A stretch of 33,311 bases of DNA from Candidatus Nomurabacteria bacterium (GTDB lineage Bacteria; Patescibacteriota; Minisyncoccia; Phycocordibacterales; UBA9973): assembly GCA_943348755.1 (NCBI GenBank), contig CALQYS010000010.1:1-33311 (forward strand), in the 5' to 3' direction. Both the position numbers and the translations under genes were made by a program. A model generated the notes under the pieces. That model did not search any database, was not told the origin of the DNA, and saw only the letters and a list, made by a program, of their open reading frames with translations. Shown one piece after another: positions 1-33,311 of the stretch; the stretch's first letter is position 1, and every line of letters begins with the position of its first letter.

Positions 1-1
1 A

Positions 2-48
2 AAAAAGTCGGTTCGAACTTTAAAATTTTAGATCGAACCGTACTTTTT
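2..48. terminator. Bidirectional terminator-like hairpin
   Basis: An A-run and AGT lead into cggttcga, a 16-nt AT-rich loop, then tcgaaccg and ACTTTTT. The GC stem is 8 bp and perfect. The A- and T-rich flanks add about 7 pairs with one bulged T. Either strand would give a stem followed by U residues. It lies 3' of tRNA-Ser (minus strand). Confidence 0.5.
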
Positions 49-51
49 GAG

Positions 52-127
52 CCACGCGGAGCGTGGAAAACCCTTTTGGATTCTGGATTCGGCGGGGGGA
101 ATTCAGAACAGACGGCGCTTCGCGCCG
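52..127. repeat. Three tandem hairpins downstream of tRNA-Ser
   Basis: Three adjacent inverted repeats: ccacgc/gcgtgg with a 3-nt loop (52-66), a 10-bp stem with one G-T pair (81-90 with 99-108), and cggcgc/gcgccg with a ttc loop (113-127). No coding signal is seen. The ORF track entry 47-340 crosses this region and the tRNA antisense and is not credible. The hairpins may be remnants of palindromic elements; function is unknown. Confidence 0.4.
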
Positions 128-165
128 ACCATATTTTTGGTTCGGAAACCATTTTCGAAAAATTG

Positions 166-252
166 CGGATGGGGTGAGATTCGAACTCACGGTCCCCTTT
201 CAGGGACGACAGTTTTCAAGACTGTTCCTTTAGACCGCTCAGGCACCCATCC
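166..252 (-). tRNA. tRNA-Ser (anticodon UGA)
   Basis: The reverse complement begins GGATGGG and ends CCCATCC plus discriminator G, giving a full 7-bp acceptor stem. The anticodon loop reads CTTGAAA (anticodon TGA), the variable arm is long as in class II tRNAs, and the T loop is TTCGAAT. CCA is not encoded (CAA follows). The 5' end is only 9 nt from the stop of the upstream minus-strand gene, so it is probably cotranscribed with it. Confidence 0.95.
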
Positions 253-261
253 CTCTTTTAT

Positions 262-501
262 TTATTTCATTGACGACAATGCTTCTCTGAAATCTGTCTT
301 CACTTCTACCCAACTTTTCTTTGCTACTTTGAAAATATAAATAATTTCCAAGATTGCTAAAGTGTTTAATAAAAGTAGCGCGACGAACCACTTCTTGTGA
401 TTATGCTTTGCAGCTGTCCACACAGCGTAGATCTTCCAAGGAATAGTCCAAAGAGCCACTAATATTATGAATATGTTTACAGACAATGGCAATTGAGTCA
501 C
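262..501 (-). CDS. Small membrane protein, DUF5652-like
   Basis: A 79-residue protein with two hydrophobic helices (about residues 8-27 and 38-59) separated by a short basic loop (KHNHKK), and a charged C-terminal tail. Spacing and composition match the DUF5652 family, found mainly in CPR bacteria; its function is unknown. GTG is chosen as the start because it lies 6 nt after an extended -10 box (TGGTATGAT on the minus strand) and an upstream ATG is out of frame and soon stopped. tRNA-Ser follows 9 nt downstream on the same strand. Confidence 0.75.
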   Translation of the reverse strand: MTQLPLSVNIFIILVALWTIPWKIYAVWTAAKHNHKKWFVALLLLNTLAILEIIYIFKVAKKSWVEVKTDFREALSSMK

Positions 502-507
502 GGCAAA

Positions 508-516
508 ATCATACCA
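508..516 (-). promoter_or_regulatory. Extended -10 promoter of the DUF5652-like gene
   Basis: The minus strand reads TGG-TATGAT, ending 6 nt before the GTG start, which suggests a leaderless transcript. A second minus-strand TATAAT lies at 522-527. Confidence 0.45.
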
Positions 517-531
517 GAAAAATTATATTTA

Positions 532-540
532 TGCTAGTAT
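532..540 (+). promoter_or_regulatory. Extended -10 promoter of ruvX
   Basis: TGC-TAGTAT ends 7 nt before the ruvX ATG, predicting a leaderless mRNA. It is back-to-back with the divergent minus-strand promoter. Confidence 0.5.
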
Positions 541-547
541 CTTCCTT

Positions 548-1000
548 ATGATAAAAGGAAGATTTCTAGGCATTGATTATGGTACAAAAAGGATCGGAGT
601 GGCGGTCTCGGACGAAAATATGACGCTTGCCTTTCCAAAAGAGATCGTGCCAAATAACGCAGATACAATGAAAAGACTAGGAGAAATTATTGTGCAGGAA
701 GGCATCCGTGAGATCGTGGTGGGGGAATCAGTTGATTTTTCTGGAAAATTAAATGCTTTGTCGGCTCGAATTGATGTATTTATTTTAGATTTAGAAGAAA
801 AATTTAAATTACCCATTCAGAAGCAAAAAGAATTTCTGACTTCGGTGGAAGCGCGGAAGGGGACAAACACCAAGGCAAATATAAGCCCGTCACAGGCACA
901 CAGTAAAGTGAAACAAATAAAAAGCGGACGGATAGATGCTAGTGCGGCTGCATTGATACTTCAGAGGTATTTAGATAAAATAAATCAAAAAAAGATATAA
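548..1000 (+). CDS. ruvX: Putative pre-16S rRNA nuclease / Holliday junction resolvase, YqgF/RuvX family
   Basis: A 150-residue RNase H-fold protein of normal family length. The family is implicated in 16S rRNA 5'-end maturation and was originally proposed as a Holliday junction resolvase. The N-terminal GIDYGTKRIG motif carries the first acidic residue (D10). E95 lies in KEFLTSVEA, aligned with the usual DERLTT motif, and D130 lies in RIDASAAALILQ, so the three expected catalytic acids remain. Two conserved stretches have drifted: the usual GLPxxxDG is GESVDFSG, and the D and R of DER are K and F. It starts 7 nt after its -10 box and is followed 7 nt later by the EMAP-domain gene. Confidence 0.9.
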   Translation: MIKGRFLGIDYGTKRIGVAVSDENMTLAFPKEIVPNNADTMKRLGEIIVQEGIREIVVGESVDFSGKLNALSARIDVFILDLEEKFKLPIQKQKEFLTSVEARKGTNTKANISPSQAHSKVKQIKSGRIDASAAALILQRYLDKINQKKI

Positions 1001-1007
1001 TAATCAG

Positions 1008-1337
1008 ATGATAAATATAGACGATTTTGCAAAAATAGAAATAAAAGTGGGGCAAATTTTATCAGTGGAAAAAGTACCAGAGACGGATAAATTACTAAAA
1101 TTGTCAGTTGATCTGGGGGAGGTACAGCCCAGGCAGATAATTTCAGGTATTTCTTTGTATTTTCCAGATCACTCTATTCTCGTTGGCAAAAAATGCATGT
1201 TTGTTGCCAATTTAGAACCCAGAATAATTCGCGGTCTAGAAAGTCAGGGCATGATCTTGGCAGTTTCGACTGAAGACGGTAAATTTTCCTTGCTAGAGCC
1301 AAATAAAGAGATACCTGTTGGCGTGAGGGCTAGATAA
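1008..1337 (+). CDS. Stand-alone tRNA-binding (EMAP/MetG C-terminal-like) domain protein
   Basis: A 109-residue OB-fold protein resembling the C-terminal dimerisation/tRNA-binding domain of methionyl-tRNA synthetase (also called MetRS beta subunit, Arc1p/EMAPII/CsaA-like). Typical motifs are FAKIEIKVGQI at the start, KLLKLSVDLG, RQIISGI, and LESQGMILA near the end. The catalytic Rossmann domain of MetRS is absent. It could act in trans with a MetRS lacking this domain, or be a CsaA-like chaperone; the sequence alone does not decide. It lies between ruvX and pilM in the same direction. Confidence 0.8.
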   Translation: MINIDDFAKIEIKVGQILSVEKVPETDKLLKLSVDLGEVQPRQIISGISLYFPDHSILVGKKCMFVANLEPRIIRGLESQGMILAVSTEDGKFSLLEPNKEIPVGVRAR

Positions 1338-1353
1338 AAGTCTTATTACATAG

Positions 1354-1359
1354 TACAAT
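1354..1359 (+). promoter_or_regulatory. -10 box of the pil operon
   Basis: TACAAT ends 6 nt before the pilM ATG. A weak -35 (TAGATA, 1331-1336) lies 17 nt upstream. The transcript would be leaderless. Confidence 0.4.
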
Positions 1360-1365
1360 ATTGTT

Positions 1366-2460
1366 ATGTCTAGTCATTTATTCGACAGATTTTTCCGTAG
1401 GTTTTTCCCGGTGCCTCGATTTTTAGCAGAACCCTTTTTTGGTCTAGATATCTCAGATGAATCATTGAAATTTGTAGAACTTATCGATACAAAAGATGGC
1501 ATGGATGTCGGTCGGCATGGAGAGCGTGCCATTCCTCCTGGTATCATAGAATCAGGCAAGATCAAAAATCCTAAAAGGATGGAAGAAATTTTAATGAAGC
1601 TTAAGACAGAAGTTGGAGTGAAGTCAGTCCGTGTATCTCTTCCAGAAGAACAAGTTTATCTTTTTAAACTCCGATTAGAAAAATTAGGGTTGGAAAATGT
1701 TAGAGAAAGCATTGAACTTGCTCTTGAAGAACACATACCTCTACAGGCGTCCGATACCATCTTTGATTATGAATTACTAAATCAAGATAAAGAAAGTCTA
1801 GAGCTTCAAGTCGCGGCCATCCCCAAAAATATCATTGAAAGTTACTTAACCATATTTAAAAATGCACAAATCAGAGCTCAGTCTTTCGAACTTGAAGCTC
1901 AAGCGATTTCTAGATCAGTGGTTAAAAATGGCGACCTAGAGACTTACATGATTGTTGATTTTGGAGAAAAGCGTACGGGTATTTTTATCATATCGCGCGG
2001 TGTTGTGATGTTTACCTCTACACTGGATGTAGGTGGAGTGATGCTTAGTGATATGATTGCCAAGAATTTTAAAATAAGTTTCGAAGAGGCAGAAAGTATG
2101 AAAAGGAAATATGGTCTCCTGCGTAATACTGCCAACAAAGAACTATTTTCTGTGCTTTTGAACAGTGTTTCTATTTTGCGTGATGAGATAGTAAAACATT
2201 CTCTGTATTGGCATACACATAAAGATGAAGAAGGTAAAAGCAATCCGCCAATCAAAAAAATTATTCTATGTGGCGGGGATTCTAATTTGATAGGCCTTCC
2301 TGACTATTTGTCCATTAGTATTAAAACTGAAGTGGAAATGGCTAATGTGTGGTCTAACATTATTAATACAGAGGATCATATCCCTGAAATCGACTTTAAA
2401 AGAGCGCTCTCATTTGCTGCTGCCCTCGGGCTTGCTTTGAGGGATTATAAAAATAGTTAA
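1366..2460 (+). CDS. pilM: Type IV pilus assembly protein PilM
   Basis: A 364-residue actin-like ATPase that sits on the cytoplasmic face and binds the N-terminus of PilN, linking the pilus motor to the inner-membrane platform. The phosphate-1 motif is FGLDISDESLKFVEL (about residues 26-40), phosphate 2 is in the MIVDFGEKRTG segment (about 193-203), and the adenosine motif is IILCGGDSNLIG (about 299-310). These are in the right order and length for PilM. pilN follows 3 nt after the stop. The start is the ATG 6 nt after TACAAT. Confidence 0.9.
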   Translation: MSSHLFDRFFRRFFPVPRFLAEPFFGLDISDESLKFVELIDTKDGMDVGRHGERAIPPGIIESGKIKNPKRMEEILMKLKTEVGVKSVRVSLPEEQVYLFKLRLEKLGLENVRESIELALEEHIPLQASDTIFDYELLNQDKESLELQVAAIPKNIIESYLTIFKNAQIRAQSFELEAQAISRSVVKNGDLETYMIVDFGEKRTGIFIISRGVVMFTSTLDVGGVMLSDMIAKNFKISFEEAESMKRKYGLLRNTANKELFSVLLNSVSILRDEIVKHSLYWHTHKDEEGKSNPPIKKIILCGGDSNLIGLPDYLSISIKTEVEMANVWSNIINTEDHIPEIDFKRALSFAAALGLALRDYKNS

Positions 2461-2463
2461 TTT

Positions 2464-3048
2464 ATGATTAATTTAATCCCTAATAAAGAAAAAAAAGAAA
2501 TAGCCAAAAGTTTTTATTATAGACTTGTTGTCTTGCTTTTGGTTATGCTCGGTGTGTCTTTTTTTGTCGCTTTTATCGCCATTTTACCATCTTATTTTTT
2601 ATCCTCGACTAAAAGTAGTATCGTAGATGCCAAACTAGAAATGCAAAAGAATGAACCAGTACTTTTACCAGAAGAAAAAACTCTTGCAATGATTAAAGAC
2701 TTAAACAGCAAGCTAAGTCTTATTGAAAAAAATGAAAATAATACATTCACTGTTTCCAACAAAGTTATAAACGCTATTATCTTAAAGAAGATGTCTAGTA
2801 TAAAAATCACTGATATTTCCTATGAAGATAGTTTCCCAAGTGGATCTTTACAAGGCAAAAAAATAAGCATTCAAGGCACGGCGCCCTCTCGAGAAGTTCT
2901 GCTTTTGTTTCGTAAGGCTCTCGAAGACGATAGCAATTTTAAGAGTGTCAACCTGCCGATTTCTAATTTTGTAAAGGGATCTAATATCCAATTTTATTTA
3001 AGTTTAATGCCCCGTCTGGGTGACGCAGCCGGGCAACCTTCACAATAA
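2464..3048 (+). CDS. pilN: Type IV pilus inner-membrane protein PilN-like
   Basis: A 194-residue bitopic membrane protein. The short cytoplasmic N-terminus begins MINLIPNKEKKEI, which is the typical PilM-binding (I)NLLP-type motif. One transmembrane helix covers about residues 19-47, followed by a coiled-coil-like stretch and an extracytoplasmic alpha/beta domain. It is expected to pair with PilO. It is tightly coupled to pilM and pilO (3 nt and 1 nt). Confidence 0.85.
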   Translation: MINLIPNKEKKEIAKSFYYRLVVLLLVMLGVSFFVAFIAILPSYFLSSTKSSIVDAKLEMQKNEPVLLPEEKTLAMIKDLNSKLSLIEKNENNTFTVSNKVINAIILKKMSSIKITDISYEDSFPSGSLQGKKISIQGTAPSREVLLLFRKALEDDSNFKSVNLPISNFVKGSNIQFYLSLMPRLGDAAGQPSQ

Positions 3049-3049
3049 T

Positions 3050-3589
3050 ATGCAAAGCAACTTTCTAAAAATACCATTGCTCCTCTCTGTAATATTTTTT
3101 GTGTTTTCTTCGTCTATTTTTATATTTCTTTATAAAGCCATAAATAATTCTGTAATAGAATCACAGTATAAAGAAGGGAAATGGCAAGGTGAGGCTTTGA
3201 GACGTAACGAGATAAAAACGTTGAACGATTCGGCTAAAACCGTAGAGAGTGATAAAGTACAATTAGAAAAACATTTTGCGCAAAGTTCTGACATTGTGCC
3301 CTTTTTAGATACCATCGAAGGATTAGCTCCAAAAGTGGGTGTAAAGACGGAAGTGACTTCTGTTGATATTTCAGATGATCGCATTACACTTTTGGTTAGC
3401 ATGAAAGCATCAGGAAATTTCAGCAGTCTGTATAAATTTTTAACACTTTTAGAGAATTCTCCATATCAATTAGAGTTTACGGGGGTTAATATACAGAAAG
3501 AGACGGGGGCAGATGTTGGCAAAAAAAGCAATTTGTACCCGAAATGGAATGTGACTTTTAAGATAAAACTTTTAAGTTTTACATTGTAG
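3050..3589 (+). CDS. pilO: Type IV pilus inner-membrane protein PilO-like
   Basis: A 179-residue bitopic protein with one N-terminal transmembrane helix (about residues 6-27), a coiled-coil segment and a C-terminal ferredoxin-like domain, the usual PilO plan. The ORF track starts at a GTG (3020) inside pilN. The ATG at 3050 is preferred because it falls 1 nt after the pilN stop and directly precedes the membrane anchor. The PilO assignment rests mostly on topology and gene order; sequence identity in this family is low. Confidence 0.78.
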   Translation: MQSNFLKIPLLLSVIFFVFSSSIFIFLYKAINNSVIESQYKEGKWQGEALRRNEIKTLNDSAKTVESDKVQLEKHFAQSSDIVPFLDTIEGLAPKVGVKTEVTSVDISDDRITLLVSMKASGNFSSLYKFLTLLENSPYQLEFTGVNIQKETGADVGKKSNLYPKWNVTFKIKLLSFTL

Positions 3590-3600
3590 AATAAAAAAAT

Positions 3601-3912
3601 ATGAAAAAATTATTCAAAAGAGAAAAAAATTTTACAAAAGACAAAGAAACTTTCAGGTTGAATATAAATTTCTATTGGCAATTAGCCGTGTTAATAATGT
3701 TTATAGTAATTATTCTATCTTCAGTCTTTGGTTATTATCTTTTTGTACAAATAAACCAGGAATCTGTTGTATCATCTGGTGGCGACAGTCCTAAGATCGA
3801 GACAGTCAAAAAAGAAAGAGTCGAAAAGGTCCTAGAGTATTTCTTAGAAAGAGAAAAAAATTCAAATAGAATATTAAACTCTCTGGCACCTATCATTGAC
3901 CCATCGCTCTAA
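3601..3912 (+). CDS. Small membrane protein at the end of the pilMNO cluster
   Basis: A 103-residue protein with a basic N-terminus, one transmembrane helix (about residues 27-50) and a short extracytoplasmic helical tail. It lies 11 nt after pilO in the same direction. There is no lipobox, so it is not a typical PilP lipoprotein, although it occupies that position. The sequence is not otherwise recognised. A pilus accessory role is inferred from context alone. The stop lies only 6 nt from the 3' end of the convergent tRNA-Arg. Confidence 0.6.
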   Translation: MKKLFKREKNFTKDKETFRLNINFYWQLAVLIMFIVIILSSVFGYYLFVQINQESVVSSGGDSPKIETVKKERVEKVLEYFLEREKNSNRILNSLAPIIDPSL

Positions 3913-3918
3913 ATTTTG

Positions 3919-3990
3919 TGCCCTCGGTAGGAATCGAACCTACATCAAGGCCTTAGAAGAGCCTTGTTCTATCCATTGAACTACGGGGGC
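3919..3990 (-). tRNA. tRNA-Arg (anticodon UCU)
   Basis: The reverse complement starts GCCCCCG and ends CGAGGGC plus discriminator A. One C-A mismatch sits in the acceptor stem. The anticodon stem is AGGCT/GGCCT with loop CTTCTAA (anticodon TCT), and the T loop is TTCGATT. CCA is not encoded. It lies 4 nt downstream of tRNA-Val in the same transcript. Confidence 0.93.
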
Positions 3991-3994
3991 GCGG

Positions 3995-4067
3995 TGCGCG
4001 ATGTAGGACTCGAACCTACGACCTTGATGGTGTAAACATCCTGCTCTACCAACTGAGCTAATCGCGC
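3995..4067 (-). tRNA. tRNA-Val (anticodon UAC)
   Basis: The acceptor stem is GCGCGAT/ATCGCGC with discriminator A. The D arm is GCTCAGTTGGTAGAGC, the anticodon loop is TTTACAC (anticodon TAC), and the T arm is GTAGG TTCGAGT CCTAC. The 3' end continues CCG, so CCA is not fully encoded. It is the first gene of a two-tRNA minus-strand unit. Confidence 0.95.
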
Positions 4068-4085
4068 AAATTGAAAACGCTTGTA

Positions 4086-4114
4086 ATTATAGAACATTTC
4101 CACTAAGATTTCAA
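4086..4114 (-). promoter_or_regulatory. Promoter of the tRNA-Val/tRNA-Arg unit
   Basis: The minus strand reads TTGAAA (4109-4114), a 17-nt spacer, then TATAAT (4086-4091), a near-consensus housekeeping promoter 18 nt before tRNA-Val. On the other strand TAAGAT (4104-4109), 9 nt before the RluA-family ATG, may be the divergent -10. Confidence 0.65.
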
Positions 4115-4118
4115 TATT

Positions 4119-4904
4119 ATGAAAATAAAAATTTTATACGAGGATCCTGATATTTTGGCCATAGAGAAACCTTCAGGAATTTCAGTGCATAGCGACGGGC
4201 GCAGTACTGATGAGACGATCGCTGATTGGGTACTCCAAAATTATCCAAAAATGAAGAATGTGGGAGAACCCATGTCGGATATACCGCGTCCAGGGATTGT
4301 CCACAGGCTAGATCGAGAAACCTCCGGAGTAATGTTGCTTGCCAAAAATCAAAAAACTTTTGAAAATTTGAAAAAGCAATTTCAGGACAAGGAAGTGAAG
4401 AAAACATATGTAGCGATCGTTTCTGGTTCTGTCCGTAATGATCGAGGGGTGATAAACAAACCAATCGGCCGTAGTCCACGGGATTTCCGTCGATACTTGG
4501 CGGGACGTGGAGTGCGAGGAGAGATACGCGAAGCGGTTACTGATTATAAGGTTTTGAAAAGGTTTGAAGTAGAAGAGAGTAAAACTTCGATGCTTTCGAA
4601 ATTTTCACCCCTGCGCCCGCAAGCGGGACCCTCGGGGATAAAAATTTCAAAACCATCTTCGTTTAAGTTCACCTATCTTGAAATAAAACCTAAAACCGGC
4701 CGGACGCACCAAATCCGTGTGCATATGAAATATTTAAATCACCCTGTCGTATGTGATGAGCTCTATAATCCTGCCGCTCCGTGTCCAAAGGGGATAACAC
4801 GTATGGCTCTTCATGCGCAGTCTATAGAATTTAAAGATCTAAAGGGTAAAAATGTCAAAGTGGAATCACCTGTGCCACTGCAGTTTAAAAAGGTGCTAAA
4901 ATAA
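4119..4904 (+). CDS. RluA-family 23S rRNA pseudouridine synthase
   Basis: A 261-residue RluA/RluC/RluD-type enzyme that converts specific uridines in rRNA to pseudouridine. Motif I is in RPGIVHRLDRETSGVMLLAK, where the aspartate after HRL is catalytic (about residue 65). The motif KTGRTHQIRVHM (about residues 193-204) is typical of the family. No S4 domain is seen, and the target uridine cannot be predicted. Between TDYKVLKRF and the YLEIKPKTGRTHQ strand lies an extra ~29-residue loop encoded by a palindromic DNA segment (4580-4666), with a composition unlike the rest of the gene. The frame is kept through it, so the gene is probably functional. Confidence 0.9.
   Translation: MKIKILYEDPDILAIEKPSGISVHSDGRSTDETIADWVLQNYPKMKNVGEPMSDIPRPGIVHRLDRETSGVMLLAKNQKTFENLKKQFQDKEVKKTYVAIVSGSVRNDRGVINKPIGRSPRDFRRYLAGRGVRGEIREAVTDYKVLKRFEVEESKTSMLSKFSPLRPQAGPSGIKISKPSSFKFTYLEIKPKTGRTHQIRVHMKYLNHPVVCDELYNPAAPCPKGITRMALHAQSIEFKDLKGKNVKVESPVPLQFKKVLK
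4580..4666. repeat. Palindromic element inserted in frame in the RluA-family gene
   Basis: Arms at 4580-4605 and 4641-4666 are inverted copies matching at 20 of 26 positions (the inner 12 nt at 11 of 12). They enclose a 35-nt GC-rich centre containing cccgc-aa-gcggg and a cccc/gggg pair. The ~29-residue insertion falls between two conserved motifs of the enzyme. The plan (AT-rich arms, GC-rich hairpin core, reading frame preserved) resembles the in-frame palindromic elements described in Rickettsia; homology to those is not claimed. Confidence 0.6.
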
Positions 4905-4908
4905 AAGA

Positions 4909-6606
4909 GTGGAAACAAGGAATTGTCAAAACTGTAAGAAAGATTTTACAATAGAAAAAGAGGATTTTTCCTTTTATGAAAAGATGAAAGTTCCAGCTCC
5001 GACTTGGTGTCCGGAGTGTCGCATGATTCGGAGATTTTCTTTCGGCAACGCTTGGAATTTATTCTGGCGTAATTGTGATTTGTGTAAAGAGAGAACTATG
5101 TCCATATATCCGCCAGATAAAAAACTTACCATATATTGTCCGAAATGCTGGTGGGATGACTCATGGGATGGAACAGAATATGCCATGGACTACGATCCGA
5201 AGCGCAATTTTTTTGAGCAGATTAATCAGCTAAGCGAAAAAACGCCTTTTGTCGCCCTAGATAACCTGTATCCAAGTTTAAAAAATTCTAACTACTCTAA
5301 TGCACTTTCGTGGTGTAAGGATTGCTACATGATATTTTGGGCGGATTATTGTGAGGGCGTATTCTATTCTTCACTTTTAAATGGTTTAAAATACAGCTCA
5401 GATTGTATAAGAGGGTATGAATCAGAGCTATGTTATGAATCTATAGGTTTTAATAAAAATTATCGCACTTTTTTCTGCGATGAATGCGATACTTGTGTAG
5501 ATGTATGGTTTTCAAGGAACTGTTACAGTTGTACAAATTGCATAGGGTGTGTAAATCTTCGCGGGGCTTCTAATTATATTTTTAATATTAAGTACTCCAA
5601 AGAAGAATATGAAAGACAAGTAAAAGAACTTAGGCTAGATTCGTGGGTTAAATTACGAGAGTTGGAGAAAAAATCACATGATTTTTGGCAAACTTTACCA
5701 TACAGAGAATATAACGGGCATTCTCTCAATGTAAATGTCACGGGCGATCATGTTTACACGTCCCGCAATTCGAAAGAAATGTATATTGCGAATGATGCAG
5801 AAAATTGTAAATGGTGTCAGCTTATAACAGTAGGTCCGGCAAAGGATTGTATGGATTATTCTGGTTGGGGGAATAATGCCAACTTGATCTACGAGTGTAT
5901 TGGAGTAGGGGAAAATGTAAGTAATGTGATGTTTTCATTCATATGCACTCCTGATCTGCTTAATTTACAATATTGTACTTGGAATATTTCCGGCAAGAAT
6001 AATTTTGGATGCGTTAATCTTAAAAGAAAATCTTACTGCATTTTAAATAAACAGTATACAAAAGAAGAATTTGAAAAAACACGCGAACAAATCATAAAAG
6101 ACATGAAGGTAAATCCTTATGTGGATAAACTCGGTCGCAAGTTTTATTATGGAGAATTTTTTCCTCCAGAAATGAGCAAATTTCCTTATAACCACTCAAA
6201 TGCCATGAAGTTTTTCCCAAAAACCAAAGAGGAAGTATTAGCGCAGGGTTATCTATGGGACGATTCGGAAAATCCCACATTCTCGACAACTATAAAAAGC
6301 GAGGATTTACCAGATGCAATAAAAGATACACCGGAAACTATTTTAAACGAAGTTATAAAATGCTCGAATTGTGCTCGTTCTTATAAAATAGTCCAAGGAG
6401 AACTTAACCTGCTTCGTAAAATGAATTTACCGATACCACATGAATGTCCGAAATGTAGAGAAAATAAAAGATTTGCGCGGATGACCAAGCCTGGTATGTA
6501 TCATAGAACTTGCGATAAATGTAATAAAAATATTTACACACCTTATGCACCGGGAAGACCAGAAATAGTGTATTGTGTGCAATGTTATCAGGGGGAATTT
6601 GCATAA
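4909..6606 (+). CDS. Large cysteine-rich zinc-ribbon protein (CPR-type, function unknown)
   Basis: A 565-residue soluble protein with 36 cysteines. Paired CxxC zinc ribbons occur at the N-terminus (C6/C9 with C34/C37; C56/C59 with C77/C80) and again at the C-terminus (C485/C488 with C513/C516; C535/C538 with C556/C559). The middle is aromatic- and Cys-rich and contains an internal duplication: GCVNLRGASNYIFNIKYSKEEYER (about 213-236) and GCVNLKRKSYCILNKQYTKEEFEK (about 367-390). I recognise this as a protein type common in CPR genomes but with no known function. GTG is used as the start, 4 nt after the upstream stop; the next ATG would delete the first ribbon. There is no signal peptide. Confidence 0.8.
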   Translation: METRNCQNCKKDFTIEKEDFSFYEKMKVPAPTWCPECRMIRRFSFGNAWNLFWRNCDLCKERTMSIYPPDKKLTIYCPKCWWDDSWDGTEYAMDYDPKRNFFEQINQLSEKTPFVALDNLYPSLKNSNYSNALSWCKDCYMIFWADYCEGVFYSSLLNGLKYSSDCIRGYESELCYESIGFNKNYRTFFCDECDTCVDVWFSRNCYSCTNCIGCVNLRGASNYIFNIKYSKEEYERQVKELRLDSWVKLRELEKKSHDFWQTLPYREYNGHSLNVNVTGDHVYTSRNSKEMYIANDAENCKWCQLITVGPAKDCMDYSGWGNNANLIYECIGVGENVSNVMFSFICTPDLLNLQYCTWNISGKNNFGCVNLKRKSYCILNKQYTKEEFEKTREQIIKDMKVNPYVDKLGRKFYYGEFFPPEMSKFPYNHSNAMKFFPKTKEEVLAQGYLWDDSENPTFSTTIKSEDLPDAIKDTPETILNEVIKCSNCARSYKIVQGELNLLRKMNLPIPHECPKCRENKRFARMTKPGMYHRTCDKCNKNIYTPYAPGRPEIVYCVQCYQGEFA

Positions 6607-6609
6607 GTA

Positions 6610-6686
6610 GAAGATTCTAAAAATAAATTTTGCCAGAGCATTCTCCTTATGACCTAACGCAGCAAAATTTGATTTTTAGAATCTTC
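6610..6686. terminator. Long inverted repeat at the 3' end of the zinc-ribbon gene
   Basis: Arms at 6610-6633 and 6662-6686 pair over 24 bp with a single bulged C, closing a 28-nt loop. There is no clean U-run, but the arms are AT-rich. It lies between the stop codon and the rplS promoter, so a terminator or 3'-end stabiliser is most likely. The architecture resembles the arms of repeat elements A and B without their core. Confidence 0.6.
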
Positions 6687-6688
6687 CG

Positions 6689-6697
6689 TGCTAAAGT
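6689..6697 (+). promoter_or_regulatory. Extended -10 promoter of rplS
   Basis: TGC-TAAAGT ends 9 nt before the rplS ATG, directly after the long hairpin. At most a 2-3 nt leader is predicted. Confidence 0.4.
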
Positions 6698-6706
6698 GTT
6701 TTCACT

Positions 6707-7168
6707 ATGTCAGGGAACAAAGTTACAAATATAAAGTTCAGTCCGGTAAATATCGAAGCGCGCAAAAAGCTTAATTTTAAAGCTGGCGATACTGTCAACG
6801 TCTGGTCAAAGATTTTGGAAGAGAAAGTTGAAAAAAAGGGTGAGAAAAAGAAAGGGGACTCCAAAAAACCAGAAGCTAATAAATATCGACTTCAAGCTTT
6901 TGAAGGCATCGTTCTGGCTCGCAAACACGGCACAGAGATGGGGGCAACTTTTACAGTTCGTAGAATTGCTTCAGGCGTTGGTGTGGAAAGAATTTTCCCC
7001 CTATATTCTCCAATGGTAGATAAAATTGAGATAACTAAGAAATCTCGCGCTCGTCGATCAAAGCTTTATTACATCCGAAACAAAGCGGTGAAAGATGTTC
7101 GCAGTAAGATGCATTCAGTGACTGCTGTCCCTGAAGAAGAGGCCGTAGTCGAAGAAAAGACTGCATAG
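6707..7168 (+). CDS. rplS: 50S ribosomal protein L19
   Basis: A 153-residue L19, somewhat longer than the usual ~115. Family motifs are FKAGDTVNVW, LQAFEGIVLARKHG, FTVRRIASGVGVERIFPLYSP and RSKLYYIRN. A Lys/Glu-rich insertion of about 24 residues (EEKVEKKGEKKKGDSKKPEA) separates the first strand from the FEG motif, and the C-terminal tail is acidic. L19 lies at the 30S-50S interface. It is monocistronic and followed by tRNA-Leu. Confidence 0.95.
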   Translation: MSGNKVTNIKFSPVNIEARKKLNFKAGDTVNVWSKILEEKVEKKGEKKKGDSKKPEANKYRLQAFEGIVLARKHGTEMGATFTVRRIASGVGVERIFPLYSPMVDKIEITKKSRARRSKLYYIRNKAVKDVRSKMHSVTAVPEEEAVVEEKTA

Positions 7169-7171
7169 TTT

Positions 7172-7180
7172 TGGTATAAT
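7172..7180 (+). promoter_or_regulatory. Extended -10 promoter of tRNA-Leu
   Basis: TGG-TATAAT is a perfect extended -10, starting 3 nt after the rplS stop and ending 8 nt before the mature tRNA 5' end. Confidence 0.7.
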
Positions 7181-7188
7181 CTAAACAT

Positions 7189-7275
7189 GCGCGGGTGGCG
7201 AAACTGGTAGACGTACTACCTTGAGGTGGTAGCGCCCGCAAGGGCATGGAGGTTCAAATCCTCTCCCGCGCACCA
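7189..7275 (+). tRNA. tRNA-Leu (anticodon GAG)
   Basis: A class II tRNA: acceptor GCGCGGG/CCCGCGC, discriminator A, anticodon stem CTACC/GGTAG with loop TTGAGGT (anticodon GAG), a long variable arm, and T loop TTCAAAT. CCA is encoded (7273-7275), unlike the other four tRNAs in the window. Confidence 0.96.
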
Positions 7276-7284
7276 AAGTTATAG

Positions 7285-7307
7285 ACCCCAACAGGGGTTG
7301 CTTTTTT
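7285..7307 (+). terminator. Intrinsic terminator of tRNA-Leu
   Basis: acccc-aaca-ggggt stem followed by tgctttttt, 9 nt after the encoded CCA. Confidence 0.8.
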
Positions 7308-7316
7308 GTTAAAATA

Positions 7317-7325
7317 TGGTATACT
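7317..7325 (+). promoter_or_regulatory. Extended -10 promoter of a small transcript
   Basis: TGG-TATACT directly after the tRNA-Leu terminator. Transcription would begin near 7332, giving a ~35-nt leader to the ATG at 7367. Confidence 0.5.
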
Positions 7326-7366
7326 CATTGGCGAACGTTCAACTAACAATACAACAACTTTTTCTC

Positions 7367-7510
7367 ATGAAAACATCCAAACCACGGAGTGTTGCAGTTC
7401 TTTTCTACCTGTTTGAAAGACGTTACGCTCTGGAAATTCACCAGATCAAACGACTCCAAGCTGGTCGCCACAAGCCCCCTTTTGTTAAAAGGAAGAGGAG
7501 GCATCGGTAA
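7367..7510 (+). CDS. Possible 47-residue basic small protein
   Basis: The ORF starts at the ATG in the tttctcATGaaaac context rather than the upstream ATG of the ORF track, which overlaps the promoter. The product is very basic with a C-terminal KRKRRHR. No family is recognised. Support comes from the upstream promoter, a leader resembling that of the orphan gene at 12547 (ctaacaat-caacaa), and a strong downstream hairpin. It could instead be a non-coding RNA. The rest of 7276-7640 holds only the terminator, promoter and hairpin listed. Confidence 0.35.
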   Translation: MKTSKPRSVAVLFYLFERRYALEIHQIKRLQAGRHKPPFVKRKRRHR

Positions 7511-7515
7511 ATCGT

Positions 7516-7550
7516 CGCGCCGAGGAGACATGCACAGTCTCCTCGGCGCG
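7516..7550. terminator. Perfect 14-bp GC-rich hairpin
   Basis: cgcgccgaggagac and gtctcctcggcgcg close a 7-nt loop. No T-run follows on the plus strand, so termination would be non-canonical; a protein or recombinase site or a 3'-end stabiliser are alternatives. Confidence 0.5.
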
Positions 7551-7628
7551 AACTACTTTATGGCACCTTCTTTACCACATTTAAAACTTTTTCTTTAAAA
7601 TTAAACATAACTAAATCATCATAACATA

Positions 7629-7637
7629 TGATATACT
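7629..7637 (+). promoter_or_regulatory. Extended -10 promoter of the XRE regulator gene
   Basis: TGA-TATACT ends 10 nt before the ATG at 7648; the ORF-track TTG at 7642 would lie almost at the transcription start. Confidence 0.5.
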
Positions 7638-7647
7638 CCAATTGTTT

Positions 7648-7860
7648 ATGAAAGAATACATTATTAATAAAATCTACGAGTTGCGCATAGAAAAAGGAGT
7701 GACTCAAGAATCTCTAGCAGAAAAAGTAGGTGTAAGTCGTCAAACAATTATAGCGATCGAAAAAGGTAACTATACACCATCCATAAATCTATCACTAAGA
7801 CTTGCCCACTTTTTTGGTATGCCTGTAGAAAAAATATTTAAAATTTCTTATGAAAAATAA
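7648..7860 (+). CDS. XRE-family helix-turn-helix regulator
   Basis: A 70-residue single-domain DNA-binding protein. The HTH spans about residues 10-55, with the motif TQESLAEKVGVSRQTIIAIEKGNYTPS typical of small Cro/CI-like regulators of the YozG/YgzD type. It overlaps the following membrane-protein gene by 11 bp, so the two are translationally coupled. Small XRE plus DUF2178-like membrane protein is a recurrent pair in Gram-positive and CPR genomes; the signal it senses is unknown. It may control its own operon or the adjacent redox operon through the palindrome at 8232. Confidence 0.88.
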   Translation: MKEYIINKIYELRIEKGVTQESLAEKVGVSRQTIIAIEKGNYTPSINLSLRLAHFFGMPVEKIFKISYEK

Positions 7861-8212
7861 CATAAAAGAAATAATAGTTCCTCTCACTTTGGTCGTATTG
7901 GCAGTTTTACTTCTTAACCCTTTTCATTTTTGGATGCCGGACATGGCGGTGATGGGGATATTAGCCACACTTCTAGTTTTTTTTGGTGTATTTGCGAGCT
8001 TTATCCTTCGAGAAAAATCAATTGATGAACGTGATAATGTAAATCGTTCGCTTGCGGGGCGAAATGCATTTCTGGCTGGATCATCAATTCTCATGCTTGC
8101 TATTGTAGTACAAGGATATAAAGAAGCTATTGATCCATGGCTTGTGGTAGCCCTTATCGTAATGATCCTAGTAAAAATCAGTACTCGTATCTGGAGTGAT
8201 AAAAACTTATAA
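7850..8212 (+). CDS. Membrane protein partner of the XRE regulator (DUF2178-like)
   Basis: A 120-residue protein with about four hydrophobic segments (roughly residues 8-25, 29-50, 70-87 and 95-111) and a conserved-looking charged loop, REKSIDERDNVNRSLAGRNAF. The E-(R)-D-x2-N/R loop and topology match DUF2178-like partners of XRE regulators. Function is unknown. It overlaps the regulator gene by 11 bp. Confidence 0.7.
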   Translation: MKNNIKEIIVPLTLVVLAVLLLNPFHFWMPDMAVMGILATLLVFFGVFASFILREKSIDERDNVNRSLAGRNAFLAGSSILMLAIVVQGYKEAIDPWLVVALIVMILVKISTRIWSDKNL

Positions 8213-8231
8213 AAAGAGTTATCCACAGTAT

Positions 8232-8253
8232 AATGTAAAGTGTACTTTACATT
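8232..8253. promoter_or_regulatory. Perfect palindrome, probable operator of the redox operon
   Basis: aatgtaaagt-gt-actttacatt is a perfect 10-2-10 inverted repeat. Its right half contains the TTTACA -35 box of the promoter for the downstream operon, so a dimeric repressor bound here would block RNA polymerase. A T-run follows (gcttttt), so it could also serve as a terminator for the XRE unit. The XRE regulator next door is a candidate ligand (inference). Confidence 0.55.
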
Positions 8254-8274
8254 GCTTTTTCTGTTGTATATAAT
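8246..8274 (+). promoter_or_regulatory. Promoter of the thioredoxin-dipZ operon
   Basis: TTTACA (8246-8251), 17-nt spacer, TATAAT (8269-8274). The leader to the ATG at 8308 is about 27 nt and has no Shine-Dalgarno sequence. Confidence 0.65.
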
Positions 8275-8307
8275 TTTTACTATTAGTTATTAATTAATAT
8301 ATTTTTT

Positions 8308-8931
8308 ATGAAAAAAAATACAAGTATAGTTTTCGGCCTTATTGCGCTTATTGTCATGACAGGAGGAATTTATCCATTCATCAATAGTAGTAAAGTCTAT
8401 GCGTCAACAGATAGTAATAAAGATACGTTAATGCTTAAAAAACAAATGGAGGAAAAGGTTATGAAAGAAAAAAAGATGACCAAAGAAAAAGCAATGATGC
8501 AGAAAAAATTAATGGCAGAAAAAGAAAGAAAGATGAAAGCAAATACTCCAAAGACCAACCGCATGATGAAAAAAGATGAAACAAGTATGGTGAATAAAGG
8601 GGACACCATGATGAAGGCTGGCTCATACGAAACATATACACCCGAAAAGGTGTCGATGGCCTCTACTACTCACGATGTTGTATTGTTTTTCAGAGCAAGC
8701 TGGTGTCCGACATGTAGAGCAGTAGATTCAGATATTAAATCTAATCTATCAAAAATCCCTTCCAGCTTAACGATACTTGATGTAAATTACGACGATTCTA
8801 CTCTACTCAAACAGAAGTATGGCGTTACTTATCAGCATACATTTGTACAAGTAGATAAAGATGGAAACCTGATCAAGAAATGGTCTGGTAGCTCCACACT
8901 TGCTCTCATTGTTTCTGAAATTCAAAAATAA
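8308..8931 (+). CDS. Membrane-anchored thioredoxin-like protein with a Met/Lys-rich linker
   Basis: A 207-residue exported protein. A signal anchor covers about residues 7-26. A low-complexity Lys/Met/Glu stretch (about 45-105) holds many methionines, including MM pairs. A thioredoxin-like domain follows (about 118-207) with the active site WCPTC (C133, C136). It acts outside the membrane as a thiol-disulfide protein, probably reduced by DipZ, whose gene starts 3 nt downstream. The Met-rich linker could bind Cu(I) or be a flexible spacer; this is inference. The expected cis-Pro before the last strand is not evident (VTYQHTFVQVD), a departure from classical thioredoxins. Confidence 0.85.
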   Translation: MKKNTSIVFGLIALIVMTGGIYPFINSSKVYASTDSNKDTLMLKKQMEEKVMKEKKMTKEKAMMQKKLMAEKERKMKANTPKTNRMMKKDETSMVNKGDTMMKAGSYETYTPEKVSMASTTHDVVLFFRASWCPTCRAVDSDIKSNLSKIPSSLTILDVNYDDSTLLKQKYGVTYQHTFVQVDKDGNLIKKWSGSSTLALIVSEIQK

Positions 8932-8934
8932 AAT

Positions 8935-10695
8935 ATGACGCTTTTTATTATATCTTTCATTGCAGGTGTCCTTACAATTCTGGCTCCATGTATCTTGCCA
9001 CTTTTACCTGTTATCGTGGGACGATCTATTTCTGATACCACACTAAGTAAACGCAGGCTTTCCGCAATCGTTTTATCTTTAGGATTTTCAGTTTTTCTCT
9101 TTACATTACTCTTAAAGGCCACGACCCTATTTGTAAATATTCCGCAAGATTTTTGGAAATATTTATCTGGCGGGGTAATTTTCCTTTTTGGTCTAGTGAC
9201 TCTTTTTCCAAATCTCTGGGAAAGCCTCTCTTTTACTTCTAAAGTCAATCAAGAATCTAATAAAGTGTTAATGGGTGGATATCAAAGAAACAATATCTGG
9301 GGAGATATCATCGTTGGCGCGTCTCTTGGGCCTATTTTTTCTGCATGTAGCCCCACGTATTTTGTTATACTGGCTACAGTATTACCAGTCCGTCCAGCTC
9401 TAGGAATATTATATCTTCTTACCTATATTTTCGGATTGTGTTTAGCTCTCCTCCTCGTTTCGATTTTGGGTCAGAAGATTATGCAGAAATTAAATGTTGT
9501 TTCTGATTCTCATGGATGGTTTAAAAGGACCCTCGGGGTGATTTTCATTTTAGTCGCCATCGGGATACTTACCGGATATGACAAACAGTTACAAATTTCT
9601 CTTTTAGACGCTGGATTTTTTGATGTGACAAAAGTGGAACAAAATTTACTTGATAAAAATAAACAGCAAGAAAATAAGGCGACAGATATTAGCGTGCCTG
9701 AAATGCCCAAAAAAGAAGAATCACGGATTCCTAAAAATAATTTCTTAACTCTTGCACAGAAAAAAGAAAAATTTGTTCTTGCACCAGAGTTGAGTTCTAT
9801 AGATGGGTACATTAATACTAAAGGTCAGCCGATCACAATTTCTGAATTTAAAGGAAAAAAAGTTGTACTACTTGATATATGGACATATAGTTGTATAAAT
9901 TGTCGTAGAACCATCCCTTATCTCAACGAATGGTATAAAAAATATGAAGAAAAAGGCCTTGTCATTATTGGTCTTCATACGCCAGAATTTGCTTTTGAGA
10001 GAGTGCTCCAAAATGTTAAAGAAGCAGTTAAAGATCTTGGTATAAAATATCCCGTTGTCTTAGATAATGATTTTTCAACCTGGAATGCATACCAGAATCA
10101 ATTTTGGCCAAGGAAATATTTGATTGATATCGACGGATACATAGTTTACGATCATGCAGGAGAGGGGGACTATGCAGGGACTGAACTAGCTATCCAAAAA
10201 GTCCTAGATGAAAAAAATAGTCGTATTGGAGTGAAAGCCTCGATGGATGACAAAACAGTAAATCCAGCAGAAAAAATAATTGTTGATCCAAACAAGGTAA
10301 ACAGCCCAGAGATGTATTTTGGTTCTGCTCGAAATCAGTATTTGGCAAATGGTAATGTGGGAACTTCTAATACCCAGATGCTGAATGTGCCTACTAATCC
10401 AGTGCTCAATGCTCTTTATCTCAGTGGTACATGGTCTTTTAACCCAGAATATGCAGAAAATACAGGAGAGGCTTCGATTGTTCTTCGATATAATGCAAAA
10501 AATGTTTACATGGTCGCAAGCTCAAAAGATAGCATAGACCTGGAAGTCTATATAGATGGGAAATTTAGCCACATTGTTTCAATTAAAGGTGAGAAATTAT
10601 ATACGATAATCAAAGGTGAGGATTACGGGGAACACACTCTGATGTTAAAAATCAAAAATTCTGCTTTGAATGCTTTTACATTTACTTTCGGCTAA
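8935..10695 (+). CDS. dipZ: DipZ-like fusion: CcdA/DsbD membrane domain, TlpA-type thioredoxin and C-terminal beta domain
   Basis: A 586-residue protein. Residues about 1-220 form the CcdA-type transmembrane electron carrier with the paired cysteines in LAPCILPLLP (C19) and FSACSPTY. A linker of about 50 residues follows. The thioredoxin domain (about 285-430) has WTYSCINCRR (C320, C323) and GLHTPEFAFE, both typical of mycobacterial DipZ. The C-terminus (about 450-586) matches the carbohydrate-binding-like beta-sandwich found in DipZ. It should move reducing equivalents from cytosolic thioredoxin to extracytoplasmic thiols. Both neighbours are redox proteins. Confidence 0.9.
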   Translation: MTLFIISFIAGVLTILAPCILPLLPVIVGRSISDTTLSKRRLSAIVLSLGFSVFLFTLLLKATTLFVNIPQDFWKYLSGGVIFLFGLVTLFPNLWESLSFTSKVNQESNKVLMGGYQRNNIWGDIIVGASLGPIFSACSPTYFVILATVLPVRPALGILYLLTYIFGLCLALLLVSILGQKIMQKLNVVSDSHGWFKRTLGVIFILVAIGILTGYDKQLQISLLDAGFFDVTKVEQNLLDKNKQQENKATDISVPEMPKKEESRIPKNNFLTLAQKKEKFVLAPELSSIDGYINTKGQPITISEFKGKKVVLLDIWTYSCINCRRTIPYLNEWYKKYEEKGLVIIGLHTPEFAFERVLQNVKEAVKDLGIKYPVVLDNDFSTWNAYQNQFWPRKYLIDIDGYIVYDHAGEGDYAGTELAIQKVLDEKNSRIGVKASMDDKTVNPAEKIIVDPNKVNSPEMYFGSARNQYLANGNVGTSNTQMLNVPTNPVLNALYLSGTWSFNPEYAENTGEASIVLRYNAKNVYMVASSKDSIDLEVYIDGKFSHIVSIKGEKLYTIIKGEDYGEHTLMLKIKNSALNAFTFTFG

Positions 10696-10697
10696 GA

Positions 10698-10703
10698 TAT
10701 ACT
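10698..10703 (+). promoter_or_regulatory. -10 box of the VKOR gene
   Basis: TATACT, starting at the third base after the dipZ stop and ending 6 nt before the VKOR ATG; a leaderless transcript is predicted. VKOR may also be read through from dipZ. Confidence 0.45.
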
Positions 10704-10709
10704 CTCGAT

Positions 10710-11168
10710 ATGTTATTTTCGAATGAAATTTTAATGAGAATTATTATTGGTGTTTTGGCAGCGTGTGGTTTTTTCGTGGCTTCTCACATTTACAAACACA
10801 AAAAAGCTAAAAAGCCTCTTGTGTGTCCTGTGGGGTTTGATTGTAATTTTGTGGTACACAGTGACTATTCGGAATTCATGCATATACCGCTTGAACTCTT
10901 TGGGATGGGGTATTACGCTCTTCTTTCTCTATTTTATTTTCTTTCTCTATTTATTTTTGATGTTATGCCCATCAAGCTAGCCACTCTTGTGTTGTTGTCT
11001 TCTTTTGGCGCTTTTATCTTTTCCATATATCTTCTTGGTGTGCAAATTTTCGCACTAAAAAAAGGTTGTTCTTGGTGTATCGTATCGGCGGTTATTTCAA
11101 TTTTAATTTTTATCCTAACTGTACTTAACTACGACTTCGGTCATATTGCGCAGATTTTTTCCAAATAG
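10710..11168 (+). CDS. Vitamin K epoxide reductase (VKOR) family thiol oxidase
   Basis: A 152-residue four-helix membrane protein. It has both VKOR cysteine pairs: C39 and C45 in CPVGFDCNFVVHSDY, and the active-site CSWC (C120, C123). The GIPL-equivalent HIPLELFGMGYYALLSL follows the first pair as usual. Bacterial VKORs re-oxidise a DsbA-like partner and pass electrons to quinone. There is no fused thioredoxin domain, so the partner must be separate; the thioredoxin-like protein at 8308 is a candidate. The last codons lie inside the left arm of repeat element A. Confidence 0.9.
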   Translation: MLFSNEILMRIIIGVLAACGFFVASHIYKHKKAKKPLVCPVGFDCNFVVHSDYSEFMHIPLELFGMGYYALLSLFYFLSLFIFDVMPIKLATLVLLSSFGAFIFSIYLLGVQIFALKKGCSWCIVSAVISILIFILTVLNYDFGHIAQIFSK

Positions 11169-11270
11169 AAAATAATAAAGTTTTAGAGACTTGGGAGCGC
11201 GACGGCGCGAGCACGAGGAATTTTTTAGCAAAAAAATATCCGTGCTCTAAAACTTTATTATTTTCTATTT
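11163..11270 (+). repeat. Repeat element A: conserved core in a 26-bp perfect inverted repeat
   Basis: Arms 11163-11188 and 11245-11270 are a perfect 26-bp inverted repeat. They enclose a 56-nt core (11189-11244) that starts acttgggagcgcgacg and ends with a poly-T/poly-A hairpin and tatccgtg. The core reappears inverted at 23216-23272 (element B): 47 of 48 alignable positions are identical apart from an 8/9-nt variable centre, while the arms are unrelated. The left arm includes the VKOR stop codon. It may act as the terminator of the redox operon. Confidence 0.85.
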
Positions 11271-11276
11271 TTAGTG

Positions 11277-11282
11277 TATAAA
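11277..11282 (+). promoter_or_regulatory. -10 box of tRNA-His
   Basis: TATAAA preceded by TG, 11 nt before the tRNA 5' end and 6 nt after the right arm of element A. Confidence 0.45.
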
Positions 11283-11293
11283 TAACACCACAC

Positions 11294-11366
11294 GGTGCCT
11301 ATGGTGTAACGGTTAACACATGAGCTTGTGGAGCTCTTGATCTGGGTTCGATTCCCAGTAGGCACC
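11294..11366 (+). tRNA. tRNA-His (anticodon GUG)
   Basis: A G at -1 pairs with C73, the histidine identity element. The acceptor is GTGCCTA/TAGGCAC with G1-C72, the anticodon loop is TTGTGGA (anticodon GTG), and the T arm is CTGGG TTCGATT CCCAG. CCA is not encoded. The D arm is reduced (GTG/CAC). Confidence 0.93.
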
Positions 11367-11371
11367 CATAA

Positions 11372-11785
11372 TTAATCAAATTTCTTTTCTTCTGCCACCG
11401 GCTCTAGATGACTCTCCATATGATCTAACTTTTTTTCTAGTTTATTAAGGGTGTTTTGCAAGTTTCGAATTTGAGTTTCCTCCGTCTCTATCTCTTCCTC
11501 CTCCCTTTGGGCCAACCTCTTTTCACCGATGAGTCCAGAGATGATAAGTCGTTTCCCTATAAACTCGGAGACGAACACACCCGTCAAAAGGAGAATAATA
11601 GTTCCTATTACAAAAGATGTGACACTGTTCATTTTTAGATCGTCTGCTAAGTGCCATAGTCCGCGCCAAAACAACACCACCCCAGTACCTCCCACAAATG
11701 CATAAACAATGGGGTAATGGCTGAGCTTCCCACGTATTAAGTCTTCCAGTTTATCGAAAAATCTTACGATCTTTTTGATTATCAT
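11372..11785 (-). CDS. Membrane protein with C-terminal coiled coil, function unknown
   Basis: A 137-residue protein with an amphipathic basic N-terminus, two transmembrane helices (about residues 24-45 and 54-76), and a long Glu-rich cytoplasmic coiled coil (about 86-130) with heptad spacing (EIETEETQIRNLQNTLNKLEKKLDHMESHL). No family is recognised with confidence; such two-TM coiled-coil proteins are common in CPR genomes. It is divergent from tsaC. A minus-strand TATTAT (11794-11799) lies 8 nt before the ATG. Confidence 0.65.
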   Translation of the reverse strand: MIIKKIVRFFDKLEDLIRGKLSHYPIVYAFVGGTGVVLFWRGLWHLADDLKMNSVTSFVIGTIILLLTGVFVSEFIGKRLIISGLIGEKRLAQREEEEIETEETQIRNLQNTLNKLEKKLDHMESHLEPVAEEKKFD

Positions 11786-11793
11786 ATTGCTTA

Positions 11794-11814
11794 ATAATAC
11801 ACTAAGAGTAAGAT
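11794..11814. promoter_or_regulatory. Divergent -10 boxes between the coiled-coil gene and tsaC
   Basis: Minus-strand TATTAT (11794-11799) ends 8 nt before the minus-strand ATG. Plus-strand TAAGAT (11809-11814) ends 7 nt before the tsaC ATG. Both spacings fit leaderless transcripts, though TAAGAT is a weak match. Confidence 0.35.
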
Positions 11815-11821
11815 TATTTCC

Positions 11822-12385
11822 ATGGAGCAGAGTAATTTATGGAATAATAAGGGTATTATTGAAATACTCAATAATAATAAAGTAGTTGTGATGCCCACCG
11901 ATACCTTGTATGGCATTCTCGGGAAAGCGTTCTATACTTCAGTAGTTAATCGTATTTATGTTATACGAAAAAGAAGTCCAGAAAAGCCCTGCATAATATT
12001 GATTGGAAATCTTGGTGAACTTATAAAATTTTCGATTAATTTATCCAAAGAGCAAGAAAAAGAAATCAGAAAGTATACAGAGCCCACGAGTTTTGTTCTC
12101 GATTGCCCTGACGAAAAATTTACATACCTACATCGCGGAACCCAAACTCTGGCTTTTCGTCTACCTACACAAAAAGATTTACAAGATTTATTAAAACAAA
12201 CTGGGCCACTTATCGCACCCTCGGCAAACCCAGAAGGTCTCTCTCCAGCAAAAAATATTACCGAAGCCCAAAAATATTTCGGGAATGCAGTCGATCTATA
12301 TATAGATGGAGGGGAAATACAAGGAAAAGCATCAAAGATAATAAAGTTAAACAAAGATGGTTCAGTGGAGATATTACGAAATTAA
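11822..12385 (+). CDS. tsaC: Threonylcarbamoyl-AMP synthase, YrdC/Sua5 family
   Basis: A 187-residue single YrdC domain that makes threonylcarbamoyl-AMP from Thr, bicarbonate and ATP, the first step of t6A37 modification of ANN-decoding tRNAs. Signature segments are VVVMPTDTLYGILG (about residues 20-33), KRSPEKPCIILI (the KRPxxKPL-type motif), FRLPTQKDLQDLL and GPLIAPSANPEGLSPA. The C-terminal Sua5 domain is absent, so it is the short TsaC form. No TsaB, TsaD or TsaE gene lies in the window. Confidence 0.92.
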   Translation: MEQSNLWNNKGIIEILNNNKVVVMPTDTLYGILGKAFYTSVVNRIYVIRKRSPEKPCIILIGNLGELIKFSINLSKEQEKEIRKYTEPTSFVLDCPDEKFTYLHRGTQTLAFRLPTQKDLQDLLKQTGPLIAPSANPEGLSPAKNITEAQKYFGNAVDLYIDGGEIQGKASKIIKLNKDGSVEILRN

Positions 12386-12411
12386 CTTGTAATTGGTGTT
12401 TCATGTATAAT
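12382..12411 (+). promoter_or_regulatory. Promoter of the orphan gene at 12547
   Basis: TTAACT (12382-12387), 18-nt spacer, TATAAT (12406-12411). It overlaps the tsaC stop and also the ORF-track start at 12403, which argues against that start. The ~130-nt leader begins with a hairpin (gagttc/gaactc, 12423-12441) followed by ctaacaatcaacaa, shared with the leader of the small ORF at 7367. Confidence 0.5.
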
Positions 12412-12546
12412 GAGGTTGTAAAGAGTTCTTTCTGCGAACTCCAATCAGCTAACAATCAACAAAAGGCAACTTCCGTGCATAAATATCTTTTTTCTCGGAA
12501 TCGTCTAAAAGAACGAATTCCAGAATTCATCGGTGGTCAATTTCTC

Positions 12547-13002
12547 ATGAAGACTAAGCTCAAGAAAGAGGATGTCAAACGTCTCATGAGTAGAGGCATC
12601 AGTGAGAGTGAGACACAGTTTCTCCTGAACGCTCAAGCTGAGGAGAGGGATAGTATGGTACTTAGGGGTGAAATTCAAGCTCTTGAGATACCAGACATGA
12701 ATCGGAAGATCGTGGTCGTTCATTTCACGTGGCTCTGTGAGCGACATCTGTTCTTCGATGCTTCTGATCAGTTGGTGCCAAAATGGGTGCCTATTCCTTC
12801 TGCTCCACAGTGCCACAAACTTATCAATGTTCATTTCATAAGTTACTACTTTCCTAAGTGGGGGAAGAGACTGAAGATGTGGACTGCCTTGGGCGAGTAT
12901 TGTCGTTTTTACAAACTCGATGACGACGATAACTTGATGAGAAATGGTGATGAGTTCGTGCCAGCCGGCTTTATTGAACACAAGCCGATGCTTGAAAGCT
13001 AA
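12547..13002 (+). CDS. Orphan protein of unknown function
   Basis: A 151-residue soluble protein, not recognised. The start ATG sits in the context tttctcATGaagac, similar to the small ORF at 7367. An in-frame ORF extends up to 12403, but that start overlaps the -10 box. The protein has a charged helical N-terminus, then a compact Trp/His-rich region (HFTWLCERHLFFDASD, WVPIPSAPQ, YYFPKWGKRLKMW). Local GC is somewhat higher than in neighbours, with codons such as CTC, CGG and TGC more frequent, consistent with a different origin. It is monocistronic, with its own terminator. Confidence 0.55.
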   Translation: MKTKLKKEDVKRLMSRGISESETQFLLNAQAEERDSMVLRGEIQALEIPDMNRKIVVVHFTWLCERHLFFDASDQLVPKWVPIPSAPQCHKLINVHFISYYFPKWGKRLKMWTALGEYCRFYKLDDDDNLMRNGDEFVPAGFIEHKPMLES

Positions 13003-13034
13003 CTGTGGGTGCTTGTGATCTAACCCTCAAAAAC

Positions 13035-13074
13035 GCTTGCTTAACCACTTAAATGTGTCACGCAAGCTTTTTCA
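13035..13074 (+). terminator. Terminator of the orphan gene
   Basis: gcttgc (13035-13040) and gcaagc (13062-13067) close a 21-nt loop and are followed by tttttc. It lies about 32 nt after the stop codon. Confidence 0.6.
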
Positions 13075-13090
13075 TTTATGTTACTGTTTT

Positions 13091-13099
13091 TGCTATACT
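13091..13099 (+). promoter_or_regulatory. Extended -10 promoter of murB
   Basis: TGC-TATACT, 20 nt before the murB ATG; the leader would be about 13 nt and has no Shine-Dalgarno sequence. Confidence 0.55.
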
Positions 13100-13119
13100 G
13101 AAAATGACAGTGGAAAATT

Positions 13120-14136
13120 ATGAAAATACACAATAATTACAACCTATCTAAACTAAACACTTTTGGCATCTCTGTAAATGCTGAGTTTTTTATTGAGATA
13201 GAGAACGAGAATGAACTAAATGAGCTTTTAAGCACCTTGGAATTTAAAAATAATAAAAAATTATTTTTGGGAGGAGGTAGCAATGTGCTTTTTACCAAAG
13301 ATTTTGATGGGATGGTAATCTTAAATAAACTGAAGGGCATAGAAATTTTGACAGATGATGCTGAATCTATGGTCATCCGGTGTATGAGTGGAGAAATCTG
13401 GCATGACCTGGTTATTTTTACCGTCGAGCGGGGGTTGTGGGGCATAGAGAATCTTTCTCTTATTCCTGGCACTGTCGGTGCTGCGCCGATGCAGAACATC
13501 GGGGCATATGGAGCGGAACTTACGAACGTATTAGAAAATGTTGAAGCATTCGATATTAGCACAGGTGAGAAGAGGATTTTTAATACCGAAGAATGTAAAC
13601 TCGGGTATCGTGACAGTGTTTTTAAAAATAAATTAAAGGATAAATATTTTATTTCGGCTATCACCTTAAGATTAAGTAAAAAAATAAAAAAGAATCTTGC
13701 CTACAAGGCGCTGACTGAGTATTTAGCGAAGAATAAAATCGAAGTGAGCAATTCCAAAGATGTAAGCGATGCAGTAGCTGACATACGTAGGAGTAAATTG
13801 CCAGACCCGAAAGTCATCGGCAATGCTGGCAGCTTTTTTAAAAATGTATTTGTGGAAAAACCAGAATTAAAGAAGTTGCAAGAAAAATATCCGTTGATGC
13901 CTCATTTTGAAGAGGGTGGAGTGGTAAAGATTCCAGCTGGGTGGCTGATTGAGCAGTGCGGATGGAAGGGGAAAAGGGTGGGGAACGTGGGTGTACATGA
14001 CAGGCAAGCTCTAGTCTTGGTAAATCATGGAGGAGCCAAAGGCGGGGAAGTCTTAGATTTGGCTAATAAGATAATTGCTGATGTAAAGGAAAAATTTGGT
14101 CTGGAATTAGTTCCGGAAGTTAATTTAATCCGGTAG
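13120..14136 (+). CDS. murB: UDP-N-acetylenolpyruvoylglucosamine reductase
   Basis: A 338-residue FAD enzyme that reduces UDP-GlcNAc-enolpyruvate to UDP-MurNAc with NADPH, the second step of peptidoglycan precursor synthesis. FAD-binding segments are LGGGSNVLF (about residues 50-58) and IPGTVGAAPMQNIGAYG (about 115-131). YRDSVFK and GNAGSFFKNV follow, where the Ser in NAGSFF is the proton donor of the family. The length and YRDS-type segment fit the E. coli-like type I enzyme. It ends in the VPEVNLIR segment normal for the family and indicates a murein wall. Confidence 0.95.
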   Translation: MKIHNNYNLSKLNTFGISVNAEFFIEIENENELNELLSTLEFKNNKKLFLGGGSNVLFTKDFDGMVILNKLKGIEILTDDAESMVIRCMSGEIWHDLVIFTVERGLWGIENLSLIPGTVGAAPMQNIGAYGAELTNVLENVEAFDISTGEKRIFNTEECKLGYRDSVFKNKLKDKYFISAITLRLSKKIKKNLAYKALTEYLAKNKIEVSNSKDVSDAVADIRRSKLPDPKVIGNAGSFFKNVFVEKPELKKLQEKYPLMPHFEEGGVVKIPAGWLIEQCGWKGKRVGNVGVHDRQALVLVNHGGAKGGEVLDLANKIIADVKEKFGLELVPEVNLIR

Positions 14137-14168
14137 TGAGACTTTTACCAAAGCTCCACTACCGGATT
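14127..14168 (+). terminator. Hairpin at the murB 3' end
   Basis: aatccggtagtg and cactaccggatt form a perfect 12-bp stem that includes the last murB codons and stop. The 18-nt interior can pair further (gag-ctt/aag-ctc with a bulge). There is no strong U-run after it. Confidence 0.65.
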
Positions 14169-14188
14169 GATTTAAGGCGTTTTTGGTG

Positions 14189-14194
14189 TATAAT
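14189..14194 (+). promoter_or_regulatory. -10 box of the SIMPL gene
   Basis: Perfect TATAAT directly after TG, 37 nt before the ATG; no good -35 is seen. Confidence 0.45.
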
Positions 14195-14231
14195 TGGTAA
14201 ATAAATCTTAATAATTAACCAATAAAATTTT

Positions 14232-15056
14232 ATGGAAACACTAGAATCAAATAAGATAAAGATGTTTAAGGGTCTGTTTGTCTTGGTAGTTATTTTGTCG
14301 GTGTATTTCACTGTTAAAACTTTTGGAGATATAAGGGGAGGTCGTATGATGTGGGATCGCAACGATACTCCAGCCACCATCTCATTTTCTGGTCATGGAG
14401 AAGTTTCAGCTGTGCCAGATATAGCAAATGTTTATTTCAACATCAGTAAAGATGCAAAAACAATCAAAGAAGCTCAAGAAGCAGTGGCTGTAGTTGAGAA
14501 AAAGGCGCTTGATTTCTTGAAGACCAAAAGTGTAGATGAAAAAGATGTAAAGACAAACAATGCGTCTTTCTATCCTAAATATGATTATCAACAGAGAATT
14601 TGTCCTCCAGTTTCCGTAGGTGGTACTACTACTTTACCTTCTTATTACTGTGGTGGAGGCAAGCAAGTGCTTGTCGGCTATACATCGAGCGAGAGTATTA
14701 CTGTAAAGATCCGTAATACAGACGATGTCGGTGCTATCATGCAGGGTCTTGGTACTACAGGTGTCTCTGATTTGAGTGGTCCTAATTTTTCGATAGACAA
14801 GGAAGATTCTTTAAAAGCGGAAGCTAGAAAGAAGGCAATTGATGATGCGAAGGGAAAGGCGGAAGTCTTAGCAAGGGATCTTGGAGTTCGATTAGTAAAA
14901 ATTGTCAGTTTTGACGAGTCTGGCAGAGGCTATCCGATGATGTACGCAAAGGACTCGATGATGAACTCTGGTGCAGTTTCTGCTGCTCCCGCACAACTCC
15001 CAAAGGGTGAAAATACAATTAGCTCTGATGTGACGATAACTTACGAGATAAGGTAA
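14232..15056 (+). CDS. SIMPL-domain (DUF541) exported protein
   Basis: A 274-residue protein with one N-terminal transmembrane anchor (about residues 13-32) and an extracytoplasmic SIMPL/DUF541 domain. Typical elements are ISFSGHGEVSAVPDIANVYF at the start, the helix AQEAVAVVEKKALDFLK, VGYTSSESITVKIRNTDDVG in the middle and EARKKAIDDAKGKAEVLARDLGV near the end. The family includes the E. coli oxidative-stress protein YggE; its biochemical role is unsettled. Two cysteines (CPPVSV...YYCGG) could form a disulfide, fitting the window's oxidative-folding genes. The exported giant protein follows immediately. Confidence 0.85.
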   Translation: METLESNKIKMFKGLFVLVVILSVYFTVKTFGDIRGGRMMWDRNDTPATISFSGHGEVSAVPDIANVYFNISKDAKTIKEAQEAVAVVEKKALDFLKTKSVDEKDVKTNNASFYPKYDYQQRICPPVSVGGTTTLPSYYCGGGKQVLVGYTSSESITVKIRNTDDVGAIMQGLGTTGVSDLSGPNFSIDKEDSLKAEARKKAIDDAKGKAEVLARDLGVRLVKIVSFDESGRGYPMMYAKDSMMNSGAVSAAPAQLPKGENTISSDVTITYEIR

Positions 15057-15060
15057 TTTG

Positions 15061-15069
15061 TGGTATTAT
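15061..15069 (+). promoter_or_regulatory. Extended -10 promoter of the giant exported protein
   Basis: TGG-TATTAT ends 6 nt before the GTG at 15076. It overlaps the ORF-track TTG start (15058), which is therefore rejected. Confidence 0.5.
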
Positions 15070-15075
15070 TCTAGA

Positions 15076-18000
15076 GTGAATAGGAGAAAACAAGATCTAA
15101 TTTTTTTGACGACTTTTGTCCTACTTTCTTTTTCTATTGCCTTTAATAAACCAAAGTCTTTTTTTGAAATAATTTTTAATAGCTTTGATGGTGTGCAGAA
15201 TCAAGCTGCAGTAGTAGAAGCTCCCCTTTTTGAATCGGATGTAATTACAACTCCCTTGGCTACTCTACCAAGCATTACTAAAATTATTCCTAGGAATTTT
15301 ACCCCCAAATCTAGTTCTAGAAAGACAGCCGCCACCGTTAATTCTACTCCATGTTATGTATACACTCCCGATTACGGTACCCCCGCTGCCACCTTTTCTG
15401 TAACTGTAGCTCGAAGTACAAATATTAGTGATACTAAAATTATTCAAGTGGCTCACCAGAATCCACCGACTATTTTACAGGATATGTATTTTGTGCCGTC
15501 AAATCCTAATTCAAGCTGTTTGTTGTTGTTACTTTACAATGAGGCTGTAGTCGAGTCTTTTGTGGCAAATGGTGTTATTATTCCGGCCATTGAGTGGGGA
15601 TTGTCCTATTATTATAATTCCTACGAGTACTTTCTTACTCCGATGGGTACTTTTTATGCGAATGCTTTTCAGGAAATAGCAGCCAGTACTGTTCAACAAA
15701 GAATAGACAGGGAGGATACCATCATAAGGCATATTGATGGAAACCACACTCTTATTAATCGGCAGGCAAACCATCCAATTTCTTCCAATCCATCTTGGTA
15801 TTACTACGTAGATTCTTCTGGTCCCGCTACTAACTGTCAAAAAATCTCTGGCACGGGCCCTAAAAAGATCATTTTCATGAGAGGGGATGGATGGAACTCA
15901 TGGACAGCTGATTTACTTTGGTATGCTACTGCCGCTCGGGACCAGCTACTTTTTACTGAACCTTTTAAAACACCCGCAGATCAGTTTTCGTTTTACGTCG
16001 ATTTAAAGAAGCAAAGCCAATCAGCCGCACTTACTGGTACTGTGGCTACAGTTAAGGCTCAGTCAAGTTGTATTGTTTCTGCCAATGAAGATGTTACGTA
16101 TGTCTATTTGTATAAAGATACTGGTACAAGTAAGGGGACATTCTCACTGCCAAAATCTTCAAGCGCAAACGGTAGGGTCTCCTTTATTGAGTATGCGGAT
16201 TTTACAAATGCTACTAAGGGAGCCCTCACCATTGTCCGTGAAATCGGTCGTAATATTGGTAATCTTTTTTATGAAGTAAATCCAAGTCCGGCAAGTACAT
16301 CGGTAGTTACGATAGAAAATAACTGCGGGTTCAATCCGTTTACGGCATTTAGGGATTCAGCAACCAATCATATTTACGGTGCGGTTGATCAGAGCCCTTG
16401 TTTTAGAAGTCCGTATTATCGTCCCAATGGAACGAGTCTGATGGGCACTGGTTACAGCTCGTCTTTAGCCGTTACAAATCCCGCAAATAAATTTGACGTG
16501 ATAAGTTGCGGATACATTAAGGCCGGTTTGGCCAATGAGGCTTTAACAAAAGACAACGCTTTGAAATATTGGCCCGCCTGTAAAGCGTTAGATACAGCGA
16601 AAGATGGAATTCCGCCGGTTATATCTACAGCGCAGACGCCGACGATTGTATCAATCTACAGAGCACTGCCTACATCTTATGTACAGAACGGGACTTTAGA
16701 TGTTTCAGAATTAGCCATAACAAGAGGTAGTGAAGCCACAATTATAGGTAGCGGATTCACCTCTACAGGCAATAGTGTTTATCTTACAGATCGTGACGAT
16801 CCCTTAAAAGTATACGATATTACAAACCTAACAAGTTCTAATTCTGGACAAATTTTAAAATTCACCATACCAAGTGAAATACCCCCTGGCATATTCAATA
16901 GGTATTCTGTCAAAGTAGGTGCATTAAATAGCGATTGGAGTAACAGTATTAATTTCGATCTTCATGGCGCTGACCCAAATAACCTTGTAGCGCAGGCCAT
17001 CAAAAAGGGGCAATTTGATTTCTCTTGGTCAGATAATTCATCCGATGAACTTAATTTTGAGTTAGAATCTTTTTCTGAATCGAGAGCTAAATTTATAAAA
17101 ACCGATAATATTAATTCTCAGGTCGGTGTTGTTTCTGGTCCCAGTTCGTTTATAAAGACTGGCATTCTTCCTTCAAAGACAGGTACATATCGTCTGCGGG
17201 CAAAATTTGGGGATGGTGAATATTCTGATTACACAAACACAGTAACGGTTACTAGTCTTCCAAAACCTCTGCCGCCTGTTTTGTCTGCGGTTTCCGGTCC
17301 GAATAATACTATAGTGTTATCTTGGACTATAACGGATGCTGAAGGGATCACTGGATACGATATTGACAGTATCCCTTCGGGCGATCATGTAACTGATGAA
17401 ATGTTAGCTAACCCGGGCGCCTTAACATATTCTTTTATCGACGGATTAACTGAGAGGAGTGATGGCCGAGTTATTACATTGGCATCCAATACAATGTATT
17501 GCTATGTAGTGATTGCTAAGGTTAACCTTGTAAATCGATCTGATGATAGTAATACAGCATGCGCTAGGACTAGTCTTATCGGTATCTCATTTGATATACC
17601 AACTGATCCTTTAGTAGGAAATCAAACCATTCCACTTAATATCGGTAATACAGCCACCGGTCAAATTTCCTCAGTCGATTTTAGTATAGATGGGGTGAAT
17701 GTAGGTACAGATAATTCTGCTCCGTGGAATATGTCGTTTGACACGACTCAGTTTGCAAACGGCACTCATAATATATCTTCAATAATTCGCTACGTATCTC
17801 CCAAACCTCCCACAATTACACCACCTCAACCGATCACAATCAATAATCCTTTACCACCGGCTCCAGTTTTAGATTCATCTAATAGGGAACGCGCAAGTCG
17901 TGGGGATTTTATTGGGGGACGTTCTATAACTGTTACAGGTTCTGGGTTTAGCTCAACTGGTAACCGGGTGCAATTAACAATGCCAACCTCAGTAATTCGA

Positions 18001-18612
18001 GGAAGAAATAATCCTACTAGTATTTTAAATAAAACGAAATTCAATCTTGCGAGTATCATAGACTCACTTGTACCAACTCCGACAACTGTAACTGGTTCAT
18101 TGACTACATATGAAATTAATAATATTCCTAGTAGTACTGGTACGAGTATTATGTTTACTATTCCCGCAGGCATACCTACAGCAACTTATACTCTGAAAGT
18201 TGCAGCATTAAATAGTGGGTGGAGTGAGGGTGTGTCGGTGCAGATTTATTCTAGGAGACTTACTTTGATGGATGAAAGTAAGGGGGCAGGAACAAATCCT
18301 GGTCCAACACCAAATCCAAATCTTCCACCGAATCCAAATGTCACCGCTGGACGTTCTCTCACTGTTCGTATTGTTTCGGGCTCCATTTTTACTCCGACTG
18401 GTAATAAGGTTAAACTTACGTCTTCTAATTCTTCCAATGGTTCACCTCAAACTTATGAAGTTAATAATATTCCTAGTAGTGATGGCAAAAATATCACCTT
18501 TACTATTCCAGCAGACATACCTGCCGCGACGTACGAATTAAAAATTATAACTTCGAATGGCAAAACGAGTCTACCGATTTCTGTAAATATAACCACGCAT
18601 GCAGACCAATAA
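15076..18612 (+). CDS. Giant exported protein: degenerate metzincin-like domain plus TIG, FN3 and Ig-like repeats
   Basis: About 1178 residues; numbering here follows the ORF track. A signal anchor lies near 15-30. Residues ~90-520 form a metalloprotease-like domain. The zinc motif HExGHNxGxxH is replaced by REIGRNIGNLF (R394, R398, F404), while the Glu and Gly remain, and a Met-turn-like SLMGTGY (M462) sits at a plausible distance. So it looks like a catalytically dead metzincin. Downstream come a TIG-like repeat (~555-640), an FN3-like domain (~740-840), an Ig-like domain with VDFSIDGVNVGTDNSAPW (~845-915), and two further TIG-like repeats (~940-1065, ~1095-1180) close to each other in DNA. 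No C-terminal anchor is seen. A surface adhesion or binding role is inferred. Start GTG is chosen from the promoter position. Confidence 0.75.
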   Translation: MNRRKQDLIFLTTFVLLSFSIAFNKPKSFFEIIFNSFDGVQNQAAVVEAPLFESDVITTPLATLPSITKIIPRNFTPKSSSRKTAATVNSTPCYVYTPDYGTPAATFSVTVARSTNISDTKIIQVAHQNPPTILQDMYFVPSNPNSSCLLLLLYNEAVVESFVANGVIIPAIEWGLSYYYNSYEYFLTPMGTFYANAFQEIAASTVQQRIDREDTIIRHIDGNHTLINRQANHPISSNPSWYYYVDSSGPATNCQKISGTGPKKIIFMRGDGWNSWTADLLWYATAARDQLLFTEPFKTPADQFSFYVDLKKQSQSAALTGTVATVKAQSSCIVSANEDVTYVYLYKDTGTSKGTFSLPKSSSANGRVSFIEYADFTNATKGALTIVREIGRNIGNLFYEVNPSPASTSVVTIENNCGFNPFTAFRDSATNHIYGAVDQSPCFRSPYYRPNGTSLMGTGYSSSLAVTNPANKFDVISCGYIKAGLANEALTKDNALKYWPACKALDTAKDGIPPVISTAQTPTIVSIYRALPTSYVQNGTLDVSELAITRGSEATIIGSGFTSTGNSVYLTDRDDPLKVYDITNLTSSNSGQILKFTIPSEIPPGIFNRYSVKVGALNSDWSNSINFDLHGADPNNLVAQAIKKGQFDFSWSDNSSDELNFELESFSESRAKFIKTDNINSQVGVVSGPSSFIKTGILPSKTGTYRLRAKFGDGEYSDYTNTVTVTSLPKPLPPVLSAVSGPNNTIVLSWTITDAEGITGYDIDSIPSGDHVTDEMLANPGALTYSFIDGLTERSDGRVITLASNTMYCYVVIAKVNLVNRSDDSNTACARTSLIGISFDIPTDPLVGNQTIPLNIGNTATGQISSVDFSIDGVNVGTDNSAPWNMSFDTTQFANGTHNISSIIRYVSPKPPTITPPQPITINNPLPPAPVLDSSNRERASRGDFIGGRSITVTGSGFSSTGNRVQLTMPTSVIRGRNNPTSILNKTKFNLASIIDSLVPTPTTVTGSLTTYEINNIPSSTGTSIMFTIPAGIPTATYTLKVAALNSGWSEGVSVQIYSRRLTLMDESKGAGTNPGPTPNPNLPPNPNVTAGRSLTVRIVSGSIFTPTGNKVKLTSSNSSNGSPQTYEVNNIPSSDGKNITFTIPADIPAATYELKIITSNGKTSLPISVNITTHADQ

Positions 18613-18615
18613 CAG

Positions 18616-18644
18616 TTGACTTTTTGGCCTAAAAAGAGTAGTAT
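18616..18644 (+). promoter_or_regulatory. Promoter of the secE-nusG-rplK-folate operon
   Basis: TTGACT (18616-18621), 17-nt spacer, TAGTAT (18639-18644), starting 3 nt after the previous gene's stop codon. Confidence 0.7.
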
Positions 18645-18650
18645 TAAAGG

Positions 18651-18671
18651 AGCCCTGAGAGGGGCTTTTTT
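18651..18671 (+). promoter_or_regulatory. Hairpin with U-run at the expected +1 of the secE operon
   Basis: agccc-tgagag-ggggct-type stem followed by a T-run. It looks like an intrinsic terminator, but it lies downstream of the promoter, beginning about 7 nt after the -10. It either ends the upstream transcript, or forms a 5'-terminal hairpin or attenuator on the secE mRNA. The rpsL operon has a similar arrangement. Confidence 0.6.
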
Positions 18672-18698
18672 AAGAGGTAAATTATTTTTAATACTCAA

Positions 18699-18884
18699 AT
18701 GTCTAAAGTTACTGAATATTTCAAAGAAACGAAGACCGAATTAAAGCATGTTATATGGCCTAACAGGCGTCAAACGCTTTACTATACGTTAATGGTCATC
18801 GTTTTGTCTGTGATTGTCGCATATTATCTGGGTGTATTTGATTTTATATTTTCTAGAGGTCTAGAGAAGATAATTAATCTTTAA
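18699..18884 (+). CDS. secE: Preprotein translocase subunit SecE
   Basis: A 61-residue single-helix SecE. The amphipathic N-terminus VTEYFKETKTELKHVIWPNRRQT carries the conserved W-P segment, and one transmembrane helix covers about residues 30-50. It clamps the two halves of SecY in the Sec channel. It is the first gene of the secE-nusG-rplK unit; nusG follows after 20 nt. Confidence 0.95.
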   Translation: MSKVTEYFKETKTELKHVIWPNRRQTLYYTLMVIVLSVIVAYYLGVFDFIFSRGLEKIINL

Positions 18885-18904
18885 AATATTAGCATAAATT
18901 TATC

Positions 18905-19447
18905 ATGAAACAGGAAGAACAAGGAGCTAGAAACTGGTATGCTATTCATACGTATGCTGGATACGAAAATGTTGTTTTACGTAATTTGAAACAACGTATT
19001 GATTCTCTAGGTATGAATGACAAGATTTTTAATGTTATCGTTCCGATCGAAAAGAAGATAAAAATCAAAGGAGGTAAAAGAGTAGAGGTAGAAGAAAAGA
19101 TTTACCCTGGCTATGTGCTGGTGGACATGATCGTGACAGATGATTCTTGGTATGTGGTACGTAATACTCCACGAGTGACGGGTTTCGTCGGTGCGGGCGT
19201 GAATCCTGTGCCACTTCGTAAGGATGAAGTAGACTATTTGTTTAAGAAGATGGACGCTGGGACTGCTAAGCACAACATCGACATGACGGTCGGTGAGAGT
19301 ATTTTGATCACTGATGGTCCATTTAAAGATCTGGAAGGAAAGATAAGTTCTGTTGACGAGGAACGTGGTAAGGTGAAAGTGCTTGTTTCCATGTTCGGTC
19401 GTGAGACTCCAGTCGAGCTCGACTTCTTGCAAGTTAAGAAAATATAA
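18905..19447 (+). CDS. nusG: Transcription termination/antitermination factor NusG
   Basis: A 180-residue protein with an N-terminal NGN domain ([21 protein letters not shown] at the start, YPGYVLVDM and [12 protein letters not shown] in the middle) and a C-terminal KOW domain ([22 protein letters not shown]). It binds RNA polymerase and couples it to the ribosome via S10 or to Rho. The start ATG has no Shine-Dalgarno sequence in front of it. Confidence 0.96.
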
Positions 19448-19480
19448 GCTAATCTACAGGTAATAATTTAAAATAAGAAA

Positions 19481-19906
19481 ATGGCGAAAAAAATAACTAA
19501 AAAAATAAAACTACAAATACAAGCGGCAAAAGCTACACCTGCGCCGCCACTTGGTCCAGCGCTTGGTCAGGCAGGCATCAACATCGGCGATTTCGTCACT
19601 AAATTCAACGCTGCTACCGCTAAAATGGCGGGAGACAAAGTTGGTGTTTCTATTACTGTTTATGAAGATCGCAGTTATGACTTTGTGGTAAAAACTCCAC
19701 CTGTCACTGGTCTTATTTTGAAGGCAGCCGGGGTAGAAAAAGGTTCTGGCAAAAACGCTGCAACTAAAGTTGGAAAGATCACTCGCGCTCAAGCACTTGA
19801 AATAGCTAAAAAGAAAATGCAAGATTTAAATTCTAAAGATGATGAAGGAGCCATAAACATCATTGCGGGCTCTGCTCGAAGTATGGGCATAGAGGTGAAA
19901 GGCTAG
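19481..19906 (+). CDS. rplK: 50S ribosomal protein L11
   Basis: A 141-residue L11 of standard length: [27 protein letters not shown] at the N-terminus, the proline-rich helix and the C-terminal rRNA-binding domain ending [10 protein letters not shown]. It forms the GTPase-associated centre with 23S rRNA. Normally rplA (L1) follows; here folP starts 11 nt downstream and no L1 gene lies in the window. Confidence 0.97.
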
Positions 19907-19917
19907 AAGTTACTAAA

Positions 19918-20754
19918 ATGTTACTTAAAAAGAAAAGAACTTTAGTCATGGGGATACTAAATGTTACCCCAGACTCTTTTTCTGATGGCGGACTCTATTT
20001 TAAAAATACAGATAAAGCTTTCAAACAAACCCAGTTGATGCTAAAAGCTGGCGCAGACATCATTGATGTCGGCGGTGTTTCGACTCGGCCGGGGTCATTA
20101 CCTGTTAGCGTGGGTGAAGAGATGCGCAGAGTGCTGCCGGTGATTAAAAAAATTCGACAGAAATTTTCAAAAATAATTATATCCATCGATACCAACAAAT
20201 CTGAAGTTGCAGAAGCGGCAATTATGGCTGGAGCCAATATGGTGAACAGTTTAGGTGGTTTTAATTTTGATAAAAATTTAGCCAAGATTGTCGCGGACAA
20301 GAATGTTCCAGCGGTTATTTATCATATAAAAGGTGAGCCTAGGACCATGCAGTCTGGAGAAATAAAATATAAAAATGTGGTTTCCGAAATCAATAAATTT
20401 TTCCGAGAACAAATTACCATTGGAAAAAAGTTCGGTATCAGGAGAGAACAATTTATTCTCGATCCTGGCATAGGCTTTGGTAAATCAGTCGAGCACAATC
20501 TGACCATCATCAGAGAATTAAAGAAATTCACCAAATGGAATTTGCCCTTACTCATCGGTGTTTCCCGTAAAAGCCATTTAGGCAAAGTTTTACAAAGTAA
20601 ACTAAATTTACAAGAAGTCCCAAGTGACAAAGAAAGACTCGAAGCAGGCCTGGCTGAGACTGCTTTTGCTGTTTTGAATGGAGTAAATATTGTGCGGACT
20701 CATGACGTTCTCGAGACAAAAAAATTCCTTGCGGTATTAGATGAATTACGATAA
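19918..20754 (+). CDS. folP: Dihydropteroate synthase
   Basis: A 278-residue TIM barrel that condenses 6-hydroxymethyl-dihydropterin pyrophosphate with p-aminobenzoate. Signatures are MGILNVTPDSFSDGG (about 11-25), DVGGVSTRPG (about 51-60; the usual DVGGESTRPG has E to V), ISIDTNKSEV with the pterin-binding Asp, DPGIGFGK (about 187-194) and GVSRKSHLG with the catalytic Lys region. No FolK fusion. Its substrate pABA would have to be supplied; the next gene encodes a CADD-like protein, the chlamydial source of pABA. The gene ends 1 nt before the next ATG (20756). Confidence 0.95.
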   Translation: MLLKKKRTLVMGILNVTPDSFSDGGLYFKNTDKAFKQTQLMLKAGADIIDVGGVSTRPGSLPVSVGEEMRRVLPVIKKIRQKFSKIIISIDTNKSEVAEAAIMAGANMVNSLGGFNFDKNLAKIVADKNVPAVIYHIKGEPRTMQSGEIKYKNVVSEINKFFREQITIGKKFGIRREQFILDPGIGFGKSVEHNLTIIRELKKFTKWNLPLLIGVSRKSHLGKVLQSKLNLQEVPSDKERLEAGLAETAFAVLNGVNIVRTHDVLETKKFLAVLDELR

Positions 20755-20755
20755 T

Positions 20756-21439
20756 ATGACTTACATGAAACACCAAACATTTTTTAATCAGCTTTCAGAA
20801 GTAATAGAGAAGAAATCCATTCTCAATCATCCATTTTATAAGTGCTGGCAGGCAGGCAAACTCGAGAAGAGCGAATTACAGGAATACATGAAACAGTATT
20901 ACCATTTTGAGAATGCTTTCCCACGGTTCATGAGTGGAATTCATACAAATTGTGAAAATGCGGAAATGCGTAAAGTCATGTTGAAAGATTTAATCGGTGA
21001 AGAAGGCGAAGCCACGAATCATGTTGATCAACTCATCACTTTCTCCAGAGCCCTAGGTTTGTCAAAAGATGAAGTCATTAATTCCAAAGCGAATCAAAAT
21101 ACTGCTGATGCTATAAAAACATTTTTAGAATTGGCCCAGGACAAAAATATAAAAAAAGGTTTGGCAGCGCTTGCTACTTATAAAGAACAAATTAGAAAAG
21201 TAGCAGAGACCAAAGAACACGGACTCAAAGAATACTATGGAATTCAAAGCGATTACGCCCTTCAGTTTTTTAGGACTCATGCGAAGAAAAATGTGGCTTG
21301 GCACGAACTTTTAGATGAGATGATTTCAGAAAAAGAATATCCTGTTGCCCTTGGTGCTGTTAATTCTCTTTGTGATGCTTGGTGGCACTATCTAGACGGC
21401 GTCACGACTCCATCCATGAAAAAAAGGATGGTCTGTTAA
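20756..21439 (+). CDS. CADD-like (TenA/PqqC superfamily) putative pABA-forming folate protein
   Basis: About 227 residues of heme-oxygenase-like helical fold; numbering here follows the ORF track (start 20741; offset to C. trachomatis CADD is +6). It aligns without gaps to CADD as I recall it, a self-sacrificing enzyme making pABA from its own Tyr with Lys as amino donor. Y33 (Y27), Y49 (Y43), Y147 (Y141) and K158 (K152) are retained. Metal ligands E87, H94 and H180 are retained, but E142 is K148, D178 is N184 and H181 is W187; Y170 is F176. So the substrate residues persist while half the dimetal site is gone. Placed between folP and a CofE-like ligase. Start ATG 20756 or the overlapping 20741. 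Confidence 0.8.
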   Translation: MTYMKHQTFFNQLSEVIEKKSILNHPFYKCWQAGKLEKSELQEYMKQYYHFENAFPRFMSGIHTNCENAEMRKVMLKDLIGEEGEATNHVDQLITFSRALGLSKDEVINSKANQNTADAIKTFLELAQDKNIKKGLAALATYKEQIRKVAETKEHGLKEYYGIQSDYALQFFRTHAKKNVAWHELLDEMISEKEYPVALGAVNSLCDAWWHYLDGVTTPSMKKRMVC

Positions 21440-21445
21440 AACCCC

Positions 21446-22168
21446 ATGCAGATTATTCCAATTAAAACTACGATATTCCGCGCCCACGGAGATTTGTTGG
21501 AATTTATCTTTAAATATATTAAAAAGCTTCCGGAAAAGTCTGTTTTGGTTGTGACTTCAAAAATTGTAGCGCTATCTGAGGGCCGAACAGCAGAGCCTGC
21601 AGGTGAAAAAGGAAAAATTAAACTCATAAAAAGAGAGAGCAGTTTTGCTCTAAAAACCAAGCACACTTGGTTAACCATCAAAGATGGCATGGTCATGGCC
21701 TCTGCTGGTATTGATGAATCAAATGCTGATGGGAAGATAATTTTACTTCCAAGAGATAGTTTCAAATCGGCTGAAACAATCCGTAGGGCTTTGTGTAAAA
21801 AATTTAGCATTAAAAATCTGGGTGTACTCATAACAGACAGCCGACTTTTTCCTTTGCGCGCTGGAGTGGTGGGGGTTGCACTTGGTTACGCGGGTTTCAA
21901 TGGTTTGCGGAACTATATAGGCCAAAAAGATATTTTTGGAAGAAAATTAAAAATGTCCAAAACGGACATAGCAGACAGTTTGGCAACGGGGGCTGTGCTC
22001 TGCATGGGCGAGGGAGAAGAGAAACAGCCACTTGCTGTGATAAAAGACGCTCCTGTCGTTTTTACTAAAAAAATTAATAGAAATGAACTTATCATTGACC
22101 CCACAAAAGACATTTACGCTCCACTTTTTGCCGATTTGAACAAGAATAAAAAAAATGTTAAAAGATAA
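21446..22168 (+). CDS. cofE: CofE-family gamma-glutamyl ligase, probable folate polyglutamylase (FolC2-like)
   Basis: A 240-residue member of the coenzyme F420:L-glutamate ligase family. Hallmarks are VLVVTSKIVALSEGR (about 34-48), SAGIDESNADGKIILLPRD (about 91-109), LGVLITDSRLFPLRAGVVGVALGYAGF (about 130-156) and the C-terminal IADSLATGAVLCMGEGEEKQPLAVI. No F420 genes are visible, and CPR bacteria are not expected to make F420. In Chlamydia the CofE homologue next to CADD replaces FolC as folylpolyglutamate synthase. The same position beside folP and CADD makes that role likely here. The next gene overlaps by 14 bp. Confidence 0.88.
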   Translation: MQIIPIKTTIFRAHGDLLEFIFKYIKKLPEKSVLVVTSKIVALSEGRTAEPAGEKGKIKLIKRESSFALKTKHTWLTIKDGMVMASAGIDESNADGKIILLPRDSFKSAETIRRALCKKFSIKNLGVLITDSRLFPLRAGVVGVALGYAGFNGLRNYIGQKDIFGRKLKMSKTDIADSLATGAVLCMGEGEEKQPLAVIKDAPVVFTKKINRNELIIDPTKDIYAPLFADLNKNKKNVKR

Positions 22169-23189
22169 GCCTCCCAAGAAAATACTTACTCCATATTTGA
22201 TCGAACTCATTACTAAATTAGCTCCAAAAGTCGGAGCGAGGGTTGTCATAGAACCACAGTGGGGGATAGCAGCGCAGATAATTTACAGAAATGGGGTAAT
22301 ACGTTCTGTTCGCATGTATTCCCTCGACTTAAACCATATTGCCTCTTCTGACATTGCTCGGGACAAAGATTATGCTAAATTTTTCATGAAAAAAAGAGGG
22401 TATCCAGTTGCAGAAGGCAAAACTGTGCTGGAAGATAATTGGGCCGACGCAGTAAAAAGTAATCAGCGAATTCCCTACGGAGTAAAGTATGCTAAGAAAC
22501 TAGGTTATCCGCTCATCGTCAAGCCAAACAGTAAAAGCCAAGGTTCGGGTGTGTGTCTTGTTCACAACAAGGCTGAATTAGTCATGGGCCTAAAGGAAAT
22601 ATTTAAATGGGATCGGGTGGCTATCATTGAGCGGTACTTGCCTGGACAAGATTATCGGATTGTTGTTTTAAATAAAGAAATTATTTCGGCTTATGAAAGA
22701 ATTCCACTATCTGTCACAGGAGACGGACGATGCTCAATACTTAAACTTCTAAAAGAAAAACAGCAATCTTTTATTAAATCCGGCAGGGATACTAAAATAA
22801 ATTTTAAAGATAGGAGAATTAAATTAAAATTAAAACATGCTGGATATAATCTGAATACTATTTTAGCAAAAGACGCAAAAGTTTATCTGCTTGATAATGC
22901 TAATTTATCTACCGGCGGGGACTCGATAGACGTGACTAACTTCATTCATCCCGGATTTCGTAAAATTGCTATAAATCTAACAAAAGATATGGGGCTTCGT
23001 ATGGCCGGCGTGGATATTATGGTTATAAAAGGGGATATCACTAAAAATCCAGAAGAATGTAATTATTACATTATAGAAATAAATGCTGCTCCGGGGCTGG
23101 ATCACTACGTCACTACAGGTAAAAAACAGAAGAAAATAGTTGAGGCAATGTATTTAAAAGTCTTGAAAGCGCTTGGCAAAAAAGACTGA
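22155..23189 (+). CDS. Stand-alone ATP-grasp ligase of the cyanophycin synthetase type
   Basis: A 344-residue protein. ATP-grasp elements are YPLIVKPNSKSQGSGVCLV (about 116-134), IIERYLPGQDYRIVVLN (about 157-173), the CphA hallmark LLDNANLSTGGDSIDVTNF (about 248-266), GVDIMVI and YYIIEINAAPGLDHY (about 306-320). It matches the central ATP-grasp domain of cyanophycin synthetase, but the Mur-ligase-like half of CphA is missing, so it is not a complete polymerase. It should form an amide bond between a carboxylate and an amine using ATP. The 14-bp overlap with the FolC2-like gene suggests a related substrate, perhaps a further amino acid tail on folate (inference). Confidence 0.85.
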   Translation: MLKDKPPKKILTPYLIELITKLAPKVGARVVIEPQWGIAAQIIYRNGVIRSVRMYSLDLNHIASSDIARDKDYAKFFMKKRGYPVAEGKTVLEDNWADAVKSNQRIPYGVKYAKKLGYPLIVKPNSKSQGSGVCLVHNKAELVMGLKEIFKWDRVAIIERYLPGQDYRIVVLNKEIISAYERIPLSVTGDGRCSILKLLKEKQQSFIKSGRDTKINFKDRRIKLKLKHAGYNLNTILAKDAKVYLLDNANLSTGGDSIDVTNFIHPGFRKIAINLTKDMGLRMAGVDIMVIKGDITKNPEECNYYIIEINAAPGLDHYVTTGKKQKKIVEAMYLKVLKALGKKD

Positions 23190-23192
23190 TAC

Positions 23193-23295
23193 AGCAAAAT
23201 CATTAGTAAATACAGCACGGATATTTTTTTACTAAAAAATTCCTCGTGGGAGCTTACGTCGCGCTCCCAAGTCTGTATTTACTAATGATTTTGCT
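23193..23295 (-). repeat. Repeat element B: inverted copy of the element A core in a different 23-bp inverted repeat
   Basis: Arms 23193-23215 and 23273-23295 are a perfect 23-bp inverted repeat unrelated to the arms of element A. The 57-nt core (23216-23272), read on the minus strand, starts acttgggagcgcgacg like element A, has a 9-nt variable centre (taagctccc), then a 32-nt tail differing from A at one base. The core can form a gggagc/gctccc hairpin and a poly-T/poly-A hairpin. It begins 3 nt after the ATP-grasp stop, so it may end the folate operon. Confidence 0.85.
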
Positions 23296-23312
23296 TTCTC
23301 TCCTTTTTGGAG

Positions 23313-23318
23313 TATATT
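23313..23318 (+). promoter_or_regulatory. -10 box of the dCMP deaminase gene
   Basis: TATATT, 6 nt before the GTG start at 23325 and 17 nt after element B. It overlaps the ORF-track TTG (23307), which is rejected as the start. Confidence 0.4.
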
Positions 23319-23324
23319 AAGGAA

Positions 23325-23831
23325 GTGAAAAAATCGACTAAAAAATTTGCAAAACACCAAAGGCCCACTTGGGACGAGTATTTTTTGCAAATGGCTGAGC
23401 TTGTCGGTTCTCGGGGCACTTGCGATCGTGGATATGCGGGGACGGTAATCGTCAAAAACAAACGTCTTTTGGCAGCTGGTTATGTCGGTTCACCTGTTGG
23501 ATTGCCACATTGCGACGATGTTGGACATGAAATGCATACTGTTACCAATGAAGAAGGTTTAGTTTCAAGACACTGTATTCGTACTGCGCATTCGGAAACA
23601 AATGCGATAGCTAACGCTGCGCGTTTCGGTATAGCGATAGATGGCGGGACAATGTATTCGAAAATGGTGGCTTGTTATGCATGTGCGAAAGTTATCGTGA
23701 ACGCGGGTATAAAACGTTTTGTGGCGTCTCAAGACTATCATGTAAGTGCCAAAACTAAAGAAATCTTCAAAAAAGCTGGCGTCAAACTTGATATTATAAA
23801 TAAAAAAGTTGAATCATATAAAGATCAATAA
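23325..23831 (+). CDS. dCMP deaminase (ComEB-like)
   Basis: About 168 residues with a zinc-dependent cytidine deaminase fold. The HxE motif is in RTAHSETNAIANAAR and the paired cysteines in MVACYACAKVIVNAG, so ligands and catalytic Glu are intact. The N-terminal RPTWDEYFLQMAELVGSRGTCDRGYAG and GYVGSPVGLPHCDDVGHEM are typical of dCMP deaminase. It converts dCMP to dUMP, the substrate of ThyA encoded 0.8 kb away on the other strand. GTG is chosen as the start from promoter spacing. The MazG-like gene follows after 1 nt. Confidence 0.9.
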   Translation: MKKSTKKFAKHQRPTWDEYFLQMAELVGSRGTCDRGYAGTVIVKNKRLLAAGYVGSPVGLPHCDDVGHEMHTVTNEEGLVSRHCIRTAHSETNAIANAARFGIAIDGGTMYSKMVACYACAKVIVNAGIKRFVASQDYHVSAKTKEIFKKAGVKLDIINKKVESYKDQ

Positions 23832-23832
23832 C

Positions 23833-24162
23833 ATGTCCATAGATTTCAAAGAATTACAAAAAGAAATAATGAGGAATAGGAAAGAGAAAGGTTTTGCTAA
23901 TGACATTACCAACGACTTTTGTCGTGCATACGAAGAACTTTCTGAAGCATTTTCTCGATACAACAAGGGGCAAGATGGGGTAGCAGAAGAATTTGCTGAT
24001 GTGATCATCTTTCTTCTCGGTATGTCTTATAATCTGGGTTTCGATTTAGAAAAAGAGCTCGTAGCCAAAGTGGAAAAAAATAAAAAGAGAAAATACAGGA
24101 AAGAAAAGTCTCCTGGCGGTAAAGATATATTTATTCGTATCAAGACTCCTGAAGATCCTTAG
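23833..24162 (+). CDS. MazG-like nucleotide pyrophosphohydrolase
   Basis: A 109-residue all-alpha NTP pyrophosphatase of the MazG/dUTPase-like type. The metal-binding motif reads EELSEAF (about residues 33-39) followed by EEFADVIIFLLG (about 52-63), the EExxE...ExxD pattern. The C-terminus has KxxKRKYRK. Together with dCMP deaminase it could supply dCMP/dUMP by hydrolysing dCTP or dUTP, or clean up abnormal nucleotides; the substrate cannot be told from sequence. The ATG at 23833 is used, not the ORF-track TTG inside the previous gene. Its stop overlaps the convergent folA stop by 4 bp. Confidence 0.85.
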   Translation: MSIDFKELQKEIMRNRKEKGFANDITNDFCRAYEELSEAFSRYNKGQDGVAEEFADVIIFLLGMSYNLGFDLEKELVAKVEKNKKRKYRKEKSPGGKDIFIRIKTPEDP

Positions 24163-24644
24163 ACTTTTTCGTATATTTTGAACGTAAAATTGTAAGGGTG
24201 TTTTTCGTCTTTTGGATGAAACTTTTCAGAAATTATCTTCCATTCATTTATGTTAAACTCTGGGAAAAATGAATCTGCTGGGACTTCTGCTTCCACATGC
24301 GTCAGATACATTCGATTTAAATAAGGCAAAGCCAGTTTCAATATTTCGCCTCCACCAATAATAAAAACCTCTTTTTCTTTCTTACATTCTTTTATAGCAT
24401 CTTCTACACTATGCACTATGGTTGCATTAGGTATTTTGTAAGATTTGTCCCTTGTGATAATAATATTTTTCCGTTCCGGTAAAAGTTTGCCCATGGAGTC
24501 GTAAGTTTTACGTCCCATGATGACTGTATGTCCACGAGTTATATCTTTGAAGTTTTTTAAATCATCGGGTAAATGCCAAGGCAGTTTATTACCAAAACCC
24601 AGTCCTCTATTTTTACCAAAAGCTATGACGCAAGATAAAATCAT
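24159..24644 (-). CDS. folA: Dihydrofolate reductase
   Basis: A 161-residue DHFR of bacterial length that regenerates tetrahydrofolate with NADPH, needed because ThyA oxidises methylene-THF to DHF. Motifs are CVIAFGKNRGLGFGNKLPWHLPDDLKNFKDIT (catalytic Asp in PDD), TVIMGRKTYDSMG and VFIIGGGEI. It lies 6 nt downstream of thyA in the same operon and converges with the MazG-like gene, overlapping it by 4 bp. Confidence 0.96.
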   Translation of the reverse strand: MILSCVIAFGKNRGLGFGNKLPWHLPDDLKNFKDITRGHTVIMGRKTYDSMGKLLPERKNIIITRDKSYKIPNATIVHSVEDAIKECKKEKEVFIIGGGEILKLALPYLNRMYLTHVEAEVPADSFFPEFNINEWKIISEKFHPKDEKHPYNFTFKIYEKV

Positions 24645-24650
24645 ATTTAT

Positions 24651-25604
24651 TTATACGGCGATAGGTGCCTTGATGCCTTCGTGGGGGTTATAATCGACTA
24701 ATTCGAAGTCCTCTATGGTAAAGTCTTCAATTTTCATTTTCTTTGGATTTATTTTCATCTTTGGCAAGGGGCGGATATCATTTTTGCGGGATATTTGCAG
24801 TTTCGCTTGCTCTAAATGATTCGAATATAGATGCACATCTCCACCAGTCCAGACGAATTCTCCAACCTTGAGGCCGCAGATCTGCGCGATGATCATGGTG
24901 AACGTGGCGTATGAGGCGATATTGAAGGGGACCCCGAGGAATGTGTCACATGAACGTTGGTATAGCTGGCAGGAGAGCTTGCCGTCTGCTACATAAAATT
25001 GGAAGAAGCAGTGGCAGGGAGGCAGTCCGGCCTTTGCCATCTCTTCTATGTCAGCCACATTCCAAGCTGAGACTATGAGCCTTCTAGAGTCGGGGCTTTT
25101 TTTGATTTGTTCAATCACGTTTGCGAGCTGATCTATATGTTTATTATTTGGTGCTGGCCAGCTACGCCACTGATAGCCATAAATTGGTCCAAGATTGCCG
25201 TATTCTTTCGTAAATTTCTCATCTGTCTTTATTTTTTCCACAAACTCTTTTATTCCAGTATTCCATTCTTCTGATCCTGTTTTTGGAACTTCTTTTTTAT
25301 TCCTAATCAAATATGCCTTGTATGGCCATTCGTCCCAGATATGCACATTGTTGTCTGCTAGATATTTCAAATTTGTATCTCCGCGCATAAACCATAAAAG
25401 TTCATGGATAATGGATTTGATCGGTACTTTCTTGGTGGTGAGGAGAGGGAAGCCGTCCTCTAGATTAAAGCGCATTTGATAGCCGAGCAGGCTCTTAGTA
25501 CCCGTACCCGTGCGGTCAGTTTTCGTGGCACCATTTTTCATGATGTGCTCAAGGAGGTCCAAGTATGATTCATCTACATGTTTACCAATAAGTTTATTCT
25601 GCAT
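24651..25604 (-). CDS. thyA: Thymidylate synthase
   Basis: A 317-residue classical ThyA that methylates dUMP to dTMP using 5,10-methylene-THF. The catalytic Cys is in [12 protein letters not shown], and other conserved parts are [48 protein letters not shown] and [13 protein letters not shown] moderate insertion (about residues 105-125) is present, within normal variation. It is the first gene of a thyA-folA operon with a perfect TATAAT 6 nt before the ATG. Confidence 0.97.
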
Positions 25605-25610
25605 AGTTTC

Positions 25611-25616
25611 ATTATA
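25611..25616 (-). promoter_or_regulatory. -10 box of the thyA-folA operon
   Basis: Perfect minus-strand TATAAT, 6 nt before the thyA ATG, predicting a leaderless mRNA; divergent from the helicase promoter at 25641. Confidence 0.6.
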
Positions 25617-25640
25617 CTTTTCTGATTAGATTATGAAACA

Positions 25641-25669
25641 TTGACAATTTATATTCAAAGTGCTATACT
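25641..25669 (+). promoter_or_regulatory. Consensus promoter of the DEAD-box helicase gene
   Basis: TTGACA (25641-25646), 17-nt spacer ending in an extended TGC, TATACT (25664-25669). This is the best sigma-70 match in the window. The leader to the ATG at 25717 is about 40 nt. Confidence 0.8.
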
Positions 25670-25716
25670 TGATTCATCATTCTCTGTATATACATATTGG
25701 GAGTGACCCAATATTT

Positions 25717-26991
<1,275 letters not shown>

Positions 26992-26997
26992 ACTTGT

Positions 26998-27025
26998 TTG
27001 CAAAGTTAGCTGTACTCTATATAAT
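26998..27025 (+). promoter_or_regulatory. Promoter of the orphan gene at 27034
   Basis: TTGCAA (26998-27003), 16-nt spacer, TATAAT (27020-27025), ending 8 nt before the ATG; a leaderless or near-leaderless mRNA is predicted. Confidence 0.6.
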
Positions 27026-27033
27026 TGGTCCAT

Positions 27034-27489
27034 ATGGTAATCGACGGACAACCGGGTGGTGCAAAGAAAAATAAAAAAGAAATTGGGCTTGAGTTTCAAG
27101 TTGGAGCTGAGGGTATTTCTTACGATTATCTTAATAATACTCTAATGGGTGTTATGTATTCAAAAGCACTTTTAGGTGTACCAGGATTTAAAGTGTCTGA
27201 TTATGCTACTTCAGAAATAGAATTAAAGAAACAAATTTTAAAAACAATAAAAAATTTCCCTTCCTATACCGAGTATATGATGGAACATGGTGTCACAAAA
27301 GGTAAAGGAAAAGCATTTCAGTTGAATGATTTTTTAACACCAAAAGGTAATGAAATTGTTGCTAGATTAGATGAAATTACTCTAGAAATTAAAAGTCTTT
27401 ATGTAGAGGATCCAAAAACACTAAAAGTAGAAAATGCATTAAAATTATTCCAAGAAGTTGATGAACTTATAAAAGCTCAAGATAGATAG
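27034..27489 (+). CDS. Hypothetical protein
   Basis: A 151-residue soluble, mostly helical, Lys/Glu-rich protein. The N-terminus is Gly/Lys-rich (DGQPGGAKKNKKEIG), and the middle and C-terminal helices could form a small bundle. No motif or family is recognised. It is monocistronic with its own promoter and a bidirectional terminator shared with rpmB. The ATG is preferred over the ORF-track TTG at 27025, which is part of the -10 box. Confidence 0.6.
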   Translation: MVIDGQPGGAKKNKKEIGLEFQVGAEGISYDYLNNTLMGVMYSKALLGVPGFKVSDYATSEIELKKQILKTIKNFPSYTEYMMEHGVTKGKGKAFQLNDFLTPKGNEIVARLDEITLEIKSLYVEDPKTLKVENALKLFQEVDELIKAQDR

Positions 27490-27507
27490 AATCAGAAAAA
27501 CATGAAA

Positions 27508-27538
27508 TAAAAAAACTCCACGTTTGGTGGAGTTTTTT
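27508..27538. terminator. Bidirectional intrinsic terminator between convergent genes
   Basis: actccac-gtttg-gtggagt stem flanked by an A-run on the left and a T-run on the right, so it works for both the orphan gene (plus) and rpmB (minus). Its T-run overlaps the rpmB stop codon. Confidence 0.85.
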
Positions 27539-27782
27539 AGGCTTTAATCAATCCAGCTTTAATGAGGGTGGCATAAGCGCCGTTTTTCTTCATGGTGCGC
27601 ATGCCTTTAGTGGAAATCTCAATATTTAAGAATTTATTTATTTCCGGCACGAAGATTCTCTTCTTTTGAAGGTTTATGTTCTTTCGTACTCGGCCAGTCG
27701 GGTTAAACTTCGTGGCACGGGTTCTATTGGAGTATCCTCCTCCGACAATTGAACCCTTTTTTGTTATTGCACATATTTTCAT
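27537..27782 (-). CDS. rpmB: 50S ribosomal protein L28
   Basis: An 81-residue L28: MKICAITKKGSIVGGGYSNRTRATKFNPTGRVRKNINLQ is typical. CxxC zinc ligands are not present. The ORF track extends upstream to 27863, but L28 homology begins at the ATG at 27780-27782, and the extension would run through the promoter into the neighbour. It is monocistronic, divergent from the M50 protease. Confidence 0.93.
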   Translation of the reverse strand: MKICAITKKGSIVGGGYSNRTRATKFNPTGRVRKNINLQKKRIFVPEINKFLNIEISTKGMRTMKKNGAYATLIKAGLIKA

Positions 27783-27808
27783 AACGGATTTTATGGTATC
27801 ATTAAAAC

Positions 27809-27818
27809 CATTATAATG
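27809..27818. promoter_or_regulatory. Symmetric bidirectional -10 element for rpmB and the M50 protease
   Basis: cattataatg is its own reverse complement and presents TATAAT on both strands (27812-27817 plus; 27810-27815 minus). It lies 24 nt before the M50 ATG and 27 nt before the rpmB ATG. Confidence 0.5.
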
Positions 27819-27841
27819 CAAACGAAGAGTACCAAAAACAA

Positions 27842-28465
27842 ATGACCGATGGCACAAACGCAATTTTCTATGTAGCAGTGCTGGTGATGTCTATAGTCAT
27901 TCATGAAGTTTCGCATGGTTTCATGGCAGAATACTTTGGCGACTCTACGGCGCGCTTTGCAGGCAGGCTGACTCTAAACCCACTCAAGCATCTAGATCTT
28001 TTCGGGTCTATCTTTTTACCCCTATTCTTGGTTTTATCAAATTCTCATTTTTTATTCGGTTGGGCGAAGCCGGTGCCATATAATCCAGATAATTTGAGCA
28101 GTAAAAAGTGGGGGACTATCGCTGTAGCGGGAGCGGGGGTACTGGCGAATTTTTGTATGGCCGTTATATTTGGAATCATTATTCGCCTTACAGCAGGGGC
28201 ATCTTTACCAGAAGGTTTTTATTTTATAACCTCTCTAATTGTGATAGTTAACCTTGCTTTGGGGATATTTAATTTAGTTCCAATACCACCACTTGATGGC
28301 TCTAAGATACTTTTCTCACTTCTGCCCTCATCTTTCTCCTCATTTCTCTTCAAGTTTGAGCAGTACTCTTTGATTTTATTGATATTGTTTATCGTCTTTT
28401 TCGCCGAATATTTATCGCCAATATTGGCATTTGCCTTTCATTTTCTGACTGGTCTTGCATTTTAG
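27842..28465 (+). CDS. Site-2 protease family (M50) membrane metalloprotease
   Basis: A 207-residue integral membrane protein with about five helices. The zinc motif is IVIHEVSHGFMAEYFGD (HExxH with catalytic Glu, about residues 21-25), and the third-ligand motif is NLVPIPPLDGSKI (about 142-154). There is no PDZ domain, so it is the minimal M50 type found widely in CPR. It may cleave transmembrane anti-sigma factors or signal-peptide remnants; the substrate is unknown. Confidence 0.9.
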   Translation: MTDGTNAIFYVAVLVMSIVIHEVSHGFMAEYFGDSTARFAGRLTLNPLKHLDLFGSIFLPLFLVLSNSHFLFGWAKPVPYNPDNLSSKKWGTIAVAGAGVLANFCMAVIFGIIIRLTAGASLPEGFYFITSLIVIVNLALGIFNLVPIPPLDGSKILFSLLPSSFSSFLFKFEQYSLILLILFIVFFAEYLSPILAFAFHFLTGLAF

Positions 28466-28483
28466 TTTTTAAAATAGTATATT
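28455..28483 (+). promoter_or_regulatory. Promoter of the str operon
   Basis: TTGCAT (28455-28460), 17-nt spacer, TATATT (28478-28483). It overlaps the end of the M50 gene. The leader to the rpsL ATG is about 60 nt. Confidence 0.5.
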
Positions 28484-28490
28484 GCTCTCG

Positions 28491-28506
28491 TAGTCCTTAA
28501 GGGGCT
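28491..28506 (+). promoter_or_regulatory. Hairpin at the expected +1 of the str operon
   Basis: agtcc-ttaa-ggggct can form a 5-bp stem (one G-U) starting where transcription is expected to begin, followed by attttg. The secE operon leader has the same plan. Confidence 0.4.
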
Positions 28507-28551
28507 ATTTTGTTTCTCTGTAGTCTTTTTTGTCAATTTAAGTCAAATTTA

Positions 28552-28977
28552 ATGGCCACAATTAATCAATTAGTTAGAAAAGGTAGATTTAAAGCTCACC
28601 CGAAAGACAAGACGGTGGCTTTGACACGTGGATTCAATGTTCTTAAAAATAGACCAGTCTTTTTCTCTTCACCTTTCAAGCGTGGCGTTTGTACCAAAGT
28701 CTCCACAACCACTCCAAAGAAACCGAACTCTGCTCTACGAAAGATCGCCCGCGTACGTTTGACTAACGGCATGGAAGTCACCGCTTACATTCCAGGTGAA
28801 GGGCACAATCTCCAAGAACACTCCGTCGTTATGATTCGTGGCGGACGCGTGAAGGACTTGATCGGAGTGCGATACCACATCGTTCGTGGTGTGCTCGACA
28901 CACAAGGAGTAGAGAAGAGGAGACAAGGACGTTCGTTATATGGTAATAAGAAACCAAAAGAAGCAAAGGCGAAATAA
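28552..28977 (+). CDS. rpsL: 30S ribosomal protein S12
   Basis: A 141-residue S12 with the decoding-site motifs [16 protein letters not shown] and [34 protein letters not shown]. The residues where streptomycin-resistance changes occur (K in TPKKPNS and K in GRVKDL) are the sensitive type. The ORF-track TTG (28510) adds a non-homologous extension, so the ATG at 28552 is used. It is the first gene of rpsL-rpsG-fusA. Confidence 0.97.
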
Positions 28978-29006
28978 GACGAAGTAATAAAAAATAATTT
29001 AAAAAA

Positions 29007-29477
29007 ATGAGACGTAAAGTAAAAAATAGAAATATAGTAGCGCCGGACTTCATCTACAATTCTACAAAATTGGAGAAGTTCATCAACTACATCATGTGGT
29101 CTGGCAAGAAGGAGACGGCTCGCAAGGTCATGTACGCTACTTTTGATGTCATCAAAGAAAAAACAGGTAACCCAAATCCTCTCGAAGTTTTCGATCTAGC
29201 TATGAAGAACGCTGGTCCTTTGACGGAAGTTCGTTCAAAGCGTATCGGTGGTGCGAACTACCAGATCCCGATCGAGGTCCGCCCTGAGAGACGTAGTGCT
29301 TTAGCTATGCGCTGGATTCGTGATGCTGCTCGCGGTGGAAAGGGCAAGCCAATGCATTTAAAACTCGCTGACGAAATAATATCTGCTTCCAAGAACGAAG
29401 GTTCTGCTATTAAAAAGAAAGAAGATACTCACAAAATGGCTGAAGCCAACAAAGCTTTTGCTCACTTTGCTTGGTAA
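29007..29477 (+). CDS. rpsG: 30S ribosomal protein S7
   Basis: A 156-residue S7 of normal length: VKNRNIVAPDFIYNSTKLEKFINYIMWSGKKETAR at the N-terminus, NPLEVFDLAMKNAGPLTEVRSKRIGGANYQIPIEV in the middle, and the C-terminal ANKAFAHFAW. It nucleates 3' domain assembly of 16S rRNA. The ATG is preceded only by an AT-rich leader with no Shine-Dalgarno sequence; fusA starts 6 nt after the stop. Confidence 0.97.
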   Translation: MRRKVKNRNIVAPDFIYNSTKLEKFINYIMWSGKKETARKVMYATFDVIKEKTGNPNPLEVFDLAMKNAGPLTEVRSKRIGGANYQIPIEVRPERRSALAMRWIRDAARGGKGKPMHLKLADEIISASKNEGSAIKKKEDTHKMAEANKAFAHFAW

Positions 29478-29483
29478 AAATAT

Positions 29484-31634
29484 ATGGAAAGAGATTATCC
29501 ACTTGAAAAAGTTAGAAATTTTGGAATTATTGCGCACATTGATGCTGGGAAAACGACCACGACTGAGCGCGTGCTTTATTACACTGGTAAGAAGCATAAA
29601 ATAGGTGAAGTACACGAAGGGGAGACTACGACAGACTGGATGGAACAAGAACGAGAACGTGGTATTACCATCACAGCTGCAGCAGTCACCTGTTTCTGGA
29701 CTCCGACATACGCTCCAACAGATAAGACTAAAACTCATCGCTTTAATATCATCGATACTCCTGGACACATCGACTTTACGGTGGAAGTAAAGCGTTCTCT
29801 TCGCGTGCTCGATGGAGCCGTGGTTGTTTTTGACGGTGTGGCGGGTGTAGAACCTCAGTCTGAGACTAACTGGAGATACGCCGATGAAGCCAAAGTGCCT
29901 CGTGTTTGTTTCATAAATAAATTAGACCGAACTGGTGCTTCTTTTGAACACTCTTATGCCACTATTTTAGACCGACTAAGTAAGAAAGCTGTTCGTGTAC
30001 AGATCCCTATTGGTCTCGAAGAAAAATTCGAGGGTGTTATAGATTTGCTCCGCATGAAGGCCTTTTACTTTGAGGGAGAGATGGGCAACAAAGTTATTGA
30101 AAAAGAAATTCCGGAAAATCTAAAGGCTGATGCGGTGAAATATCATTCTGAACTTGTAGAAAAGATCGTAGAGACTGATGACAAGATGATGACGGAATAT
30201 CTAGAAGGGATAATCCCTGGCATAGATGTTTTGAAGAAGACTCTCCGTAAAGCTGTGATCGAAAACACCATTTTCCCAGTTTTTACTGGTTCTGCCTTGA
30301 AGAATAAAGGTGTTCAGCTAATACTCGATGCGGTCATAGATTACTTGCCAGCTCCGACAGACATCGCGGCGGTTTCGGGTATTGATCCAAACAATGATGA
30401 TAAAGTAATCACACGAAGCGCCTCTGATAAAGAACCTTTTTCGGCACTTGCCTTTAAAGTCGCGACTGATCCATTCGTTGGTCAGATCATTTTCTTTCGT
30501 GTCTACTCTGGAACGCTTTCTGCTGGTACATATATATACAATCCTCGTACTCGTAACAAAGAGCGTATCGGACGTATTCTCCGAATGCATGCAAATGACC
30601 GCGAAGAAGTGAAGCAGGTCTTTGCGGGAGAAATCGCGGCGGCGGTTGGTTTGAAAGACACCATTACCTCCGATACAATCTGTGATGAAAATAATCCTAT
30701 TGTCTTAGATAGAATAGTTTTCCCCGAACCTGTTATTTCTCTACGTATAGAACCAAAAACAAAAGCTGACCAAGAAAAAATGGGTATGGCTTTGAACCGT
30801 CTCGCACAGGAAGATCCGACCTTTAGAGTCAGCACTGATCAGGAGACAGGGGAGACCATCATCGCCGGTATGGGTGAGCTGCACCTCGAAATCATCGTGG
30901 ATCGCATGAAGCGTGAATTTACCGTCGAAGCAAATGTGGGCAAGCCTCAGGTGGCCTACCGTGAGACGATCAACAGCAATGCCGAAGCAGAAGGTAAATA
31001 TATCAAGCAGTCTGGCGGACGTGGTAACTACGGACACGTGAAGATCAAGGTTAAGCCAATGGAAATGCTCACGAAAGAGGAGCTAGAAGATTTACCAAAG
31101 AATACCAAAAGATCTCCTGGATTTGAGTTCGTAAATACCATTAAAGGAGGTGTAATTCCGCAAGAATACATCGCTCCATGTGAAAAGGGATTCAAAGAAG
31201 GTCTTGATCGTGGAGTTTTAGCAGGGTTTAAAATGGTGAATGTATCTGTGGAACTCTGGGACGGTAGCTACCACGAAGTGGACTCGAACGAAATGGCTTT
31301 CAAAATCGCTGCTTCAATGGCCGTGCAGGATGCATGTAAACGAGCGAACCCAGTCATCTTAGAGCCGATGATGAAAGTAGAAGTTGTGACTCCAGATAAA
31401 TTCATGGGTGATGTCACAGGCAATCTTTCCTCGAAGCGCGCACTCATCGAAGGTATGGAAGACCGCGGTATGAACAAAGTCATCAAAGCTATCGTGCCTC
31501 TATCTGAAATGTTTGGATATATGACTGGACTACGCTCTATGACCGAAGGCCGCGCTTCATTCACTATGGAATTCTTCAGATACGATATCGTGCCAAACAA
31601 CGTCGCTGAGACTATTATTGCGGCGAGAAAATAA
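29484..31634 (+). CDS. fusA: Elongation factor G
   Basis: A 716-residue translocase GTPase. G1 is AHIDAGKTT (about residues 16-24), switch I contains [10 protein letters not shown]3 is DTPGHIDF, and G4 is NKLDRTG. Domains II-V follow, including [18 protein letters not shown] (domain III) and the C-terminal domain V with [20 protein letters not shown]. Length and motifs are normal for a canonical EF-G. It is the last gene of the str operon here; tufA does not follow, and an AT-rich terminator lies directly after the stop. Confidence 0.98.
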
Positions 31635-31667
31635 AAATAGCAAAATTTCGTGCTATTTTGCTATTTT
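31634..31667 (+). terminator. Terminator of the str operon
   Basis: aaaatagcaaaat and attttgctatttt form a perfect 13-bp AT-rich stem with an 8-nt loop, starting at the last base of the fusA stop codon. Confidence 0.7.
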
Positions 31668-31668
31668 C

Positions 31669-31677
31669 TGTTAATAT
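31669..31677 (+). promoter_or_regulatory. Extended -10 promoter of pyrD
   Basis: TGT-TAATAT ends 7 nt before the ATG at 31685 and directly follows the fusA terminator. Confidence 0.4.
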
Positions 31678-31684
31678 AACAGAA

Positions 31685-32767
31685 ATGTTAACTACGCCTT
31701 TTTACGACCCAGAGAAGTCCTATAAAGAAAACTTTGAGAAGGGTCCTTTTGGGGCTTTTGCCGATGGAAAAGTAATACAAAATAATAGTAACCAAAAGTA
31801 TGACTTCTTGGGTTTTAAAGTCAATTCACCCTTTGGCATACCAGCTGGACCGCTTATTAATGGGAATTTCGTGCAAGCTGCGCTCGACAAAGGTTTCGAT
31901 ATTGTGACTTACAAGACAGTTCGAAGCGACACATACCCATGTCACCCCTGGCCCAATGTTCTTTCTGTAAAAGTAAATGGTGATTTAACTTTTGAGAAAG
32001 CCAAAGGAAAGCTCATAGCGGATCATGAATATACGATGCCTATCTCTATTACTAATTCTTTCGGCGTCCCTTCTTTTAGCCCCGAATTTTGGCAAAAGGA
32101 TTTGGCGAAAGTTGTAAAAGACGCCCGTCCTGGGCAGATCGTCATTGGAAGTTTCCAAGGTACCAAAAAGGAAGGACAAAGTGTGGAAGAATATATAAAT
32201 GATTTTCGCAAAGTTGCCAAACTTCTCAAAGATACGGGGGTAAAAGTAGTAGAAGTGAACTTAAGTTGTCCAAATGAAGGCACGAATAATTTACTTTGCT
32301 ACGATACGGATCGTAGTGTAAAAGTGGTCAAGGTGATAAAAGAAGAAATAGGGCAAATCCCGCTCATCATCAAGATTGCTTATTTTAAAGATGAAGATGT
32401 GTTGCGAAATCTTGTAAAATCAATTGGGCCAATAGTTCAGGGGATTTCTGCGATAAACACTATCCCAGCTCAGATTGTCGATAAAAATGGCATGCAAGCT
32501 TTGCCCGGAGAAGGACGTTTGTACAGCGGGGTCTGCGGGCATGCCATAAAGTGGGCGGGGTTAGATATGGTAAAAAAATTAAAAAAGTTGCGAGAAGAAT
32601 TGGGCTATTCTTACACCATTATCGGCGTCGGCGGAGTCACGGAGCCAGAAGAATTTTTTGAATACAGAGATGCCGGGGCGGATATCGTCATGTCTGCGAC
32701 CGGTGCGATGTGGAACCCTTATCTTGGCAGAGATATTGCTTTGGAGATAAAGAAAAAGTTAAGATAA
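31685..32767 (+). CDS. pyrD: Dihydroorotate dehydrogenase family protein
   Basis: A 360-residue FMN-binding TIM barrel. Key segments are SPFGIPAGPLINGNFVQAAL, FDIVTYKTVRS, MPISITNSFGVPS, VEVNLSCPNEGTNN (catalytic Cys in the class 1 position, about residue 199), IPLIIKIAYF, AINTIPAQI and the phosphate-binding IGVGGVTEPEEFFEYRDAGADIVMSATGAM. Cys as the catalytic base indicates class 1 (cytosolic) rather than quinone-linked class 2. It oxidises dihydroorotate to orotate; pyrE, which uses orotate, starts 4 nt downstream. The ORF-track TTG at 31658 lies in the terminator and is rejected. Confidence 0.9.
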   Translation: MLTTPFYDPEKSYKENFEKGPFGAFADGKVIQNNSNQKYDFLGFKVNSPFGIPAGPLINGNFVQAALDKGFDIVTYKTVRSDTYPCHPWPNVLSVKVNGDLTFEKAKGKLIADHEYTMPISITNSFGVPSFSPEFWQKDLAKVVKDARPGQIVIGSFQGTKKEGQSVEEYINDFRKVAKLLKDTGVKVVEVNLSCPNEGTNNLLCYDTDRSVKVVKVIKEEIGQIPLIIKIAYFKDEDVLRNLVKSIGPIVQGISAINTIPAQIVDKNGMQALPGEGRLYSGVCGHAIKWAGLDMVKKLKKLREELGYSYTIIGVGGVTEPEEFFEYRDAGADIVMSATGAMWNPYLGRDIALEIKKKLR

Positions 32768-32771
32768 ATCT

Positions 32772-33311
32772 ATGAATGAGGCTATTAATATATTAAAGAA
32801 AGTGGGAGCGGTACTGGCTGATGACCATTTTGTTGGGACTTCAGGGCTTCATTTTGATGCTTATGTGAATAAGGATTTTTTGTATCCGCACACAGCCGAG
32901 ACTTCTGAGATTTGTAGATTGATGGCGGAGAAATGCAAAGATAAGAATATCGAAGTCGTCGTCGGTCCGGCGCTCGGCGGGATCATTCTTTCTCAATGGG
33001 TTGCTCACCACCTGAGTGGTATGTGTGGAAAGGAAGTTTTAGCAGTATATACAGAGAAAACAGCAGAGGGTGGGCAAGCTTTCACTCGGGGATATGAAAA
33101 TTGTATAAAAGGTAAAAGAGTGCTGATAGTCGAGGACATAATAACCACTGGTGGTTCATTGCTTAAATCTGCAACTGCAGTTAAAGGTGCAGGGGGGAAT
33201 TTGGTGGCTGTATGTGCGATGGTAAACAAAAATGAAGATATAAAAGAAAATATAGACGGTGTGCCGTTTTATTCTCTAACTGATTTATTTATACCTACGT
33301 ATGAAGCTGGT
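32772..33311 (+). CDS. pyrE: Orotate phosphoribosyltransferase, truncated by the window end
   Basis: 180 codons are open from ATG (32772) to the window edge with no stop, so it is absent from the ORF track. The product starts MNEAINILKKVGAVLADDHFV. It contains VVVGPALGGIILSQWVA, VYTEKTAEGGQAFTRGY and the PRPP-binding motif VLIVEDIITTGGSLLK, typical of type I phosphoribosyltransferases and of PyrE. It joins orotate to PRPP to form OMP. It is coupled to pyrD by a 4-nt gap. Confidence 0.92.
   Translation, partial: MNEAINILKKVGAVLADDHFVGTSGLHFDAYVNKDFLYPHTAETSEICRLMAEKCKDKNIEVVVGPALGGIILSQWVAHHLSGMCGKEVLAVYTEKTAEGGQAFTRGYENCIKGKRVLIVEDIITTGGSLLKSATAVKGAGGNLVAVCAMVNKNEDIKENIDGVPFYSLTDLFIPTYEAG

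Follow-up and report, generated by a model that had tools for sequence, protein, structure and literature searches.

The 33,311-nucleotide stretch of Candidatus Nomurabacteria DNA analysed here as a whole (hereafter, the window) encodes a homologue of CADD, the pABA synthase of Chlamydia trachomatis, that retains the residues sacrificed by that enzyme and one half of its dimetal site, but not the other half. Comparison of the sequences from five genomes confirmed that the loss of one metal half-site is a real property of a clade and not an error. The first-pass annotation had offered two alternatives, a different or mononuclear metal site, or loss of the oxygenase reaction with another role. 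We tentatively favor the view that the protein is a pABA synthase serving folate synthesis with a one-metal site, because it keeps a two-His/one-Glu set of the FlcD type, shows no variation at the residues essential for pABA formation and occurs in the same genomes as folP. The two-metal nature of the C. trachomatis enzyme (CtCADD) and of NePabS from Nitrosomonas europaea, the W92L change, the presence of Lys in place of the bridging Glu, the folK gap, the presence of TrpE and the existence of folP-bearing genomes of the same order without CADD all count against this view. The retention of the sacrificed residues and of the Fe half-site, with the other half dropped, is an unusual pattern; the mechanism set out below is a proposal.

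The open frame of the CADD homologue (20741–21439, forward strand, 232 aa) has three in-frame ATG codons, at positions 20741, 20756 and 20765. All four relatives have a start equivalent to 20765 (MKxxxLF), and three of them (L002, L003 and L005) have no upstream in-frame Met before it, making 20765 the likely start codon. Residue numbers are nevertheless those of protein P0001, which starts at 20756, and, as far as the deletion described below, exceed those of CtCADD by one. The first-pass annotation had recognized a CADD homologue at 20756–21439 with, in ORF-track numbering, an offset of +6 to CtCADD; alignment yielded the same offset, and the homology was borne out by both sequence and model. 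The match to the CADD family profile TIGR04305 covered positions 1–211 of 212 (194 bits, E 2e-57; curated cutoff 200), and the scores of two relatives also lay slightly below the cutoff (L007, 194; L005, 198). With phmmer, the protein matched CtCADD (1RCW, E 8e-34; 8VA9, E 3e-33) and chain 9PJ4, deposited as 4-aminobenzoate synthase (E 5e-29). We took this chain for NePabS, as the NePabS peptides printed in PMC11965152 occur in it with one difference. Identification as PqqC (TIGR02111, 43 bits against a cutoff of 240) or TenA (TIGR04306, 28 bits against a cutoff of 130) was rejected. The best PDB match of an AF2 model built from a 14-sequence alignment (mean pLDDT 93.9, pTM 0.89) was CtCADD (8va9/1rcw; TM 0.87 by query and 0.92–0.93 by target, rmsd 1.7–1.8 Å), and the predicted structure thus has the CADD fold. 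As the six-ligand site of three His and three carboxylate residues is not found in the window protein (E142 is Lys, D178 is Asn, and H181 is deleted or Trp), we class this protein by its descent as a CADD family variant, rather than as a dimetal pABA synthase. No second, intact CADD was found elsewhere in the window's genome. Searches for relatives in phages and plasmids matched only distant PqqC or iron-redox proteins, a search of viral contigs for CADD relatives yielded none, and a literature search worded for CADD in CPR/Patescibacteria found no paper.

Coordinates of the CADD homologue, its key residues and the neighboring genes in the window (residue numbering from 20756; second residue names are those of CtCADD unless stated otherwise).
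Feature	Position	Strand	Evidence or remark
folP, dihydropteroate synthase, directly upstream of CADD	19918..20754	+	TIGR01496 294 bits, cutoff 163
K-form CADD homologue	20765..21439	+	224 aa from conserved start 20765; TIGR04305, 1rcw phmmer match, AF2
Tyr28 = Tyr27, sacrificed tyrosine	20837..20839	+	alignment, invariant; role PMC11965152
Tyr44 = Tyr43 / NePabS Tyr41, essential	20885..20887	+	alignment, invariant; role PMC11965152
Glu82 = Glu81, site-1 ligand position, kept	20999..21001	+	alignment
His89 = His88, site-1 ligand position, kept	21020..21022	+	alignment
Leu93 at Trp92 position (NePabS Trp99)	21032..21034	+	Trp in 9/9 canonical CADDs; W99 role PMC11965152
Lys143, replacing metal ligand Glu142	21182..21184	+	alignment; clade-invariant
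Lys153 = Lys152, sacrificed amine donor	21212..21214	+	alignment, invariant; role PMC11965152
His175 = His174, site-1 ligand position, kept	21278..21280	+	alignment
Asn179, replacing ligand Asp178 (Asp in L005)	21290..21292	+	alignment
4-residue deletion between Val180 and Ala181, removing the His181 turn	21293..21298	+	alignments, AF2
His183 (ORF-track H188), clade-specific and invariant; possible new ligand	21302..21304	+	alignment
CofE-like folate gamma-glutamate ligase (relative of Chlamydia CT611)	21446..22168	+	TIGR04132 218 bits, cutoff 350; PMC1971073
ATP-grasp ligase (cyanophycin synthetase-like)	22155..23189	+	profile search
Dihydrofolate reductase	24159..24644	-	PF00186 206 bits
Thymidylate synthase ThyA	24651..25604	-	PF00303 399 bits

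The window protein and its four close relatives (hereafter, the K-form) were compared with a canonical set of nine sequences: CtCADD, NePabS and seven CPR proteins (L008, L009, L023, L024 and L047–L049). E82, H89 and H175, corresponding to the site-1 E-H...H triad, are invariant in the K-form. Lys stands in place of Glu142 and there is no His181 in all five K-form proteins, and Asn replaces Asp178 in four of them; Glu142 and His181 are present in 9/9 canonical sequences. The first-pass annotation had read E142 as Lys and D178 as Asn, and had concluded that half the dimetal site was lost; both statements hold, the site-2 ligands being changed or absent and site 1 being kept. The alignment of CPR CADD homologues that it had suggested as a check showed the pattern to recur throughout the five-genome clade and to be absent from the nine canonical sequences. 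Further residues shared by all five K-form proteins but by none of the canonical sequences include L93 (Trp in 9/9 canonical proteins), M45 (canonical Ala), E154, directly after the sacrificed Lys, and H183. The K-form proteins also all lack a Pro that the nine canonical proteins have four positions beyond E142 (YESQIP in CtCADD).

His181 had initially been described as replaced by Trp; its absence was confirmed, but its substitution was not. In the phmmer alignment, W182 falls on H181 and is followed by a 3-residue gap, whereas two tool alignments and one MAFFT localpair alignment place a 4-residue gap just before A181-W182. With the 4-residue gap, W182 corresponds to a Trp already found in most canonical CPR CADDs (AWWEII), and His183 takes the place of the second Trp of this motif. 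H181 is absent under either gap placement. In the AF2 model of the window protein, alpha-3 spans residues 166–176 and 181–189, with a loop at 177–180, such that the core helix is broken; in the model of the canonical CPR CADD L047, obtained with a similar alignment, alpha-3 is a single helix (161–188). Given the agreement of three alignments with the predicted helix break, deletion of the H181 turn is more likely than the plain substitution H181W, which is disfavored.

The His one residue further on, already noted in the first-pass annotation, is indeed restricted to the clade, the canonical residue at this position being Trp, Ala or Lys. Together with nearby acids (Glu83, Asp187) or Asn179, it might contribute to a dimetal site rebuilt with new ligands, the helix having been re-registered by the one-turn deletion. 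The invariance and clade specificity of His183, the position of Asp187 one turn on and the rough preservation of the helical face by a 4-residue deletion are consistent with such a site. We nonetheless consider it improbable: the AF2 model has a loop, rather than a continued helix, between H175 and H183, Lys143 would disfavor a second cation in the site, and acids of the Asp187 type are common in canonical CPR CADDs too, so Asp187 is not new. For the preferred one-metal pABA synthase, we infer that metal is bound, that O2 is activated at a single metal and that pABA is produced, as follows. Site 1 (E82, H89 and H175; two His, one Glu) would hold a single Fe, as in FlcD. Site 2, the one-His site at which Mn is thought to sit in CtCADD, would have been dismantled by the presence of Lys143 at the Glu142 position and deletion of the His181 turn, with Lys143 filling the place of the second metal. 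The K-form would then make pABA by spending its own equivalents of Tyr27 and Lys152.

As first listed from the window sequence alone, Y27, Y43, Y141, K152, E81, H88 and H174 are conserved, and they are kept in 5/5 K-form proteins. Only 37% of the columns are invariant in this clade, and the retention of all seven key residues has a hypergeometric P of ~8e-4, a rough value that ignores relatedness and general active-site conservation. Tyr25, Tyr41 and Lys159 are essential in NePabS, in which Tyr45 and Trp99 may help in radical transfer and the loss of Trp99 lowers activity (PMC11965152). The K-form retains the equivalents of the first three and of Tyr45 (Y28, Y44, K153 and Y48), and has lost that of Trp99, W92L being found in the whole clade. 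The replacement of Y170 by Phe, also reported in the first-pass annotation, is present (F171), but was rejected as a functional loss because NePabS naturally has Phe at this position (PMC11965152).

The four relatives displayed 75% (L007, from a Magasanikbacteria MAG), 65% (L003), 62% (L002) and 52% (L005) identity to the window protein. The five proteins formed a single clade with maximal support (100/100), and their five genomes span at least two families. The canonical proteins L008, L009 and L047–L049 formed their own supported clade (99/99); L047–L049 and the K-form protein L007 come from the same genome family, indicating that both forms exist side by side. In K-form comparisons, pN was 0.16–0.33 versus 0.77–0.91 for pS, which was saturated, so no dN/dS figure is given; K-form CADD is under strong purifying selection. 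Several normally invariant residues have been lost, as might be expected of a decaying or mis-sequenced CADD gene, but the probability of such an explanation is negligible and it is refuted by conservation across the clade, with the same changes in five genomes from at least two families, monophyly at 100/100 and strong purifying selection. Likewise, a sequencing or frameshift error, a possibility that the first-pass annotation had kept in view, was rejected because five genomes share both K142 and the deletion. The placement of the K-form clade relative to CtCADD, NePabS and L023 had no supported order. Loss from a canonical CADD is the simpler reading of its ancestry, since the six ligands are common to the wider HDO superfamily, although the tree alone does not show this. 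In a separate CADD-like group, L010–L015 (family f163), four residues are deleted between the E81 and H88 positions (EExEH), ALE or AME replaces AYE at positions 141–142, and the HLxEExH motif is shifted. The branch of this group is long (2.77 changes per column) and has full support; the group is a second remodeled CADD variant and seems to keep six candidate ligands.

The early observation that the CADD gene lies beside folP was correct. The gene order in the window is folP, CADD, CofE-like ligase, ATP-grasp, dCMP deaminase and MazG-like, with the genes for dihydrofolate reductase and ThyA on the other strand; the order at L031 (the G016 locus) is similar, without ATP-grasp. folP and CADD are adjacent in the window, L007 and L031. 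The Chlamydia gene CT610 lies in a cluster with folate genes, and an E. coli folC mutant can be complemented by CT611, a CofE homologue (PMC1971073). Within the window's family, folP was found in 3 of 146 genomes and CADD in the same three, a coincidence with a chance of 1 in about 508,000 (~2e-6) if genomes are independent; this naive figure is overstated, the genomes being related. A fourth genome, G030, yielded only a weak match (17.6 bits), to a different type of protein. In the order sample, folP was present in both K-form carriers and in three genomes without CADD; overall, it was present in 5/5 K-form carriers. This neighborhood and co-occurrence provide a genetic link between the window CADD and folate synthesis. 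In G386, from the same genus as G409, folP, the CofE-like ligase and ATP-grasp lie together without CADD (L063, 5688–8866). In G556, which also has a canonical CADD, a PabC/branched-chain aminotransferase-like part (residues ~95–218) is fused to dihydropteroate synthase (residues ~240–490) within a single open frame (L069, 3687–5165). Elsewhere in the window (8935–11168), a CcdA/DipZ-like membrane protein with thioredoxin-like domains precedes a member of the VKOR family, an arrangement suggestive of a thiol system or of oxidative protein folding.

The folate pathway of the K-form carriers is not clearly complete, because searches for folK (HPPK) found it in only two of the five, and not in G000 (the window's genome), G016 or G1241. 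The HPPK step may be missing or replaced in these three genomes. The genomes of L047–L049 have the gene order CADD-folP-folK. A chorismate-binding enzyme was not detected in 4/5 K-form carriers; the window's genome has one, TrpE, encoded beside a shikimate operon. This run (L038, contig C1 of G000, 6654–14838) comprises trpE, an aroA-aroK fusion, an aroQ-aroE fusion, DAHP synthase, aroB and aroC, with trpE, DAHP synthase and aroC assigned by profile and the others by eye. With this operon and TrpE, the window's genome could have another pABA route. Change of function is a serious rival, if on balance an unlikely one: the self-sacrificing reaction would have been lost in favor of another role in folate metabolism, such as a different oxygenation or the binding or carrying of pABA or a pterin, with Tyr27 and Lys152 kept for pocket structure. 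Besides TrpE with the shikimate operon and the three carriers in which folK was not found, the disappearance of the site-2 ligands, of the otherwise invariant Trp92 and of the Pro after E142, and the predicted break in helix alpha-3, are compatible with such a change. Conversely, none of the five proteins has changed the sacrificed Tyr or Lys, the essential Tyr43 or any member of the site-1 triad, the context points to no specific other reaction, and four carriers have no other pABA source visible in the chorismate-binding test.

The K-form bears on how the CADD radical is initiated and on why CtCADD needs Mn beside Fe. A 2026 review of HDOs considers that alternative radical-transfer starts for pABA synthesis may exist (PMC13108848). 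The K-form provides a natural test: production of pABA would mean that a single metal suffices, and failure to produce it would make the second metal the probable requirement of the chemistry. Should the one-metal pABA synthase prove correct, it would hint at how some ultra-small bacteria without pabABC obtain pABA, and would add a second predicted mononuclear site to a superfamily in which, according to the authors of the FlcD study, the FlcD motif is strongly predicted in only 1 of 150 groups.

Among known systems, CADD of C. trachomatis (CT610; 1RCW, 8VA9) shares with the window protein its fold, family, Tyr27, Tyr43, Tyr141 and Lys152, Glu81, His88 and His174, and a folate gene neighborhood with a CT611-like ligase. 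It differs at Glu142, Asp178, His181, Trp92 (by alignment) and Tyr170, for which the window protein has Lys, Asn, a deletion, Leu and Phe, respectively. NePabS has the Tyr25, Tyr41 and Lys159 equivalents and the Phe at the Tyr170 position in common with the window protein but, unlike it, has all six metal ligands and Trp99. Both these enzymes are reported to be two-metal enzymes; according to the HDO review, the two-His site (site 1) of CtCADD probably carries Fe and the one-His site (site 2) probably Mn (PMC13108848). The canonical CPR CADDs (L008, L009, L023, L024 and L047–L049) belong to the same family and, unlike the K-form, have the full E-H-E-H-D-H ligand set.

A metal-ligand Glu has also given way to Lys in the class Ie ribonucleotide reductase R2, a radical enzyme that is otherwise conserved; R2e has lost three metal-binding Glu residues (VPK/QSK, with Lys in place of one of them) and remains functional metal-free (PMC11846895). 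By analogy, the K-form might work without metal, the charge of Lys143 standing in for that of the metal, and PqqC, of the same fold as CADD, is metal-free (PMC11363339). We regard this as highly improbable, however, because the full invariant two-His/one-Glu triad argues for a metal. R2e, with its ferritin-like fold, three replaced Glu residues and no bound metal, shares only the Lys-for-Glu change with the K-form and, as the K-form keeps the full triad, is the weaker parallel. The closer comparison for the proposed one-metal site is with FlcD, an HDO of the fluopsin C pathway in which the last two ligands are replaced and one Fe is bound via E181, H191 and H274 (PMC11363339). By motif order, these residues correspond to E81, H88 and H174 of CADD, the same three that are kept in the K-form. 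FlcD thus resembles the K-form in keeping the site-1 E-H...H set and losing the last two alpha-3 ligands, and its site 2 is closed by a basic residue, Arg281. FlcD acts on a small-molecule oxime and is distant (15–16% identity; ranks 40–41 in the Foldseek list). As FlcD retains the bridging Glu, which is the partner of Arg281 and essential in that enzyme, whereas the window protein has Lys143, the comparison concerns how the K-form may work, rather than membership of the FlcD subgroup.
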